64,000 nt of DNA from Phocaeicola dorei (GTDB lineage Bacteria > Bacteroidota > Bacteroidia > Bacteroidales > Bacteroidaceae), in assembly GCF_013009555.1 (NCBI RefSeq), contig NZ_CP046176.1:3131501-3195500 (forward strand), given 5' to 3'. Position numbers and translations under genes: made by a program. The notes under the pieces were generated by a model. That model was not told where the DNA came from, made no database searches, and worked only from the letters and a program-made list of their open reading frames with translations. Each line of letters starts with the position of its first letter. The first letter of the stretch is position 1. Positions 1-64,000 of this stretch are shown here, piece after piece.

Positions 1-1683
1 ACAGACGTTTCTCTGAACACCATTATGGTGGATGGAACCGGCATGTGTGGTGCCTGCCGTATCACTGTAGGAGGCAAAACACGTTTTGTTTGTGTTGACG
101 GTCCGGAATTCGACGGCCATCAAGTAGATTTTGACGAAATGCTGAAACGCATGGGAGCTTTCAAAGATATTGAAAAAGAAGAAATTCACAAACTAGACAC
201 CGAAAAGCCGATGACTTGTGAAGCGACTAAAGAACTGGACGGCCGGGATGCCGAATGGCGTGCAAGCTTACGTAAAGCCATGAAGCCTAAAGAACGAATG
301 GCTATTCCCCGTGTAAAAATGAACGAACTGGATGCAGAATACCGTTCACATAGCCGTAAGGAAGAAGTCAATCTAGGTTTGAATGAAGAGCAAGCTATAA
401 CGGAAGCAAAACGTTGTTTGGACTGCCCCAACCCTACTTGTATGAACGGATGCCCCGTAGGAATCAATATCCCGAAATTCATCAAAAATATAGAACGCGG
501 TGAATTCCTTGAAGCTGCCAAAACCTTAAAAGCAACCAGTGCATTACCTGCTGTCTGCGGGCGTGTATGTCCTCAAGAAAAACAGTGTGAATCACAATGC
601 ACTCATCTGAAAGCCGGACACGAAGCCGTTGCCATAGGCTATTTGGAACGTTTTGCTGCTGATTACGAACGTGAAAGCGGTCAAATATCCGTACCGGAAG
701 TAGCGGAAAAGAACAATATAAAAGTAGCTGTTATCGGTTCAGGTCCTGCCGGACTCTCATTTGCCGGAGATATGGCTAAACAGGGATACGATGTCACTGT
801 ATTCGAAGCTTTACATGAAATAGGGGGCGTATTAAAATATGGTATCCCCGAATTCCGCCTACCAAATAAGATTGTAGATGTAGAAATTGACAATTTATCC
901 AAGATGGGTGTCAAATTCATGAAGGACTGCATCGTAGGAAAGACAATCAGTGTGGAAGACTTGGAAGCAGAAGATTTCAAAGGTATATTTGTAGCATCAG
1001 GTGCCGGGCTCCCCAACTTCATGAATATCCCGGGTGAAAATTCTATCAATATCATGTCTTCCAACGAATATCTGACCCGTGTAAATCTAATGGATGCAGC
1101 CAGCGAGGATTCGGATACTCCTGTAACATTCGGCAAACGCGTAGCAGTAATCGGCGGTGGTAACACAGCTATGGACTCTGTCCGCACAGCACGCCGCTTA
1201 GGAGCAGAACGCGCAATGATTATTTATCGCCGTTCGGAAGAAGAAATGCCTGCCCGTCTGGAGGAAGTGAAACATGCTAAAGAAGAAGGTGTGGAATTTC
1301 TGACCCTGCATAACCCCATAGAATATATTGCCGATGAAAAGGGGCGTGTAAAACAAGTAGTTTTACAGAAAATGGAATTAGGCGAACCAGATGCCTCCGG
1401 CCGTCGCAGTCCGATAGCTATTCCAGGAGCAACAGAAACCATTGACATCGATATGGCAATAGTCAGCGTAGGCGTCTCCCCTAACCCGATTGTCCCCAGT
1501 TCCATCCCGAGATTGGAATTGGGACGCAAAGGAACAATTGCCGTAAATGAAAATATGCAATCGTCAATCCCGACTATTTATGCCGGTGGTGATATTGTGC
1601 GTGGTGGAGCTACAGTTATCCTTGCAATGGGTGACGGACGTAAAGCAGCTGCTTCCATGCATGCACAACTCTCCTCCAAATAA
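1..1683 (+). CDS. gltA: Fused NAD-binding subunit / NADPH-dependent glutamate synthase small subunit, 5' end cut by the window
   Basis: The frame is open from base 1, so the gene begins outside the window; the first ATG at 25 is internal. The N-terminal part seen here (CGAC, then a Cys in RFVCVDGPE) matches the iron-sulfur tail of the dihydroorotate dehydrogenase electron-transfer / SudB family. It is followed by the GltD-like half: two Cys clusters (CLDCPNPTC and CGRVCPQE) for 4Fe-4S centres, an FAD-binding GSGPAGLSFAG motif and a second dinucleotide motif GGGNTAMD. Bacteroidales carry this as one fused protein of about 780 residues. It passes electrons from NADPH to glutamate synthesis or a related flavin/iron-sulfur reaction in the cytoplasm. 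The C-terminus ends normally and is followed by a terminator. Confidence 0.9.
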   Translation, partial: TDVSLNTIMVDGTGMCGACRITVGGKTRFVCVDGPEFDGHQVDFDEMLKRMGAFKDIEKEEIHKLDTEKPMTCEATKELDGRDAEWRASLRKAMKPKERMAIPRVKMNELDAEYRSHSRKEEVNLGLNEEQAITEAKRCLDCPNPTCMNGCPVGINIPKFIKNIERGEFLEAAKTLKATSALPAVCGRVCPQEKQCESQCTHLKAGHEAVAIGYLERFAADYERESGQISVPEVAEKNNIKVAVIGSGPAGLSFAGDMAKQGYDVTVFEALHEIGGVLKYGIPEFRLPNKIVDVEIDNLSKMGVKFMKDCIVGKTISVEDLEAEDFKGIFVASGAGLPNFMNIPGENSINIMSSNEYLTRVNLMDAASEDSDTPVTFGKRVAVIGGGNTAMDSVRTARRLGAERAMIIYRRSEEEMPARLEEVKHAKEEGVEFLTLHNPIEYIADEKGRVKQVVLQKMELGEPDASGRRSPIAIPGATETIDIDMAIVSVGVSPNPIVPSSIPRLELGRKGTIAVNENMQSSIPTIYAGGDIVRGGATVILAMGDGRKAAASMHAQLSSK

Positions 1684-1704
1684 TATTATCATTTTCACTA
1701 ATTT

Positions 1705-1736
1705 AGCCCGTTATTAAAAATACGGGCTATTTTTAT
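1705..1736 (+). terminator. Rho-independent terminator after gltA
   Basis: A 6-bp GC-rich stem (agcccg at 1705-1710, cgggct at 1723-1728) is followed by a run of T. It lies 22 bases after the gltA stop codon. Confidence 0.8.
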
Positions 1737-2088
1737 TCTATACCGAAATAAATCACACGGACAGAATGGAACCAATAACCCATATAGACCTATATCGCCT
1801 ATCTGACCAATGTACTGACATCAATTGAAATACATACCATGAATATGAACTCTGTCACTATATCTGGAGATAAAATACAAAACTTTATTACCAAATATTG
1901 AGGTAACTATCTAAATGTCTATATGAAGTGTGCTCCATAACAACAAAAGAGGTGTAAACGAATCCTTTTATTAACCAAATAAAATTTAAAGTATTCACAT
2001 TATAAACAATTAATAACTCAAATTTAACCAGCATTAAACTCACTCCAGATTACTTTTGTTACCAATTATAATCATAAAGAAAAAACGA
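1737..2088. other. Intergenic spacer with no recognised feature
   Basis: About 350 AT-rich bases between the gltA terminator and the DUF4858-like gene. I see no convincing ORF, RNA or strong promoter match; the promoter of the next gene must lie here. Confidence 0.5.
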
Positions 2089-2859
2089 ATGACCCAGAGG
2101 GTAAATTTTAGCATATTATTCTGCACTATCAGTATACTGACAGCACAAGCACAATGGAACAAACAGGACTCGATTCGTTTACAGGAGCTATTGAATGGAG
2201 ATGGAGAACTAAAAATTAACACAGAAGCCGTAAAGTCTATCCATTTCGACTTTAAATCGGACAAAGACAATATAAAAGGTACTCCATTCATGTCCGAAGA
2301 CAAACCGTGGATGAAGTTTCTGAAAGACTTGCCTAAAAACTTCGGCGACACAACCAAATGGGTACGCCCTAACTTTGTGCGTCTTACTCCCTACACTCCT
2401 TACACCACATGGCATGAAGATCCGGTTAATGATCCCATTTTCTTGAAAAGAAAAGACTCTCTGACAATGTCATGGAAACTAAATATCAAACTGATTCCCG
2501 GTTTGCGAAACGGCTATGTAATATTACCTGCCGGCATGGATCAAACGGTAACTCCCAGTAATAACCCATTAATAGGAGGACTGGATGCCGACAATTTTCT
2601 GTATGAATCTTTAACCAAACGAGGACGTGCCATCCGACGTAATCGTAATCGTGCCAAAGGTTGGAAAATCTATCAAAGTTACGTACCAACCCGACAGGAT
2701 TCTATCTTGTTTCCTAGAATCAGCAAAGTATCTGAACAAGATTCATTGCCCAAACAAGACACTTTGCTTATCAAAAAGGATTCAGCAATTATTAACCAAA
2801 ACTCATTACTTCTTAAAGACAAAATAAACGGCAAGGACCAGACAAAGAAAAGCCGCTAA
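2089..2859 (+). CDS. Secreted DUF4858-like hypothetical protein
   Basis: A 256-residue protein of unknown function. The start is placed at ATG 2089 because the longer frame begins at a TTG and adds only lysine and isoleucine residues before a good signal peptide (hydrophobic FSILFCTISIL, cleavage near AQAQ). The mature part is rich in Asp/Ser and aromatic residues, and its tail (about residues 210-256) is charged and low-complexity with repeated QDSL/QDTL-like patterns. It resembles the Bacteroides-specific DUF4858 family from memory; this was not checked by search. It probably acts in the periplasm or at the outer membrane. Its last 54 bases overlap the 3' end of the convergent DUF486 gene. 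Confidence 0.75.
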   Translation: MTQRVNFSILFCTISILTAQAQWNKQDSIRLQELLNGDGELKINTEAVKSIHFDFKSDKDNIKGTPFMSEDKPWMKFLKDLPKNFGDTTKWVRPNFVRLTPYTPYTTWHEDPVNDPIFLKRKDSLTMSWKLNIKLIPGLRNGYVILPAGMDQTVTPSNNPLIGGLDADNFLYESLTKRGRAIRRNRNRAKGWKIYQSYVPTRQDSILFPRISKVSEQDSLPKQDTLLIKKDSAIINQNSLLLKDKINGKDQTKKSR

Positions 2860-3180
2860 ATGATTCCACTTCAGTTCTGTTTTAAATGCCCAAACAGAAA
2901 ATAATGTAAATACAGCCAATGTGATAACTTCTTGAATCACCTTGAGTTGCATAATATCAAACGGTCCTCCACTATCTTTAAACCCAAGACGATTGGCAGG
3001 AACCTGAAGACAATATTCAAAAAAAGCAATTGCCCAACTAAATGCAATCACACCAATCAACGGAAGGGCTGCAAACCAACTAAACTCTTGTCGCATTTTT
3101 AAATGACCATACCAAGCAAACGTCATAAAGACATTTGAAAAAATCAGCAATATTACTGAATAAATACCATGAGACAACAT
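2806..3180 (-). CDS. DMT-superfamily DUF486 small membrane protein
   Basis: A 124-residue protein with four predicted membrane helices. The pattern FMTFAWYGHLK near residue 18 and the C-terminal LAVYFVFKK are typical of DUF486 (PF04342), a small drug/metabolite-transporter-like family whose substrate is unknown. The usual family length is about 110-120 residues, so the gene is complete. It is convergent with the upstream gene and the two coding regions overlap by 54 bases, so both 3' ends are constrained by each other. It is expected to be an inner-membrane protein. Confidence 0.9.
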   Translation of the reverse strand: MLSHGIYSVILLIFSNVFMTFAWYGHLKMRQEFSWFAALPLIGVIAFSWAIAFFEYCLQVPANRLGFKDSGGPFDIMQLKVIQEVITLAVFTLFSVWAFKTELKWNHLAAFLCLVLAVYFVFKK

Positions 3181-3448
3181 ATATTTTAATCTATTTTTTA
3201 TCCGGAAACAATCTGCCTATAATATCCATTACGCTTTTAACAATTGCATATCAACAAGCATTTTTGGAGTGCAAAGATAATGGAAATAATCGAATTAAGA
3301 ATAATACAATGAGTTATTGCCGTAACAAACATGTTTTATTTCCAATGAACAAAAAAGCAACCAACTCCACTCTTTCAATCTGCTATTTGTTAAGAAAAAA
3401 GTTTGTTTGCTAAACCATGTTATAACAAGCGTTTTTTTATTTCTAAAA
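3181..3448. other. Spacer upstream of the candidate small RNA
   Basis: AT-rich non-coding sequence. It must hold the promoter of the minus-strand DUF486 gene; nothing else is supported. Confidence 0.5.
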
Positions 3449-3479
3449 TTTGGAACTATCTCAAGAATACGTACCTTTG
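3449..3479 (+). promoter_or_regulatory. Near-perfect Bacteroides primary sigma promoter
   Basis: A -33 TTTG (3449-3452) is followed, after exactly 19 bases, by a -7 box TACCTTTG (3472-3479) that fits the TAnnTTTG consensus. There is no downstream protein gene for 1 kb, so it most likely drives the short RNA that ends at the hairpin 3524-3549. Confidence 0.75.
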
Positions 3480-3485
3480 CATTGT

Positions 3486-3550
3486 GTTTTTCATAGTATT
3501 AGATTTAAGGTTAACAAAAGATTGGCTGTCTGGGAAGATAGCCTTTTTTA
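3486..3550 (+). ncRNA. Candidate small RNA of about 65 nt
   Basis: The region lies between a consensus promoter (-7 box ends at 3479) and an intrinsic terminator: stem ggctgtct / agatagcc (3524-3531 and 3536-3543, one G-T pair), loop GGGA, then six T. No ORF of useful length lies between them. The predicted transcript has an unpaired AU-rich 5' part and the terminator stem. It may be a free small RNA. It could instead be a leader whose gene was lost, but no gene follows on this strand for 950 bases. The start site is inferred from promoter spacing. Confidence 0.55.
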
Positions 3551-4503
3551 TTTTCTCCTTGCCTAGTCCCCCAAATAGTGTTACAGCTAAAAATGCAACA
3601 AAATGAAAAAGGCAGAAACAAAGAAGAATCACTTGTAAAAATAGGGGGAGTATAACAGGACAATGTTTTTCCCACATCAGAAAACATGTTTTTTACACGT
3701 ACGCCCCATATAGTTATACGTACGTACAAACTCATGCGGACGTATATGAAATCTTATATGTCCAGAATAAAATTCCACATCAAAGATAAGGACGTTTTTT
3801 AAAAAGATCAAGAGCTTTTCAAAAAAGATAACCGCCTTTTAAAAAAAGAAAAGGAGCTTTTACCGAAACGTCTTGATCTTTTTTACCGTTACCAAGACTT
3901 TGTAAGCCATTATTCTATGGAAGTACAAACCCCTTATGCACACTTCTTGCGAGAAAAAAGCCTGAAAACACCCTACTTCCTATCAAGCCTGGAATAGCCT
4001 ATAAAAAATAGATATAACTGAGGACAAGCATGTTACACGAAAATATGTTTCAGAACGTTATGAGAGCATGAGAGCATAAGTGAGAACAAATATTTTTACC
4101 ATCTGCATATAAGTTGTTTATAATTAGCCTGTTATACATGCAGTGATGGCATGAGGACATAAACACCCGAACTTCCTAATAAGTACGTCAAGAACATTTC
4201 CGGAAGTTATCAGAGAACAAAACGATCCTTTAAGAACCAAAATCCTCCCCACAATTTTGCAAATAAACCTCAAACAGACCGAAAGAATTGCTTTTTAAAA
4301 AACTTATTTTTCAATTGAAAGGACAGAGGAGCACTCTTTACAAGGCAAAGTTGTTTAAAAAGAAAGATAAAGAGTTGCTCGCAAATCAGGTTTTTCTAGC
4401 TTGCTCAAGAACTTTCTATTTATCATAAACTTCAAACTTTATTAAATCATTAAACCATTTCTACCCATATTTGTCATTTAGTAAACAATAAATAGATTAG
4501 ATT
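3551..4503. other. 950-bp non-coding spacer
   Basis: AT-rich sequence with no convincing coding region. It contains the A/T-rich repeat and inverted-repeat structure at 3801-3883, described separately, and the promoter of the small gene at 4504. Confidence 0.5.
3801..3883. repeat. 13-bp inverted repeat enclosing short degenerate tandem repeats
   Basis: The arm at 3801-3813 (aaaaagatcaaga) is perfectly complementary to 3871-3883. Between them lie about three imperfect 20-bp units of the form A-run, GATAA-like centre, CTTTT. The RNA could fold into a long hairpin with a 57-nt loop. The function is unknown. Confidence 0.55.
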
Positions 4504-4725
4504 ATGGAAAAAATTATTGAGAGAAATGTCCCTATCGCAGAAGAGAATGTAACATTGTCAGGACAACCGGCAACGAATATGTTCGAAGACTGGGGTGAAG
4601 ACATAACTGAAACAGATCTTTTGCATGAAGAAAAAGATAAAGGATTCTCCCCCAAAAAGAATCCCCAAAAACTGATGAAAGAAATGGATCAAATAGTGCA
4701 GGATGACATTAAAAACATTCATTAA
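4504..4725 (+). CDS. Small acidic hypothetical protein
   Basis: A 73-residue protein with no recognised family. It is rich in Glu, Asp and Lys, has no membrane segment or signal peptide, and probably is cytosolic and partly disordered. It starts with a clean ATG after an AT-rich leader and ends in a Lys-rich helix-like segment. It stands alone, followed 100 bases later by a long hairpin. Its sequence looks like a protein rather than a random frame, but evidence is limited to composition and position. Confidence 0.55.
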   Translation: MEKIIERNVPIAEENVTLSGQPATNMFEDWGEDITETDLLHEEKDKGFSPKKNPQKLMKEMDQIVQDDIKNIH

Positions 4726-4824
4726 TAACCATTCATCCAATCCCCTTTATTATTTTACATTTGTCCTAGACTTGTATACGAAAATCACTTGACGAAAAGA
4801 GTATAAGGACAACTGAATACAAAT

Positions 4825-4866
4825 AAATTGGAAACAGCTGCCATAAAAAACAGTTGTTTCCAATTT
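4825..4866. terminator. 16-bp hairpin, possible bidirectional terminator
   Basis: Arms 4825-4840 and 4851-4866 pair over 16 bases with one G-T pair and a 10-base loop. It sits between the convergent small genes at 4504-4725 (+) and 4898-5074 (-). Neither side has a long T run, so termination is likely but not certain. Confidence 0.6.
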
Positions 4867-4897
4867 CAATTATGAACAAAATCTCTATGACGACAAA

Positions 4898-5074
4898 TTA
4901 ATTAAGATAACAACACAAGTCTTGATGCCATCCTATTGGAGCGTTATTCACCTCAGTAGGGGTGAAATGATTTATCGCAATCACATTCCTCACCCCACGT
5001 ACTATATCTTTTGTAAACAACGCTGCAAGTCCTAATCCCATTCCCCATACTAACACAATAAAAAACTTTCTCAT
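4898..5074 (-). CDS. 58-residue single-pass membrane protein
   Basis: A short frame starting with ATG at 5074. The product begins MRKFFIVLVWGMGLGLAALF, which is a basic N-terminus and a hydrophobic helix (signal peptide or membrane anchor), followed by a polar tail that ends in DLCCYLN. No family is recognised. It faces the convergent hairpin at 4825-4866. The basic-plus-hydrophobic start and a clean ATG suggest a real gene, but comparison with related genomes is needed to be sure. Confidence 0.45.
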   Translation of the reverse strand: MRKFFIVLVWGMGLGLAALFTKDIVRGVRNVIAINHFTPTEVNNAPIGWHQDLCCYLN

Positions 5075-5220
5075 ATCCTAATATATTTAAATGGTTATTC
5101 TTATGATAAAGAGAAAACAATTCCTATGCCAAAACCAGACTAGTATTGATTATCAATCAAATACATTAAGAACAAACTATTTTCAAAGAAAAAGGTCCAC
5201 ATTTTCATTGTAGAATATTT

Positions 5221-5418
5221 CTACACTTTCCCCAACAAATCAGACATGTGCATCACCTTGTATCCGGCACAACAAACAACAGGAAGGATACCTTTGTAAC
5301 ATTCTTCCCCATCTAAATACATTGATAATATTGATAGTTGGTTAGCTGCACACAAGTACAAACAACTAACTATAAGCAGTCTCGTTATAATCCCCCAACA
5401 ACAAAACAGCCATATCAA
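5221..5418 (-). CDS. Doubtful small Cys-rich ORF directly after ttcA
   Basis: A 65-residue frame that starts with TTG immediately after the ttcA stop codon. The product has a hydrophobic N-terminus (WLFCCWGIITRLLIV) and seven Cys residues. It could be a small secreted or membrane protein translated by coupling to ttcA, or just the ttcA 3' untranslated region. There is no ATG start and no recognised family. Confidence 0.25.
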   Translation of the reverse strand: MIWLFCCWGIITRLLIVSCLYLCAANQLSILSMYLDGEECYKGILPVVCCAGYKVMHMSDLLGKV

Positions 5419-6174
5419 CTATAAATCGTGTTCATTCATCCCAGGCAACAGTTCTTCCTGAATATTTGTCATGCTTCTCCACAAACTATACCGTGCTTCA
5501 GGATTCATTTTTTCTAGAGAATATAAAACATCTTTCATATTTGAACGATTCGACAAACTTTCATAAGGACAATTTTTGATCTGTTTACGAAAACCGAGGA
5601 TACGTGCCATTTCAATTAAATCCGCTTCATGTACCAAGCACATAGGACGAATAATTGTCATCTCAAATTTACGCATCACTAATTTAGGAGGCATCGTACT
5701 GAACGCTCCCTGAAAAGTAATATTCATCAACAAAGTTTCCAAGATATCATCCATATGATGTCCTAAAGCAATCTTATTGCACCCCTGCTCCTTTGCCACC
5801 GTGAACAAAGCTTTTCTCCGATTCCAAGAACAAAGGAAACAGGGAGACTTCCGAGTATCGGTACTCAGATCAAAAAAAGTTTCATAATGCACAAACGGCA
5901 CCCCTAAATCCTCTGAGTAGCCTTTCAGATATTCCAAATCAGATTGATAAGGAATATTTGTCATGCCTACATGCACAGCTATCACTGCAAATTTCGGTTT
6001 CAAAATACGTGAACGCCTTGCCAATAACTCCAATAGAGCCAAAGAATCCTTTCCACCAGAAAGAGCTATCAAAATTTTATCACCATCCTCAATCAAGCGA
6101 TACTTTACCACCCCCTTGTTAAAGCGTTGCTCCAACCTTCGCATTATTTTCTCGTCTTCCGTAAATTGTGCCAT
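5419..6174 (-). CDS. ttcA: TtcA-family tRNA thiolation enzyme (PP-loop ATPase)
   Basis: A 251-residue protein. The PP-loop SGGKDS (residues 39-44) binds and activates ATP for adenylation of tRNA. Cys112 and Cys115 (CFLC) and a later Cys in IKNCPYES fit the three Cys ligands of the 4Fe-4S cluster in the TtcA family, which makes 2-thiocytidine at tRNA position 32. The LGHHMDD motif near residue 139 is also typical. Length and order fit a complete gene. It is transcribed divergently from the TPR/PD40 gene. Assignment between TtcA and close PP-loop relatives rests on the Cys pattern. Confidence 0.85.
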   Translation of the reverse strand: MAQFTEDEKIMRRLEQRFNKGVVKYRLIEDGDKILIALSGGKDSLALLELLARRSRILKPKFAVIAVHVGMTNIPYQSDLEYLKGYSEDLGVPFVHYETFFDLSTDTRKSPCFLCSWNRRKALFTVAKEQGCNKIALGHHMDDILETLLMNITFQGAFSTMPPKLVMRKFEMTIIRPMCLVHEADLIEMARILGFRKQIKNCPYESLSNRSNMKDVLYSLEKMNPEARYSLWRSMTNIQEELLPGMNEHDL

Positions 6175-6278
6175 ACATCTTCTTTAAAAATAGGGCACAA
6201 AAGTACATGAAAAGAATGATTTATGGAAGATTTAACAAAATAGAATTATTAAAGCATGAGAATTCCAATTAATCTTTG

Positions 6279-6286
6279 TATTTTTG
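6279..6286 (+). promoter_or_regulatory. -7 promoter box of the TPR/PD40 gene
   Basis: TATTTTTG fits TAnnTTTG and lies 30 bases before the ATG at 6317, which supports that start over the upstream in-frame TTG. Confidence 0.5.
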
Positions 6287-6316
6287 AATCTAAATAATAC
6301 GGATTATAAACTAACT

Positions 6317-7726
6317 ATGTACAAAAAATATATCATTGGTTTATTTACTTTATGCTGCGCAGGCAACACTGCGGCACAAAGCTTGGCACAAGCCAAACAA
6401 CTTTTCCTGAACGGAGAATTTGAACAAGCCAAACCAGCTTTCCAAAAGCTGGTAAAGCAAGCCCCTTCTAATGCCAATTATAATTATTGGTATGGCGCAT
6501 GTTGTTATGAAACAGGAGAAAAAAAAGAAGCACAGCCCTACCTTGAAAAAAGCGCCGCCCGCAAAGTCATTGACGCATACCGCTATTTAGGGAAACTATA
6601 TTATGATATCTATCGGTTTGACGATGCCGTAGATAACTACGAACAACACATAGAATGGTTGGAAAAGAAAAAACGCCCTACCGAAATGGCTGAAGCAGAG
6701 CTGGAACAAATAAAGCAAGCAGCCCGTATGATAAAAGGAGTGGAAAACATTACTGTAATAGATAGTTTTGTAGTCGATAAAAATGATTTTCTGAAAGCAT
6801 ATAAAATCAGTAGAGAATCGGGAGCACTCTATCACGATCCTACCATATCTGGGACTGTCTATCAAACCGAAATGGGCAATAAAGTACTTTACGGGAACAA
6901 AAGCACAGACGGCAAAATGCAACTCTACTCCCGTATCCGTCTGTTGGACGGCTGGAGCGAGCCCGAACCCCTCATGTCCCTTAATGAACAGGGAAATGTA
7001 AACTATCCCTTCTTAATGTCAGATGGCATTACTTTATATTATGCATCGGATGGAGAAGGCTCTTTGGGGGGGTACGATATTTTTGTAACTCGCTATGATT
7101 CGGAAAATGGCAATTATCTTCGTCCCGATAATATAGGAATGCCATTTAACTCTCCCGCCAATGACTATATGTATGCCATTGATGAATTCAACAATATTGG
7201 CTGGTTTGCTTCAGACCGCTATCAGCCTGATAACAAAGTCTGTATCTATGTGTTTGTACCGAACTCTTCAAAAGAAGTATACAATTACGAAAGTACAGAC
7301 GAACAGATCATTATAAATGCAGCCAGCCTACATTCTATCCGTACCACCTGGAAAGATGAAGAGAAAGTACGAACCGGCAAGCAACGCCTAGCGGCAATAA
7401 TGTATGCCAAAGAATCCGGAGAACAACAAAAAGACTTCACCTTGATAATAGATGACTCTGCTGTTTACCATACATTGAACGACTTCCGCTCTGCCGAAGC
7501 ACGTAAACTTTATCAGCAAAGAATACAAAAGCAGAAGGATTATGACAACCTGAAGAAAAATCTGGATGACAAACGCGAACAATATGCCCAAGGGAACAGT
7601 GCACGAAAGAAGAATTTGACACCCGCCATTTTGGAATTGGAAAAACGTACTGAACAACTTCTGAAAGAAATGGCCCAACTGGATATCAGCGTCCGCAACG
7701 AAGAAATAAAGAAGTTGAAACACTAA
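6317..7726 (+). CDS. Exported TPR and PD40 beta-propeller protein
   Basis: A 469-residue protein. ATG 6317 is preferred to the TTG at 6284 because it begins a signal peptide (YIIGLFTLCCAGNTAAQ). Residues about 25-130 form TPR-like helices (SLAQAKQLFLNGEFEQAKPAF). The middle holds WD40-like PD40 repeats, seen as YPFLMSDGITLYYASDGEGSLGG and GYDIFVT, as in TolB and OmpA-linked Bacteroidetes proteins. The last 80 residues form a charged coiled coil. It probably acts in the periplasm as a scaffold. It is followed 15 bases later by nfeD, so the two may be cotranscribed. A specific role is not known. Confidence 0.8.
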   Translation: MYKKYIIGLFTLCCAGNTAAQSLAQAKQLFLNGEFEQAKPAFQKLVKQAPSNANYNYWYGACCYETGEKKEAQPYLEKSAARKVIDAYRYLGKLYYDIYRFDDAVDNYEQHIEWLEKKKRPTEMAEAELEQIKQAARMIKGVENITVIDSFVVDKNDFLKAYKISRESGALYHDPTISGTVYQTEMGNKVLYGNKSTDGKMQLYSRIRLLDGWSEPEPLMSLNEQGNVNYPFLMSDGITLYYASDGEGSLGGYDIFVTRYDSENGNYLRPDNIGMPFNSPANDYMYAIDEFNNIGWFASDRYQPDNKVCIYVFVPNSSKEVYNYESTDEQIIINAASLHSIRTTWKDEEKVRTGKQRLAAIMYAKESGEQQKDFTLIIDDSAVYHTLNDFRSAEARKLYQQRIQKQKDYDNLKKNLDDKREQYAQGNSARKKNLTPAILELEKRTEQLLKEMAQLDISVRNEEIKKLKH

Positions 7727-7741
7727 TACAAAAAGATATTT

Positions 7742-8212
7742 ATGGAAGTATTTATTATCATAGCGCTCATCTTGGCAGGAGTACTTCTCTTTATTGTAGA
7801 GGTTTTCCTTATTCCCGGCATCAGTATAGCCGGAATAGCATCGGCCATCTGCCTGCTATATGCCAACTATTACGCTTTCGACACATTAGGACCGATAGCA
7901 GGATTCATTACTTTGATAGCATCCGTCCTAAGTTGCATAGCCATTATCATCTGGTTTATGCACTCAAAAACCATGGACAAGCTTTCTTTGAAGAAAACAC
8001 TGGATTATAAAATCGATCCCCTAAAAGGAACCCATATCCGCATCGGAGACAAAGGCATAGCAATAACCCGCCTTGCACTGATAGGCAATGCAAACTTTAA
8101 TGGACACATCATCGAAGTGCGCTCTGCCGATGGCTTGATTGATGAGAATACCCCCATTTATGTAGAAAGAATGGTTGAAGGAACGGTGATTGTACGCAAA
8201 TTCAACCTATGA
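7742..8212 (+). CDS. NfeD-family membrane protein, short form
   Basis: A 156-residue protein with three N-terminal membrane helices (residues about 1-75) and a C-terminal beta-rich OB-fold-like domain (from about GIAITRLALIGNANFNG to the end). This is the short NfeD form without the serine protease domain. Short NfeD proteins are usually encoded next to flotillins, and floA follows here after 145 bases. Known work links the pair to membrane microdomain organisation. The OB domain is expected on the cytoplasmic side. Confidence 0.88.
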   Translation: MEVFIIIALILAGVLLFIVEVFLIPGISIAGIASAICLLYANYYAFDTLGPIAGFITLIASVLSCIAIIIWFMHSKTMDKLSLKKTLDYKIDPLKGTHIRIGDKGIAITRLALIGNANFNGHIIEVRSADGLIDENTPIYVERMVEGTVIVRKFNL

Positions 8213-8357
8213 TAGAAAAATGACTTACAAATACGATTTTATCAAATTTCTTGATTGACATTCTCATTCAAGTATATTTTAGACAATAGTGAAAACAGCA
8301 GAGATTCGATGTGGAGCTGTTCAAATATAAATATTTACTTTTAAACAATTGATTATT

Positions 8358-9356
8358 ATGATCGAACCCAACTATCTTCCTTTCATCCTTATAGGAGGTG
8401 GAATTATTTTCGTGGTACTATTCTTTCATTATGTACCATTTTTCCTCTGGCTGTCTGCCAAAGTTTCGGGAGTACGCATTTCATTGGTGCAATTATTCTT
8501 AATGCGCATCCGTAATGTTCCTCCTTATGTCATTGTCCCAGCAATGATTGAAGCACATAAAGCTGGCTTAAGTAACATAACCCGAGATGAATTGGAAGCT
8601 CATTATATGGCAGGCGGGCATGTAGAAAAAGTAGTACACGCACTAGTATCCGCATCCAAAGCCAACATCGAACTGTCTTTCCAAATGGCAACTGGTATTG
8701 ACCTAGCCGGCCGTGACGTATTCGAAGCCGTGCAAATGTCAGTAAACCCTAAGGTTATTGACACTCCTCCCGTTACTGCTGTAGCCAAAGACGGCATACA
8801 GCTTATAGCTAAAGCTCGTGTCACTGTACGCGCCAATATCCGCCAATTAGTAGGAGGTGCCGGAGAAGACACGATTCTAGCACGTGTTGGTGAAGGTATC
8901 GTGTCCTCTATCGGATCGTCCGAAAATCACAAATCCGTATTGGAAAATCCTGATTCTATCTCTAAATTAGTACTCCGCAAGGGCTTAGATGCCGGTACGG
9001 CCTTCGAAATCCTGTCTATTGATATAGCTGATATTGATATAGGCAGAAATATTGGAGCTGCTTTACAAATAGACCAGGCCAATGCCGACAAGAATATTGC
9101 ACAAGCCAAAGCAGAAGAACGCCGTGCGATGGCCGTCGCTTTGGAACAGGAAATGAAAGCCAAAGCAGAAGAGGCCCGTGCGAATGTAATTCAGGCAGAG
9201 GCCGAAGTGCCCAAGGCCATGGCGGAAGCATTTCGTAGTGGCAACCTAGGCATTATGGACTATTACCGCATGAAGAATATACAAGCAGATACCTCCATGC
9301 GTGAAAATATTGCAAAACCCGAAACAACTTTCGGTAATGAACCATTAAGCAAATAA
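8358..9356 (+). CDS. floA: Flotillin-like protein FloA
   Basis: A 332-residue protein. The start is ATG 8358; an in-frame TTG 9 bases upstream gives no better start. An N-terminal hydrophobic hairpin ([24 protein letters not shown]) is followed by the [19 protein letters not shown] motif characteristic of FloA/YqfA, a PHB/SPFH domain, and an Ala/Glu-rich coiled coil (residues about 235-290). FloA assembles functional membrane microdomains. Length matches the family. It works with the adjacent NfeD protein. Confidence 0.95.
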
Positions 9357-9548
9357 AACTAGTATTCAACGATTAATGTATTTTTCTTGGATGCGAATGA
9401 AACTGTTTTTCTCTTTATCATGCTAATATCAATGAAAGTTTATAAATCCGTGGCATCTACATCTAAGAAATAATCTGTTTGTATACCCATTAAAAAGACA
9501 AGAAATATAACATCAATTATACAGACCATTAACCACAAAAAAAAGATT

Positions 9549-10427
9549 ATGAAAAAATATTATGCAGAATCTGAGTTGATTATCAATCCCGACGGCTCTA
9601 TTTTTCACCTTCATATCAAACCGGAACAGCTGGCAAATAAAATAATTCTAGTAGGTGACCCTGGGCGTGTAGCATTAGTAGCTTCTCATTTCGAAACTAA
9701 AGAATGTGAAATAGAAAGCCGTGAATTCAAGACCATTACCGGTACTTATAAAGGGAAACGTCTCACCGTAGTTTCCACCGGTATAGGTTGTGACAATATA
9801 GACATTGTGATGAATGAATTAGATGCTTTGGCCAATATTAATTTCAATACCCGTTATGAAAAAGACCACTTACGCCAATTGGAATTAGTACGTATCGGTA
9901 CATGTGGCGGATTACAGCCTTATACTCCCGTTGGCACCTATATTTGTTCTGAAAAGTCTATCGGTTTTGATGGACTACTCAATTTCTACGCCGGACGCAA
10001 TGAGGTTTGCGATCTGAAATTCGAACAAGCTTTTATAAATTACATGGGTTGGGAAGGTAATGTATGCATCGCCCACCCATACGTCATTGATGCCGACCGG
10101 GAATTAATAGACCGCATCGCGCAAAATGATATGGTCCGTGGCATAACTATCGCCGCAGGAGGTTTCTTTGGCCCGCAAGGACGAGAACTCCGTATTCCAC
10201 TGGCCGATCCTGAACAGAATGAAAAGATTGAGAAATTTGAATACAATGACTATCGCATCACTAACTTTGAAATGGAAAGTTCCGCCCTTGCCGGATTAGC
10301 ACGCCTGATGGGACACAAAGCCATGACTGTATGTATGGTAATTGCCAACCGACTAATAAAGGAAGCCAATACCGGCTATAAAAACTCTATTGATGGTTTG
10401 ATAGAAAAAGTCTTGGAAAGAATATAA
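9549..10427 (+). CDS. Nucleoside phosphorylase (uridine phosphorylase-like)
   Basis: A 292-residue protein of the PNP/UDP family. The phosphate-binding VGDPGRV (about residues 36-42), the LVRIGTCGG strand-turn and the FEMESSALAGLA motif that contacts the ribose are all visible. It cleaves a nucleoside with phosphate to give base and ribose-1-phosphate in salvage. The sequence resembles uridine phosphorylase more than purine enzymes, but substrate cannot be fixed by eye. It has its own 190-bp upstream region and seems to be a single gene. Confidence 0.88.
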   Translation: MKKYYAESELIINPDGSIFHLHIKPEQLANKIILVGDPGRVALVASHFETKECEIESREFKTITGTYKGKRLTVVSTGIGCDNIDIVMNELDALANINFNTRYEKDHLRQLELVRIGTCGGLQPYTPVGTYICSEKSIGFDGLLNFYAGRNEVCDLKFEQAFINYMGWEGNVCIAHPYVIDADRELIDRIAQNDMVRGITIAAGGFFGPQGRELRIPLADPEQNEKIEKFEYNDYRITNFEMESSALAGLARLMGHKAMTVCMVIANRLIKEANTGYKNSIDGLIEKVLERI

Positions 10428-10609
10428 TTCCCAATTTAGTTGTCTATATAATATGGATAAAATTCACCGGATCATCTATCAATACTTATTCTTATTATCA
10501 TCGAGAAGAAGATTGGCATAAACAGATTTTTTACAGAATAAGCCAACTCTTTTTACCTAACAGGGGACATCGCTTCATAGAAGACCATTTTTTGTAAAAA
10601 AACAACAAG

Positions 10610-11122
10610 ATGTCCCCTCATAAAACAAATAAAAATATGGAAACCAGTTTCAAACAAACAACTAGTAATAAAGTAGAACGTTACCGTCTTTTCCTCCCTC
10701 AGTTTGAACTTTTAATATCAGATGAAAAAGAAGAAATAAGTGTTTTGGCCAATACTGCCGCTGCTCTTCGGGAAGCCTTCGGCTTTTTTTGGGTAGGTTT
10801 CTATCTGGTTAAAGACGGCCAACTTATTTTAGGACCTTTTCAGGGAAGCACCGCCTGTTATCGCATCCATAAAGGAAAGGGAGTATGTGGAACCTCATGG
10901 TCAGAAGCTCGAACCTTGATAGTGCCCAATGTAGAACAATTCCCCGGACATATAGCCTGCAGTTCTCTTTCCCGCTCCGAAATTGTTGTTCCTATTCTTG
11001 CTAATGGACAAGTAAAGGGAGTATTGGATATTGACAGTAATCTATTAAACTCTTTTGATGAAACAGACCGCCGTTATTTAGAAGAAGTAACAGCCATCGT
11101 AGCTAAAACATTATATTATTAA
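10610..11122 (+). CDS. msrC: GAF-domain free methionine-(R)-sulfoxide reductase
   Basis: A 170-residue GAF protein. The three fRMsr cysteines are present: Cys83, Cys93 in GKGVCGTSW and Cys117 in GHIACSSLSRSEIVVPI. The enzyme reduces free methionine-R-sulfoxide with thioredoxin. ATG 10610 is used; ATG 10637 is an equally plausible start that removes nine polar residues before the conserved domain. The stop codon lies 4 bases before mnmE, so the two genes probably share a transcript. Confidence 0.88.
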   Translation: MSPHKTNKNMETSFKQTTSNKVERYRLFLPQFELLISDEKEEISVLANTAAALREAFGFFWVGFYLVKDGQLILGPFQGSTACYRIHKGKGVCGTSWSEARTLIVPNVEQFPGHIACSSLSRSEIVVPILANGQVKGVLDIDSNLLNSFDETDRRYLEEVTAIVAKTLYY

Positions 11123-11126
11123 CCAA

Positions 11127-12629
11127 ATGAAAATGATAAACCAAGATACAATCTGCGCCATTGCCACCGCCCAGGGAGGAGCCATCGGAATAATTCGTGT
11201 ATCTGGCCCAAAAGCGATTGAAATAACGTCACGCATATTTACACCCGCCACAGGCAAGCCACTGACAGAACGAGCACCATATACTCTTACTTTCGGAAAG
11301 ATTTGTTCCCCAAAGCGAAAAATTAATAATACACTTTTCCAAAAAACGAGTGAAATTCCGCAAGAAAAAAGTGAAACGTTACAAAAAAAAGAATCAATTA
11401 TACCTTCTGCAGAAGAAGTAATAGACGAAGTTTTAATTTCTTTGTTCCGTGCCCCTCATTCTTATACCGGTGAAGACAGTACGGAAATCATGTGTCATGG
11501 TTCATCCTATATCCTGCAGCAAGTTATACAACTCCTGATCTATAATGGATGTCGTGCCGCTCTACCAGGTGAATACACCCAACGTGCTTTTCTAAACGGA
11601 AAAATGGACTTGAGCCAAGCCGAAGCTGTGGCCGATCTGATAGCCTCATCGTCTGCCGCCACCCATCGCCTAGCCATGAGCCAAATGCGTGGAGGATTCA
11701 GTAAAGAACTTTCTAACCTGCGTAACCAATTGCTTCATTTCACTTCGTTAATGGAATTAGAACTGGATTTCAGTGATCATGAAGAACTAGAATTCGCCAA
11801 TCGTGACGAACTGAGCAGTCTAGCTACCCATATCGAACAAGTTATTGCCCAGCTAGCTCATTCTTTCAGTGTAGGAAACGCAATCAAGAATGGCATTCCT
11901 GTAGCAATTATCGGAGAGACGAATGCTGGAAAATCCACCTTACTGAATGCGTTGCTGAATGAGGAAAAAGCCATTGTCAGTGATATCCATGGAACGACCC
12001 GTGACGTAATAGAGGATACGATCAATTTACAAGGTGTCACATTCCGATTTATTGATACAGCTGGAATCCGCCAAACGAACGATACAATAGAAAATCTAGG
12101 GATAGAACGTACTTTCCAAAAGATGGACCAAGCATATGTCATTTTATGGATGATAGACTCTACAGATGCCCAAAGACGGTTCGAAGAATTAAAAGCCGAA
12201 ATTCTTCCACACTGCGAAGGGAAAAAGATGATTATTTTATTTAATAAGTCAGATCTGTTACTAGCAATACAAAAAGAAGAGTTGTCAGCTATATTTGCTG
12301 ACATGAAAGTGGAAAAACTATTTATCTCAGCAAAGAAAAGGGAAAATATAACGATCCTGGAAAAAAAGTTAGTACAGGCAGCCGCCTTACCAGAAATCAA
12401 CCAAAACGATATTATCATTACAAATGTACGCCATTACGAAGCATTAACACGAGCATTGGATTCTATTCATAGAGTACAGGAAGGATTGCAATTGGGATTA
12501 TCAGGAGATTTGGTAAGTGAGGATTTAAGACAATGTATCCACGAACTAAGTGAGATTGTTGCAGAAGGAGGTATAACCTCGGAAGAAACATTGCAAAATA
12601 TATTTCAAAACTTTTGCATCGGCAAGTGA
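11127..12629 (+). CDS. mnmE: tRNA uridine-34 modification GTPase MnmE
   Basis: A 500-residue protein with the full MnmE plan: N-terminal folate-binding domain (DTICAIATAQGGAIGIIRVSG), helical domain, inserted Ras-like G domain with P-loop GETNAGKST, DTAG and NKSD motifs, and the C-terminal CIGK whose Cys is typical. With MnmG it adds the cnm5/nm5 group to wobble uridine. A 35-residue charged insertion (about residues 62-100) makes it longer than the usual 460. The gene is intact although a mobile element starts directly after its terminator. Confidence 0.96.
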   Translation: MKMINQDTICAIATAQGGAIGIIRVSGPKAIEITSRIFTPATGKPLTERAPYTLTFGKICSPKRKINNTLFQKTSEIPQEKSETLQKKESIIPSAEEVIDEVLISLFRAPHSYTGEDSTEIMCHGSSYILQQVIQLLIYNGCRAALPGEYTQRAFLNGKMDLSQAEAVADLIASSSAATHRLAMSQMRGGFSKELSNLRNQLLHFTSLMELELDFSDHEELEFANRDELSSLATHIEQVIAQLAHSFSVGNAIKNGIPVAIIGETNAGKSTLLNALLNEEKAIVSDIHGTTRDVIEDTINLQGVTFRFIDTAGIRQTNDTIENLGIERTFQKMDQAYVILWMIDSTDAQRRFEELKAEILPHCEGKKMIILFNKSDLLLAIQKEELSAIFADMKVEKLFISAKKRENITILEKKLVQAAALPEINQNDIIITNVRHYEALTRALDSIHRVQEGLQLGLSGDLVSEDLRQCIHELSEIVAEGGITSEETLQNIFQNFCIGK

Positions 12630-12670
12630 TGGCTTGGAAACAGCCATAAGTAACCATAACCATTTAGAAT

Positions 12671-12697
12671 AAAGTCGCTGTATTTCAGCGACTTTTC
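12671..12697 (+). terminator. mnmE terminator
   Basis: A stem aagtcgctg / cagcgactt with a 5-base loop is followed by T-rich sequence, 42 bases after the mnmE stop. It marks the last certain core-chromosome feature on the left of the mobilizable element. Confidence 0.85.
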
Positions 12698-12810
12698 TAT
12701 TTTAACACTTTCCAGTCCGTATTTGGAGGTAACGGATTTTATCCATATTTTTCTATCATATTTCTACCGCAACGGAAATTCACGGTTAGCCCGAATGTCA
12801 CAGTGACGCA

Positions 12811-12850
12811 TTAGTTGACGTGTGTTGACAGTGGTTTACATGTGTTGACA
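12811..12850. repeat. Direct repeats at the left end of the mobile element
   Basis: TGTGTTGACA occurs perfectly at 12821-12830 and 12841-12850, exactly 20 bp apart, and a partial copy (AGTTGACGTG) precedes at 12813. The phased repeats lie 40 bp before the HTH gene and near the expected element end, so they may be integrase arm sites or an operator. Confidence 0.6.
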
Positions 12851-12889
12851 AAAAGGGAAATTAAAAAACGTAGAAAATGACTCGAAAAT

Positions 12890-13768
12890 ATGGAAGTAAA
12901 AAGAATTTGTCAATGGTGCGGAAAACCGTTCATCGCACAGAAAACAACGACTTGCTATTGTAGCCCTCAATGCTCGAAGCGAGGTTACAAACATCGTATC
13001 AAAGAGCGCAAAATGGAATTGCGCCACATGCAGGAAATGCAGGAGTTGCGCTCCAGTTTGGAGAAACAGGAGTATTTCACTTTCTCTCAGGCAGCCCGAT
13101 TGATGGGAGTAAGCCGTCAATACATTTATAAGTTAGTTAAAGAGGACAAACTTAGGGCATCCCGAATTAGCGGAAGGATGTCATTGGTAAGGCGTGCCGA
13201 TATTGAACTAATGCTCAAAAGTAAACCATACGAGAGGTTAGTAGCTAAAAACGATTTCGACATCTCCGAATATTATACTGCCGAAGAGATTGCAGAGAAA
13301 TACAAGGTCAATGCCAAATGGGTATGGACTTACACACGGCAGCACAAAGTGCCAAAGGTGAGAATACGCCAGTTCAATTATTACAGCAAGAAGCATATCG
13401 ATGCCGCCTTTGCCAAATACGAGGTGGATTCCGACCTGACCGAATGGTACACTCCCGAAGAGATTCAAGAAAAGTACGGCATGACACGTGTCGCCATCCG
13501 TTCACAAGTGTACCGGAATAATATTCCATCCAAGAAAGAGCACGGTCAGATATACTACTCCAAACTGCATTTCGACCTGTCGAAGACATCGGAACAAGAA
13601 AGTAAGGCTGAATACTACACCGTCAAGGAGGCGATGGAAAAATTCAAGCTGTCCCGAGACTCGGTTTACGGCATTCTGCAATTCCACCAAATCAACCGGG
13701 AGAAGAACGGACGGTTCGTCAGGTTCTTGAAAGTAGAGTTTGACCGGGTGATGGGTGTCCGTAAATAA
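12890..13768 (+). CDS. Multi-HTH DNA-binding protein with N-terminal zinc ribbon
   Basis: A 292-residue protein. The N-terminus holds a zinc-ribbon pattern (CQWCGKPF ... CYCSPQC, residues about 6-25). Then come four helix-turn-helix units of the MerR/excisionase (HTH_17) type: FTFSQAARLMGVSRQYIYKLV, YYTAEEIAEKYKVNAKWVW, WYTPEEIQEKYGMTRVAIR and YYTVKEAMEKFKLSRDSVY. Such proteins precede the integrase in Bacteroides mobilizable transposons. It probably controls integration, excision or transfer and may bind the repeats at 12811-12850. A four-unit array suggests binding to a long or repeated site. Confidence 0.75.
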   Translation: MEVKRICQWCGKPFIAQKTTTCYCSPQCSKRGYKHRIKERKMELRHMQEMQELRSSLEKQEYFTFSQAARLMGVSRQYIYKLVKEDKLRASRISGRMSLVRRADIELMLKSKPYERLVAKNDFDISEYYTAEEIAEKYKVNAKWVWTYTRQHKVPKVRIRQFNYYSKKHIDAAFAKYEVDSDLTEWYTPEEIQEKYGMTRVAIRSQVYRNNIPSKKEHGQIYYSKLHFDLSKTSEQESKAEYYTVKEAMEKFKLSRDSVYGILQFHQINREKNGRFVRFLKVEFDRVMGVRK

Positions 13769-13894
13769 CCCTATTGGCAGCTATTTTATGGCTATCCGCA
13801 AATTATTCTAAAATTAATATCTGCTGAAAATCATCTGCATGACTACATGATAGAGTTTTGCCAGCGAATTAGTAATAATCAAAAATATACCACT

Positions 13895-15010
13895 ATGCAT
13901 GAATGCAAAACAGTAACATTAAGGACACGTCCGCTAAAAGGCAGGATGTTGTCTTTTTATCTGGATTATTATCCGGGGTATCGAGACAAGGAAACGATGA
14001 AAGTTATCCGTCATGAATCGCTTGGCATTTATATCTACGCCAATCCGAAAAACAAGCGTGAACAGAGTTTCAACGAAGCGATGACCGAGAAAGCCGAGGC
14101 TATTCGTTGCCGCCGCTTTGAATCTGTCGTTAATGAACGGTATGATTTCTTCGACAAGTACAAACTCAAAGCGGATTTCTTGGAATACTACCGCAAGCAA
14201 CTCCGCAAACACGACCAGAAATGGGAGTTCGTCTATCTCCATTTCAGCAACTTCGTACATGGCAAATGTACTTTTGAGGAGATTGACATCGACCTATGTA
14301 ACAAGTTTCGGGAATACCTGTTGAGTGCCAAGAAACTAAGGCGCAACGGACGTATCACACGAAACTCCGCATCGGGATATTGGTCCACTTTCAGAGGATT
14401 CTTGAAAATACTCTATCGCAATGGGATGATAAAGACCAATGTCAATGATTTCTTGGAAAAGATTGAGACAGAAGACACCATGAAAGAGGCCTTGTCCGTC
14501 GAAGAGTTATACCAGTTAGCAGAAACGCCGTGTAAAAAGCCTATCGTGAAAATCGCATCGCTGTTTTCCTGTATGACCAGCTTGCGCATCAGTGATATTC
14601 TCGCCCTATGTTGGGAAGACATCGTAGATTATTCTGCCGGAGGGAAATGCGTACATATCATTACGCAGAAGAACAAAACGGAAGACATCATTCCCATCAG
14701 CGAGGAGGCGTTAGGGCTGATAGGATACAGTTCCGAGAAGAAAGGTCTGGTGTTCAAGGGGCTTATGCGCAGTTGGACACAAGCACCCATGAAAGAGTGG
14801 ATTCGTTCTGCCGGAATAACCAAAAACATAACATTCCATTCATATCGGAGAACATTCACAACCCTTCAGGGGGCTGCCGGTACAGACGTCCGTACCATAC
14901 AAAGCATAATGGCACACAAAAGCATTACCACGACTATGCGTTACATGAAAGTCGTGGACAGTAACAAGCGTGAAGCCAGCAATAAAATCACTTTGATAAG
15001 GAAAGACTGA
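13895..15010 (+). CDS. Tyrosine integrase of the mobilizable element
   Basis: A 371-residue site-specific recombinase. ATG 13895 is preferred to ATG 13847 because the family begins near MHECKTVTLRTRPL. The N-terminus holds the Bacteroidetes arm-binding and SAM-like core-binding domains; the catalytic part shows Arg in TSLRISDILALCW, the HxxR box in HSYRRTFTTLQ, and the final His/Tyr in HKSITTTMRYMKV. It should catalyse integration and excision of the element. The gene ends at a strong terminator. Confidence 0.9.
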   Translation: MHECKTVTLRTRPLKGRMLSFYLDYYPGYRDKETMKVIRHESLGIYIYANPKNKREQSFNEAMTEKAEAIRCRRFESVVNERYDFFDKYKLKADFLEYYRKQLRKHDQKWEFVYLHFSNFVHGKCTFEEIDIDLCNKFREYLLSAKKLRRNGRITRNSASGYWSTFRGFLKILYRNGMIKTNVNDFLEKIETEDTMKEALSVEELYQLAETPCKKPIVKIASLFSCMTSLRISDILALCWEDIVDYSAGGKCVHIITQKNKTEDIIPISEEALGLIGYSSEKKGLVFKGLMRSWTQAPMKEWIRSAGITKNITFHSYRRTFTTLQGAAGTDVRTIQSIMAHKSITTTMRYMKVVDSNKREASNKITLIRKD

Positions 15011-15033
15011 CAACGGTTTTTCTCCCCATTTAT

Positions 15034-15077
15034 ACGGATATAGTATGATTTTTAGTCCTAAATCATACTATATCCGT
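15034..15077 (+). terminator. Perfect 18-bp hairpin terminator after the integrase
   Basis: Arms 15034-15051 and 15060-15077 are perfectly complementary around an 8-base loop and are followed by a T-rich run. The stem is symmetric and could stop transcription from both sides. Confidence 0.85.
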
Positions 15078-15177
15078 TATTTTTCATCAAAATTGAATGA
15101 TTTATCATCACCAATTGTAAGTGTCTGGAATACGGCACATAACTTTGCCGCATAATCATTCCAAACATTTACAGTAT

Positions 15178-15945
15178 ATGACAAATAAAACTCAAATTCG
15201 TACTAAAAGGATAAGTTTCGTTCTTGCGTTGTCGGTAATCACCTATACAGCGACAGACACTTATCTTTCCGCTTATCACGACATCGATGTCATGAAGATA
15301 ATGACTCCAGTAATACTCGAACTTGTGACAACAATTTTATTATGCGGTCTGTTACAACGATCTTTCTATAAATGGATAACGAAGTATTCAATCAATTTGC
15401 CTTTTGCCCGGCAATCTCCAATCGTTCTTGAATCCGACACCGAGATAAAAGCCGATTGTACAACTGAAATTCAAGTTATTGAACAGCCATCTATTTTAGA
15501 CAATTACGATGCGATGTTGGAGAACCTCAAAAAGAAAGAGGCCGAAAGACAAGTGAAAATCATGGATGCCATTCGTGAATATGTGACAATCAAAACTGCC
15601 CCTTATCTCTCTAAGGAAGCTATTGCCACACTGATTGCCAATATTGAATATATGGCTTGTGACCACCCCGATTTATATAAGCCGATTCGCTCCAATATAG
15701 ACAATCCGCTGAGGTCGCCGGGGCTCCGCCATCTGGCATGGAATGTCGGAGAACGCTTGAATGTGCCTTTGGTAAAAAGAGCGGAATTCATAAAGGCTTC
15801 GTTTCCACATGAACTCGTAAATGCCACTCATGAATACCTCAGACTTAATTTACGGGACACTGTTACAAGCCAAATTCCCATTGACGTACCTGACAAGGGA
15901 GATTTTCGCTTCCATCTGGACACAGACAATAACGACTCACAATAA
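15178..15945 (+). CDS. Element-borne membrane protein of unknown function
   Basis: A 255-residue protein. ATG 15178 is chosen; the longer frame starts at GTG 15121 and adds a segment without protein character. Two membrane helices (about residues 12-35 and 40-62) are followed by a cytosolic domain with a helical region (ENLKKKEAERQVKIMDAI) and a conserved-looking segment NVGERLNVPLVKRAEFIKASFP. I recognise no enzyme motif. Position between integrase and replication/mobilization genes suggests an accessory role, such as entry exclusion or transfer. Confidence 0.6.
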   Translation: MTNKTQIRTKRISFVLALSVITYTATDTYLSAYHDIDVMKIMTPVILELVTTILLCGLLQRSFYKWITKYSINLPFARQSPIVLESDTEIKADCTTEIQVIEQPSILDNYDAMLENLKKKEAERQVKIMDAIREYVTIKTAPYLSKEAIATLIANIEYMACDHPDLYKPIRSNIDNPLRSPGLRHLAWNVGERLNVPLVKRAEFIKASFPHELVNATHEYLRLNLRDTVTSQIPIDVPDKGDFRFHLDTDNNDSQ

Positions 15946-16044
15946 AAAACGTATGCAGACGGAATAATTAATCTGGTCTGTATTGTTCTGCAAGATTTCA
16001 TTGAGTTGGTTCGCAGCATGTTGAACGATTAAAAGAGTTTTAAT

Positions 16045-16419
16045 ATGGAAAAAGACCAACTGACTTTCAATGACCTGCCGACTGTGGTAGGAGAACTGTG
16101 CAACCGAATCGCAAGTATGGAAAATCTTCTGACGGAGAAACTTTCCCGGCAGAACGAAGTCAAAGAGAATACGCACGTTCCGATGACCGTGCAGGAGGCT
16201 TGCGCTTATCTGAAAATGCCGTTATCGACCTTTTACTACAAGGTAAAAAAGGACGATATTCCGGTTATAAAGCAAGACAAGCATCTATACATCTATCGGG
16301 ATGAATTGGACAAATGGCTTGAATCTTCACGAAAGACTCCGGCTCCGCAAAGTTTCGAGGACGAGAATGAAGCCATGCTCGCTTCCCATCGCCGTAAACC
16401 GAACCCTAAAAACTGGTAG
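16045..16419 (+). CDS. Excisionase-like helix-turn-helix protein
   Basis: A 124-residue protein with a short coiled-coil N-terminus and an HTH_17 domain (MTVQEACAYLKMPLSTFYYKVKKDDIPVIKQ, given here only as residues about 48-80) ending in a DELDKWL recognition segment. Proteins of this type act as excisionase or as activators in Bacteroides mobilizable elements. The stop lies 3 bases before the ATPase gene, which indicates an operon. Confidence 0.8.
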   Translation: MEKDQLTFNDLPTVVGELCNRIASMENLLTEKLSRQNEVKENTHVPMTVQEACAYLKMPLSTFYYKVKKDDIPVIKQDKHLYIYRDELDKWLESSRKTPAPQSFEDENEAMLASHRRKPNPKNW

Positions 16420-16422
16420 GCT

Positions 16423-17493
16423 ATGGAAAAGACAGACAATCCAATTCTTTCCATCGAGGAACTGGCAATATGCATGGAGGAGTCTGCCGTGAGCGTAACA
16501 AGTGCATACGGGCACTCCCCTGTGGTGCTGATGGTAGATGATGCAACAATCGGAATATTGGGCAACTTCAGTGCTTCCATCGGAAAGGCTAAAAGCAAGA
16601 AAACGTTCAATGTCTCGGCCATTGTCGCATCGGCATTGACCAACAGCACCATTCTTCATTATCGGTCTATATTCCCCGAGGACAAACGAAAGGTGTTATA
16701 CATTGACACGGAACAAGGGCGGTATCATTGTCAGAACGTGTTAAAGCGCATTTTACGTTTGGCGAACTTGCCGGAAGACAAAGAGCCGGACAATCTGGTT
16801 ATGCTGGCTCTGCGTAAGTATTCCCCTAAAATGCGCTTGGCAATAGTCGAACACGCCATCGGCACAATTCCCGATTTGGGATTGGTGATCATAGATGGCA
16901 TTCGGGATTTCCTTTATGATATCAATTCTCCCGGAGAATCCACCGATATTATTTCAAGACTCATGCAGTGGACGGATGACAGGCAGATTCATATCCATAC
17001 CATCCTCCACCAGAACAAGAATGATGAAAACGCACGTGGACACATCGGCACGGAACTCAACAACAAGGCGGAAACCATCATGCAGGTGGAAGTGGACAAA
17101 GATGATAAGACCATAAGCGTGGTTGAAGCTGTACATATCCGTGACCGGGAATTTGAACCGTTCGCTTTCCGCATCAACGAAGATGCCTTGCCCGAACTGG
17201 TGGAATCCTACCTGCCCAAAGCAAAGGTTGTCGGCCGACCAGCCAAAGAACCGTTCGATCCGTACAAGGAGATTTCGGAGAGTGTACATCGGGCTGCGTT
17301 GGATGCCGTTTTTACCGATGGTAATATCAGCAGTTATGACGGATATCTGGAGCGGCTGAAAAAAGGATATGGATTGCAGGGCGTAAAACTCGGTCACAAC
17401 AAGGCGGTCAAAGTCGCCACCTTTCTAGGCAACAAACGGATGGTGATAAAGGACGGTAAGGAGTATCGTTTCAACCCGGACTATCATTATTGA
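16423..17493 (+). CDS. RepA-like AAA ATPase of the mobilizable element
   Basis: A 356-residue protein of the RecA-like AAA_25/RepA helicase group. The Walker B strand is clear (LGLVIIDGIRDFLYD), with LYIDTEQG before it and a HIHTILHQNKND sensor-like segment after it. The Walker A loop is degenerate: GNFSASIGKAKSKKTF lacks the usual GK(S/T). A C-terminal winged-helix-like tail (residues about 290-356) may bind DNA. The family is common in small Bacteroides elements and probably supports replication of the excised circle. Gene order fits an xis-repA pair. Confidence 0.75.
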   Translation: MEKTDNPILSIEELAICMEESAVSVTSAYGHSPVVLMVDDATIGILGNFSASIGKAKSKKTFNVSAIVASALTNSTILHYRSIFPEDKRKVLYIDTEQGRYHCQNVLKRILRLANLPEDKEPDNLVMLALRKYSPKMRLAIVEHAIGTIPDLGLVIIDGIRDFLYDINSPGESTDIISRLMQWTDDRQIHIHTILHQNKNDENARGHIGTELNNKAETIMQVEVDKDDKTISVVEAVHIRDREFEPFAFRINEDALPELVESYLPKAKVVGRPAKEPFDPYKEISESVHRAALDAVFTDGNISSYDGYLERLKKGYGLQGVKLGHNKAVKVATFLGNKRMVIKDGKEYRFNPDYHY

Positions 17494-17805
17494 GATTGGC
17501 TTTACTTTATTGTCGGGGCGTACATATAGGAATAAAGCAAAGTAGTCAGGAGTGCAGCATGAGGTATTCATTCTCTCCCCTCTTTTAGAGGAAAATATCA
17601 ATTGCTGTTTCCGATCCGTCTGCCGATTCCGTGTGTACACCCGACATGGCTTGTCAAGCAGCATCAACAGGTATCTGTTGCAAGATATGCCAAGGTATAA
17701 CCTCACTGCGTTGCGGTTGTACATTGGCGCTCTTGCCTGCTCTGATACTTCGCCGGTGCGGTACTCGCAAGCTCGCACCTATTCACTATTATAAAAATAA
17801 TTCGC
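17494..17805 (+). other. Likely oriT / mobilization control region
   Basis: This 312-bp gap lies directly upstream of the mob genes, where oriT is expected. It contains a 12-bp inverted repeat with one mismatch (17500-17511 and 17531-17542, ctttactttatt) and a second hairpin GGTGCG / CGCACC (17755-17779) close to the MobC-like start. I cannot identify the nick base. Open frames inside it do not look coding. Confidence 0.55.
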
Positions 17806-18225
17806 ATGAAAGAAAATATTGAAAATTCATCGACAACCACCAGTGAGACAAGAAGCGTCTTTATCGGAGCGAAAGTCACTCCTAGTCAAAAGGAGTATAT
17901 AAAATCACAGGCTGTGCAATGCGGTATGACGGTAAGCGATTACTTGCTTGCCCGTGCATACAATTATCACCCCAAAGCAAGGCTTACGAAAGAGGAAGCG
18001 GCACTGTTGCAGAATCTGGACGATTGCCGGTCTGACCTTGTAAAATACACCTCTGCACTTCACGGAATGTCCACAAAGCAACGCATGGCAATGTTCAATC
18101 AGATTCCGTTCATGGTCGGTTGGCTCAAAGAACTTGGCAATGTAGCCGAAAGCGTCTGCCAATTTCTGAATACCGTAAAAGAACAGAATAAGATTCCGTC
18201 CAACGATAAATCAGAAGAAATATGA
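17806..18225 (+). CDS. MobC-like relaxosome accessory protein
   Basis: A 139-residue protein with an N-terminal ribbon-helix-helix region (SVFIGAKVTPSQKEYIKSQA, then GMTVSDYLLARA) and a helical C-terminus. This pattern belongs to plasmid mobilization relaxosome proteins, which bind oriT and help the relaxase. Its stop codon overlaps the relaxase start by 4 bases (ATGA), so translation is coupled. Confidence 0.82.
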   Translation: MKENIENSSTTTSETRSVFIGAKVTPSQKEYIKSQAVQCGMTVSDYLLARAYNYHPKARLTKEEAALLQNLDDCRSDLVKYTSALHGMSTKQRMAMFNQIPFMVGWLKELGNVAESVCQFLNTVKEQNKIPSNDKSEEI

Positions 18226-19436
18226 TTGCAAAAGCGAAAGCAATATCGCACGGCATAAACGCCATCCGTTACATTACCGGCGAATCACAGCACAAAAAGC
18301 ACCCGGAAAAAATCCATCGGATATTGGACAATCTGCTGCCATCGCAACCGGACGCTATGGGTATATGGAACTCCATGCAACTGACCTTATCACGCTTCCG
18401 GCCGATAAAGAACTCAGTCATCAGAATTGAGCTAAGTCCATCCGCTGAACATACCCGGTTCTTTGACACAGAAGACTGGCAACAACTCTGGCAGGATTTC
18501 GTTGCGGAGTTTGACAAACAAGTGATTATCGGCAAGGATGGAAAAGTCCGCTCTTGTCTGACCCATTTGGCTAACAGCAAATATACGGTTTGGCTACATA
18601 CAGAATCCGAAGGCGGTGTTCCACATCTTCATGCTGCGGTTTGCCGTATAGATGAAGACGGCAATATCAACAACGATCATAACATTCATCTTCGTGCGCA
18701 ACGTGCAGCCGAGCGAGTGGCAAAAAAACGAGGTTGGACAACGGCAGCACAAGTCAGAAATTCCAATATTCACCAAGTGAATCGTGACTGCATGAATGCA
18801 CTGAAATCAATGCAATCATGGTCATGGGAAGAGTATAAAGATTCCCTTATACAGAAAGGTTATACGGTACATGAAAGAAAAGACGGAAACGGTATTCTCC
18901 GAGGTTATGCACTTGTGAATGGGAACACCAAATACAAGGCTTCTGAATTGGGAGTAGCCCGTAACCTGATGATTTCGAAACTTCCTAAAACATGGGCGAA
19001 ATTGCATTATCAGTCAAGAGTTGACACTTTTAGCAATAAGCCTAAGGAAACTAAAACAGAGCAAACACCTAAACCATCGGTGTATGCTAATTATACCCAA
19101 TATAATACTTACCGTCCGGGAATGGTTTCTTATACGCTTAATCATGAAAATCAGGAACATCATTTCTATATTCCAGAAAGAGTGCTTGACTGTTTCAATG
19201 ACGAATTTGATTACAGAATTGTCGCCAACAGTCAGGAACTTACCGATATGGCAGTAGCTATTTTTGTCGGACTACTTGAAACGCCAAATGTTGCAACCGG
19301 AGGCGGTGGTGGAGGTCCCCAAAGCGATTTACCGTGGAGAGATAAAGACGAAGACGATTTGCAATGGGCTCGCAGATGCGCCCGTGCTGCCAGTCGCTTA
19401 TTGGGAAAGAAACTGAAAAACGGATTAAAACGATAA
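18222..19436 (+). CDS. Relaxase / mobilization nuclease
   Basis: A 404-residue relaxase of the MobB/VirD2-like group. The metal-binding histidines are in GGVPHLHAAVCRID (His135 and His137), and His10 with Tyr17 in the N-terminal segment ISHGINAIRYITGE is the probable catalytic region; Tyr17 is a candidate nucleophile. The enzyme would nick oriT upstream and stay on the transferred strand. A Gly-rich stretch (GGGGGGPQSD) near the C-terminus is a linker. The element lacks its own type IV secretion genes and would need a helper conjugative element. Confidence 0.85.
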   Translation: MIAKAKAISHGINAIRYITGESQHKKHPEKIHRILDNLLPSQPDAMGIWNSMQLTLSRFRPIKNSVIRIELSPSAEHTRFFDTEDWQQLWQDFVAEFDKQVIIGKDGKVRSCLTHLANSKYTVWLHTESEGGVPHLHAAVCRIDEDGNINNDHNIHLRAQRAAERVAKKRGWTTAAQVRNSNIHQVNRDCMNALKSMQSWSWEEYKDSLIQKGYTVHERKDGNGILRGYALVNGNTKYKASELGVARNLMISKLPKTWAKLHYQSRVDTFSNKPKETKTEQTPKPSVYANYTQYNTYRPGMVSYTLNHENQEHHFYIPERVLDCFNDEFDYRIVANSQELTDMAVAIFVGLLETPNVATGGGGGGPQSDLPWRDKDEDDLQWARRCARAASRLLGKKLKNGLKR

Positions 19437-19440
19437 GCGC

Positions 19441-19665
19441 ATGAAAAAGGAATTTGATTCTTCCGCAGAAATGAATGAAGCGGAATCCATAAAATCCAAT
19501 CCCAAGAATGAATATATAGAGGAAGAAAATCGGCTACTCAGTTTGAATATAAAAGAACTTGCCAGCCTGAACGACAATGTACATGAAATGAGTGTAAATC
19601 TTGAAAAATCTCTAACGCTGCGATTTTATTACGCGGCAATCGCAGTATGGCAACAAGACCCGTAA
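19441..19665 (+). CDS. Small coiled-coil protein after the relaxase
   Basis: A 74-residue acidic protein starting 4 bases after the relaxase stop. Residues about 27-60 form a likely coiled coil (EEENRLLSLNIKELASLND). The last part (RFYYAAIAVWQQDP) is hydrophobic and may be native or may result from the nearby junction with the ATPase remnant. It is probably a mobilization accessory protein. The family is not recognised. Confidence 0.55.
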   Translation: MKKEFDSSAEMNEAESIKSNPKNEYIEEENRLLSLNIKELASLNDNVHEMSVNLEKSLTLRFYYAAIAVWQQDP

Positions 19666-19669
19666 CTGT

Positions 19670-20173
19670 TTGTTCAGATTGACAGACTTTTTCACACTAT
19701 TTTATTACAAGTTCATAGAACCCAACAATACGAAAGACGAAAGATGGTGGAGCAATAATATCGACTCACGCAGTGTTCTATCGTGGATGGGACTTAGTTT
19801 TGAGCTGGTCTGTTTGAGTCACCACAAACAGATTAAAATCGCATTGAGAATTGCAGGAGTAGGAACATCTGTTTCCACATGGAGAAGCAAGACCGATTCC
19901 GAAAACGGGATTCCGGGGTTTCAAATCGACTTGATTATCGAACGTGCCGACCGCATAATCCACTTGTGCGAAATGAAATTCAGTACTGACCTGTACGGCA
20001 TCACCGACAGTTATGAGTCGAAACTCAGAGAACGTACCGGACTGTTATGCTTGGCGACAAAGAATAAGAAAGCACTTGTAATTACATTCGTTACGACATA
20101 CGGCATGGTGAATGGCAAGCATAAGAGTATCGTTCATAGCGAAGTCAAGATGGACGACCTTTTCAATTCTTGA
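19670..20173 (+). pseudogene. 3' remnant of a DUF234-type AAA ATPase
   Basis: The frame has no ATG near its start (only TTG) and begins in the middle of a conserved segment: FRLTDFFTLFYYKFIEPN. What follows (WWSNNIDSRSVLSWMGLSFELVC ... GFQIDLIIERADRIIHLCEMKFS) is the C-terminal nuclease-like part of Bacteroidales AAA ATPases with a DUF234-like tail, normally 370-500 residues long. The N-terminal ATPase half is missing. It probably marks where the element end or a deletion cut an older gene. The catalytic-looking D-x(n)-ExK (QIDLIIE ... CEMK) is preserved. Confidence 0.7.
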
Positions 20174-20251
20174 AACGGATATTCAAACCGTCCTTTCCTC
20201 TTTCTTGCTTTTTCACAGCCAAATATTCCAATCTAATTAGTTTCATAAGGC

Positions 20252-20299
20252 ATGGAAAAGCACTATGTATGGTTTGACCAAACACAGTGCTTTTTCCAT
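20252..20299 (+). terminator. Terminator after the ATPase remnant
   Basis: Arms atggaaaagcact (20252-20264) and agtgctttttccat (20286-20299) pair over 13 bases with one bulge. A T-rich stretch follows. Confidence 0.7.
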
Positions 20300-20318
20300 T
20301 TTGCGGGAGATTATCGCT

Positions 20319-21106
20319 TTATAATACCAATTCCTTGATGATTCTTTTTATTCCGCAGATGACCGATGTTTTGTTGTTTCTGACGGCAGAAAGTGCCGAT
20401 GAAAGATTGGAAGCAGTAATGAATCGTGCGCCATCTTTGGATTGCAGGAACCGCCCTTTGTCGAGGACAGACTGCCAACGGGATTGAATGAAGGAGTTTT
20501 CGAGTAGCGCATCAAAAAGGATAACTACATGACGAAGATTATTCACCCGGATATGAAAGCCCTTCTTGCAGGAAAAGAGAGCTTCCATATCCTCGGTGCA
20601 AACTTCTGAAACGCAAAACAGATGATAAGTATTGGCACAAGACACAATACCTGTCATCTGTTCTTGGGTGAAGTTGCAGTCGAAAGAAAGCAGCGGAGCT
20701 TTTATAAAGCCATCGGTATGATGCTTGGTAGATACCGGCAACGGTTCCGAGCGGTCATACCTCCTTTGCAACTCCATACATTTCTCAAAGGAGAAGTCGG
20801 ATGCTGCAAAAAGAGGCTGGACAAGGTGGGTGCATTCGGTCAGCAGTCCCTTGACGATGTGGATGTTCATCTCGTGGCAGTTCCGGCAAATTGCACTGTT
20901 GCAGTTGATGTACCGGTGACTGTTTATGAAGTCATCCACATAGCGACTATACCGCTTGCCATCCACAATCACATCCTGAAGATAGAGTTCTCTCGCTTCG
21001 GAAAGTAATTCAAACAATTCCTCTGCTACATCCTGCTCGGTAGTGAAGTGGGTTCGGTGTTGCTTCTCTTCAAAAAAAGAGAAGACTTTTTACTTTGTTC
21101 TTTCAT
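20319..21106 (-). pseudogene. Hypothetical protein gene, out of frame at a T7 tract near its start
   Basis: The main frame (20319-21017, 232 codons) has no ATG; it starts at a TTG inside a helix-like segment. Upstream in the same strand, ATG 21106 begins MKEQSKKSSLF and then enters a run of seven T (plus-strand A7 at 21072-21078). One extra T would join it to EEKQHRTHFTTEQDVAEELFELLSEARELY and then to the main frame, giving a natural 262-residue protein. The protein has many Cys/His (INCNSAICRNCHEMNIH) and a C-terminal domain closely matching the small protein at 28944-29168. The family is unknown. It is either broken or switched by slippage; a sequencing error in the homopolymer is also possible. 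Confidence 0.6.
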
Positions 21107-21141
21107 GTCATTTTACTTGTTTATATTTTTGGCAGATGCAT

Positions 21142-21849
21142 CTATTTTATTTTGTTTAGAATCCACGCGATATTCTGTCCGAGGTTCTTCATATTGGCGA
21201 CGCCTTCCTCGTCTTTCATGGCTTCGCCAGGCAGACGCCTATAGGCGATGTTCCAATAGGTTGAACCCGCGACGAACATCTCCTTGTTGAGAAAGAAATG
21301 GTTGATCGTGTCGATGGTGTTCATGGCTCCGGCACGCCTGGCAACGGCAACCGCACCGCCTACTTTGTGCCGGAACATTCCCGGATTGGTGTCGCTCACT
21401 ACGCTGGCACGCTCGATAACCGCTTTCAGCGTGGATGAAACATCAGCCGAGTAGGTTGAAGAACCGAGGATAATGGCATCGGCCTCGGTCATTTTCCGGT
21501 AGAGTTCCTGAAAAATATCATCACCGAACACGCAATTCTTCTTTCCTGCACAGGCGAAACAGGCTTTGCATGGATTGATGGTGTTGCCTGCCAACTGTAT
21601 GTGTTCCGTTTCGTATCCCTCTTTTTCCAGCTCGCCCAATACAAGATTCAGCATATCCGCCGTATTGCCGTCCTTGCGTGAACTGCCATTGATTGCCAAC
21701 ACTTTCATCTTTCTATGCTTTTCTTCTTTTTCGGATAGTTCCAGCACATCGGCGGCATTTACGCCGCCGATGCCCAGTCCTATCCCTGCCGCTACTACAC
21801 CCATCTTTTTGAGTGCTTCACGGCGGATCATACTCTTTTCATCACTCAT
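21142..21849 (-). CDS. Exported NADPH-dependent FMN reductase / flavodoxin-like oxidoreductase
   Basis: A 235-residue protein. The N-terminus has a twin-arginine-like signal (RREALKKMGVVAAGIGLGIGG), so export by Tat is possible. The flavodoxin-fold domain starts at KVLAINGSSRKDGNT, the FMN phosphate loop, and includes NPCKACFACAGKKNC, the Cys cluster of iron-sulfur flavoprotein-like NADPH:FMN reductases. It is the last gene of the seven-gene minus-strand operon, 6 bases after the iron-containing alcohol dehydrogenase. It probably transfers electrons from NAD(P)H to small acceptors such as quinones. Confidence 0.85.
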   Translation of the reverse strand: MSDEKSMIRREALKKMGVVAAGIGLGIGGVNAADVLELSEKEEKHRKMKVLAINGSSRKDGNTADMLNLVLGELEKEGYETEHIQLAGNTINPCKACFACAGKKNCVFGDDIFQELYRKMTEADAIILGSSTYSADVSSTLKAVIERASVVSDTNPGMFRHKVGGAVAVARRAGAMNTIDTINHFFLNKEMFVAGSTYWNIAYRRLPGEAMKDEEGVANMKNLGQNIAWILNKIK

Positions 21850-21855
21850 TGCCGG

Positions 21856-23037
21856 TTATTTATAGGATTCAGCGAATATCCGTACTATGTCTTCGTCCGA
21901 CATCTGCACCCTGTCACCCGTGAACATGATGCCCATTACATCGCGCGTATTACGCATAAAAGTCTCGAACTCATCGGGCGTGATACCATAGTCGGACATT
22001 TTCAGGTCCGCCACCCCGCAGGCTTCCTGCAAGCGGACGAGTGCCGTAATGAAATCTTCGGGCTGTGTTGCATCGGGCATACCGAGTAACTGAGCCAATT
22101 CGACGAAACGCTCGTCGCAGCCGTGATTGCGGACGAAATAGCTGAAATATGCCTTGCTGATCATAATCAATCCGGCTCCGTGCGGCAGATTGGGATGATA
22201 GGCGGAAAGCGCGTGTTCCAGCCCGTGTTCGCTGGTCAACAGCGTGAGCGTCATTACGGCTCCAGACAGGGTGTTGGCGAATGCAACACGGGTACGGGCT
22301 TCCAAATCGGAACCGTCCTTCACGGCACGCGGCAGGTATTGGGCGAGGTTGCGGATTGCCTCGTGTGCGTTCATATCGCTGGCGAGATTGGCACTGGCTG
22401 CGATGAATCCCTCCACGCTGTGGAACAGGGCATCGAAACCCTGAAAGGCCGTAAATCGAGGCGGCACGGAAAGCATCAACTCCGGATCGACGATGGCGAG
22501 GGCGGGAAAAAGCGACGGGTGCATGATAAATGCCTTTTCATTGGTTTCCTCTTTGGTAATGACGCCGCAGCCGTCCGTTTCCGATCCCGTGCCGGCGGTG
22601 GTCGTAATGGCGATGATGGGCAACAGGCGGTTTTGTATCGGTTGTCCCTTGCCGGAGCCTATAGCTACATAATCCCATAAATCGCCCTCGTTGGTTGCCA
22701 GCAACGCAATGGCTTTCGAGCAGTCCATAACGCTGCCGCCGCCCAATGCCACGAGAAAATCGGCATTGTACGCACGTGCGGCATTCGCTCCCGCTACGGA
22801 GTTGGCGACCGTCGGATTGGGCATGATGCCGTCGAATACTTCGGTTTCCACGCCTGCCCGATGCAGTTGTTCTTCGGTACGGGCGAGATAGCCGTTGTCG
22901 CGGGTGGACTTGCCGTTGGAGATGACGATCAACGCCCGTTTGCCCGGCATAGGCTGAGCGTGAAGGTTATTCAACTGTCCTGACCCGAAAAGGATACGGG
23001 TAGGAATGTACTGGTCATAACTGAGATTTGTTTTCAT
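21856..23037 (-). CDS. Iron-containing alcohol dehydrogenase
   Basis: A 393-residue group III alcohol dehydrogenase. The NAD(P) site GGGSVMDCSKAIA, the substrate/metal region TAGTGSETDGCGVI, and the metal ligands in HEAIRNLAQYLP and SEHGLEHALSAYHPNLPHGAGL (His residues) are visible. It reduces aldehydes or oxidises alcohols with NAD(P), close to the butanol dehydrogenase YqhD-like branch. It lies in the seven-gene redox operon, 18 bases after the TIGR04076 gene. Confidence 0.9.
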   Translation of the reverse strand: MKTNLSYDQYIPTRILFGSGQLNNLHAQPMPGKRALIVISNGKSTRDNGYLARTEEQLHRAGVETEVFDGIMPNPTVANSVAGANAARAYNADFLVALGGGSVMDCSKAIALLATNEGDLWDYVAIGSGKGQPIQNRLLPIIAITTTAGTGSETDGCGVITKEETNEKAFIMHPSLFPALAIVDPELMLSVPPRFTAFQGFDALFHSVEGFIAASANLASDMNAHEAIRNLAQYLPRAVKDGSDLEARTRVAFANTLSGAVMTLTLLTSEHGLEHALSAYHPNLPHGAGLIMISKAYFSYFVRNHGCDERFVELAQLLGMPDATQPEDFITALVRLQEACGVADLKMSDYGITPDEFETFMRNTRDVMGIMFTGDRVQMSDEDIVRIFAESYK

Positions 23038-23055
23038 TGTCTTATACTTTTTCGT

Positions 23056-23391
23056 TTATTTTGATATAAAGGGGGATTCAACCTCCTCGTCGGTTGCTTC
23101 CAATTTGAAAAAGACGGGACGCAGACCGTCGTTGCAGCATGTAATTGCAACACCCGGCAGACGTACCCAATCATTGAAATAGAAATGCTTCGCACCATTG
23201 GCAAGAGCAAACACGTATGGATGAATGGTGCGCCACGCACCGTCGCAGAACCCTTCGGGCTTGCCCAATCCGGCATAGAACACCTGTCCTTCTTTCATTA
23301 TGGAGCATGGTTGGAGTCCCGGCATTCCATAGTCGCGGGCAAAATCTTCGTTGAAAGTGGAGCGCAATACGGTTATCTTTACTTTCTTCAT
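23056..23391 (-). CDS. TIGR04076-family protein
   Basis: A 111-residue protein. The start MKKVKITVLRSTFNEDFARDYG, a Cys in QPCSIMKEGQVF and the later FCDGAWRTIHPYVFAL with ITCCNDGLRPV match the TIGR04076 family from memory. The family function is unknown; its conserved Cys residues and frequent pairing with oxidoreductases suggest a redox or metal role. It sits between the flavodoxin-aldo/keto reductase fusion and the iron alcohol dehydrogenase with gaps of 11 and 18 bases. Confidence 0.8.
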   Translation of the reverse strand: MKKVKITVLRSTFNEDFARDYGMPGLQPCSIMKEGQVFYAGLGKPEGFCDGAWRTIHPYVFALANGAKHFYFNDWVRLPGVAITCCNDGLRPVFFKLEATDEEVESPFISK

Positions 23392-23402
23392 GGGATTTTA
23401 TT

Positions 23403-24884
23403 TTAATACCAGTCGTGCTTCTCGTTTCTATTGAGCGCGGCTATTTGTGCCATTTCATCATCGGTCAGCGAAAAGTCGAAAATCGAGATATTCTCCTTGA
23501 TATGGTCGGGATTGCTCGAACCGGGAATGACGACCACGCCCCGCTGCAAGTCCCATCGGAGGATGACCTGCGCTACCGACTTGTTGTGTCTGGCTGCGAT
23601 TTCGGACAGCACCGGGTCGCTCAACAGCTCCTTTTGATGTCCGCGCCCGCCGAGGGGATACCATGCTTCGACGACGATGCCGAGGTCATGGAGGTGTTCT
23701 ACTACCTCCGTGTCCTGATAATACGGGTGAACCTCATTTTGAACCAATACCGGCCTGATGTTCACTTTAGGCAGAAATTCGTCAATCTCTTTGACATAGT
23801 AACATGACACACCGATTGAGCGGATTTTGCCTGCTGCCACCTGTTTTTCCATCGCTTTGTATGCTTTCACGTCGTCCGTGCCGGGATGATGCAGCAGCAT
23901 GAGGTCGATATACCCGATGTCGAGTTTTCGCAAACATTCCTCGATAGCCGCTTCGGGATTGGAATATTGGTTGGGATAGAGCTTGGTCGCCACGAAAATC
24001 TCTTCGCGCGGCATACCCGATTCTCGGATGCCTTGTCCCACCTCCTCTTCGTTGCCATAAACGGATGCCGTATCGAATTTGCGGAATCCTGAGGCTATCG
24101 CTGATTTCACAGAATTGATACAGGTTGCCCCGTGCAGGCTATAAGTTCCCAGTCCGACTATCGGCATGTCGTAGCCGCTACTTAACTTTATTGTCGGGGC
24201 ATTGCCGTTTGTACCTTTCGAGAGGTCGAATATGCCCGTATTCGTATTGTCGTTGAAATTCAAATCCATACTTTTAATCCATTTTTCGATTGTTTCTTTC
24301 GATTCGTTTCCACTGAACCGCCGCCCCTGTTTCCATTCTGTTCCGGCAGCCAGACGATGCAGATCGGTGTCGCTCGCCCCGATGCCGCTGGAGTGCGAGG
24401 TGCAAAACGGAATGACAGTCTCGCCTGTAAGGTCGTGGCTTTCGAGGAAGGTGAAAATGACTTTCGGAGCCTTGCCCCACCAGATTGGATAACCGAGAAA
24501 TACTACATCGTAATCGGCAAGATTCTCGCATTTGCCCTTGATGACGGGGCGTGCCGACGGGTCGTTCTGCTCGCGGTTGGCACGGGAGGACGAATTATTG
24601 TAGTTCAAATCCTCGGACGTGTAAGCCGTTTCGGGCTCGATGCGCCAGGTCGCTGCACCGATCGCCTCGACAATCCGGTCGGCAATGCCCTTTGTCGTGT
24701 TCGTGCAGGAGAAATAGACCACCAAAGCACGGACATCCGACGGAGTTGGGGCTGGATTCGGTTCCAGTTCTGGGTCAGGAACGGGCGTCGGTTCTTCAGT
24801 CTTTATCGGTTCATCTGACGGACTGCAAGCATTTGTTGTCAATAGCATACACGGTAATATCATAGATAATAACCACATTTTCAT
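23403..24884 (-). CDS. Lipoprotein fusion of flavodoxin and aldo/keto reductase
   Basis: A 493-residue protein with three parts. A lipoprotein signal ends in a lipobox (LLTTNAC, Cys near residue 20) and a Pro/Glu-rich linker follows. Residues about 50-205 form a flavodoxin domain (VVYFSCTNTTKGIADRI for the FMN phosphate; GYPIWWGKAPKVIFTFLE). Residues about 225-493 form an aldo/keto reductase (GLGTYSLHGA, FDTASVYGNEEEVG, LLHHPG, VVVIPGSSNPDHIKENI) with catalytic Asp, Tyr, Lys and His in their usual places. The two enzymes are normally separate, so this fusion would place NADPH- and FMN-linked reactions on one membrane-anchored protein. No internal stop or frameshift is seen. Confidence 0.85.
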   Translation of the reverse strand: MKMWLLSMILPCMLLTTNACSPSDEPIKTEEPTPVPDPELEPNPAPTPSDVRALVVYFSCTNTTKGIADRIVEAIGAATWRIEPETAYTSEDLNYNNSSSRANREQNDPSARPVIKGKCENLADYDVVFLGYPIWWGKAPKVIFTFLESHDLTGETVIPFCTSHSSGIGASDTDLHRLAAGTEWKQGRRFSGNESKETIEKWIKSMDLNFNDNTNTGIFDLSKGTNGNAPTIKLSSGYDMPIVGLGTYSLHGATCINSVKSAIASGFRKFDTASVYGNEEEVGQGIRESGMPREEIFVATKLYPNQYSNPEAAIEECLRKLDIGYIDLMLLHHPGTDDVKAYKAMEKQVAAGKIRSIGVSCYYVKEIDEFLPKVNIRPVLVQNEVHPYYQDTEVVEHLHDLGIVVEAWYPLGGRGHQKELLSDPVLSEIAARHNKSVAQVILRWDLQRGVVVIPGSSNPDHIKENISIFDFSLTDDEMAQIAALNRNEKHDWY

Positions 24885-24891
24885 TGTCCTA

Positions 24892-25944
24892 TTATTTGAG
24901 ATTGGTTTGAAAGAATGCCTCCATTTTGTCGAACGGAATGACGGCTAAATTATCGTAAAGGTCCGTATGGCTTGCGCCGGGAATAATCATCAATTCCTTG
25001 TTATCACCTTTCAGTCTCTTGAACGCATCTTCACCGAAATAGTGCGAGTGCGCCTTCTCGCCATGAACGATCAGCACGGCATTTTCGATTTCGTCCGCAC
25101 GGCTCATCAATGGGAAATTGATGAACGGGATGGCTTCCGTCGCGTTGCGTCCCTGATTGGAGTTGAGCGAGCGGGGGTGATAGCCGCGCGGGGTCTTGTA
25201 GTAGGCGTGGTAGTCCTTGAAGAACTGCGGGGCATCGGCAGGCAAGGTGTCGGGAACGCCGCCGCCCGGCTTCGGAAATCCGTTGCGGAAATCCTCCGTG
25301 CGTTGTGCCGCGAGTTTTTTGCGGAGTGCATTGCGTGCTTCGGCACTGTCATCGGCATCGAAATAGCCGTTGGCATTCACGCGGCTCATGTCGTACATTG
25401 TGGAAGCTACGGTTGCTTTGATGCGCGGGTCGGCTGCTGCGGCATTGATAGCCAGTCCTCCCCAGCCACAGATACCGATGATGCCGATCCGCTCGGAATC
25501 GACCTTATCGTTGGTCGCAAGGAAATCGACGGCAGCCGAGAAATCTTCGGTATTGATGTCGGGCGACACCACATAGCGGGGTTCGCCGCTGCTCTCGCCG
25601 GTGTAGGAGGGGTCGAAAGCGACGGTCAGAAATCCGCGTTCGGCCATCGTCTGGGCATAAAGTCCGGCGGTCTGTTCCTTGACCGCCCCGAAAGGACCGC
25701 AGACGGCGATGGCGGGCAGCTTGCCGGCAACATTTTTCGGCACATACATATCGGCCGCCAGCGTGATGCCGTAACGGTTGGTGAATGTTGCTTTGCTGTG
25801 GTTCACTTTGTCGCTTTTGGGGAATGTCTTGTCCCACTCGGCGGTTAAATTCAATTCTTTCATATCCTTTTCGTTATTTGTTCTTTGACAGGCCGCTCCC
25901 GCCAGAAGCACAATAGCAAGGAGCGCAGTAAAACTCTTATTCAT
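24892..25944 (-). CDS. Alpha/beta hydrolase lipoprotein (dienelactone-hydrolase-like)
   Basis: A 350-residue protein with a lipobox (LLAGAAC). The alpha/beta-hydrolase domain shows the oxyanion region (VCGPFGAVKEQ), nucleophile elbow GICGWGG in which Cys takes the place of the usual Ser, and a late His in GASHTDLYD. Cys nucleophiles occur in dienelactone hydrolases. It is exported and probably cleaves an ester or lactone. Its start overlaps the stop of the acetyltransferase gene by 8 bases; the flavodoxin fusion gene follows after 7 bases. Confidence 0.85.
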   Translation of the reverse strand: MNKSFTALLAIVLLAGAACQRTNNEKDMKELNLTAEWDKTFPKSDKVNHSKATFTNRYGITLAADMYVPKNVAGKLPAIAVCGPFGAVKEQTAGLYAQTMAERGFLTVAFDPSYTGESSGEPRYVVSPDINTEDFSAAVDFLATNDKVDSERIGIIGICGWGGLAINAAAADPRIKATVASTMYDMSRVNANGYFDADDSAEARNALRKKLAAQRTEDFRNGFPKPGGGVPDTLPADAPQFFKDYHAYYKTPRGYHPRSLNSNQGRNATEAIPFINFPLMSRADEIENAVLIVHGEKAHSHYFGEDAFKRLKGDNKELMIIPGASHTDLYDNLAVIPFDKMEAFFQTNLK

Positions 25945-26512
25945 GATAATCGGTTTTTATGTTTCTCAATACTTTGGCCGGTACGCCGGCGACAATAGCG
26001 TTGTCGGGTACGTCTTTCGTCACGACAGCTCCGGCGGCGACGATGGCGTTCTCGCCGACTGTAACGCCCGGAAGTATCATCGCTCCCGCGCCAATCCACG
26101 CCTTGCGGCGAATAACGACCGGTTCGGTATGCAACGTATGACGGAGTTCGGGTTCTTCGGGATGACCTTCTGTGAGGATTTTGGCTCCCGGCCCGATAAA
26201 TACGCCGTCTTCAATCGTGATACCGCCTTGGTCGAGGAAGGTGCAACCGAAGTTGATGAACACCTCTTTGCCCACATGGGTCGTTTTGCCGAAAGCCGTA
26301 TAGAACGGCGGGAACATACGCACGGAGGCATCCAGCGGCTGCCCCCAGATGCGTTCGAGCAGCGCCCGCACCTCGTCGTGCGAATGGTAGCCCGTGTTGA
26401 GTTCTCCGACGAGACGTCGCGTGTTCTCGATCTCCCCGCACAAACGGGGAAAGTCGGCATCCGTTTCCGTAATCCGCTCGCTGCGCCGCATTCTTTCTAT
26501 TATCTCGTTCAT
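25937..26512 (-). CDS. Sugar O-acetyltransferase (left-handed beta-helix)
   Basis: A 191-residue protein of the maltose/galactoside acetyltransferase family. An N-terminal helical Mac domain (residues about 1-55) precedes hexapeptide repeats (IEDGVFIGPGAKILTEGHPEE, VIRRKAWIGAGAMILPGVTVGENAIVAAGAVVTKDVPDNAIVAG, the latter spread over residues 130-175). The catalytic His in EGHP is present. It transfers acetyl from acetyl-CoA to a sugar or similar hydroxyl. Its place in a redox operon is typical of Bacteroidales detoxification clusters. Confidence 0.9.
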   Translation of the reverse strand: MNEIIERMRRSERITETDADFPRLCGEIENTRRLVGELNTGYHSHDEVRALLERIWGQPLDASVRMFPPFYTAFGKTTHVGKEVFINFGCTFLDQGGITIEDGVFIGPGAKILTEGHPEEPELRHTLHTEPVVIRRKAWIGAGAMILPGVTVGENAIVAAGAVVTKDVPDNAIVAGVPAKVLRNIKTDYHE

Positions 26513-26524
26513 CGTTACGTCCCC

Positions 26525-27667
26525 TTATTTTATCGTACTCATGTCTATTACATAGCGGAACTTCACTTTTCCGTCGGCTACATTGCGCCAAGCCTTATCT
26601 ATTTCGGATGCATTCGCCTCGATGATTTCCACTTCGGGATAGATGTCGTGCGCTACCGAATAGTCGAGCATCTCCTGCGTCTCCTTAATGCCGCCGATAA
26701 GCGAACCGTACACTTTGCGCCGGGAAAGGAAAGCCATGTTTGCGATATTCAGCGTCGATTTGTCGGGAAGCCCAACGATAGCCATTTCGCCGCCCATTTT
26801 CAGCATGGCGACATATTGTATCGGCTCGTAGTTGGCAGGGATGGTGCTGATGATGAAATCGAACGTGTTGCGAAGTCCTTTCATCTCTTCAGGATTGTTC
26901 ACATTCACATAGCGTGTTGCACCCATCCGGGCAGCATCGGCACGTTTCTCTTCCGTGCGGTCGAACACGGTTACATCGGCTCCCAAGTCCACCAGATACT
27001 GAACAGCCATGTGTCCCAGTCCGCCGTAACCGGCAACCGCCACCTTGTCGCCTTTCTTGACGTTGCTGAAATGGATGGGTGACCACGTGGTCACACCTGC
27101 GCACAGAAGCGGGGCGACCCGTTTCAGGTCGGCGTTTGCAGGTATTTTGATAGCAAAGTTCTCGCTTACCACAATATTGTCCGAGTAACCGCCCATCGCC
27201 ATTTCGCCGTCGTGGTAGATGTCTTTGGAATTGTAGGTAAAGGTCGTACCTTTTTCGCAGAACTGCTCCTTGTGCATTTCGCAAGAGGAACAGTGACCGC
27301 AGGCATTGACCATGCAGCCGACACCTGCCAAATCGCCGACCTTGAATTTCGTGACATTCTTGCCGACTTTCGCCACTCGTCCGGCGATTTCATGTCCCGG
27401 AATCATGGGATAAGAAGCGTATAATCCCTGTTCCTGCTGTTCGTCCCATGCGGCGTGCAGGTCGCTGTGGCAGATACCGGCGTACAGGATTTTAATCTGA
27501 ATGTCGTTGTCGCCGATAGCATGGCGGGTAAACTCGTAAGGATGGAAGGTGTCCTCCGCGGAGAACATGGCGAATCCCTTTGCTGGAACACGCTCGTTCT
27601 GGTTTTGTGCGACGGCCGAAGCGAAGAAGGCAAACACCGTCATGGTTGTAATTACTATCCGTTTCAT
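26525..27667 (-). CDS. Zinc-dependent NAD(P) alcohol dehydrogenase (cinnamyl/YahK type), exported
   Basis: A 380-residue medium-chain dehydrogenase. A signal peptide (VITTMTVFAFFASAVAQ) precedes the domain. Catalytic zinc ligands are in GICHSDLHAAWDE (Cys, His) and GHEIAGRV; structural zinc Cys are in CGHCSSCEMHKEQFC. The NAD(P) loop is VAGYGGLGHMAVQ. It is the first gene of the seven-gene minus-strand operon and follows the operator region shared with the AraC gene. It probably reduces aldehydes with NADPH. Export of such an enzyme is unusual but the signal is clear. Confidence 0.9.
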   Translation of the reverse strand: MKRIVITTMTVFAFFASAVAQNQNERVPAKGFAMFSAEDTFHPYEFTRHAIGDNDIQIKILYAGICHSDLHAAWDEQQEQGLYASYPMIPGHEIAGRVAKVGKNVTKFKVGDLAGVGCMVNACGHCSSCEMHKEQFCEKGTTFTYNSKDIYHDGEMAMGGYSDNIVVSENFAIKIPANADLKRVAPLLCAGVTTWSPIHFSNVKKGDKVAVAGYGGLGHMAVQYLVDLGADVTVFDRTEEKRADAARMGATRYVNVNNPEEMKGLRNTFDFIISTIPANYEPIQYVAMLKMGGEMAIVGLPDKSTLNIANMAFLSRRKVYGSLIGGIKETQEMLDYSVAHDIYPEVEIIEANASEIDKAWRNVADGKVKFRYVIDMSTIK

Positions 27668-27702
27668 ATTTGCTTGATTTTGAACTGTTATTTTATACGA
27701 TG

Positions 27703-27710
27703 CAAAAATA
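27703..27710 (-). promoter_or_regulatory. -7 promoter box of the seven-gene redox operon
   Basis: On the minus strand TATTTTTG fits TAnnTTTG and is 36 bases before the dehydrogenase ATG. No TTTG is found at -33, which fits an activator-dependent promoter. Confidence 0.55.
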
Positions 27711-27751
27711 GGAGCTCGTATCGAGCTCGCCGGTACCTTTCTTACGGACAG

Positions 27752-27843
27752 AAGTACCCCAATTACGGGTTTTGTTAGAAACGTTTCGTTATGATAATCA
27801 ATAAAGTACCCGGCTTACGGGTAAAAGTACCCGAATTACGTGT
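27752..27843. promoter_or_regulatory. Three operator-like direct repeats between the redox operon and the AraC gene
   Basis: AAGTACCC-N3-TTACGGGT-like units lie at 27752-27770, 27804-27822 and 27825-27843. Units 2 and 3 are 21 bp apart and units 1 and 2 are 52 bp apart, so all sit on nearly the same helix face. Each unit also has an internal dyad (TACCC / GGGTA). They are upstream of the -7 box at 27703 and are probable binding sites for the divergently encoded AraC regulator. Confidence 0.65.
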
Positions 27844-27930
27844 TTTGCTCTATGACGCTTTTATTATCGGGGAAAATGTATTTCCTTTGTACTGAAAATA
27901 AGGATATGATAGAAAAGCATTTATAGAATT

Positions 27931-28842
27931 ATGAATACGGAAGATATAATCAAAGCGGACACCATCGAGCAGTATAACCGTTTTTTCGGGTTCGAGACAC
28001 GCCACCCGTTGGTCGGCATCGTGCATTTCGACGGCTCCGTGCCGCAACCGACGCACCGGATGACGCTGGGATTTTATGCGTTGTTCCTTAAAAAGGCGAC
28101 AGGTTGCATTATCAACTATGGAAAAACGGTCTACGATTTCGACGACGAAACGGTCGTGAGTTTCGCTCCGGGTCAGACGGTAGGTATCCATCGGCTGGAA
28201 GACGGCCCTGCACCGGAAGCCATCGGATTGCTGTTCCATCCCGATTTCCTGCATCGCACTTCACTGGGGCAGAAGATGAAGCAGTATTCGTTTTTCTCGT
28301 ATGCTTCCAACGAGGCTTTGCACCTTTCGACAGAGGAGCGTATCATCTTGCAAGATTATATGGAAAAGGTTGTCCGTGAGTTGCAGCATCCCATCGACAA
28401 GTTCTCCAAATCGCTGATTATTTCCAACATCGAGGTGCTGCTCAACTACTGTATGCGCTTTTACGAACGTCAGTTCATCACCCGCGAGGATATGAATCAC
28501 GATGCGTTGGCGCGTTTCGAGCGGTTGCTGGACGATTACCTCTATTCGGATACGGCGGCGAGGGAAGGAATCCCGACCGTGAAATATTTCGCCGACAAGA
28601 TTTGCCTTTCGCCCAACTATTTCGGAGATTTGGTAAAGTCGGAAACAGGGAAAACAGCACAGGAGTATATCCAACTGAAAATGATTGCCGTTGCCAAAGA
28701 GCGGATGCTCGACCCGGCAGGAACAATCAAGCAGATTGCTGAATCGCTGGGATTCCAGCATCCGCAGCATTTTGTCCGCTTCTTCAAACGTCAGGAAGGG
28801 TGTACACCGAAAGAGTTCAGGAATAGGATGACAGCTTCCTGA
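27931..28842 (+). CDS. AraC-family transcriptional regulator
   Basis: A 303-residue regulator. The N-terminal 170 residues form a cupin-like sensor domain (VSFAPGQTVGIHRLED). The C-terminal AraC domain has two HTH units (TVKYFADKICLSPNYFGDLVKSETG and IKQIAESLGFQHPQHFVRFFKRQEG, in residues about 210-300) and ends CTPKEFRNR. It is transcribed away from the seven-gene operon and probably activates it through the repeats at 27752-27843. It is a paralogue of the broken regulator at 31008-31920. A strong terminator follows. Confidence 0.92.
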   Translation: MNTEDIIKADTIEQYNRFFGFETRHPLVGIVHFDGSVPQPTHRMTLGFYALFLKKATGCIINYGKTVYDFDDETVVSFAPGQTVGIHRLEDGPAPEAIGLLFHPDFLHRTSLGQKMKQYSFFSYASNEALHLSTEERIILQDYMEKVVRELQHPIDKFSKSLIISNIEVLLNYCMRFYERQFITREDMNHDALARFERLLDDYLYSDTAAREGIPTVKYFADKICLSPNYFGDLVKSETGKTAQEYIQLKMIAVAKERMLDPAGTIKQIAESLGFQHPQHFVRFFKRQEGCTPKEFRNRMTAS

Positions 28843-28849
28843 AACACAG

Positions 28850-28886
28850 AAAAAGCCGCTTGAATCTGCTGTTCAAGCGGCTTTTT
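28850..28886 (+). terminator. Terminator after the AraC gene
   Basis: A perfect 15-bp stem (28850-28864 and 28872-28886) with a 7-base loop; the A-rich and T-rich flanks make it a likely two-way terminator. Confidence 0.88.
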
Positions 28887-28943
28887 TATAGTTCGGATAT
28901 TTCATGCACCAATATTGTTCTAAATTGGATAATCTTCTCGCTT

Positions 28944-29168
28944 CTATATTTTCAGTTCCTTGATGATTCTTTTTATTCCGCAAATGACCGCTGTTTTGTT
29001 GTTTCTGACAGCGGAGAGTGCCGATGAAAGACTGGAAGCGGAAATGAACCGTGTCCCGTCTTTGGATTTCAGGAACCGCCCTTTGTCGAGAATCCTGGCG
29101 ATTCTGTCCTGCGACACGGGCAGGTCGAGTTCCTGCGAGATGGTGCGGATAAGGGATTTCTTATTCAT
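28944..29168 (-). CDS. Small protein matching the C-terminal domain of the 20319-21106 gene
   Basis: A 74-residue protein from ATG 29168. Its last 45 residues (LDKGRFLKSKDGTRFISASS and onward to the end) match the C-terminus of the protein at 20319 almost residue for residue, and the DNA is about 87 percent identical over 135 bases. The first part (MNKKSLIRTISQELDLPVSQ) is different. The function is unknown; its basic, helical character suggests nucleic-acid binding. It is either a complete small gene or a leftover piece of a duplicated locus. Confidence 0.55.
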   Translation of the reverse strand: MNKKSLIRTISQELDLPVSQDRIARILDKGRFLKSKDGTRFISASSLSSALSAVRNNKTAVICGIKRIIKELKI

Positions 29169-29274
29169 AATTAACCGATTCGACAACTAAATTTCAGACA
29201 ACTCCGGTTTGTGTTTTGCAAATCGGGTATCCTGCTTTTCATGCCTTCGGATTTTCCACCCTTCATGCTTCGAT

Positions 29275-30171
29275 TCATTGAAAAAACGCCTGCGTATCGA
29301 CTTCAGACTCTTCGGGAGGGAACGCGGTGGCGCAGGACACCTCACGCCATGCCTCGACATCCTTTCGCTGTGCCTCGTGGTGCGTTTCGAGCGTCTCGAT
29401 GGCATCCGCACCTACGGGCAGATGCAGGGGCGGATTTTCACTGTCGGCCGCTTTCACGACCAGTCTTCCCAACACTTCGGGATTGCCCGGCTCTCGACCG
29501 TTCATGTATTTCACGAAACCGCTCATCCGCTCCCGGAATGCGTCGTAGTCCGCAATGGGTCGTGCGGGAAGATGATAGGCGGAATTGAAATTCATGAAAT
29601 CCGTGCGGAACAGGCCGGGAGCGACGATCGTAACCCGGATGCCGAATTGTTCCGTCTCGAACGCAAGTGCCTCGGAGAACCCCGTAACGGCGAATTTGCT
29701 CGTGTGGTAAATGGATGGTCCGACACCCGAATATCCCGCAGCGGACGAAACATTGAAGATGTGTCCGGCATGTTGTCTGCGCATGACCGGTAAAACGGCA
29801 CGGGTAACGCGCATCAGTCCGAACAGATTGGTCTCGAATACGTCACGAATCTGCCGCTCGTCCGACTCCTCGAAGTAGGTGAATTGTCCGTGACCGGCGT
29901 TGTTTACCAATACGTCGATGCGTCCGAAGCGCTTCACGACCGCTTCGGCCATCCGGTCGAACGCCGCCTGTTCGGGATTCGTCACATCCAACGCATACGG
30001 AAGCAGCCGCACTACCCCGTCTTCGATATGCGTCGTTATTTCTCCGCTGCGCGAGACCGCCGCCACGCAATGCCCGGCGGCGAGCGCCGCCTCCATAATG
30101 GCATGTCCCATGCCGCGAGATGCTCCCGTAATCAGCCAGACTTTGGCTGTAGTATGTTGTTCGCTATTCAT
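29275..30171 (-). CDS. Short-chain dehydrogenase/reductase
   Basis: A 298-residue SDR of the classical type. ATG 30171 is used because the longer frame starts at a weaker codon inside the upstream gene. The cofactor loop TGASRGMGHA (residues about 15-24), the NNAGHG motif, the catalytic Ser in NVSSAAG and the YxxxK in YHTSKFAV are all present. It follows the SMR pair after 10 bases, so it is probably in the same operon. The substrate is unknown, likely a carbonyl compound. Confidence 0.92.
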   Translation of the reverse strand: MNSEQHTTAKVWLITGASRGMGHAIMEAALAAGHCVAAVSRSGEITTHIEDGVVRLLPYALDVTNPEQAAFDRMAEAVVKRFGRIDVLVNNAGHGQFTYFEESDERQIRDVFETNLFGLMRVTRAVLPVMRRQHAGHIFNVSSAAGYSGVGPSIYHTSKFAVTGFSEALAFETEQFGIRVTIVAPGLFRTDFMNFNSAYHLPARPIADYDAFRERMSGFVKYMNGREPGNPEVLGRLVVKAADSENPPLHLPVGADAIETLETHHEAQRKDVEAWREVSCATAFPPEESEVDTQAFFQ

Positions 30172-30181
30172 TATTTCCTGT

Positions 30182-30514
30182 TTATAAAAAGTTTGCAAAA
30201 CCAATCAGCACACACGCTGTCAGCAAGACAGCGATTTTCCAAACTGACGCCTTTTCCTTGTAGAGAAAAACGCCGACGAAAATCATCACGAGCGGTGAAA
30301 ATGCCCCGTTGAGCGGTATGAGAAAGCTCAACTCGACTCCCGAATCGATAATGCGGTTCATCAATACGAGGCATATCACCTGCATCAGTATAGACAGAGC
30401 CGTCGGTATCGGTCGGGTAAATCCCTGTGTCCGCGGCCAGATTGCCGTTGCCCCCAGAGAGAACATCGTTGCAATCAAAAATAGTCCGATTGTGGTTGTA
30501 GATAGGCTGTCCAT
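30182..30514 (-). CDS. SMR/EamA-like small transporter, subunit 2
   Basis: A 110-residue protein with four membrane helices. The segment ELSFLIPLNGAFSPLVMIFVG and the ending AVLLTACVLIGFANFL resemble small multidrug resistance and half-EamA proteins. It is paired with a similar protein encoded 9 bases upstream and probably forms a hetero-oligomer in the inner membrane. The substrate cannot be inferred. Confidence 0.75.
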   Translation of the reverse strand: MDSLSTTTIGLFLIATMFSLGATAIWPRTQGFTRPIPTALSILMQVICLVLMNRIIDSGVELSFLIPLNGAFSPLVMIFVGVFLYKEKASVWKIAVLLTACVLIGFANFL

Positions 30515-30523
30515 GATGTCTGC

Positions 30524-30889
30524 TTATTTCATTTTACCTGCTATGCCTATCAGGGCGCAGGCCACGACAAGCAGCATGATTTTCAATACCGATACACTTT
30601 CCCCGTACACGAATATTCCCAGCATGCTCACGACAAGCGGCATGACTGCTGAACCTAACGGTATCAGAAAACTGAGCGCGACACCTTTGTAAAGCATCCG
30701 GCAAAAAAGCAACGAGCCGAGCAATAAGGTCAGAATGGAGGCCAGTGTGGGCCAGAACTTCGTATAGCCGGTCGTCAGCGGAAAGAGGGACATGCCGACA
30801 ATTTGCAGCACGATGGCTCCCGAAAAAAGCAATACGGTCGTCGGCGACGCCGTTTTTTGATGTTCGATTCGTTTCATGCGGATTTTCAT
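30524..30889 (-). CDS. SMR/EamA-like small transporter, subunit 1
   Basis: A 121-residue, four-helix membrane protein with the same ALSFLIPLGSAVMPLVVSMLG core as its downstream partner. Paired SMR genes usually encode two unequal subunits inserted in opposite directions. It is the first gene of a three-gene operon (two SMR plus SDR) divergent from the frameshifted AraC regulator. A role in efflux of a reactive or toxic metabolite would fit, but is inferred. Confidence 0.75.
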   Translation of the reverse strand: MKIRMKRIEHQKTASPTTVLLFSGAIVLQIVGMSLFPLTTGYTKFWPTLASILTLLLGSLLFCRMLYKGVALSFLIPLGSAVMPLVVSMLGIFVYGESVSVLKIMLLVVACALIGIAGKMK

Positions 30890-30919
30890 TTATTTTTCGA
30901 CAAATGTAGCGGTTATGCC

Positions 30920-30927
30920 AAACATAC
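30920..30927 (-). promoter_or_regulatory. -7 promoter box of the SMR-SDR operon
   Basis: TATGTTTG on the minus strand fits TAnnTTTG, 31 bases before the ATG at 30889. Confidence 0.55.
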
Positions 30928-30937
30928 AGGATAAACA

Positions 30938-30987
30938 AATCCGTGTTTGTGTGATATGAATCCGTGATAATGATGCGATAATCCGCA
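30938..30987. promoter_or_regulatory. Three AATCCG repeats with exact 21-bp spacing
   Basis: AATCCGTG at 30938-30945 and 30959-30966 and AATCCGCA at 30980-30987 are spaced exactly 21 bp, two helical turns. They lie between the divergent SMR operon and the AraC gene, directly upstream of the SMR -7 box. They are likely regulator binding sites. Confidence 0.65.
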
Positions 30988-30995
30988 TTTTACAT

Positions 30996-31003
30996 TACTT
31001 TTG
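30996..31003 (+). promoter_or_regulatory. -7 promoter box of the second AraC gene
   Basis: TACTTTTG fits TAnnTTTG. The AraC ATG at 31008 is only 5 bases downstream, so the mRNA would have almost no leader. Confidence 0.5.
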
Positions 31004-31007
31004 CCGA

Positions 31008-31920
31008 ATGAAGGACAAAAACGGAATCATACATTGCAAAACACCGCAGGAGTTCAACCGCATCATCGGAGTCAAGACCTATCATCCGTTGATTTCTGTT
31101 GTCGACTTCTCGCAAATCGCCGAATACAGCCATCCGCAAGGCTGGAAGCAGGACTATTATGTCATAGCACTCTGCCCGAGGAAACTCATCGTGCGGTGTG
31201 AAATACGGTCGTAACATGTACGATTACTCGGACGGTACGCTGGTCTTTACCAGCCCGGGACAGACGGTAGTTTTTCAGGAGTACGGAGAACCGTTCCGGC
31301 CGGCAGAGGACAATTGGGCCGTCATGGTGCATCCCGATTTCATCCGGGGTACGGCACTGGGGCACGACATCGGAAATTATGTATTCTTTTCGTATGAACT
31401 CCACGAGGCGTTGCACCTGTCGGAAGAGGAAATCGGACATGTGTTGGGTATTTTTCGTCACATCGAACGGGAGCTTCGACAACGCATCGACGAACATACA
31501 CCTGAAATAGCATGTGCCTCCATCGGCTTGCTGCTGAGCTATTGCCGCAGATTCTACGACCGGCAGTTCAAGATGAGGCATCGGGACAACATGGATATCG
31601 TAAGCCGGTTCGAGAAACTGCTCCGCGATTATTTCCATTCCGATTCCCTCTCGAAAAACGGGTTGCCGACCGTGAAATATTTTGCCGACCGACTGAATCT
31701 ATCGTCCGACTATCTAACCGCCGTGCTTCAACGCGAAACGGGTATGAATACCCGAAAACATATCCAGAATCGAATGATTGAGACGGCGAAAGACAAACTG
31801 GCACTGGATGAACGCCCGATAAGCCAGATTGCATACGAGCTGGGATTCGAGTATCCCCAATACTTTACCCGCCTGTTCAAACGACAGACGGGAATGACGC
31901 CGGCGGAATATCGCAGATGA
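31008..31920 (+). pseudogene. AraC-family regulator interrupted by a frameshift
   Basis: ATG 31008 opens a frame homologous to the regulator at 27931 (FNRIIGVKTYHPLISVVDFS against FNRFFGFETRHPLVGIVHFD) but it leaves frame in the CCC run near 31174-31179. The downstream frame resumes at SSCGVKYGRNMYDYSDGTLVF and continues through a complete AraC domain (TVKYFADRLNLSSDYL, ISQIAYELGFEYPQYFTRLF) to residue ending TPAEYRR. A single missing base would restore about 303 residues. The C-terminal DNA-binding half could still be made from the GTG at 31198. The gene sits opposite the SMR-SDR operon it would control. Sequencing error cannot be excluded. Confidence 0.75.
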
Positions 31921-32136
31921 AAGTAGTGCCGGTACAGCGTTTTCAAGGAGTACCCGATTATATGCTATCGAACCTACAGGGTTGAGGATTAAGCCATATT
32001 TTGTCCCCGACCGCTATACCGAGCGTTCATGTGCTGTTGGGGTTATTTCGTCCGAGGCGGCACAAAGACGATTTGTTTTGAACCGTTTGAAGCGGTATAC
32101 TCTCCTAAGCGGGCGAAGTAGAACCGGCGAGGCGGA

Positions 32137-32523
32137 ATGTCTTTGACGACGAAGGACCCGAATCTGGTAAATTCACTCAAATTTCTACAAGAATATAGAT
32201 TGGCTATAGCCAAAGATACGCAGGAACAAGCCGAAAAATTTGGGCAGACCGTCCTTGTTAAGTTCCTTCAACAGATTCAAGACAAATGTAATGAAACAGA
32301 ACGGAAAATCAGCAAAGCAAACAGATATATTTCAATATCATACACTGCATTCTATATCTTGATCATCATATTGGTAGCACTATCTTCTTTTTTCGTCAGC
32401 ATAATTGTAGCAAATGTCGAAATATTACATTCAATGTCTGATTTGGAAAGCTATTGCCTGCTGTACCCTTATTGCTGTTATAGGAATTGTCATGGCGATA
32501 GCCGTGCCGAAAATCCTAGATAA
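32137..32523 (+). pseudogene. Two-helix membrane protein with a late frameshift
   Basis: From ATG 32137 the product has an amphipathic, coiled-coil N-terminus (NSLKFLQEYRLAIAKDTQEQ), then a membrane helix (FYILIIILVALSSFF). After about residue 100 the frame runs into an unlikely Cys/Tyr-rich tail. The neighbouring frame from about 32437 encodes a clean second helix (KAIACCTLIAVIGIVMAIAV) ending PKILDK at a TAA (32522-32530 region). One base change would join them. The family is not recognised. It lies next to the shufflon recombinase and may be a mobile-element remnant. Confidence 0.55.
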
Positions 32524-32536
32524 GTAAAAATGAAAG

Positions 32537-32571
32537 AGTCTCAACCGAATAAGCTATCATCGGTTGAGACT
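32537..32571. terminator. 12-bp hairpin between convergent genes
   Basis: Arms agtctcaaccga (32537-32548) and tcggttgagact (32560-32571) are perfectly complementary. It lies between the plus-strand membrane gene and the minus-strand recombinase. Confidence 0.7.
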
Positions 32572-32623
32572 ATACTTGAAGTATCATCGTTAATCGCTCA
32601 AAGCTACACTCAACAGTAATATT

Positions 32624-33550
32624 TTATTTGCCAAGCGATTTGAACATCTTGGCGATGCAACGCTTTTTCTGTTCCATATTGGGATGCACATAGAGATTTA
32701 GGGTGGTACTGATGTTGGAATGCCCCAATAGTACACTTACTGTTTTGTAATCGCAGTTGCTTTCTATGCAACGAGTGGCAAAGCTGTGGCGCAGACCGTG
32801 ATATTTCAACTTGGGAATGCCAAGTTGCTCCATCAAGCGTTTGTAGTAGTTTCGGTAGGTTCTTGGTTCAGTGGGAGAAGGCTCGTTGGTCAGCACATAG
32901 TAATCAGTATTAACAATCTTTTTCAGTGGTTTGACCATTGAAATAAGTTCTTTGCTCATTGGAATCTCTCGGCAAGAGTTTTTGGTTTTTGGAGTATTGA
33001 TGACAAGCTTGGTGTGCTTTTTGTCACCCTCAATCACATAAATGCGTTCAATGGTTCGCTGTACACTGATGGTTCCGGCTTCTATGTCTATGTCGCTCCA
33101 TCGAAGCGCACAGACTTCTCCGATGCGCAGCCCTGTACTTAGGCTTATATAAATGCCCAAGTTTCGGAACGTAAAGTTTTGCCGGATATAATCCAAAATT
33201 TTCTTGTGGTTCGCTACAGTGAGTACTTCCAACTCCTTGTTTGTTTCAGTAGACGGGTATTTGATTTCCCATTCGCAATAGCTCATCCATTCGTTTTTTA
33301 CTCCGAACTTCATCACCATTTTAAGCACGATAAGAATATCCTTTACGGATTTAGCACTCATACCTGCATTGAGATTTTGTAGCACAAATGTTTGTACGGA
33401 TTTCTCACTAAGAGTATCGTCATTGCCAAAATATGGCAAAATGTGATTCTCCAAAATTAGCATATAAGCTGCAAAAGTTGATTGTTTCACATACGGTCGC
33501 TTGTCTTCTCGCCAAGCATCCGCAATTTCTCTAATTGTCTTTTTGGTCAT
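32624..33550 (-). CDS. Tyrosine recombinase of the hsdS shufflon
   Basis: A 308-residue integrase-type recombinase. ATG 33550 is used; a GTG 6 bases upstream is possible. An N-terminal SAM-like core-binding domain is followed by the catalytic domain with Arg in STGLRIGEVCALRW, the HxLR box in KYHGLRHSFATRCIE, and His/Tyr in LLGHSNISTTLNLYVH. Its start lies 39 bases from the outer inverted repeat (33589) of the hsdS array. Bacteroides type I systems with variable hsdS genes regularly carry such an enzyme beside the array, so it is the likely inverter. It is distinct from the mobilizable-element integrase at 13895. Confidence 0.9.
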   Translation of the reverse strand: MTKKTIREIADAWREDKRPYVKQSTFAAYMLILENHILPYFGNDDTLSEKSVQTFVLQNLNAGMSAKSVKDILIVLKMVMKFGVKNEWMSYCEWEIKYPSTETNKELEVLTVANHKKILDYIRQNFTFRNLGIYISLSTGLRIGEVCALRWSDIDIEAGTISVQRTIERIYVIEGDKKHTKLVINTPKTKNSCREIPMSKELISMVKPLKKIVNTDYYVLTNEPSPTEPRTYRNYYKRLMEQLGIPKLKYHGLRHSFATRCIESNCDYKTVSVLLGHSNISTTLNLYVHPNMEQKKRCIAKMFKSLGK

Positions 33551-33588
33551 AATCACTTTTTATTAGGTGTTTATAATTAGAGAAATAT

Positions 33589-33626
33589 AGTCCTCAATGT
33601 TCCAAATTTGAGATTCCCGGAGTTTA
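33589..33626 (+). repeat. Outer inverted repeat of the hsdS shufflon, copy 1
   Basis: A 38-bp sequence identical, in inverted orientation, to 39119-39156. It encodes the conserved HsdS start (VPNLRFPEF in the expressed gene). The match continues to 33642 with two mismatches. Inversion between the two copies would place the silent gene behind the expressed start codon. Confidence 0.9.
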
Positions 33627-34132
33627 CGGGGGAGTGGGAGAAGTATCCTCTGACCGATTTTATGAGTTTCAAAAATGGGATGAACCCTGATGCTAAACGA
33701 TTTGGAAGTGGCACTAAGTTTATTTCCGTAATGGATATTCTTAACAATCAATATATCTGCTATGATAATATTCGTGCATCGGTAGAACTTCAAGAAGGTG
33801 ATTTAGATACTTATGGCGTAAACTATGGAGATATTGTATTTCAACGTAGTTCTGAAACATTAGAAGATGTTGGTCAAGCGAATGTTTATCTTGACTGCAA
33901 ACCTGCGATATTTGGTGGTTTCGTTATCCGTGGAAAAAGTAAAGGAAACTATAATCCGTTATTTCTTCGTTATCTTTTAGCCTCGCCAACAGCCAGAAAA
34001 AGAATAATCGTTAAAGGAGCCGGTGCTCAGCATTTCAATATTAGTCAAGATGGGCTTAGTAAGGTCGTTATTGATGTTCCAAATATAGATGAGCAAGAGA
34101 AAGTAGGTAAACTTTTGCAATGTATAGATGAA

Positions 34133-34161
34133 CGCATCGCTACTCAAAACAAAATCATTGA
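34133..34161 (+). repeat. Central inverted repeat of full-length hsdS genes, copy 1
   Basis: 29 bases encoding the helix RIATQNKII that match 38581-38609 in inverted orientation with one mismatch. Recombination here would exchange the C-terminal TRDs of silent and expressed genes. Confidence 0.8.
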
Positions 34162-34169
34162 CAAGCTAC

Positions 34170-34186
34170 AATCCTTAATCAGCGGA
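34170..34186 (+). repeat. Cassette-pair-1 inverted repeat, copy 1
   Basis: AATCCTTAATCAGCGGA (17 bp) is found inverted at 35397-35413, in the same reading phase (SLISG) in both. Inversion between the copies would swap the second TRD of the silent gene. Confidence 0.8.
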
Positions 34187-34784
34187 ATTATACAGAATGC
34201 TATTCAAAAAGGACTGAATGATAATACATGGAAGATGATATATCTTTCCAAATTGCTTACTGAACGTAAGGAGAAAAATAGCAATGGATATGAAGTAAAC
34301 TCTGTGTCTGTTTCTGAGGGTGTTATAAACCAAATTGAATATCTCGGACGTTCTTTTGCAGCAAGTGATACTTCTAAATATAATGTTGTCAGATATGGAG
34401 ATATTGTTTACACAAAATCTCCTACTGGCAATTTTCCTTATGGAATCATCAAGCAAAGCTTTCAAAAACACCCAGTTGCTGTTTCTCCTCTATATGGAGT
34501 TTATGAGCCTTATTCTAATGAAGCTGGATGCTTTTTGCATTATTACTTTCTATCTTCAATTGTAACAACAAACTACCTTAGTCCGCTTATTCAGAAAGGG
34601 GCAAAAAACACTATCAACATAAGCAACCAGACTTTTCTCAATAATATGGTACCATATCCTAAAGAAGAAGTAGGTATTAGACCAATAGCAGCGTTATTGC
34701 GTAATGTACAAATCAAACTCAACATAGAGAGGTTGTCGTTAGTTTTGCTCGAACAACAGAAGACATATCTATTGCGAAGTATGT

Positions 34785-35413
34785 TCATATAAACATTGAC
34801 CCTAATAGATATTGCTTTTGCTCTTGATAATTCAATAATAGTTTTCGCTCTGTCTCCAATTTGCTTGATAAAGCATTGAGAGTTCGAGCGATTTCTTTTT
34901 GGTTCTCAAAAGTTGGCAGTGAAAATTTCTTCTTCATGAAGTCATTTTTTTGAAGATTAAATCGTGTACTTCCTTGTGCCAACGGATATATGAATTTTCT
35001 GAAAACGCTATTTGATACGAGGTAAGCTAAATATGGTGAATATACTTTATTGGTGGCTGTCATATGCAGTCCAAAACAAAAGCTGTTAAGATAATATTTA
35101 TCACTTTCACCAAGGTAAACAGCACCTATACCTACCTCATCAGGAGTTTCGGACGATAGAGTAAACAGCAAATCGCCATAAAGAAGAGTATTCTGTTTCT
35201 CATTATCGCCTATTACAACGTAATCCACCTGTTCCTCATTGACGATACTATTGCTGTAAATATTGAGATATGTAATATATGGTTTACCCTTGCCAAAATC
35301 ATCTCCGCTCTTGCCTGATAATCCTGAGTATGAAGTTCCCAGCTCCTCAAATGAAGTTGATGAACCACCAACTTGCAGATGAAGAAAATCATTTAGTCCG
35401 CTGATTAAGGATT
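34785..35413 (-). pseudogene. hsdS: hsdS half-cassette 1 (C-terminal TRD)
   Basis: The frame is open from the repeat at 35413 (SLISGLNDFLHLQVGGSSTSFEELG) to a normal HsdS end (EQKQYLLGSMFI). It encodes one C-terminal TRD of about 150 residues plus the closing helix, without promoter or ATG. It can be translated only after recombination into a full gene. The end overlaps the silent gene by 8 bases through the palindromic TTCATATAA / TTTATATGA stop region. Confidence 0.85.
35397..35413 (-). repeat. Cassette-pair-1 inverted repeat, copy 2
   Basis: Inverted copy of 34170-34186, 17 of 17 bases identical. It is 35 bp from the first repeat of cassette pair 2. Confidence 0.8.
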
Positions 35414-35448
35414 CATATTAAGTAATTGAGTACATTACTGATACAGCC

Positions 35449-35466
35449 TCCTTAATTAAAGGGCTT
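35449..35466 (+). repeat. Cassette-pair-2 inverted repeat, copy 1
   Basis: TCCTTAATTAAAGGGCTT (18 bp), inverted at 36575-36592. It shares the core TCCTTAAT with the pair-1 repeat. Confidence 0.8.
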
Positions 35467-35988
35467 GTGGTTACACTAACGACTAAAGAAAAGCCAAATA
35501 CTGCAATTTCTCAATGTTTGGAGTGCCATAGTTCCACACTTCAAGAAAGCGAGATTTTGCCTAATGGATTCTATAAGGTGTTTGGTGCAAATGGTTTGGT
35601 TGGTTATACCAATACTGCTCAAATGAATGGTGATGCAATATTGATAATCAAAGATGGTTCGAGTGTTGGTACAACCTCATATGTACAGGGAGAGTTTTCC
35701 GTAATAGGTACGCTCAACTATCTTACATCCAAGGGCAACCATGATTTGCGGTATCTGTACTTTGCGCTATCAGCGTTCAACTTCCAACCATACAAAACAG
35801 GAATGGCGATACCACATATCTACTTCAAAGACTATGGTAAAGCGAAAATATATTGTCCTTTACTTGCTGAACAAAAGCGTGTGGCAAATGTACTTGGCAA
35901 ATTGGAGAGCAAACTTTTTGTTGAGAAAAAACTTCTTGCATCATTTGACATACAAAAACAGTATTTGTTGGAACAGATGTTTATATGA
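35449..35988 (+). pseudogene. hsdS: hsdS half-cassette 2 (C-terminal TRD)
   Basis: Open from the repeat at 35449 (ASLIKGLVVTLTTKEK) to the HsdS end YLLEQMFI. It encodes a TRD resembling others that read FGANGLVGYTNTAQMNGDAIL and a C-terminal helix. There is no ATG or promoter; it is a silent donor. It overlaps the convergent half-cassette 3 by 8 bases. Confidence 0.85.
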
Positions 35989-36592
35989 ACATCTGCCTCA
36001 ATAGATATTGTTTCTGTATTTGATATTTCTGTAATAATTGCTTTTCAATATCTTCTTTAAGCGATAACGATGAAAGAGCATGGCTAATGTCCTTTTGCTT
36101 ATCTAAATCAGGTATAGGGCATTTTATGTGATTTATATCCTTTAGATAGGCTGTTTTCATAGTACCTTCTGTTACAACTCGTTCAACTTCTTTTTGAAAA
36201 TAGGAGGAACGCATAAAGTAATAAAGATACTCAACATCAATGTTAGAATTAGGGATAATTCCTAAAATTCCTTGCTTGGTACAGATTGGATATTTGTTTA
36301 TAGAAATAGCTCCAATTGTTGCTCCATTAGAATAGATAATGGAGTTTGCAGGGATTAGCCATGCTGAAGATTTTTTGAGTCCTAACTCTGTAATATAATC
36401 TTTGTTAGCCACTAAATACTTATTACTCAAATCGTCTATTTTTATAAAAGGTATATTGCCATTTTTATAAAATTCGATATTTGATGTAGTAGGTGTACCA
36501 CCCTCACCAGCCTTACTATATAGTGTTTCAAATGCTACAAATCACACACACTGCGAAGTTATAATATCATCTATAAGCCCTTTAATTAAGGA
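35981..36592 (-). pseudogene. hsdS: hsdS half-cassette 3 (C-terminal TRD) with an in-frame stop
   Basis: The frame starts at the repeat (SLIKGLIDDIITSQCV) and meets TGA at 36542-36544, then continues in phase as FVAFETLYSKAGEGGTPTTS and a full TRD to YLLRQMFI. If joined to an active gene the product would stop 16 codons into the cassette. The TRD is otherwise well preserved. Either the cassette is decaying or it acts as an OFF allele. Confidence 0.75.
36575..36592 (-). repeat. Cassette-pair-2 inverted repeat, copy 2
   Basis: Inverted copy of 35449-35466, 18 of 18 bases identical. Confidence 0.8.
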
Positions 36593-36634
36593 TAAAAAAT
36601 CAACAATTTTACAGAAGGAGAACATCCATATTCT

Positions 36635-37180
36635 TTAATCACCTTGCTGTTCCATCAACTCCTTATAGTGCTGTTCATATTCTTCATCTGTAAAACTTTC
36701 GGCACAACTTTTGGAGCGAGTTAAAATTCGTAGATTCTCTTGAAATAATATTTCCTGTCGGCTCATTTGAGAACCAAAATATTTAGGTGAATAAAATCTA
36801 TCAATCTCAGTTTGCTTCAAATTTTTATACCCGAGAGAAACGGCCATTTCTGAAAGTAAGTCAAGTCTAAAAGAATTACTACTATCAAAATGAGGTGATT
36901 TTTCGTTTAAACTATCTAAATATTCTCTCCATGCATGTCGGACTTTTTTATTTTCTTGAAATACGACATCTATTGTATTTAATGCATCAACCCATTCTTT
37001 TGTTATTGGGGCTGATTTTCGATCTGCCATTAATGTAAGGAAAACTCTTAATTGAGCATCTTTTTTGGCTTTTCTATCTTGGTATTTTATTCCTAATATC
37101 CAAACAATAATTGGAATAATAGCAACAGCAATAATTTGACCGATGCCGATAATGATTTGTATATATTCTGTTGTACTCAT
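36635..37180 (-). CDS. DUF6680-like membrane-anchored protein inside the shufflon
   Basis: A 181-residue protein with an N-terminal membrane helix (IIIGIGQIIAVAIIPIIVWILG) and a cytosolic part starting KAKKDAQLRVFLTLMADRKS, which I associate with DUF6680. The function is unknown; such proteins occur near restriction systems. It has its own ATG and lies between the hsdS cassettes, so it would be carried along by any inversion between the outer repeats. Confidence 0.7.
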   Translation of the reverse strand: MSTTEYIQIIIGIGQIIAVAIIPIIVWILGIKYQDRKAKKDAQLRVFLTLMADRKSAPITKEWVDALNTIDVVFQENKKVRHAWREYLDSLNEKSPHFDSSNSFRLDLLSEMAVSLGYKNLKQTEIDRFYSPKYFGSQMSRQEILFQENLRILTRSKSCAESFTDEEYEQHYKELMEQQGD

Positions 37181-37462
37181 AACGCATAAATTTAATGCAA
37201 AGATAGTCTTTTAGACTAAAATACATTTGTGTTATTCGGAAAATTTCATCTTTAATTAGATATTATACAGCCTACTATGCAAAATAGTAGAATATATAAC
37301 TTAAGGTTTGGCTCTTCTACACACTTTAAGAATAATATAATGAGCAATATTCTGTTTCTGGTGTGATGGACATAGCATAATGTCATAAACAATGCGATGA
37401 TTTGAGGAACAAACCGTCTGTTTATCGATAAATTAAGGATTGTTATTCATAAAGGTCCGTAG
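37181..37462. other. Spacer between the DUF6680 gene and half-cassette 4
   Basis: AT-rich, non-coding. AATCCTTAAT, the core of the pair-1 recombination repeat, occurs on the minus strand at 37432-37441, which suggests an old or minor crossover site. Nothing else is recognised. Confidence 0.45.
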
Positions 37463-38017
37463 ATTAGTCAAATCATTTTTCGTAACTCAACCTTAGTAAA
37501 GATTCAAAATCTTTGCGAGGTTATCATGGGGCAATCTCCGTCATCCTCAAGTTACAACAGTAATAATGATGGACTTCCTCTGATTCAAGGTAATTTGGAT
37601 ATACTTGATGGGATAACGATTTCGCGTATATACACAAATGAACCAACTAAAATATCCTTGCCAAAGGACTTAATTCTAACTGTTAGAGCACCTGTTGGAA
37701 TTGTTGCAGAGAACAAAATGAAAGTCTGTATTGGACGAGGAGTATGTGCGCTGAGAAATAAATCTGCAATGCCTACAATGTATATCTATTATGCTTTAGA
37801 TTATTTCAGTTACAAATGGAAGCAGATTGAGCAAGGAAGCACATTCACCTCTATTAATGGAGATGATGTTAAAAATTTTACTATACCTTTAGTTGACGAT
37901 GTTGAATACTCATGTGCTTTACTTTCAAAGGTTGATGTGCTTATTAAGTGTTCAATAGACCTTCATTCAAATTATATAAAGCAAAAGCAATATTTACTCT
38001 CGCAGTTGTTTATATGA
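37463..38017 (+). pseudogene. hsdS: hsdS half-cassette 4 (C-terminal TRD)
   Basis: The frame is open after a TAG at 37460-37462 and encodes ISQIIFRNSTLVKIQNLCEV, then a TRD of the MGQSPSSSSYNSNNDGLPLIQG type, and ends YLLSQLFI. The ATG at 37526 is internal to the conserved domain, so independent translation of a useful protein is unlikely. It overlaps the 3' end of the expressed hsdS by 8 bases and is the nearest donor for its C-terminal TRD. Confidence 0.8.
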
Positions 38018-39185
38018 ACATCTGCGAGAGCAAGAATTGTTTCAACTCTTGTAGGGTAGAAATAATACTTTGTTCGACTTCAAGTTTAGTACAAAAAGCA
38101 TCAATAATTTTGCATATATGTTGTTGCTTTGGTATAGGAGGTAGTTTGATTTCTGCCTTTTGAAATATATCCATTCTCAAAGATGATACTGTAGAACCAA
38201 CGGAATTCCTAACAAAATAAGAATTTAATGTACTCATAAAATAGTAACAATACTTTGGTAGAATACATGAAGCGAAATCCGTTATGGCATAGCACCTTTG
38301 GTGTAAGGCAAATTTTCCTTTATAATATCGAGGGTAAAAACTTTGTCCCTCACCAGCATAAATAACAGCTTCCTTGTCAAACGAATAAGTTGGAAACCAT
38401 TTTAATTCTTCTGAACGGTCAAAGAAAGGATACCAATTTTCTATATGTTCTATATTAGCATCTTGCACATCACCAACACCATTCGTAATATGTGCAATAT
38501 TGCCTAAACGTATGGTATGAGCATCTATTATTGAGTTAAAGAGTAAATCTGTTATTACGGACTTTAGTTTTTTCAAATCCTCAATGATTTTGTTTTGAGT
38601 TGCGATGCGGCCTTCTACCAGTTGTAGTAATTGAGCTATTTTATATTGTTCATTCACAGTCGGAATAGCAATTTTGATAGATTTGATTTGCTCAAAGTTT
38701 AAGCCTTGTCTATTTCCACCAGCTTGAAAACTGTCTATTTGCTTTTGTCCATAGCTCGAAAGTAAAAAATTACAGAGAAAAGAGGATATAAGATTATCTT
38801 GTGTACGAATAATACAAACATGCTGATTTACATTGCCCCCTGCGATTTCTTTAGTCGCGATTGCACTACGCCCAATAGAAGCTCCTGTGATATTAAGCAG
38901 TACATCATCCAATTGTAACTCTGTATTCTTCTGACGTTGGTGGGTATCTTCATCTATGTAGGCTATATCATCTAATAAAAGTTGTCCCAATCCTACGTTT
39001 TGACTACGTACAAAAGGATGTCCCTCTGTCTTATACACAGCCTCACCACCTCTTGGGGTTACGCCACTACCTACTTTTATAGTTAGCTCACCAATGGTAC
39101 ATTTCTCCCACTCCCCACTAAACTCCGGGAATCTCAAATTTGGAACATTGAGGACTTTATTTTCGTTATTATTTGGCATAATCAT
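38010..39185 (-). CDS. hsdS: Expressed specificity subunit of the type I restriction-modification system
   Basis: A 391-residue HsdS with two TRDs (about residues 20-185 and 225-365) and two conserved helices (RIATQNKIIEDLKKLK in the middle; the C-terminal one ending LSQMFI). It sets the DNA sequence recognised by the HsdMRS complex. ATG 39185 overlaps the RhuM stop by one base (TAATG); ATG 39179 is also possible. It is the only hsdS in the locus joined to an operon start, so it is the active allele in this arrangement. The outer and central repeats lie inside its coding sequence. Confidence 0.92.
   Translation of the reverse strand: MIMPNNNENKVLNVPNLRFPEFSGEWEKCTIGELTIKVGSGVTPRGGEAVYKTEGHPFVRSQNVGLGQLLLDDIAYIDEDTHQRQKNTELQLDDVLLNITGASIGRSAIATKEIAGGNVNQHVCIIRTQDNLISSFLCNFLLSSYGQKQIDSFQAGGNRQGLNFEQIKSIKIAIPTVNEQYKIAQLLQLVEGRIATQNKIIEDLKKLKSVITDLLFNSIIDAHTIRLGNIAHITNGVGDVQDANIEHIENWYPFFDRSEELKWFPTYSFDKEAVIYAGEGQSFYPRYYKGKFALHQRCYAITDFASCILPKYCYYFMSTLNSYFVRNSVGSTVSSLRMDIFQKAEIKLPPIPKQQHICKIIDAFCTKLEVEQSIISTLQELKQFLLSQMFI
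38581..38609 (-). repeat. Central inverted repeat of full-length hsdS genes, copy 2
   Basis: Inverted copy of 34133-34161 with one mismatch, inside the expressed hsdS. Confidence 0.8.
39119..39156 (-). repeat. Outer inverted repeat of the hsdS shufflon, copy 2
   Basis: 38 of 38 bases match 33589-33626 in inverted orientation. It lies at codons 10-22 of the expressed hsdS, so an exchange keeps the native start. Confidence 0.9.
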
Positions 39186-40231
39186 TATTCTTTATCAGGG
39201 TTAATATCAAATGGCAATAAGTTGTCGCCATTATTGAATCGGTCAAAATCAGAGCTAAACAAGCGATCCTGAATGATTCGATACTTCTCAAATTCGCTTT
39301 CGGCAAATTCCTTAGCAAACTCTGCCGTAACCTTTCCAGCATCGGTAAGAATTTCATCACCACCTGCTTCAAGGATAATATCAATGCGCTTTGCCCAATC
39401 TTCCATTGTCATCGGAATATGTCGCTTTGCCATACGCTCTGCCATATCCAGTACGGAGTTGACCAAACGTCCCATATCTTCCAATTCGACACCTTTCAGA
39501 TAGTCTTTTGCAATACTGACATCGGTCTTGACGATTTTTCCGTTGGGGGCTTTCTCCCATTTGGTCAATCCCATATGTTCTTTTTCGGCATCGGCTCTGC
39601 TAACGATTAGCTCTGCCGCAGTCTGACCGTGTACGGCATAGTGCATTTTGTTTTGAACTTTCTTGAAGAACAACCGGGTAGTAGGTGCATCGCGGTTGTA
39701 ATCAATGGCAGTAGCATAAATATCGGTAAGTTTCTGGTAGAAACGGCGTTCACTCAGACGAATCTCACGAATCTCTGCCAGCAAATGCTCGAAATAGTCC
39801 ACACCAATGAATGAACCATTTTCCATACGCTTCTTGTCTATCACATAGCCACGGATAGAGAACTGGCGGATGATGGAGGTACACCACTGGCGAAATTGGG
39901 TAGCGCGGATGCTATTAACCCGATACCCAACAGAAATAATGACATCAAGATTGTAAAACAAAGTTTTACGATTCACCTGCCGTTTGCCTTCTGTTTGAAC
40001 TACCGAGAAAAACTCGGTAGTTGATTCCTTTTGTAGCTCACCACTGGCATAGATGTTTTTAAGATGTAATCCAATATTGTCAGTCGAGCAGTCAAACAGA
40101 GCGGCCATTGCTTTTTGAGTACACCAAATGGTCTCATTCTGATACATCACTTGTATGCCCTCTTCTTTACCTTCAATAGCGAAGATAAGGAACTCAGCCG
40201 TACTATTCCGTATTTCAAATCGCTTTGCCAT
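39185..40231 (-). CDS. RhuM-family protein in the type I RM operon
   Basis: A 348-residue protein of the virulence RhuM family (PF13310), seen from IWCTQKAMAALFDCSTDNIGLHLKNIYASGEL and GYRVNSIRATQFRQW (residues about 30-130), which resembles a DNA-binding Bro/KilA-like fold. The C-terminal part (residues 200-340) is helical and contains HYAVHGQTAAELIVSRADAE, a Fic/DOC-like region often fused to RhuM. It lies between hsdM and hsdS with gaps of 11 and -1 bases, so it is cotranscribed. Its role in restriction systems is not established; it may control the activity or protect the host. Confidence 0.85.
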   Translation of the reverse strand: MAKRFEIRNSTAEFLIFAIEGKEEGIQVMYQNETIWCTQKAMAALFDCSTDNIGLHLKNIYASGELQKESTTEFFSVVQTEGKRQVNRKTLFYNLDVIISVGYRVNSIRATQFRQWCTSIIRQFSIRGYVIDKKRMENGSFIGVDYFEHLLAEIREIRLSERRFYQKLTDIYATAIDYNRDAPTTRLFFKKVQNKMHYAVHGQTAAELIVSRADAEKEHMGLTKWEKAPNGKIVKTDVSIAKDYLKGVELEDMGRLVNSVLDMAERMAKRHIPMTMEDWAKRIDIILEAGGDEILTDAGKVTAEFAKEFAESEFEKYRIIQDRLFSSDFDRFNNGDNLLPFDINPDKE

Positions 40232-40242
40232 TGCCTCTAATT

Positions 40243-41796
40243 TTAGTCAACTAACCCTAATTCTTTCAGATAGCCTTCGATTTCTTTATCAAGATCGGCT
40301 CGTTTGGCTTCGAGTTCTTTAATCTCCGCCATTACCGCCTTGATGTCGATAGGTTCTTCTTCCTCAAAGGTATCGACATAACGAGGGATATTCAGATTAT
40401 AGTCATTGTCAGCTATCTCTTGCAGTGTGGCAAGGTGGCTGTACTTCTCGATTTCCTTACGGTCACGATAGGTGTCAACTATCTTTTTGATGTGTTCGGG
40501 TCGAAGTTTGTTTTGAGTTTTTACTTTTTCAAACTCTTTGCTGGCATCAATAAAGAGGATGTTGTCATCTTCCTTACGGCACTTTTTGAGTACCAAAACA
40601 CAGGTTGGTATAGATGTTCCATAGAAGATGTTAGCAGGCAGACCAATGATTGCGTCCACATAATTTTTCTTCTCAATAAGGAAGCGGCGGATGACACCTT
40701 CGGCATTGCCACGGAATAATACACCGTGAGGAGCTACACAAGCCATCGTTCCACCATCGGAAAGGTGGTATATCATGTGAAGAATGAAGGCGTAATCGGC
40801 TGTCTTGCGTGGGGCTAAACGCCCGGCTTTGCTGAAACGGTCATCAGTATTGAATTTGTCAGCCGCACTCCATTCGGCAGAGAAAGGAGGATTTGCAACT
40901 ACCGCATCAAACTGGGTATCGCCAAAGGCATCCCATTCAAGAGTATCACCGTTTTCAATTTTGAAGTTGCTGAATCTGATGTCATGAAGCAACATATTCA
41001 TGCGAGCCAAGTTATAGGTGGTCGGATTCTTTTCCTGACCGTAAATTTCTACAGCGTTACCGATGTGTGCTGCACGGAGTAGTAGAGAGCCTGAGCCACA
41101 AGTCGGGTCATAGACATTGCGTAAACGCTGGTGTCCGATGGAAACAATTTCTGCCAAGATACGGCTGACTTCCTGCGGAGTATAGAATTCTCCGGCTTTC
41201 TTTCCGGCTCCTGCCGCAAACTGCGAAATCATATATTCGTAAGCATCGCCCAGAATATCAATCTCCTGCGATGCCTCTACACCAAAGTCTATATCATCCA
41301 ATGCAAGAAGCACATTGCTGACAAGGGTATTTTTATCATCGGCAGTTTTACCCAGTTTCGGCGAAGCCAAATCAATATCCGAAAACAATCCTCCAAAATC
41401 TTCTTCGCTGTCCTGTCCAAGAGTGCTGTCTTCAATACGCTTCAATGAACGTTCAAGTATAGGTAAAATGTTCTCTTTCCGCTTGATGGCCTCTATTACG
41501 GACGAAAACAAAAATTTCGGTTCAATGAAGTAACCTATATTTTCCAAGCATTGATTCTTTGCTTCCTCTTGTAACTCAACCGCATCGGTATCATCCATTT
41601 CCCACAATTCCTTAAAGGTTATTTCATCATCCACCAAGGCATTGTTGGCATACTTCTCTATTTTCTCCGACAAGTATTTATAGAAAATGAAACCTAATGT
41701 AAAATACATAAAATCGCTTGCCGACATATTGCCACGCAAACGGTTTGCGACCTCCCAAAGCTGGTCTCGGAGTTTCTGTTGCAGTTCTTCGCTCAT
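40243..41796 (-). CDS. hsdM: Type I DNA methyltransferase subunit HsdM
   Basis: A 517-residue N6-adenine methyltransferase. The SAM-binding motif DPTCGSGSLL (residues 230-239) and catalytic NPPF (302-305) are present, along with the N-terminal helical HsdM_N domain (residues 8-140) and a C-terminal coiled coil that contacts HsdS. It methylates the sites chosen by HsdS. It is 6 bases after the DUF5655 gene in a six-gene operon. Confidence 0.97.
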   Translation of the reverse strand: MSEELQQKLRDQLWEVANRLRGNMSASDFMYFTLGFIFYKYLSEKIEKYANNALVDDEITFKELWEMDDTDAVELQEEAKNQCLENIGYFIEPKFLFSSVIEAIKRKENILPILERSLKRIEDSTLGQDSEEDFGGLFSDIDLASPKLGKTADDKNTLVSNVLLALDDIDFGVEASQEIDILGDAYEYMISQFAAGAGKKAGEFYTPQEVSRILAEIVSIGHQRLRNVYDPTCGSGSLLLRAAHIGNAVEIYGQEKNPTTYNLARMNMLLHDIRFSNFKIENGDTLEWDAFGDTQFDAVVANPPFSAEWSAADKFNTDDRFSKAGRLAPRKTADYAFILHMIYHLSDGGTMACVAPHGVLFRGNAEGVIRRFLIEKKNYVDAIIGLPANIFYGTSIPTCVLVLKKCRKEDDNILFIDASKEFEKVKTQNKLRPEHIKKIVDTYRDRKEIEKYSHLATLQEIADNDYNLNIPRYVDTFEEEEPIDIKAVMAEIKELEAKRADLDKEIEGYLKELGLVD

Positions 41797-41802
41797 AATA
41801 TC

Positions 41803-42726
41803 CTATTCCTTATTTTTATTTATTGTTTGACGCAATAGATTAAAAACATAATCCATTTCCGTATCGCTTTTCAATGGGAAACGAACCTCATAAGCTCCAT
41901 TTCCCCAATGCCCGACTTCTGACACATCACGAGTAATACATTCAGGGTCTTTGAGTGTTCCTTTCTTCGCATTGAGAAACAGTCTTATACCCTTATTTTG
42001 CATAACTATATCACAAAACACCTTACTTCCAATTTTGAAACCTATAGTTTTCTTCTTGGGATATATTGTAATATCTTCTCCAAATGACAGTAAAAACTCT
42101 TTGATTTCCGCATATATATTCAAGAAATCATCTTCTATATTCTCTAAATGATCCTGTTCGCTATATACTTTAATCTCTTTACTTACCGTAGTTATTGTCT
42201 CACTATTAGAGACTGTTTTAATACTTTCCTTGCTTGAACGATTTACTATCTGCTCAAAAGAAAGCGTATCATTTGTAAAGCGCTTGATTTCCCATAATTC
42301 TATAGGCAAATCCTTGAAATTAATAGCCTCTTTTTGATAAGTTGTAAAATTAGGAGAAACAAACAACACCTTTGATTGAGACCAATCCACATCATTCCGT
42401 TTTAGAGTACCTGACTTAGACTCATTGTACTCTAAAATGAACTCTGCCTTGTTATTTAGCATCAGGGATAGATAAGCATAACCTTGATCAATTACACTAA
42501 AATTTTTATCTCTTTTATATTCTATTATTACAAAAGACTTTTTATCCGAGTCAAAAGCTAAAGAGTCTATACGGAAAGTGCCAATAGAAAATTCCGTCTT
42601 GATAAAATCAAGCCCAAGCAACGTCTGAAGATTCTTTTCAACTATGTTTTGAATTTCTTTCTCCAGCTTAAATGGCTTCTCCTTAATAAGCGTCAGTTGA
42701 TCAGTATATATTTTATATGTTGACAT
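41803..42726 (-). CDS. PD-(D/E)XK nuclease-like protein with DUF5655 domain
   Basis: A 307-residue protein. ATG 42726 lies 2 bases after the hsdR stop and is preferred to the overlapping ATG 42738. The N-terminus resembles the DUF91/NucS nuclease fold: RIDSLAFD followed by FVIIEYKR gives the D-x(n)-ExK pattern. The C-terminal 100 residues match DUF5655 (ITIYPKKKTIGFKIGSKVF ... GHWGNGAYEVRFPLKSDTEM). It probably binds or cuts DNA and may help or restrain the RM complex. It is an accessory gene not needed in a standard type I system. Confidence 0.8.
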   Translation of the reverse strand: MSTYKIYTDQLTLIKEKPFKLEKEIQNIVEKNLQTLLGLDFIKTEFSIGTFRIDSLAFDSDKKSFVIIEYKRDKNFSVIDQGYAYLSLMLNNKAEFILEYNESKSGTLKRNDVDWSQSKVLFVSPNFTTYQKEAINFKDLPIELWEIKRFTNDTLSFEQIVNRSSKESIKTVSNSETITTVSKEIKVYSEQDHLENIEDDFLNIYAEIKEFLLSFGEDITIYPKKKTIGFKIGSKVFCDIVMQNKGIRLFLNAKKGTLKDPECITRDVSEVGHWGNGAYEVRFPLKSDTEMDYVFNLLRQTINKNKE

Positions 42727-42728
42727 CT

Positions 42729-45557
42729 TTATTCCCAATTAAACGTTCTTATTATATTACGCAGTCTTTCCATTATTCTCATCAGTGCTTTTCTCGTCTT
42801 AATCAATCCGAGATGCTTTTCTTTCAATGCCTTTTGTATGATTTCCGGCTGCTCTTTTTGCAGGTAATCGTATTCTTTAAGGAAGTGATTCAGTACTGAT
42901 GGCGATATCTTCTCTTCCTCAGCCAATGAATTAACTGCATTTTCTCTCTCAACGGCAATATAGCGGTTCAACCGTTCTTCCAAATCGCTTGACCCATCGA
43001 CTTTACCTCGCTGCATCATGAAGTTCTCCTTATCGTCATCCACATTCTTTTGAATGAAACCATCAATAAGTTTGGCTTTGCTACGCATTTCAGCATCTTT
43101 AATCATTGTGTCAATGATATGCTGACGGCGCTGCGCATAATCAGCACTATATGGATCAAGTTCCGCAATGAGTTCAAGAATATATGCCACATTGATAATG
43201 TCGCTATGCAAAAGCTCAAGGCAGAAATCTATATCTTCCAATCCTTGATTGTTCCCATATGGGACAGGATCTTCCGCAACGACTGATGGGGTTATAGGTG
43301 GTTCAATAAACCCGACCGTAATGTCAAGATACTTACTCTTATAGTCGTTGAATTGCTGTTCAGTCATACCGAGGTCTTCCGCCTCCTCACTATAATCTTC
43401 GTATATCTGGATTTCCGCATGTTTACGGATAATATCACGAAATGCAAGCACAAAATTTTTCTTGTCATTTTCGCTTTGAAGAAGATCTATACTTCCGGGA
43501 GTAGAATATTTTTTCAGGAATTCTGTTGCCAAGCATTTATATTCCTTTTTTACATCCTCAAACGGTGGGCGTACTATATCTTCGGGATTGTCAGAGTTGC
43601 TGAATAATTTGATCGATGTATCAACGTTGTTTTTCAAATCACGGAAGCAAATAATTTTACCGAAACGTTTCTTCTCGTTCAAAACTCGGTTGGTACGACT
43701 GAACGCCTGCAACAAGCCATGATATTCCATGTTCTTGTCGACATAGAGCGTATTCAGTTTTTTACTATCAAAACCGGTAAGGAACATCCCCACAACAAGA
43801 CAAAGATCAAGCGGTTTCATATCCGCTTTCTTCTTTTTCATGCGCAGATTGATGTCATCATAGTAGGCTCGGAAATTCTCTGTAGTGAAGGCAGTGCCGA
43901 ACATATTGTTATAATCGTCCATAATGGCTTGCAGTTCATCCGCCTCACCCACGCTCTCTTTTGCATACTGCCCTGTACCCATGCCGGTCTGTTCATCGTC
44001 TTGACTGTTATTGGCAGCGTAAGTAAACACAGCACCAATACGGATTTTCGGATTCAACGATTTGAATATCTTGTAATAGCGTATAAGCATCGGCACGGAT
44101 TGCACGGCAAACAAGGCGTCAAACTCTCCGTCAAATGTAGATTTGTTGAAATTGTTTAGGACAAATTTGGCAATTTCCTCCATACGAGTTTGATTGTCAT
44201 TGTCAACAACTTCGTTACCATGATAATACTCTACGAGGAAACCAAGCACATTCTCATCAGCTATGGCATCCTTAATAAGATATTTATGAAGACAGTTGCC
44301 GAATATCTCTTTAGTAGTATGTCCATCCACCGCATTTTCGGTAAAGATTGGCGTTCCCGTAAAACCGAATATTTGAGCATTGTCAAAGAACTTCATAATC
44401 TTCTTGTGACTATCCCCAAAATGACTACGGTGGCACTCATCAAATATCATAACGATACGTGAATGACGAATGGTTTCAATCTTGCTACTGTACCACGTCT
44501 TGCTGACTGCGGCATTGAGCTTCTGAATAGTAGTGATGATAATCTTGGAATTGCTTTGAAGCCGCTTCACAAGCTCGTCTGTATTGTCAGTACTATCCAC
44601 AGCACCAGGCTCAAACGCTTCATATTCCGATTGCGTCTGAGTATCAAGGTCATGTCGGTCAACAACAAACATAACCTTATCCACATCGTCCAATTCCGAT
44701 ACAAGTTGTGCTGCCTTGAACGAAGTCAATGTTTTTCCGGCTCCTGTTGTATGCCATATATAGCCGTTATCGTTAGAGTTCTGTACACGATCCAGAATCT
44801 TCTCTACGGCATAGAACTGATAAGGACGAAGCACCATCAAGCACTTGTCACCCTCATGCAACACGATATATTTCCCTATGATTTTGCCAAGCGTACATTT
44901 TTCCAAGAAGAATACGGCAAACTTATCCAATTCATTGAACGGATGATTGGCAGCATCCGTCCAATTAAATGTAAACTTATAACCGCTATTGGGATTATTG
45001 GCAAAATAACGGGTGTTTACACCATTTGAGATAACAAACAACTGAATATAGTCAAACAATCCATGAAACGAGGTCTTATGATAACGTTGTATCTGATTGT
45101 AAGCCTGTTTGAGTTCTACTCCCCTGCGCTTTAATTCTATCTGAACCAATGGCAAACCATTGATAAGTATAGTCACATCATAGCGGCATTTTTTCCGTCC
45201 TTCAACAGTAATCTGGTTTGAAACCTGAAACTCGTTCTGACACCACTGGGTACGATTGAGAAATTCCACCCAGACACGCTGACCATCTGACAAATCAAGC
45301 GGATATGGTTCACGGAGTTTCTTCGCCTTTTCAAAGCGTGTGCCACCTTCAAGATGTATCACTATCTTCTCAAACTCTTCATCCGTAAACGAAGTGCGAC
45401 CAACTTCTGCCAGTTGTTTCTTGTTATGAATCTCCAACTGACGTTTGAAATTAGCATAAAGATTATCCTCTTCGACAATTTGGACATACTCGTAGTCCAT
45501 TTGTCGAAGTGTGGCTATCAATCCGGCTTCCAATGCCGCTTCGCTTTGTGTTGACAT
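42729..45557 (-). CDS. hsdR: Type I restriction endonuclease subunit HsdR
   Basis: A 942-residue protein. The nuclease domain has Asp127 and ELK at 141-143; the SF2 motor has Walker A TTGAGKT (270-276), DECH (373-376), a TGTPIF motif III and the later QAFSRTNR motif VI. The C-terminal helical region contacts HsdM. It translocates DNA and cuts when unmodified sites are met. Together with hsdM and hsdS it forms a complete type I system. It starts 23 bases after the XRE gene. Confidence 0.97.
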   Translation of the reverse strand: MSTQSEAALEAGLIATLRQMDYEYVQIVEEDNLYANFKRQLEIHNKKQLAEVGRTSFTDEEFEKIVIHLEGGTRFEKAKKLREPYPLDLSDGQRVWVEFLNRTQWCQNEFQVSNQITVEGRKKCRYDVTILINGLPLVQIELKRRGVELKQAYNQIQRYHKTSFHGLFDYIQLFVISNGVNTRYFANNPNSGYKFTFNWTDAANHPFNELDKFAVFFLEKCTLGKIIGKYIVLHEGDKCLMVLRPYQFYAVEKILDRVQNSNDNGYIWHTTGAGKTLTSFKAAQLVSELDDVDKVMFVVDRHDLDTQTQSEYEAFEPGAVDSTDNTDELVKRLQSNSKIIITTIQKLNAAVSKTWYSSKIETIRHSRIVMIFDECHRSHFGDSHKKIMKFFDNAQIFGFTGTPIFTENAVDGHTTKEIFGNCLHKYLIKDAIADENVLGFLVEYYHGNEVVDNDNQTRMEEIAKFVLNNFNKSTFDGEFDALFAVQSVPMLIRYYKIFKSLNPKIRIGAVFTYAANNSQDDEQTGMGTGQYAKESVGEADELQAIMDDYNNMFGTAFTTENFRAYYDDINLRMKKKKADMKPLDLCLVVGMFLTGFDSKKLNTLYVDKNMEYHGLLQAFSRTNRVLNEKKRFGKIICFRDLKNNVDTSIKLFSNSDNPEDIVRPPFEDVKKEYKCLATEFLKKYSTPGSIDLLQSENDKKNFVLAFRDIIRKHAEIQIYEDYSEEAEDLGMTEQQFNDYKSKYLDITVGFIEPPITPSVVAEDPVPYGNNQGLEDIDFCLELLHSDIINVAYILELIAELDPYSADYAQRRQHIIDTMIKDAEMRSKAKLIDGFIQKNVDDDKENFMMQRGKVDGSSDLEERLNRYIAVERENAVNSLAEEEKISPSVLNHFLKEYDYLQKEQPEIIQKALKEKHLGLIKTRKALMRIMERLRNIIRTFNWE

Positions 45558-45580
45558 ATTCTTGCCCTGCTATAGTGTTA

Positions 45581-45862
45581 TTACCTATTTATTCCAGCTT
45601 GTAATATTTTGATGCCTAATGCATTTTCTATTTTGCACAAAGTTTCCAATGACAAATTCTCTCGGCCTTTCAACACTTTAGAAACATACTGCTGGGTGCA
45701 GTTCATTTTCTCAGCCAGCACTCGTTGTGTCATGCCAAGTTCTCCCATTCGGTTTGACATGATTGCTGCTATAGCCTGCGAATGGCAAACCCAATTTTCG
45801 CCTTTGCATTCCACTCTTTCCTCTTTTACTTCCAATGCGTTGTCTATCTTTTCTTCAGCCAT
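45581..45862 (-). CDS. XRE-family regulator of the type I RM operon
   Basis: A 93-residue protein from ATG 45862; ATG 45871 is also possible, and a longer frame to 45967 adds non-homologous sequence. The HTH is MGELGMTQRVLAEKMNCTQQ followed by YVSKVLKGRENLSLETLCKIE. It is the first gene of the hsdR-hsdS operon and probably a controller that delays or limits HsdR expression. Confidence 0.85.
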   Translation of the reverse strand: MAEEKIDNALEVKEERVECKGENWVCHSQAIAAIMSNRMGELGMTQRVLAEKMNCTQQYVSKVLKGRENLSLETLCKIENALGIKILQAGINR

Positions 45863-45997
45863 TGTATGCATCAAAAAATACCTTTGCCTTATTTTGTAGG
45901 CAAAGGTACTATAAATAATTGAGATGGCACAACCTTCAGGTTGTTGATTCATATTTTCTGATTGCATAATTTTAATTAAAAAGCTAATATCATGTGG

Positions 45998-46807
45998 TTA
46001 GCATAATTTATCTATAATTGTTTTTATATGTCTTGGCACTCTTCTTTCATCTTCTGCATCCAAATGAAATCCATGATATATATTTTCACTTTCACGCTTA
46101 AATTCTATGTATTGACTACACTGCTTGTCAAAATAATACAGCGTTTTCGGATCCTCACCTATTGCTTTATATAACAACCGCGTAGCTTCTTCTTTACAGC
46201 ACATCAATATTGATACTTTTTGACCATTATTACTTGGATGTGCACCTTTGCCATTTTCTCCATGCTTAGGATTAAGATTAAATATTCTTTGTGGTTTACG
46301 GTTTACCTCATACCATTTTGAAAGTAATTTTAAATCGAAGCTTCTTACATCAAGTTCTATTTCATTTTGATTACGTTTTGTACGTATAATCTCTGTAGAA
46401 CAAGCAAAAGCATTAAAATTAACCAATAGAAATGTACTTGCATCTACAGAAACATATTTCCGTTCCGTCATTTCACACAAAGTATCGTCTTTTATCGGTA
46501 AACAATAATACATATAGTCTTCTGTATCCTTTTGTACTTTTTGCATTCGCCAATTTTCTCCCCATTTATTCAACACTATACGCATACGGGTCATGATATT
46601 GGGATAGCAATCTTCTGCAATTCTTACAGGATACAGAAATGCATATACATTATCTGCATCATAATAGCCTTCATAATTTTCATTCGCTATAAAGCAGCAT
46701 ATTTCGTCTATATTTTTTACAACTTTCAAAATTTCATCCTCAGTCATGATACTTTTAGACTTAATATAATCTGGTTGCCCTACAGCTTCCTCATATTTTG
46801 GCAGCAA
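45998..46807 (-). CDS. Unknown third protein of the DUF262/AAA operon
   Basis: About 269 residues; start uncertain (TTG 46807, or ATG 46747, which gives 249 residues). The frame has no clear ATG after the AAA stop. I recognise no family. It is soluble, with a charged C-terminal half: FNLNPKHGENGKGAHPSNN, then KVSILMCCKEEATRLLYKAIGEDPKTLYYFDKQ, and a late YIEFKRES segment with an ExK-like pattern followed by YHGFHLD. These His, Asp and Glu residues could form a nuclease-like site, but this is speculation. Its place, 25 bases after the AAA ATPase, argues that it is the effector or partner of that pair. Confidence 0.55.
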   Translation of the reverse strand: MLPKYEEAVGQPDYIKSKSIMTEDEILKVVKNIDEICCFIANENYEGYYDADNVYAFLYPVRIAEDCYPNIMTRMRIVLNKWGENWRMQKVQKDTEDYMYYCLPIKDDTLCEMTERKYVSVDASTFLLVNFNAFACSTEIIRTKRNQNEIELDVRSFDLKLLSKWYEVNRKPQRIFNLNPKHGENGKGAHPSNNGQKVSILMCCKEEATRLLYKAIGEDPKTLYYFDKQCSQYIEFKRESENIYHGFHLDAEDERRVPRHIKTIIDKLC

Positions 46808-46832
46808 TAAAAAAAGTTCGCTGTGCTCTATA

Positions 46833-47966
46833 TCAAAATCCGGTTAAGGTCTTCAAATCAATATCTATCTGATCAAAAAATCCCTTAGGAGGACGAGTGA
46901 TACGTCCTGTTTCTGAAATCAGTAATTGATGTGACAAAGCTACATGCTCATGTTCTTCCCTTTCAAAATAGTATATGGATAGTAAATCAGGATTAATCCA
47001 CTTTTTGTTTACTGCCACCAAACTACCATTTATAATATGGTCACTATGCGATTCCATCACAATCTGTACTCCACAAGCTACAGCTTTTGAAACCAGTTCC
47101 ATCAATACAGCCTGTCCTTTCGGATGCAAATGCGCTTCCGGATTCTCAATAAGCACAATGGCATCTTTACCTGCACTTAATACGGCTATTAATATGGGTA
47201 ATACATAAGTGATTCCAAAACCAGTATTCAAGGCTGTAATATCTTCCGTAATAGTATTTTCTTCTCTACTAAATTTATATTTCAACTTAAAATCCTCTCC
47301 CACAGGCTCTATATTGATTTTTATATTAGGCGAAACAAGACGTAGCCAACGTTCTACCTGCACAGTAAGTCTATAGTCCGGAGTTATATCATCATCTTCG
47401 ATAATCGCAAGTTCTTTTATAGGGATGTTTGTATTTTTATACTGCTCAAGAAAATGTACTGCATATTCACATTGTCCCATGATTTTAGATATTTGTTTTT
47501 TAGTAACAACCAAAGAAGTATCACGGTTGTAGCTTTTTTGCGGACCAAAACGAAATGCACTCAAATACTGAAAATTCTCATTAAACAATGAATATTTCGA
47601 CAATACAGCTTTTGACGTCTCATTACTTTTAGCTCCTGGAAGCATCGTATCCATGATATTATCAGGATATTCAAATGAAAAATTCAAATCATCTTGTTCA
47701 ATAAACTTCATATTAATGTTCAACGAATGTTCCATTGAAGTCTGACAGGCTAATTCTCCAGACATTCCGGCATCACATAAATCGCCTTTTAGATTTAGGC
47801 CAGAATCTAGATCGTTCATCATAAAAGACTGTCGTAATAATATCAATGACTGTATGACAGTAGATTTTCCCATACCGTTCATACCAGTAAGAATTGTCAG
47901 TCCATTTAGCTTCAAATTTGTATGATTATGAAGCTTTAAATTATTTATGCTTAAATGAGTAATCAT
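46833..47966 (-). CDS. DUF3696-type AAA ATPase (OLD/SMC-like)
   Basis: A 377-residue ABC-like ATPase. Walker A is GMNGMGKST (residues 28-36), an ABC-signature-like region precedes AIVLIENPEAHLHP (Walker B near residue 272), and MESHSDHIINGSL is the switch His. The layout fits DUF3696 proteins, which often occur with DUF262 genes. Its start overlaps the DUF262 stop by 4 bases (ATGA), so the two are translated together. ATPases of this class drive several defence systems; here the partner nuclease is not obvious. Confidence 0.85.
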   Translation of the reverse strand: MITHLSINNLKLHNHTNLKLNGLTILTGMNGMGKSTVIQSLILLRQSFMMNDLDSGLNLKGDLCDAGMSGELACQTSMEHSLNINMKFIEQDDLNFSFEYPDNIMDTMLPGAKSNETSKAVLSKYSLFNENFQYLSAFRFGPQKSYNRDTSLVVTKKQISKIMGQCEYAVHFLEQYKNTNIPIKELAIIEDDDITPDYRLTVQVERWLRLVSPNIKINIEPVGEDFKLKYKFSREENTITEDITALNTGFGITYVLPILIAVLSAGKDAIVLIENPEAHLHPKGQAVLMELVSKAVACGVQIVMESHSDHIINGSLVAVNKKWINPDLLSIYYFEREEHEHVALSHQLLISETGRITRPPKGFFDQIDIDLKTLTGF

Positions 47967-49090
47967 AAATTTATTATTTCTTTTATTAACGATTTCACCA
48001 TCGTAAAACGTTGTTCCACATTATATTTCTGCCCTGTTCCGGTTGATATGGAGAAATTAAATTTGTCATCATTAAACAAACGAATCATTCCGTTTTTAAA
48101 TGCTCCTGCATTTTTCAATAACAGACTTTGTTCTTCATCACTCAACCAAGCTATGTTGACACTCAAGGTATCATATACTGATTTAGATATAGGCTTTCTT
48201 CTTTCGGAAACACTGTATCTTTTTCGAAATGTATCATCTTGAAATATCTGATAGCAACATTTCATTGATTTATCAAAAGCAATGCGTATGTCATCCCTTT
48301 GCGCACGAGTCATTTTATTCAGTTCTCCCATTTTATCATTTAGAAACATATCTAAATCACCAATATAATCCTGATAACCAATAAAAAACGCCACAAATCG
48401 GTTTACAAAATCTCGATCTTGCATTCGCTTTGTCTTTACAGAATAATTAGTAGCTTTTTTAAAAGACTCCATGTCTGCCAACTCTTTTAGAAATATCGCA
48501 GCAGGCCCCTGGTTCAAAGCATGGCGCATCTCTTGTGGTGTTAAAGGTTCTCCAGCAGTATTTACACGTTGGAATATTATATATTTTACATCTAATGGAG
48601 TTCCTTTACGCAATGTATTCATGGTAATTTTAAGCGATTTAATACGCTTAACTTCAGGACGTGCCAATTGAGAGAAAGTTACCCCTTCAAAATTTTTCAG
48701 GAACTGTAGCCCTTCCAATTTCAGTGGTTCATCCTTCTTTAATACAAAATCCCTTATTGCACAAATCCGCTGCAATCCATCTATAATAGAAAGCTTTTGA
48801 CTTACAGGATCTTCGCTAAAATAAAAAGATGGCAAAGGAAGTCCCAGCAAAATAGATTCTATCAGCCTACTCTTTTTTATGTTATTCCACACATCTGCTG
48901 CACGCTGAAAATCAGGCTGCAAATCTATCTCATCATTTTCCAATTGTTCTATTAGTGAACCCAAATTAACCGTGGATATATCCACATCAATTTCGTTCGG
49001 ATTAAACGGTTTGGTTATTGCTTCCGAAGAATTATCACCATCAAGATTCTCTTCTTCCACTGCAACTTCCTTGTTATCGATATCCACCAT
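47963..49090 (-). CDS. DUF262-domain protein (ParB/GmrS-like)
   Basis: A 375-residue protein with a DUF262 domain: DLQPDFQRAADVWN (FQR at 61-63) and SIIDGLQRICAI (DGxQR at 104-108), followed by FQRVNTAGEPLTPQEMRHAL. The fold is related to ParB/Srx NTPases and to the nucleotide-binding half of GmrSD, but the DUF1524 HNH half is absent, so it is not a full GmrSD enzyme. First gene of a three-gene operon with the DUF3696 ATPase and the unknown protein. Confidence 0.88.
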   Translation of the reverse strand: MVDIDNKEVAVEEENLDGDNSSEAITKPFNPNEIDVDISTVNLGSLIEQLENDEIDLQPDFQRAADVWNNIKKSRLIESILLGLPLPSFYFSEDPVSQKLSIIDGLQRICAIRDFVLKKDEPLKLEGLQFLKNFEGVTFSQLARPEVKRIKSLKITMNTLRKGTPLDVKYIIFQRVNTAGEPLTPQEMRHALNQGPAAIFLKELADMESFKKATNYSVKTKRMQDRDFVNRFVAFFIGYQDYIGDLDMFLNDKMGELNKMTRAQRDDIRIAFDKSMKCCYQIFQDDTFRKRYSVSERRKPISKSVYDTLSVNIAWLSDEEQSLLLKNAGAFKNGMIRLFNDDKFNFSISTGTGQKYNVEQRFTMVKSLIKEIINL

Positions 49091-49157
49091 AGTTATAAAT
49101 TATTTAATTTTACAAAAAAATCCAATATCAGCTCATTTAACCTCAATTATTTAATTG

Positions 49158-50534
49158 CTATTTAGTCAGATTAATAATATCTTCTGGTAACAATATAACA
49201 CCCCCAATATCATCTTTCGGAGCATTCTTAAGAAACAGCATTGGAACGATGGTATAGTTCTTGGCAAACGGTAGCAGATTAGCTTTGCGGAGAAGTTCGG
49301 CTGTTAGTTGTTTACCATTCTCCCCTGTTGTCCATTTACATTCACCAACCAGCAGATACTTTTTATCAAGCGATTCGGCCATTACATCAAATTCGACTTG
49401 TTCAGGTTTCTTATCCTCATTGAGGACAGAACCCCACCAGCGTTTTGCCTTACCATAAACTACACCATTGACAAGATTACCTGTAACAGCATCTCTGCAC
49501 AGTTTTTCCCATTGCATACTCACATACTCAGAGAAATGGGCATTCAAAGCCTGTTCAATGGGTAAGCTACGACCAAGTTCAATGAACGAGCGATTCGGAA
49601 CAACAAACTGATAGTAGAATGCCATAAAAGGATCGGCTATCTTATAAAGACTCTTTTTCGCATTCTTTTCATCAATCCCGAATGGAACATCTTTTTCCAA
49701 GAATCCGAGATCGATAAGTTTCTTTAATGGTCGTGACAGATTGGTTGCCGGTTCATTGCATCGTCCAGCAATCTCAGAAAGACGATTTGCACCTGTACCG
49801 ATATAAGACATTATTGTCGAGGTCTTGACAATATCCTTAACATCATCTTGAAACAGCTTTATAGGTTCTTCGTAAAGAGTGCCATTTACTGACAGGATAT
49901 TATGCCACAATGCGTCATCAAGCGAATTTCTGTTTTCCCTTAGTTCCCAATAACGCGGCACACCTCCCCATACGGAATACTCTTCAATGGCATTCATCGC
50001 ATCAAGACTCAAAGCCTCCTGAATATACGGCAAACGTATCGGTGATAGCCTCATTATCTCATCAGCACGACCATAGAGAGGTGCAGTAGAATCAAGAAAC
50101 AACCCATACATCATGTTTTGTGACGAGCCACAAAGCACAAGATTATACTTCAGTTGTTTCTCGTCAACCAGTTTCTGCAAAACAGACGACAGTTCCGGAG
50201 ATTGTTCCACAAGATATGGAAATTCATCCAAACATAGAGTAAAACGCTTGTCTGTTCGATAATTGACCGCACGAAACATAGATTCCCAGTCTGGATATGT
50301 CAACTTATCGAAATCTGGAAACACTTGTGCTATCACTTTTGCGAGCAATGTTCTCTGATGTTGGCCTTCAGAACGATCAGCGAGAAAATAAACATCATTG
50401 TCCGACAACACTCTTTTGATAAGTGTTGACTTACCTAATCGTCTACGACCATACATGACGACTAACGAGGACTTCTCTCTCGCAAGAGCATCCTTCAAAC
50501 GTGCCGCTTCATCTATTCTATCAACGAATTTCAT
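49158..50534 (-). CDS. Archaeal-type AAA ATPase with DUF234 nuclease-like tail
   Basis: A 458-residue STAND-like ATPase. Walker A GRRRLGKST (residues 29-37), Walker B CLDEFPYL near 105, a winged-helix region (ANRLSEIAGRCNEPATNLSRPL) and a DUF234 C-terminus with FDVMAESLDKKYLLVGECKWT (D-x(n)-E-x-K) are present. Such proteins are common in Bacteroidales in many copies and are suspected defence or mobile-element functions. The gene has 70-bp and 120-bp gaps on its two sides, so it looks like a single unit. Confidence 0.88.
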   Translation of the reverse strand: MKFVDRIDEAARLKDALAREKSSLVVMYGRRRLGKSTLIKRVLSDNDVYFLADRSEGQHQRTLLAKVIAQVFPDFDKLTYPDWESMFRAVNYRTDKRFTLCLDEFPYLVEQSPELSSVLQKLVDEKQLKYNLVLCGSSQNMMYGLFLDSTAPLYGRADEIMRLSPIRLPYIQEALSLDAMNAIEEYSVWGGVPRYWELRENRNSLDDALWHNILSVNGTLYEEPIKLFQDDVKDIVKTSTIMSYIGTGANRLSEIAGRCNEPATNLSRPLKKLIDLGFLEKDVPFGIDEKNAKKSLYKIADPFMAFYYQFVVPNRSFIELGRSLPIEQALNAHFSEYVSMQWEKLCRDAVTGNLVNGVVYGKAKRWWGSVLNEDKKPEQVEFDVMAESLDKKYLLVGECKWTTGENGKQLTAELLRKANLLPFAKNYTIVPMLFLKNAPKDDIGGVILLPEDIINLTK

Positions 50535-50653
50535 ACGCTATACTTATTATGCATTGCAAACATAATGATTTTAAAGCATAATACAAAATTTCAAGTTTTG
50601 TTTTTTTTCCTCATAAAAACATTTTTAACTTACTTATAAGGAGAATATAAACT

Positions 50654-50983
50654 TTATCCCTTTTTTGAAGCTCGTTTCCTTGTCTTCAAACTCAAATCTT
50701 GTAACGCTTTCCCCAATTTATCTTCTTTGGCTAACCACAGAATATCATCGTCAAGCTGTAAAGCATACAGAACACGCAAGTAAATACCGATTGCCACAGT
50801 CGGTGCGCCTTTCTCTATTCGGGATACGGTCAACGGAGAACAGGTGGCACGTTCAGCCACTTGAGCCACACTCAAATCTCTGCGTAAGCGAGCCAACTTA
50901 ATCTGTTCTCCCACAACCGACATCTTCTGCTCCAATTTTCGGGGTAATTTAGTCCCCATCGTATTCTTTGCCATATTCAACAC
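50654..50983 (-). CDS. Orphan HipB-like XRE regulator
   Basis: A 109-residue protein with an HTH (ARLRRDLSVAQVAERATCSP then LTVSRIEKGAPTVAIGIYLR) and a basic tail (KTRKRASKKG). It resembles HipB antitoxins, but there is no hipA next to it; the gene is flanked by 119-bp and 117-bp gaps. It may be the regulator left after loss of hipA, or may serve the nearby ATPase or HEPN operon. Three ATGs compete as start; the first is used. Confidence 0.75.
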   Translation of the reverse strand: MLNMAKNTMGTKLPRKLEQKMSVVGEQIKLARLRRDLSVAQVAERATCSPLTVSRIEKGAPTVAIGIYLRVLYALQLDDDILWLAKEDKLGKALQDLSLKTRKRASKKG

Positions 50984-51100
50984 ATCATATAATATGCCAA
51001 AATAACACTTTATATTTATTTAATGATACATTACAGGCAAATATAGCGAATCCATAAAATCAGAAACATGTACATCCCTAAATAATTTTCCCCAATAGGG

Positions 51101-52651
51101 TTAAGCATAATACTGTTTAAAAATTTCCTCCATCTGGTCAAGCGTCTTATTGAACGATATCCTCAGTTCAGCTGGACATTTGGGATTTTTCAGAAGTTGT
51201 CTTAATCTTTTAATCTGGGCTTTCATCATGATATTGCTCGCTTTCGTGGTCTTATCCACTTTTATTGCGAACTCACCCATTAGGGTTCTTAAGAACTTTC
51301 GGATTCTACCCATAATCTTTATAAACGCTGGATAAGCATTTATTTCTATCAGCAAATCAATTCCTTCAATACTTTCTAATATGCGAAATATATTACTGTC
51401 GTTGGTATCTCTGTCCAAATAGTGCACGTACAATGCCCTCCGTTTCACATCCTCCTGCTTTAAGAGACGTTCTAATTCCATTCGGATTTCTGATGCTTCA
51501 GTTTTCAACTTTTCAGCATCCGCAGGAACAGCATTCTGTATGAATGTCCAAAGCGCATTGTCCTTTTCTGTATCATTATATCCGACAAGATGGCCAAGCG
51601 TTGAAACCTTTGATACAAGTAATCGACGAAAGGTCAAGGGGTATTCTATATCACTTCCCGCATTCATAAAAGCCCTTATGACACAAGACATATCAGCAAA
51701 AGACATTTCTATAAGGAGATAAACATTCATTAGGTCTTTCATGTCCTTTATTGTCTTTGGCTTGTCTTGGTTGGATGCGTTCTTGCCCAACCAGTCTTCC
51801 AGCCGTCCTAGTTTATCCTTTTCTTTAGCGGTCCAATCAACGCTATCAATGTCTTTAAGTATCTTATCGAGTATTTCCTTAAATTGATCATTTTTTGAAA
51901 ATTCATAAACTATTCGTTTGTAGAAATCTAGTTTGATGACATTGATTTGAAAATAATGAAAACCTGTCGCTTTAGAAGATACATTTCCCTGTAAGGCCTC
52001 CACGTATTCAATAGTATCACATAATACCTGTATCGAAAGCAGTGCATCCATCCACGGAATTACGCACTTCATTGCTTCATCTTCGCCTTTATTTTTTACC
52101 TTTATAAGTTGTTTATACACTTTATAGAGGTCATCATCATAATGGTAAGTAATATTCCGACCTTTACGTTCTTCATAGGTTGTCATCACTGTTCTCAATT
52201 GCGTTGACACCTTATCATAAAGAGCTACTACCCCTTCATATACCTGAGCATACTTACTCCTTTCGAATCTTTGGTATACTTGTCTAAGTTCACATCCAAG
52301 CTCCGTCCACACAGATCGCTCTCTTTCTTCACCATAGCCTAATAGCAAACGGTATCCCTCCACCCTAATACCTTCAAGGTTCTTGATATGATAACATTTC
52401 TCAAATGTGTATGCCCCATTCAAACTGCCCCTTAAACTAGTCATCAGGTCTATCAATATAAACCTCATGTTCATCCGCAGTTCTACAGCCAGTCTTAGCA
52501 ATTGCGGTACATCTGCATTTAGTTCCTTCAAGAGCGAGAGATCTTCTAATACCTTCTTGTACAAATCCTCGATGGTCTTTGAGGAATTGCCTATCAGGTT
52601 CTCTATAGTCTCTTTTGAAGCCTCCTTGTATATAACTTTTGTCTCTGTCAT
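51101..52651 (-). CDS. Large HEPN-motif protein C of the triple-HEPN operon
   Basis: A 516-residue protein of no recognised family. ATG 52651 overlaps the stop of protein B by 4 bases (ATGA), so it is preferred to the longer frame from 52720. Residues about 155-185 read RTVMTTYEERKGRNITYHYD: Arg165 and His170 form R-x4-H, followed by DDDLYKVYKQL, a pattern typical of HEPN families (RNxxxHYDxD). The rest is helical. HEPN proteins with R-x4-6-H are usually metal-independent RNases. It is the last gene of the operon. No signal peptide or membrane helix is seen. Confidence 0.7.
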   Translation of the reverse strand: MTETKVIYKEASKETIENLIGNSSKTIEDLYKKVLEDLSLLKELNADVPQLLRLAVELRMNMRFILIDLMTSLRGSLNGAYTFEKCYHIKNLEGIRVEGYRLLLGYGEERERSVWTELGCELRQVYQRFERSKYAQVYEGVVALYDKVSTQLRTVMTTYEERKGRNITYHYDDDLYKVYKQLIKVKNKGEDEAMKCVIPWMDALLSIQVLCDTIEYVEALQGNVSSKATGFHYFQINVIKLDFYKRIVYEFSKNDQFKEILDKILKDIDSVDWTAKEKDKLGRLEDWLGKNASNQDKPKTIKDMKDLMNVYLLIEMSFADMSCVIRAFMNAGSDIEYPLTFRRLLVSKVSTLGHLVGYNDTEKDNALWTFIQNAVPADAEKLKTEASEIRMELERLLKQEDVKRRALYVHYLDRDTNDSNIFRILESIEGIDLLIEINAYPAFIKIMGRIRKFLRTLMGEFAIKVDKTTKASNIMMKAQIKRLRQLLKNPKCPAELRISFNKTLDQMEEIFKQYYA

Positions 52652-53925
52652 TTTGCTTTCTCTACTATCTTTCTTGCAAGTAACGTCGTTTCTATTAGAT
52701 GTAATATTAGTACATGACAAAGTCTACATATCGACATCAAAGTCGTTTCATATATCTTGCTGTCATTTGTAGCATCGTAATGGCAATCTATGTGTTGTGT
52801 TATAGGATCGTAATCAACGCCTCCACTATGGCTAGCTGCATTCCTGATTTTATTGTTCATTGAACCGTCCATATAACCCATAAAAGCACCATTCCCTTCA
52901 AGAACTTCTATCATTTTTCCTGCTGCTTTTCCGGCAAACTTTGTAATAGTATCGACATCGCTTAGCCCAGAATTGGTAAATACATCTATATTTCTGTTTT
53001 CTCGAAGATTGTTCAATCCTACAAGTATCTTTAAGCCATGAGCAAATACCTCATAACCTTCTTTGTACATACCCATAGCATCATCACAACCTATAGTGAC
53101 AATCTTCAAATCACCATTCCCGGCCACATCTTTAATGCCTGCACTTGCATATATCATGGCAGGTAAAATTTTTTGTATGTCGTCAATAGACTTAGCTACA
53201 AAAGGCAATGCCTCATCTTTATACCATTTTGAAATCAATCCGCTAGCATCCAGTTTAACCTTGATATCCTGCACCTCATCTACAGTTAATTTATTGATAA
53301 GGTCTTCCAGCGGTTTAATAAACCTTGCATGACAGTCATCCAGATAGCGTTGTGGAGCAATGTTTAGATATACGCCTTTCAGCAGTTCAAAGTAGGAATC
53401 ATACATTTCCAGAGCACTGCCAAGGGGCTTGTATTTCTTCTCATCGAACAATATAGCCATCTTCTTACTAAACGCTTCCACATTCCCCTTCTTCAAGATA
53501 GGCAATAATGCGTTCAGCATTCCTCTATAGGGTAAAAACCTATACTGCATCTTTGTTAAGAACACATCATAGTTATGAACCTCTTCTAATGAAAAAAAAG
53601 AACTTTTAAACGATAAACTCAAAAACAACGATGAAAGTGCCATGGACTGTGTAAAGTCTAAGTCTTTCATATACAAGTCGTCAATAATTGGCAAGGACGA
53701 AGAATAACCAATAGTTGTTATTGGCGGGTCTTGTGGTGAAGGCATGTACATAAATTCCTTTGGGAAAAGGCCTCGCCTCCCATATTTATAAGTAAGATTA
53801 TCTCCACAATCCACGCACTCAAAACTGATGGGCCATTCATAAATTTTTATGTTCTGGTCTAACTGAAACTTCAACTGATATATTTTCCCGCAACTGGGGC
53901 ATTTTACATATATGCGCTGTACCAT
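52648..53925 (-). CDS. Zinc-ribbon plus HEPN-motif protein B of the triple-HEPN operon
   Basis: A 425-residue protein. The N-terminus has a zinc ribbon: Cys9, Cys12 (KCPSCGKIY) and Cys37, Cys40 (FECVDCGDNL). The middle is helical without known motif. Near the C-terminus NNKIRNAASHSGGVDYDPIT gives Arg361 and His366, the R-x4-H RNase signature of HEPN domains, followed by the TQxI stretch often seen after it. A zinc ribbon plus HEPN suggests nucleic-acid recognition coupled to RNA cleavage. Gap to protein A is 10 bases; the stop overlaps protein C by 4 bases. Confidence 0.72.
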   Translation of the reverse strand: MVQRIYVKCPSCGKIYQLKFQLDQNIKIYEWPISFECVDCGDNLTYKYGRRGLFPKEFMYMPSPQDPPITTIGYSSSLPIIDDLYMKDLDFTQSMALSSLFLSLSFKSSFFSLEEVHNYDVFLTKMQYRFLPYRGMLNALLPILKKGNVEAFSKKMAILFDEKKYKPLGSALEMYDSYFELLKGVYLNIAPQRYLDDCHARFIKPLEDLINKLTVDEVQDIKVKLDASGLISKWYKDEALPFVAKSIDDIQKILPAMIYASAGIKDVAGNGDLKIVTIGCDDAMGMYKEGYEVFAHGLKILVGLNNLRENRNIDVFTNSGLSDVDTITKFAGKAAGKMIEVLEGNGAFMGYMDGSMNNKIRNAASHSGGVDYDPITQHIDCHYDATNDSKIYETTLMSICRLCHVLILHLIETTLLARKIVEKAK

Positions 53926-53935
53926 AGATTCCCTT

Positions 53936-54931
53936 TCATTTACCGTTTTTAATCATCAGTTTCATTCTTTCTTGCATAGTTTCAGCAGCCGCCAAGATGT
54001 TTGCCAGCGAGCAAATCTCCCCTAACTTTTGCCACTCACAAAACTGATGAATCAACGTCCACAAGTAGACATAGCTAAATGTCAACAAATAGTATGAAAA
54101 AGCATAGGTATTTAACGTCGCCATATCGCTCTTAAAAGGAGAAAAATAGTCCCCATGAAAACGTTCACACCTATACGTATAAAGTACACAACTCAACATA
54201 AATAATAGCCGTTTCTCTAGGTCAACCATATATTCATTGTTGTTCACCGTCACTTTTTCTCCTCTCAATATCTTCTGGAGCAAAAGCGAAGACCGTCTCA
54301 ACACGTCTGCGTCAGGCTTCACCGTTTCCTCAAGTTTATACTTGGCTTTGATATCAGCATACAACTCTTTCGTTAAGATGTCTTTCGCCCTTTCCGAAAC
54401 TTTTTCTGCCTTGTCTGTAATAGCTAAATCATGTTGGGTAAAGCAGCGCATAATTGCAAATCTTAATACAGAAATGGGTATTTCACTTAAAAATCTCTCC
54501 CACATTTCTTTTACCCGCAGATCTTTATTAACAAGAGGCATGATCAACTCTTTTACTGTTCTCAGCATTAGATGAGTTGCCTTATCGTTATCTTTCGGCC
54601 ATGCTATGCTCCTATGATGATTCATAAATATCTCCAGCGAACGCCATGCGATATTGAATCCTTCATCTGGTCTGTAAGGTAATTCGTCATAGATATCAAC
54701 GATACCCGAAAACACCTTGTTCAGTTTCGCATTGGGAAACAGGATATCTTTTGCCCCTTCTGATAGCTTCACAGGTTCAAAGATTTGTGTTATCCCTTGC
54801 TCATGAAGCCACTCGTCTAACATCTGCTGCACATCACTATACCACTGTCCTGCTTTGGGCCACATATTGTTATAGGCAATACGTTTTTCTGTCCAAAGCA
54901 ATTCTCGCTTATCTTTTTCTGTTATAACCAT
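53936..54931 (-). CDS. HEPN-motif protein A of the triple-HEPN operon
   Basis: A 331-residue protein of no recognised family. ATG 54931 is chosen because it lies 2 bases after the stop of the 51-codon ORF; the longer frame to 54985 overlaps that ORF and starts with TTG. The C-terminal part reads SCVLYTYRCERFHGDYFSPF: Arg254 and His259 give R-x4-H, and the surrounding Y-x2-R-x4-H-G pattern closely matches HEPN proteins that read yqvRNnlFHG. It is helical throughout. It is the first of three consecutive HEPN-motif genes. Confidence 0.72.
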   Translation of the reverse strand: MVITEKDKRELLWTEKRIAYNNMWPKAGQWYSDVQQMLDEWLHEQGITQIFEPVKLSEGAKDILFPNAKLNKVFSGIVDIYDELPYRPDEGFNIAWRSLEIFMNHHRSIAWPKDNDKATHLMLRTVKELIMPLVNKDLRVKEMWERFLSEIPISVLRFAIMRCFTQHDLAITDKAEKVSERAKDILTKELYADIKAKYKLEETVKPDADVLRRSSLLLQKILRGEKVTVNNNEYMVDLEKRLLFMLSCVLYTYRCERFHGDYFSPFKSDMATLNTYAFSYYLLTFSYVYLWTLIHQFCEWQKLGEICSLANILAAAETMQERMKLMIKNGK

Positions 54932-54933
54932 TT

Positions 54934-55089
54934 TTATATGCCGTAAAGTTCTCTTAATGTTTTTGCTTTCCATGTCTGTGCCCAAAAGTTGTTGTTCACG
55001 ACATCATAGAATTTAATTTCATCTCCATACCGTCTACAAACAAAACCGTATTTATATATTCCGAAAAGGATGTCGAATAGGCTATACAT
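54934..55089 (-). CDS. 51-residue ORF at the head of the triple-HEPN operon
   Basis: A short frame from ATG 55089 that ends 2 bases before the start of protein A. The product (MYSLFDILFGIYKYGFVCRR and 31 further residues, ending TLRELYGI) is rich in aromatic and basic residues and looks like a compact folded peptide. It could be an antitoxin, a leader, or a chance frame. The near-zero spacing to the next gene supports translation. Confidence 0.5.
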   Translation of the reverse strand: MYSLFDILFGIYKYGFVCRRYGDEIKFYDVVNNNFWAQTWKAKTLRELYGI

Positions 55090-55109
55090 GACCCACTAAT
55101 ACTTTGCAT

Positions 55110-55253
55110 TCACAAATCAAACGAAGATATATAGAAGCCCATATTGAGCCATTCTGTTGAATACTCAAATGCGCATAATTCCTCTTTGGTCAACGACAGA
55201 CAACCGACCAAACAATTACCATAAATAACTTCTATCTGTTTTATGCTATTCAT
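55110..55253 (-). pseudogene. hipA: Truncated hipA: N-terminal fragment only
   Basis: A 47-residue frame (IEVIYGNCLVGCLSLTKEEL then FEYSTEWLNMGFYIS) matches the start of HipA kinases, which run to about 310-440 residues. It stops right after the first strand-helix unit, and no kinase sequence follows in any frame. The start overlaps hipB by 8 bases, the usual coupling. The break lies 21 bases from the first ORF of the HEPN operon, so it probably marks the insertion or recombination point of that cassette. Confidence 0.65.
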
Positions 55254-55563
55254 TTTTCTTTCCTCTTTTACGGGTAACGCCTTGTTCTTTCAGTACATCA
55301 TCCAATGATTGATATTGTCTTTGCGCAAAAAGAGCATCAAAGTCAGAGAGTGCATTCAAAGCAAATGCTATCTGAAGTAATCCTCTCAATGAAACTTCTC
55401 CAGTCTGCTCAAATCTGCGATATGTGGCAAACTTGACCCCGGCTCTTGTAGCCAAACCCTCTTGTGTCAAATCAAGTTTAAGTCGCCTTGCTTTAACCCT
55501 TGATGCTATCTGTAAAGCTACCTCATTTGGATTATCAATATTAAACGCTAATATATTATTCAT
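55246..55563 (-). CDS. hipB: HipB-like XRE antitoxin/regulator
   Basis: A 105-residue protein from ATG 55563; the longer frame to 55605 would begin inside the promoter box. The HTH is LDLTQEGLATRAGVKFATYR followed by RFEQTGEVSLRGLLQIAFAL. The tail GVTRKRGKKNE is basic. In an intact HipBA module it would bind DNA and hold HipA; here HipA is truncated. Confidence 0.8.
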   Translation of the reverse strand: MNNILAFNIDNPNEVALQIASRVKARRLKLDLTQEGLATRAGVKFATYRRFEQTGEVSLRGLLQIAFALNALSDFDALFAQRQYQSLDDVLKEQGVTRKRGKKNE

Positions 55564-55594
55564 ATTGTCATAACAACTAAAATATTGTTCATTG

Positions 55595-55602
55595 CAAAGA
55601 TA
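55595..55602 (-). promoter_or_regulatory. -7 promoter box of hipB
   Basis: TATCTTTG on the minus strand fits TAnnTTTG and lies 32 bases before ATG 55563. It may also drive the HEPN operon downstream. Confidence 0.6.
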
Positions 55603-55605
55603 CAT

Positions 55606-56174
55606 ATAAATCCTTATTCACTCATTATACCAAAGAAAAACAACTTTACTTTATCCCCGTATTCGTATATACGCACATTAAAGTAAAGCTAAAAAAGGGA
55701 AGAAAAGAAATGGCTCCGGCAAAGCCGAACTATACTTGCAGACTTTCTCTTTTGGCTGCAATAACAAGCTAAAATATCCGTGAACCCATCTACGATTTTA
55801 CAGCCATAATCGGCGAAATAATCACCGATATGCCTTATCTTTGTGGACCGGGGATTGCAAGGGCTAAAAGGGCGATTTCCCTCTTTTTTCCTCCGTTTGA
55901 AGACAAACTAAGGTTAAAAACGTTAAATCTTCAATTTTCGGCGAAAAAACAAGTAAATTTTCGAGCCTTCTATCTTTTAAGCCATAAATTACTGGTAATC
56001 AACTAATCTAATATGCTGCATCGAACTTGTCATTCAGGAACTTATATAAGAATACCTGTGTTATTATCTTATACTCGTTCCCATCATTACCCATACCGTA
56101 TGATTGACATGTTGCCTTTAGGGCATCAATTAACTGAAGTGTCTTTTCTTTTATTGCTAGCATATATGTTCTTT
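55606..56174. other. 570-bp spacer between hipB and the second hsdR
   Basis: AT-rich non-coding DNA. It contains the cruciform at 55644-55688 and several short A/T runs. A 69-codon plus-strand frame (56013-56222) overlaps the hsdR end and has no protein character. No RNA gene is recognised. Confidence 0.5.
55644..55688. repeat. Nested inverted repeat (cruciform)
   Basis: CTTTACTTTA (55644-55653) is perfectly inverted at 55679-55688, and CGTAT / ATACG forms an inner stem. The outer arm resembles the arm of the inverted repeat in the mob region (17500-17542), which suggests a transfer or att relic. Confidence 0.6.
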
Positions 56175-59100
56175 TTAAACTCTGCCATAAGTGGCATTAT
56201 ATTGATTAATATATTGTTGTGAAATTCTGGATTGGATGAATTTATAATCCTCCATCTCAGGCTTTATCTCCGGATACTGATAAAGGCAGCCATTTATAAG
56301 AGCCATTACTGTTCTGTTAAAGTAGGCATCCTTCTTAAGTATATCATTTCTATCGTATACTTTTGCATCGATATCGTTTTTTATAGTACTGAGTATCGAC
56401 ACAAGTTCTTCATCCTGTTGAGAAAAGATTGGTTTCAATCCCTTCTTTTCCCTTTCCTTATTTTCCTCTCTTATTCTTTTGTGTACTCTGGCAAACTTTT
56501 CATCTCCCTTATATTTCTTCATCAGCACTGCATTGCGCTTCTGGAGATCCTGCAGACGCTTAATAATTTCATCAAGAGCTTTTGTTTCTTCATTGAACTT
56601 TGCTATAGTCTCAACTACAAAGCCGTGTTCTTTGAATCTTTCCATAAAAGCCTCCCTCAGAGTAATGTATTCAGGGTCATCCTGGTCTATGTTCTGGGTG
56701 AAGTTGCTGATAGTCTTATTCCACTTCTCTTTAAGCTCTGCCCCTCCACCTATGACTTTCATTTCCTCCTGTCCTATCTTTGAAAAATTGAACTCAATGT
56801 TCATCATAGCCTCATTTATCATCCTCTTTGTCTCGTCCTCATTGCTAAAGGCTTCTTTCTGGTTTATGATGTCAATTCTGTGCTGAACCTCACTTAACAG
56901 TTGTGGCAACTTGGTTATCTCAATCTTAGCAAACTTCTCCTTCATATCTTCGTCACCGAATGTACGGACAAGGTTTGCCATATTCTTGGCTGCTACCAGT
57001 GCCTGTTTTAGTTCAAGAAGAACAGACTTGTCTTCTTCTGTTGATATCTCATTCGAGAACTCTTCTGCATTGTCATAAGAATAATTGAAAAGTGTTTGTT
57101 TTACCTGTTTCATTTGGTTGATAATCTCTTCCTTATCCTCAATTACCTGAGTAAATGTATCAGTGGCATTGCCTTCCCCTATTTCTTCTACATCGTTAAA
57201 GCGGTTAAGTTCTTTAAGATAGGCTTCATTTGTTTCCTCAAAGTTCTTCTTTATATCGGCAAAATCAATTACATAGCCATATCTCATGTCTTTATAAGGA
57301 CGGTTCACTCGTGTTATGGCCTGCAACAGATTATGATCCTTAAGTTTTCTGCCAAAATACAAGCGCTTCAATCTGGGCGCATCAAATCCCGTCAGCAACA
57401 TATTGAACACAATTAATACATCTATGCTCATGTTCTTCTTAAACTCCTTGACTATCTGCTTCCTCGTCTCCTTATCGTCTGTATCATGAAGGATGAGACC
57501 TGCTTTAAGTGGTCTATATTTGCTATGATATGTCAAGACTGGTTCTGCAGCCAACAGTGTTCCATCAGGCATTCTAAACATCTGAGCTTTAGGATGATGC
57601 TTTTCCCACTCCTCCTGAAATACCTCATACAGACGTTTTGCTTGTTCACTCGTTTCACAGATGACCATTCCTCCTAAAGTATCATCTCCTTGAATTTTCC
57701 TGAATCTCTTCAAGTCATCCATAATGTAATTGGCCAACTCCTTAACATAATTAGGATGCTCTATGATATCCGCTTTCTTTATATCTTTTTTTTGAACCAA
57801 TGTGTCAAGTTTGTCATAAACATCAGACAATCTTTCCTTATAGGATGTTTCAATATCTTCCCTTATTATCTTTAGCGTATATCCGTCTGCTATTGACTTA
57901 TCGTAATAGTAGGTGTGAAAGTACTCACCATTTCCGAAGACTCTGCATGACGCCCTTTCTTCCTTTAGCAAAGGTGTACCGGTCAATGCTATTTTTATAG
58001 CATCCGGGTCTGCTTCAAACAAGTTGGCCAGGAAACATCCTCCCGGCTTATATCCTCTATGTGCTTCATCCAGTATGAATATTCGCTGCAGGTTTGTAGC
58101 ATAATCATTAAACTTGACCTTTTCTTTGTCTTCTGAAAATCTCTGGATATTTACTACTGTTATTTCAGCCTGTCCGCTTGCTCCATGCTGTGCCTGGTTG
58201 CTCCTGAAATGTTCCATCAGTTCAGCCCTCGAGTTGGCTGTACTTACTACAAGAGCTCTTGCCTCAAACTCCTGGCTTGCCTGTTCCAATAAATCAAGTC
58301 TATCAACTATAAAATACAGCTTGGCCACCTTGTGTTGCTTTGCAAAGTAGTCATTGAGAATATAGGTGAGATAAAATGACAAAGCTGTTTTTCCACTGCC
58401 CTGGGTATGCCATACCACACCTGAGCGCATCCCTTCCGACAGCTTCTTTTTAATCGCCAGTGATGCAAACAGCTGCTGATAACGCATAATATGCTTCTGG
58501 TCTGTAGATTCTATTTTACCATCCACTTCCCTTTCCATCTTCACGTATGCAATACCGTATCTAATGATGTAAAGCAATCGCTCCGGTGAACACATTGAAG
58601 TCAATATCCTGTTTGTCGGTGTATTTATATCAAGATTTGTCTGATATTCAGGACTTGTATGGATTACCTGACAGTTATAGTCAGAGAGAATACGCTTCTC
58701 TTCCTCTTTATCAATTTCCTTATATGGATAATCTCTATGGTAAGGTGCTATCTTCTGTGACCCTATATTTTCTTCCCTGAAACAGTTGAAGGGGGAATAA
58801 GAACGGGCACCAGTACAATAGAATGCTCCTTGTATAGGTACTATACCACCCATAGCATCATATTCCATATTGTTGCTGAATATCATCAGCTGGGTTATAT
58901 TTATGAATCTACGGAATTTCTTGTTTGGGAATCGTTCCTTGTTCATTCTGTTGCTTTCCGCTACCATTCCGCCATGGTTGTTTGGCTTCTTTACCTCTAT
59001 GAAGCAAAGAGGGAGTCCGTTAATGAACAAAGTTATATCCGGTCTGAATTCATCCTGACCGTTTTTGCAAGTAAACTCGGCAGTAAAATGAAAAGTATTG

Positions 59101-59411
59101 TTTCCTATATCCTCAAAATCTATGAGTTTTACAGGTGATACATTCTTTAATCTTTGATAGAACCCTCTACCCAGATCGTCGTCATTCAATTCTTTTCTTA
59201 TATCTTTGAGTACCTGCAGAAACTCTCCTTCATGTGAAGGATTAAGTTTCTTGAACTGCTCTTCAAACACAGGCAAAAGGATATTTGTGTCACCATCATA
59301 TACGGTGCCACTCATATCTTCATATATCTTCCCAAAATACGTATATCCTAATCGGGTAAGATGTACCATAGCCGGCATCTGTACCCTTGTTGCTTCCGAA
59401 AACTGTTTCAT
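56175..59411 (-). CDS. hsdR: Second type I restriction endonuclease subunit HsdR, without HsdM/HsdS
   Basis: A 1078-residue protein of a different HsdR branch from the one at 42729. The nuclease site is Asp125 with E139-x-K141 (PDITLFINGLPLCFIEVKKP), Walker A is HTQGSGKT, the DEAH-type box is FILDEAHRGY, and motif VI is QAITRVNRPY. The C-terminal 250 residues are coiled and helical. No hsdM or hsdS gene lies within the remaining window, so its partner is missing, in trans, or it works alone. It is 9 bases after the GIY-YIG gene. Confidence 0.93.
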   Translation of the reverse strand: MKQFSEATRVQMPAMVHLTRLGYTYFGKIYEDMSGTVYDGDTNILLPVFEEQFKKLNPSHEGEFLQVLKDIRKELNDDDLGRGFYQRLKNVSPVKLIDFEDIGNNTFHFTAEFTCKNGQDEFRPDITLFINGLPLCFIEVKKPNNHGGMVAESNRMNKERFPNKKFRRFINITQLMIFSNNMEYDAMGGIVPIQGAFYCTGARSYSPFNCFREENIGSQKIAPYHRDYPYKEIDKEEEKRILSDYNCQVIHTSPEYQTNLDINTPTNRILTSMCSPERLLYIIRYGIAYVKMEREVDGKIESTDQKHIMRYQQLFASLAIKKKLSEGMRSGVVWHTQGSGKTALSFYLTYILNDYFAKQHKVAKLYFIVDRLDLLEQASQEFEARALVVSTANSRAELMEHFRSNQAQHGASGQAEITVVNIQRFSEDKEKVKFNDYATNLQRIFILDEAHRGYKPGGCFLANLFEADPDAIKIALTGTPLLKEERASCRVFGNGEYFHTYYYDKSIADGYTLKIIREDIETSYKERLSDVYDKLDTLVQKKDIKKADIIEHPNYVKELANYIMDDLKRFRKIQGDDTLGGMVICETSEQAKRLYEVFQEEWEKHHPKAQMFRMPDGTLLAAEPVLTYHSKYRPLKAGLILHDTDDKETRKQIVKEFKKNMSIDVLIVFNMLLTGFDAPRLKRLYFGRKLKDHNLLQAITRVNRPYKDMRYGYVIDFADIKKNFEETNEAYLKELNRFNDVEEIGEGNATDTFTQVIEDKEEIINQMKQVKQTLFNYSYDNAEEFSNEISTEEDKSVLLELKQALVAAKNMANLVRTFGDEDMKEKFAKIEITKLPQLLSEVQHRIDIINQKEAFSNEDETKRMINEAMMNIEFNFSKIGQEEMKVIGGGAELKEKWNKTISNFTQNIDQDDPEYITLREAFMERFKEHGFVVETIAKFNEETKALDEIIKRLQDLQKRNAVLMKKYKGDEKFARVHKRIREENKEREKKGLKPIFSQQDEELVSILSTIKNDIDAKVYDRNDILKKDAYFNRTVMALINGCLYQYPEIKPEMEDYKFIQSRISQQYINQYNATYGRV

Positions 59412-59420
59412 AATTCTTTC

Positions 59421-59927
59421 TTAATCTTTGACACATCTGAAAGACCTGGCTCCATTGGCTACAGGTATGGAACCATATCTGTCATAGAATGATTCTATTA
59501 TACTTGATTCTAAGTCTTTTGATTCCTGATACCCTCGACATGTATAGTAGTAAACCTTTGCTCCATGATAACGCATATAATTATATCTGTCCAAATGCCA
59601 GCATTCATTAAATCTGTCATTTATGGCATTTATCAGATTCCTTTGATGCTCTTTAAGCCTTCTCTGTATATTGTCCGTTTTTCCTATATAGATTACTTTA
59701 GATTGTCCTATAGGATATATAAACTTTGTCTTAAATGAAACTATTATATAGACTCCTGGTTTTGACGGTAAATCAGTCAAATCATCATCCTCCAAATTGT
59801 CAATCTGTTTATCATAACCATAAACAGGCCTGAAATCCTTTATAAACATCAGTTCTCTTTTCATTGCTTTGTTGATATTAACCCACTGATAATACTGCAC
59901 CGATAGTCTGCAATTGTAAAATTCCAT
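59421..59927 (-). CDS. GIY-YIG nuclease-family protein
   Basis: A 168-residue protein with a GIY-YIG domain: GVYIIVSF for the GIY strand, VIYIGKTDNIQRRLKEHQRN with the catalytic Arg, and a Glu in DLESSIIESFYDRYG. GIY-YIG enzymes are DNA endonucleases. It is encoded between a small XRE gene (3 bases) and hsdR (9 bases), an unusual partner for a type I R subunit. Confidence 0.88.
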   Translation of the reverse strand: MEFYNCRLSVQYYQWVNINKAMKRELMFIKDFRPVYGYDKQIDNLEDDDLTDLPSKPGVYIIVSFKTKFIYPIGQSKVIYIGKTDNIQRRLKEHQRNLINAINDRFNECWHLDRYNYMRYHGAKVYYYTCRGYQESKDLESSIIESFYDRYGSIPVANGARSFRCVKD

Positions 59928-59930
59928 ATT

Positions 59931-60128
59931 TCAGTTCAGTACTATCAGTTCTTCTAATTTAACTTCAAGCAATTCCGATATTCTCTTTAGTGTCTGCAAA
60001 TTGGGCTGTGTCTTGTTTGTACACCATTTAGACACTGTTGTAGGATTGACCTCCAACTGTTCTGCGAGCCACTTGCTGGTTCTTTTTTTCTTTACCAACA
60101 CTATTTTAAGTTGATTCAATTCTTCCAT
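59931..60128 (-). CDS. Short XRE-family regulator
   Basis: A 65-residue protein that is almost only an HTH_3 domain (RTSKWLAEQLEVNPTTVSKW, then NKTQPNLQTLKRISELLEVK). It is the first gene of the XRE/GIY-YIG/hsdR operon and probably represses or times it. The ATG is clean. Confidence 0.88.
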   Translation of the reverse strand: MEELNQLKIVLVKKKRTSKWLAEQLEVNPTTVSKWCTNKTQPNLQTLKRISELLEVKLEELIVLN

Positions 60129-60224
60129 TTATCTATAACATTAGCTTGACGCACAAAGATAATGATTTATAGGCTAATTTCATGACTATTGAGCTATTTC
60201 GCCTATTTTTTATTTTTATATCCT

Positions 60225-61163
60225 TTATTCCACCTTCCCAAACTCCAGGTATCTCCCCCTGAACCTCTCATAAACCTGAGCATAATACTCCGGCAGGTAC
60301 TGTATCATCGCATCCACAAAGTCCTCCAAAGTAACAGCACTCAACTTATAAGCATATTCCGGCTTCAGGTACTCTGTAACCGAGCTGATTTCCTCTTCTG
60401 TTGACGGATGCTCCTTTGGCGAAAGCACTACTGAATACGAATCCTTCAGTCCTTCAACCATCCTGTACCGCTCTGTAAGCAAAAGGTTTCTGTAAATCTG
60501 CGTAAGTTTTACTTTACCTCCCATCAGCAGCTCCTCAAAGTCCGCACTGAACAGACCGGTATCAATAAGCATCTGCTTCTGCTCCTCACAACGGCTGGCC
60601 TCGTTCACTCCGAGCACATCCGTATATTTCGTCTCGATGGCGATGATATGCTTGCCACCCTTGTTATCCACGAATCGGATATACGCATCCATTGCAGACT
60701 TGTCGTTCGTGTAGTTCTCAATCGGTGTAGGAATAAACTCCAAACCGATTTCTGTCACCTCAAATACCGGGTAGTTCCTGAAGACTGACCTCACGGCAAG
60801 CGTAACCATTGCCGGATCCTGCTTCAACAGTAACATCAGGGGATGGAACAGGTTGAATGCCATCGGCTAGCTCGAAAGCAGGTTGTTGAACAGTCTGAAC
60901 CCGTCTATCGTCTCATTTTCCCTTTTGTTGCCCACTCTTTCCTTGGCATACTCGAAAGTCTCCTTCATCAAGAAGTTCTTTCCGGACACTTCACCACCAC
61001 TGATCATGTTCCCGTATTTTCGCTTGGAGGCTCTTGTTGGCCCCACTCCTTCCTCTTCGCCTATCTCCACCCTGTACATGGACTGGAGCAGTCTTGCTTT
61101 CCTGGTGAAAGCATTGTCGCTTCCACACTGGTTTCCGTATATATTGTCTTCTATATCTTTCAT
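60225..61163 (-). pseudogene. PGN_0703-family putative restriction endonuclease, interrupted by one TAG
   Basis: Two frames in the same phase: 61163-60870 (MKDIEDNIYGNQCGSDNAFT ... FRLFNNLLSS) and 60863-60225 (MAFNLFHPLMLLLKQDPAMV ...). The only interruption is TAG at 60867-60869, where the family has Gln (CAG), so one C-to-T change accounts for it. Together they give about 311 residues, the family length. The C-terminal half keeps the likely nuclease site: MDAYIRFVD followed by HIIAIETKYTD (D and ExK). Stop-codon readthrough or translation restart at ATG 60863 could still give some product. Confidence 0.85.
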
Positions 61164-61221
61164 AAATTATTGACAAATCTATATGTATTCTTAGTTGTAT
61201 CAATATTATAATTCTAATTAT

Positions 61222-62223
61222 CTAATAATTAATCAATTCACTACAGTCATAAAAAGCTTCCTTTGATATTCCTGTATTTACGCATACATATTCTACGTGC
61301 ATATAACCATTAGTATCTATTGTTATTTTTGTCTTAAACTTTACCTCACCCGCTTTCATTTGAGGTAAATTATCTAATCCTATCTTTACTAATGATTTAT
61401 TATTGTGCGCATTTTCAGAGTTACCAAACAATACTTCACATAGTGCTCTACTCTGATTGTGATAAGCTGTACACGTATTTACAGTATTTGTAAAAGGGAG
61501 TTCTTGTCCTTGTTTTATGACATTTAGCATTTTATTACAAATACCATTTATGCGACAACTCTTCCCAATATTCATTTTTAAAGTTGGATTATGTCTCTTT
61601 ACTTGTGTAACCACAGTAGCTAATTTATTTACAGCAATATTCTTCCTCGATTCATTGATAATATTAATTGCATCAGAATTAATTATATTGTTTTCTTTCA
61701 TACACATATATTCTTCTACTATATTATCATATTCTTTTATAAGAATATCAGCTTCTATGTCTGATATGTTCATCTGACTATACTCTTTTACTTCTGTCAA
61801 TTGATTCCATAAATCAGTAAAATATTTAGTATAGTCTTCACATACATTTCCTTCGTCGGTGATTATGATATTTTCTGCATTTCTATTTTCTGCAGAGTAA
61901 GTCCAATTATACGAACCTGTTATAAGAATACTCCCATCAAAAATGCAAAATTTATTATGCATTAGAATATTGCGTTTATTCACGAAACATAATTTTCCTC
62001 CCTTTTGCAGATATAATGAAAAATCAAGTCCATAATCACCACAATTTATTATATCTTTTATGAGAATAAGAGAGATATTTACTCCTCGTTCCAAAGCATT
62101 AATGATTGCATCAAATAAATCATGTTGAGTGAACCATGCCACTGCGATTATTATATCTTTATTTGAGTTATTAATTTCTTCTATTATTTTCTTCCGTATT
62201 TGATTAAAGTATGCTTGTATCAT
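61222..62223 (-). CDS. Phospholipase D-like nuclease
   Basis: A 333-residue protein with one PLD domain in residues about 1-150: IIIAVAWFTQHDLFDAIINA, then the HKD motif as His89, Lys91 and Asp96 (MHNKFCIFDGSILITGSYNW). Single-HKD enzymes such as Nuc and BfiI work as dimers and cut DNA without metal. The C-terminal half (residues 150-333) is of unknown fold and may bind DNA or a substrate. It is the last gene of the defence island, after the broken PGN_0703 gene. Confidence 0.85.
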   Translation of the reverse strand: MIQAYFNQIRKKIIEEINNSNKDIIIAVAWFTQHDLFDAIINALERGVNISLILIKDIINCGDYGLDFSLYLQKGGKLCFVNKRNILMHNKFCIFDGSILITGSYNWTYSAENRNAENIIITDEGNVCEDYTKYFTDLWNQLTEVKEYSQMNISDIEADILIKEYDNIVEEYMCMKENNIINSDAINIINESRKNIAVNKLATVVTQVKRHNPTLKMNIGKSCRINGICNKMLNVIKQGQELPFTNTVNTCTAYHNQSRALCEVLFGNSENAHNNKSLVKIGLDNLPQMKAGEVKFKTKITIDTNGYMHVEYVCVNTGISKEAFYDCSELINY

Positions 62224-62290
62224 AATATCAAACTTAATTTTATGATTTTAAAACAATCTATTAATAATCACTTTTTAACCAATCGTACTA

Positions 62291-62404
62291 TTATTTCATT
62301 ATTATACGACTATAAATCAATCCTAAAATAACCAATATTAAAACAAAAATGACTGCTATAGCCACATAACCGACTCCTTCTTTTGGGTTTGCCAGCTTCA
62401 ACAA
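62291..62404 (-). CDS. Doubtful 37-residue membrane peptide
   Basis: A minus-strand frame with a TTG start that encodes LANPKEGVGYVAIAVIFVLI and a second part VILGLIYSRIIMK, a clean single membrane helix with basic ends. A stop codon lies directly upstream. It could be a small membrane protein or the tail of a lost gene. Confidence 0.3.
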   Translation of the reverse strand: MLKLANPKEGVGYVAIAVIFVLILVILGLIYSRIIMK

Positions 62405-63914
62405 CTCCTAATAGCCTTGTTACCAAAGCCTTTGCATTCTATGTCGTTATCTCAGTCAGCAACTTCTGCAGAACAGCTTTCGTGTGCTGCATCTTAGTAT
62501 CTATCGTTAAAAATTTCCGTCTACTCCTCTTGAATCTTTATCTATTCTTAAAATACGATAACTCAATACGGTTAATGATGCTTCTTAAAATTATCAATTA
62601 TTCTATAATTACCTATTTAATGAGCATAAAGTTAATAATTATAAATTGATAAATATAAAATATCTCATATTTTTACATTACTTACTACACTCACTCACCC
62701 CCATTCTCTACTTTTATATTACCTATTAAGAAGAAGTTTATTAAAAATAAAAACTGCATTTTTTGTATGCTTTACTAGGTTAAAATGTCTATCAAAATTC
62801 AATTATAAAGTAAATATAATTATTGCTTATCAACTTAAAGTATGACCAACAAATTAATGAAGAAAGTGATCAACAAATTGTTATTCATTCATTGTATAGA
62901 AACACATAACAAAAAGTCTTTTATATCATTGACATCAATATTCTCGAATATACAACAAAATATTCAACAATAAACTTCTATTCAAGAGAATAGATAAAAA
63001 TCCATTTGTAATATTGCAGAAAAATGAGCAAAACATGTTCCGCTTGCTTAAGATTATAAGAAATTATAGGGAAGAAGTTAATTCCATAGAAATCAAATAA
63101 TTAATCATAGATAAAATGACAATTAAAGCAGCTCTCTCAACAGATATTTTGATATACACTTTTTCCCTAAACTATCATAGAAAAACGCGTTTATAAAAGG
63201 GCTTGCCCTATTCACTTTTTTAAAAGAGGGAAGCCTAATTCCCCCTTCCTAAAAAGGGCGTTAGAAAAAGACAGTTTAAAATGGCAGCAAACTGGATAAT
63301 TTTGTTATGTAATTTACAGAACAGAGAATCGAATTTTTGCCATAATTTGGATCAAAAAATTATCAGCTGTACCAATATTAGCAATACACAAAAACAATCG
63401 TAAGAAAGGCTTAAAACTAGCTAAATTCAAAAGTTATTCTCCAGCAGCTACAGTCGTTTTATCATATTAAGAGCAATAGAAAACCAATACAAACTTGGAT
63501 CTTTTTTAATTAAAAGTCCCCAATATATCATATACGACTGAAACAATTTATATGGGGGTGTCCAACAAAATTATACAACAGGATAACCTCAAGAAATAGA
63601 TTTTTTGTTGTACACTATACCTATCAAAAATATGATTAGAACAAAATAACAATGTACAAGAAAACAGGGCTTAAAGTAGCAAACAAATAAACTTGATCGC
63701 CCCAAATGTAAGTATAGTATGGAAAGGATAATAGTATCTAACAAAAAACTTTTTTTAAGATGCATTAAAACCATACTTTTATTCTAAATTGACATAATCA
63801 AAATCCAAACAATAACCTCATCATTTCATCAATTCATCAAAAAAACAATTGTATCACATAACGTAGAATTGTATAAAAAAGCAATAAGCACTTTTATATT
63901 TAAACGACATTTCA
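62405..63914. other. 1.5-kb AT-rich non-coding region
   Basis: No convincing ORF: plus-strand 62383-62649 and minus-strand 63589-63774 are low-complexity frames. A short GGGC/GCCC-containing A/T-flanked hairpin lies near 63196-63216. No tRNA or clear RNA gene is visible. It separates the defence island from the next gene. Confidence 0.5.
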
Positions 63915-63922
63915 TACTTTTG
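63915..63922 (+). promoter_or_regulatory. -7 promoter box of the gene at the window edge
   Basis: TACTTTTG fits TAnnTTTG, 68 bases before the ATG at 63990. Confidence 0.45.
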
Positions 63923-63989
63923 AGATACATCTTTTGTTTTTCACTATTAATGCCCAGCACAATAGTAATAATTTATAACAATATACATC

Positions 63990-64000
63990 ATGATTAAAAT
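63990..64000 (+). CDS. Start of a gene cut by the window end
   Basis: ATG ATT AAA AT at the last bases, preceded by a plausible promoter. Only three codons are visible, so no identity can be given. Confidence 0.35.

Follow-up and report, generated by a model that had tools for sequence, protein, structure and literature searches.

What kind of system is encoded by three adjacent genes of Phocaeicola dorei whose products look unrelated to each other, yet each carry an R-x4-H motif of the HEPN RNase type? These genes, referred to here as A, B and C, lie in a defence island within a 64,000-bp stretch of the genome that was analysed as a whole (the window).

Organization of the A-B-C operon

A, B and C are consecutive genes on the minus strand. 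They and their neighbours are arranged as follows.

Second HipB-like HTH gene, 50654-50983, minus strand, downstream of C, with no hipA after it
Gene C, 51101-52651, minus strand, 516 aa, tandem HEPN-like protein; its two homologous sites are R165/H170 and R405/H410
Gene B, 52648-53925, minus strand, 425 aa, zinc ribbon at the N-terminus and a C-terminal R361-N-A-A-S-H366 that marks it as HEPN by motif only
Gene A, 53936-54931, minus strand, 331 aa, HEPN-type protein
3' remnant of gene D, 54937-55056, minus strand, last 36-40 codons of a PD-T4-7 homologue
hipA-like start, 55113-55253, minus strand, 47 codons, with a stop before the D remnant
HipB-like HTH gene, 55246-55605, minus strand, preceding the hipA-like stump

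A preliminary description of the locus had given the sizes and strand of the three genes, a 10-base gap between A and B and a 4-base overlap (ATGA) between B and C, all of which agree with the coordinates. The motifs are also present as it described them: R254CERFH259 in A, R361NAASH366 together with C9/C12/C37/C40 in B, and R165NITYH170 in C. It extended the locus to position 55089; this range holds for A-B-C, but 54937-55056 belongs to another gene, of which only the tail is left. Its view that three HEPN-type proteins are encoded by neighbouring genes within a defence island is supported by the results below, and neither the libraries nor the papers searched gave a description of a system with three such genes.

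Scanning of 44000-64000 against Rfam gave nothing at gathering thresholds, and promoter and terminator counts were inside the spread of shuffled sequences. Transcription of A-B-C may come from the HipB-like HTH gene at 55246-55605.

Conservation of the R-x4-H sites

The bare R-x4-6-H motif was dropped as evidence, because it occurs in 31 of the 38 stop-to-stop frames of at least 250 residues in the window (A, B and C included); R-x4-H is found in 17 of the same frames and RN-x3-H in 5. The chance of conserved R and H residues at this spacing, estimated by permutation, was 0.11 for the A family, 0.08 for B and 0.04 for C, values that, taken alone, are not strong. What places the HEPN motifs above chance is the conservation over all hits, together with the homologous second site of C and the fold matches of A.

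Family alignments were built from members picked by eye (38 of 64 hits for A, 42 of 93 for B and 38 of 69 for C) plus the window's protein, and the motif counts were then redone over all hits, with the window's own B (P0065) and C (P0158) counted in. Among homologues spanning the site, R254 of A is kept in 58 of 59 and H259 in 59 of 59, the exception being P0051 with F in place of R254. In the B family, R361 and N362 are each found in 89/89 and H366 in 90/90, and the three residues are also present in the relatives from L004 and L009, which are 24-26% identical to B. At the first site of C, R165, N166 and H170 are each invariant (64/64). The preliminary description would have been contradicted by unconserved R and H residues; they are conserved in all three families. 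Its zinc ribbon in B is likewise borne out by the conservation of C9, C12, C37 and C40 across homologues, with two of the zinc cysteines replaced in each of P0155 and P0157. P0155 and P0219, the latter a member of the C family, carry other Pfam domains and may be chimeric.

Profiles of A, B and C gave no credible match in a sequence search of the PDB. Comparison of the HEPN regions of A, B and C with each other by hhalign gave at most 1.9%, except for one half of C against the other.

Protein A has a HEPN-like layout

The residue after the motif R in A is C, or N in the L011 relative; in the HEPN superfamily it is usually N, D or H (excerpt of PMC3710099). In a structural model of A (pLDDT 91.4), the R254-H259 site ends a helix (238-258) that is followed by another (273-300), the invariant E100 lies within the helix 88-110, and a large insert separates the E100 helix from the motif helix. 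According to the same excerpt, the HEPN motif ends helix 3, an acidic residue is found in helix 2, and inserts occur between helices 2 and 3. The modelled helices of A thus correspond to the HEPN layout, with their numbering being our own reading. Foldseek of the A model against the PDB returned no match at E <= 0.001; the best PDB matches in the fold search were AbiV and Csm6.

Another R-x4-H of A, R162/H167, was rejected as a candidate site. It is present in some relatives only (L002 and L008) and absent in L003, L009 and L011, and H167 is not among the columns that are invariant or nearly so.

Protein C carries a tandem duplication

R165/H170 had been taken as the one site of C. That site stands, but it is not the only one: a second, homologous site, R405/H410, is kept in the family (R405 in 61 of 62 and H410 in 62 of 62 homologues; P0219 has L at R405). 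The residue after the second R is A, G, T, N or Q, so a polar residue is not general at this position. By sequence, C is a tandem protein of two homologous, putatively HEPN-like halves. The duplication is clear only when the halves are compared as profiles and in the L030 relative; BLAST of half against half was not significant for the window's C (E 0.15) or for the L029 relative (E 0.061).

The model of C has a pLDDT of 82.4, with residues 166-173, at the first site, below 50. Foldseek of this model against the PDB and BFVD found no match at E <= 0.001, and VIA-align gave mostly GPCR and rhodopsin bundles, a result compatible with a HEPN match outside the list.

The last gene differs among related loci

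A gene-neighbourhood comparison had been proposed to look for co-occurrence of all three genes in other Bacteroidales. The set found in relatives is not constant: the last gene is C, a PDC-S56 gene or an Mrr-like nuclease gene, and B is absent from 2 of 5 related A loci. L002 and L003 have gene D, full length, ahead of A, B and a last gene (PADLOC PD-T4-7, E 2.3e-47 and 7.9e-46). The last gene of L008 and L009, termed E, overlaps or closely follows A; its product matches PADLOC PDC-S56 (E 4.5e-162 and 1.6e-154) and also carries R-x4-H. By hhalign, E against B gave 6% over 22 columns and E against A or C less than 1%, which is too weak to relate them. In one relative, the last gene product matches Mrr_cat_2 at E 7e-4 (19.9 bits, below the cut-off of 22). 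C- and E-like genes also occur in five genomes with no A-profile match at all, and the C-like ones there are also without B.

No relative of A, B or C was confirmed in viral contigs, none of B, the one protein searched there, in phage records, and none of the operon DNA, A, C or the A and B of L009 in plasmids. The A-like gene of L011 is convergent to a Cas13b gene; this link was not used, because it is a single case with no sign of co-transcription.

The A-gene loci with differing last genes suggest a modular defence system, so far undescribed.

A proposed mechanism

We propose, at even confidence, that A-B-C is a multi-HEPN anti-phage operon in which A and B control the nuclease encoded by the last gene, with abortive defence as the outcome. 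The proposal builds on the operon, the conservation, the duplication in C, the HEPN-like fold matches of A, the varied last genes and the defence island; from these we infer a complex, sensing by B, RNA cleavage and an abortive outcome. A and the zinc-ribbon protein B would form a partner module, and the nuclease in this locus would be C, whose two fused HEPN units may form a composite RNase site in one chain. Upon infection, the zinc ribbon of B, or another part of A or B, would detect the phage or phage nucleic acid. RNA would then be cleaved by C, perhaps with A or B taking part, and the infected cell would stop growing. In relatives, A, with or without B, is paired with another putative effector, PDC-S56 or the Mrr-like nuclease.

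More tentatively, and with some doubt on our part, the loci may represent an undescribed modular chassis, so far mainly of Bacteroidia. A, often with B, would serve as sensor or activator on interchangeable nucleases (C and PDC-S56, which also occur alone, or an Mrr-like nuclease), joined in some loci by a fourth, PD-T4-7-like gene, and mixed HEPN heterodimers would build or gate the active sites. Three HEPN-type genes with four conserved sites raise the question of whether HEPN proteins gate each other via mixed dimers. Should the last gene prove exchangeable, restriction-type nuclease included, sensing and killing would be separate parts and the sensor could be identified by effector swaps. 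Such a system would give a function to three protein families unnamed in the libraries used and place PD-T4-7 and PDC-S56 relatives within larger assemblies.

Alternative explanations

A and B could instead be non-catalytic HEPN proteins that bind RNA, with the last gene product alone cutting. Some HEPN domains probably bind RNA (excerpt of PMC3710099), and it is the last gene that varies, once towards a restriction endonuclease-like product (the sub-threshold Mrr_cat_2 match). However, the HEPN domains proposed there as RNA binders are motif-less ones, whereas R and H are nearly invariant in A and B, P0051 of the A family being the exception. We regard this explanation as unlikely.

It is likewise doubtful that the window's locus is a decaying remnant of a functional family, with D nearly gone and A-B-C inactive. 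D is indeed reduced to residues ~262-302, with no full-length PD-T4-7 profile match in the window and no further match at E <= 0.001 elsewhere in the genome, and it adjoins the hipA-like stump (Couple_hipA, E 0.0015, 19.5 bits, below the Pfam cut-off of 22.5). A single deletion may have run from hipA into D. Of the two HTH genes, it is the one downstream of C that matches the hipB of L003, at 55% identity, rather than the one upstream of A; hipA of L003 and of L021 gave no match in the window at E <= 0.5. The stump therefore need not derive from an L003-type gene order. Against decay, none of A, B and C is truncated and every conserved residue is in place, and D is not universal, since the ORF lists of L008 and L009 show none upstream of A.

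A toxin-antitoxin-like unit, in which C or PDC-S56 is a toxic RNase restrained by A and/or B via HEPN heterodimers until infection frees C, would fit an operon with overlapping genes and adjoining hipB/hipA-like remnants, and the family of D, PD-T4-7, was termed TA-like by its discoverers (excerpt of PMC9519451). We consider it improbable: the C- and E-like genes of the five A-less genomes, the C-like ones being B-less too, have no need for an A or B antitoxin, and the R/H sites are intact in A and B themselves.

That the R-x4-H of B is coincidental, B being a zinc-ribbon protein with no HEPN domain, is very unlikely: the permutation value is only 0.08, and the Pfam families listed for 43 aligned members include none that is HEPN by name, but R361, N362 and H366 are invariant even in the distant L004 and L009 relatives, and the L004 relative, the one member with such a match, aligns with the HEPN family PF18736 (E 0.005, below cut-off) over residues 310-387, across its RNAIGH.

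Comparison with known systems

Neither Pfam nor NCBIfam contains a family that A, B or C matches above cut-off, and PADLOC gave no convincing match. In Cas13, two R-x4-H sites form a composite RNase; C similarly has two such sites in one chain of 516 aa, as in other two-HEPN effectors. The PADLOC search at E <= 1 gave no Cas match, Cas13 included, for any of the three proteins. The paper on the CoCoNuT type IV restriction systems (PMC11090510) contains the terms HEPN, zinc ribbon and two HEPN domains, but no McrB-type GTPase is encoded among A, B, C and their seven scanned neighbours. Nor do the families listed for these ten genes include a nucleotidyltransferase, which sets the locus apart from MNT-HEPN toxin-antitoxin systems. 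PD-T4-7, an Abi system of E. coli (excerpt of PMC9519451), resembles gene D of L002 and L003; in these relatives D stands before A, B and a last gene, whereas the window keeps only its remnant, and PADLOC matches none of A, B and C to PD-T4-7.

PDC-S56, not named in the literature searched, is a PADLOC candidate whose S label presumably denotes a single gene; E of L008 and L009 is alike, but stands next to A. The most familiar HEPN RNases are single-gene products, dimers or two-domain proteins. AbiV, Csm6 and others (excerpt of PMC3710099) share R-x4-H with N after R, like B and the first site of C; with A they have in common that the motif closes a helix and that an invariant E lies in a helix before it. 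Unlike these, the operon described here has three different HEPN-type genes, one of which, C, encodes a tandem protein with both sites kept.

Organization of the operon and its surroundings

Three consecutive genes on the minus strand, A (331 amino acids), B (425) and C (516), are arranged in the order A, B, C, with a 10-base gap between A and B and a 4-base ATGA overlap between B and C; this arrangement agrees with the preliminary description. The operon and the features around it are as follows.

53936-54931, minus strand, gene A
52648-53925, minus strand, gene B
51101-52651, minus strand, gene C
38010-45557, type I restriction-modification (R-M) locus with PDC-S05 and PDC-S18
45998-49090, NsnC/B/A
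49158-50534, PDC-S27
56175-59411, second HsdR-type gene

With R-M, NsnC/B/A and PDC candidates around A-B-C, the surroundings are a defence island, as had been proposed. The PADLOC candidates PDC-S05 (39185-40231) and PDC-S18 (41803-42738) lie between the type I R-M genes. At the island edge (60225-62223), a PDDEXK_13/REase-ARP protein (212 amino acids) is located near a PLD-like protein (333 amino acids).

None of the three proteins showed an above-cut-off match in Pfam or NCBIfam. In PADLOC, A gave a single weak match (PtuA, E 0.049), and B and C gave no match at E <= 1. The sole recognisable piece in family scans was a sub-threshold zinc ribbon at the N-terminus of B; its four cysteines, in order, were kept in 85/85, 84/84, 84/86 and 84/86 homologues, which upholds the CxxC...CxxC ribbon assigned to this protein.

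Conservation of the R-x4-H sites

Among the 38 stop-to-stop frames in the window with a length of 250 residues and above, 31 have R-x4-6-H (17 have R-x4-H, 5 RN-x3-H), so conservation is the proper test of such motifs. It was counted over all protein-search matches (64 for A, 93 for B and 69 for C), using only sequences that cover the site. R254 and H259 of A were kept in 58/59 and 59/59 homologues, R361 and H366 of B in 89/89 and 90/90, and R165 and H170 of C each in 64/64. The motifs, for which absence of conservation had been named as one possible refutation, are near-invariant across homologues, and R and H are present even in relatives at only 20-34% identity.

One motif per protein had been described. 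R254/H259, R361/H366 and R165/H170 stood, but C holds a second conserved site, R405/H410 (61/62 and 62/62 homologues covering it), so that the operon holds four conserved R-x4-H sites. A profile comparison of C residues 45-235 with 255-516 placed R165/H170 opposite R405/H410, at a probability of 85.6, an E of 5.6e-6 and a score of 44.3; the best of 100 column shuffles scored 23.5 and the reversed control 10.8. For the C relative of locus L030 (genome G135), a direct alignment of one half with the other brings the two motifs into register (142 columns at 30% identity; E 4.6e-16 and 59.8 bits, versus 23.5 bits for the best of 100 shuffles). BLAST showed no significant alignment between the halves of the window C (E 0.15) or of the C relative at locus L029 (E 0.061); in these two, the duplication is seen only via profiles and kin. 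Judged from its sequence, C is a tandem protein with two homologous sites. The L029 relative adjoins two genes that by eye resemble an AbiEii/AbiEi pair (L029:3786-7163).

Related loci and the changing last gene

A scan of named genomes identified three B relatives (L002, L003 and L004). These and three loci with A relatives are listed below; D is a PD-T4-7-like gene 5' of A, and E a PDC-S56-type last gene.

L002, Bacteroidia MAG, order D-A-B-C
L003, Prevotellaceae MAG, order hipB-hipA-D-A-B, then a 380-amino-acid protein 19 bases on
L004, Fusibacter, B-like protein on a 3.6-kb contig
L009 (genome G289), order B-A-E, the junctions being a 4-base overlap and a 9-base gap
L008 (genome G362), 365-amino-acid gene, AbiH, followed by A and E, which overlap by 4 bases
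L011 (genome G678), A and a Cas13b gene in convergent orientation, the latter with a CRISPR array

D of L002 and L003 matches PD-T4-7 (E 2.3e-47 and 7.9e-46). A, B and C occur together at L002, whereas L003 ends in the 380-amino-acid protein, which resembles Mrr_cat_2 below threshold (E 7e-4), C being not found within 17.9 kb, and L008 and L009 end in E. The latter is the PADLOC candidate PDC-S56 (E 4.5e-162 at L008, 1.6e-154 at L009), with RN-x3-H invariant in 5/5 sequences. The profile search that recovered B in G289 did not find it in G362 and G678.

At L004:1091-2464, the Fusibacter protein carries a C-terminal SEC-C motif (PF02810, E 3.5e-9); the B family thus extends outside Bacteroidota, with an extra zinc site. 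At L008:9332-11408, AbiH (Pfam E 3e-27), preceded by the 365-amino-acid protein without family, lies 5' of A and PDC-S56. At L011, Cas13b (4057-7875, PADLOC E 1.3e-115) is convergent to the A relative (107-1276), and the array has 18 repeats of about 36 nt with a spacing of 65-66; this association may be due to chance.

The PDC-S56 profile matched in 6/201 family genomes (3 strong, 3 partial at E 2e-5 to 9e-4), and the C profile in 3/206 (the window's own, G253 and G135). In the three strong-E genomes and in G253 and G135, where ORFs flanking the E and C genes were also read, the A profile found nothing (0/5); B was not found in G253 and G135 either. C- and E-type genes can therefore occur where A is lacking, and A is combined with C at some loci and with E at others.

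Linkage in metagenomes was judged indirectly, from matches sharing an identical size of the longest contig. There were 10 A-B, 8 B-C and 5 A-C pairs, whereas 200 shifts gave on average 0.36, 0.33 and 0.20 (maxima 3, 2 and 2), and three size values were common to A, B and C. One A-B pair must be chance, since 2177 bases could not accommodate the two genes. Counting the window's own genome each time, in overlapping draws, A occurred in 3/399 family, 2/393 order and 1/296 phylum genomes, and B in 1/100 relatives and 1/393 order genomes. Viral contigs yielded no confirmed relative (queries A, B and C), and none was found in phage records (query B) or plasmid records (operon DNA, A, C and the A and B of L009).

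State of the window copy

A, B and C are complete in the window, but the copy is reduced. Positions 54937-55056 match the C-terminal 36-40 residues of D (E 5e-14 and 72% identity against the D of L002), and no further match to D was found elsewhere in the genome. A 47-codon hipA-like start (55113-55253; Couple_hipA E 0.0015, below cut-off) stands behind a HipB-like gene, 5' of the D tail. The L003 order hipB-hipA-D-A-B suggests that a deletion extended from hipA to within D, and 54937-55253 is possibly the scar that took out D in this strain. Against a simple hipA-to-D deletion, hipB of L003 matches the HTH gene 3' of C, not that 5' of A, and L003 hipA gives no match to the stump. The HTH gene 3' of C (50654-50983) is HipB-like; A-B-C is flanked by two such genes, neither with a full-length hipA. 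L008 and L009 likewise show no D beside A, so the family can do without this gene.

Proposed mechanism and comparison with known systems

HEPN domains are typically dimeric RNases, according to PMC13092281. C could provide two HEPN units within one chain, and A and B, each with its site intact, may pair together or gate C. The zinc ribbon of B would be the natural candidate for recognition, and in the end RNA would be cleaved and growth would stop.

The operon is real and conserved. The preliminary description knew of no system with three such genes, and in titles and abstract openings of the open-access literature to August 2026 none is described, so it is new to the sources used. PD-T4-7, the family of D, is reported in PMC9519451 as toxin-antitoxin-like with an abortive-infection outcome, and the DefensePredictor report lists four validated HEPN systems. 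We infer that A-B-C is a HEPN-based defence whose effector gene varies.
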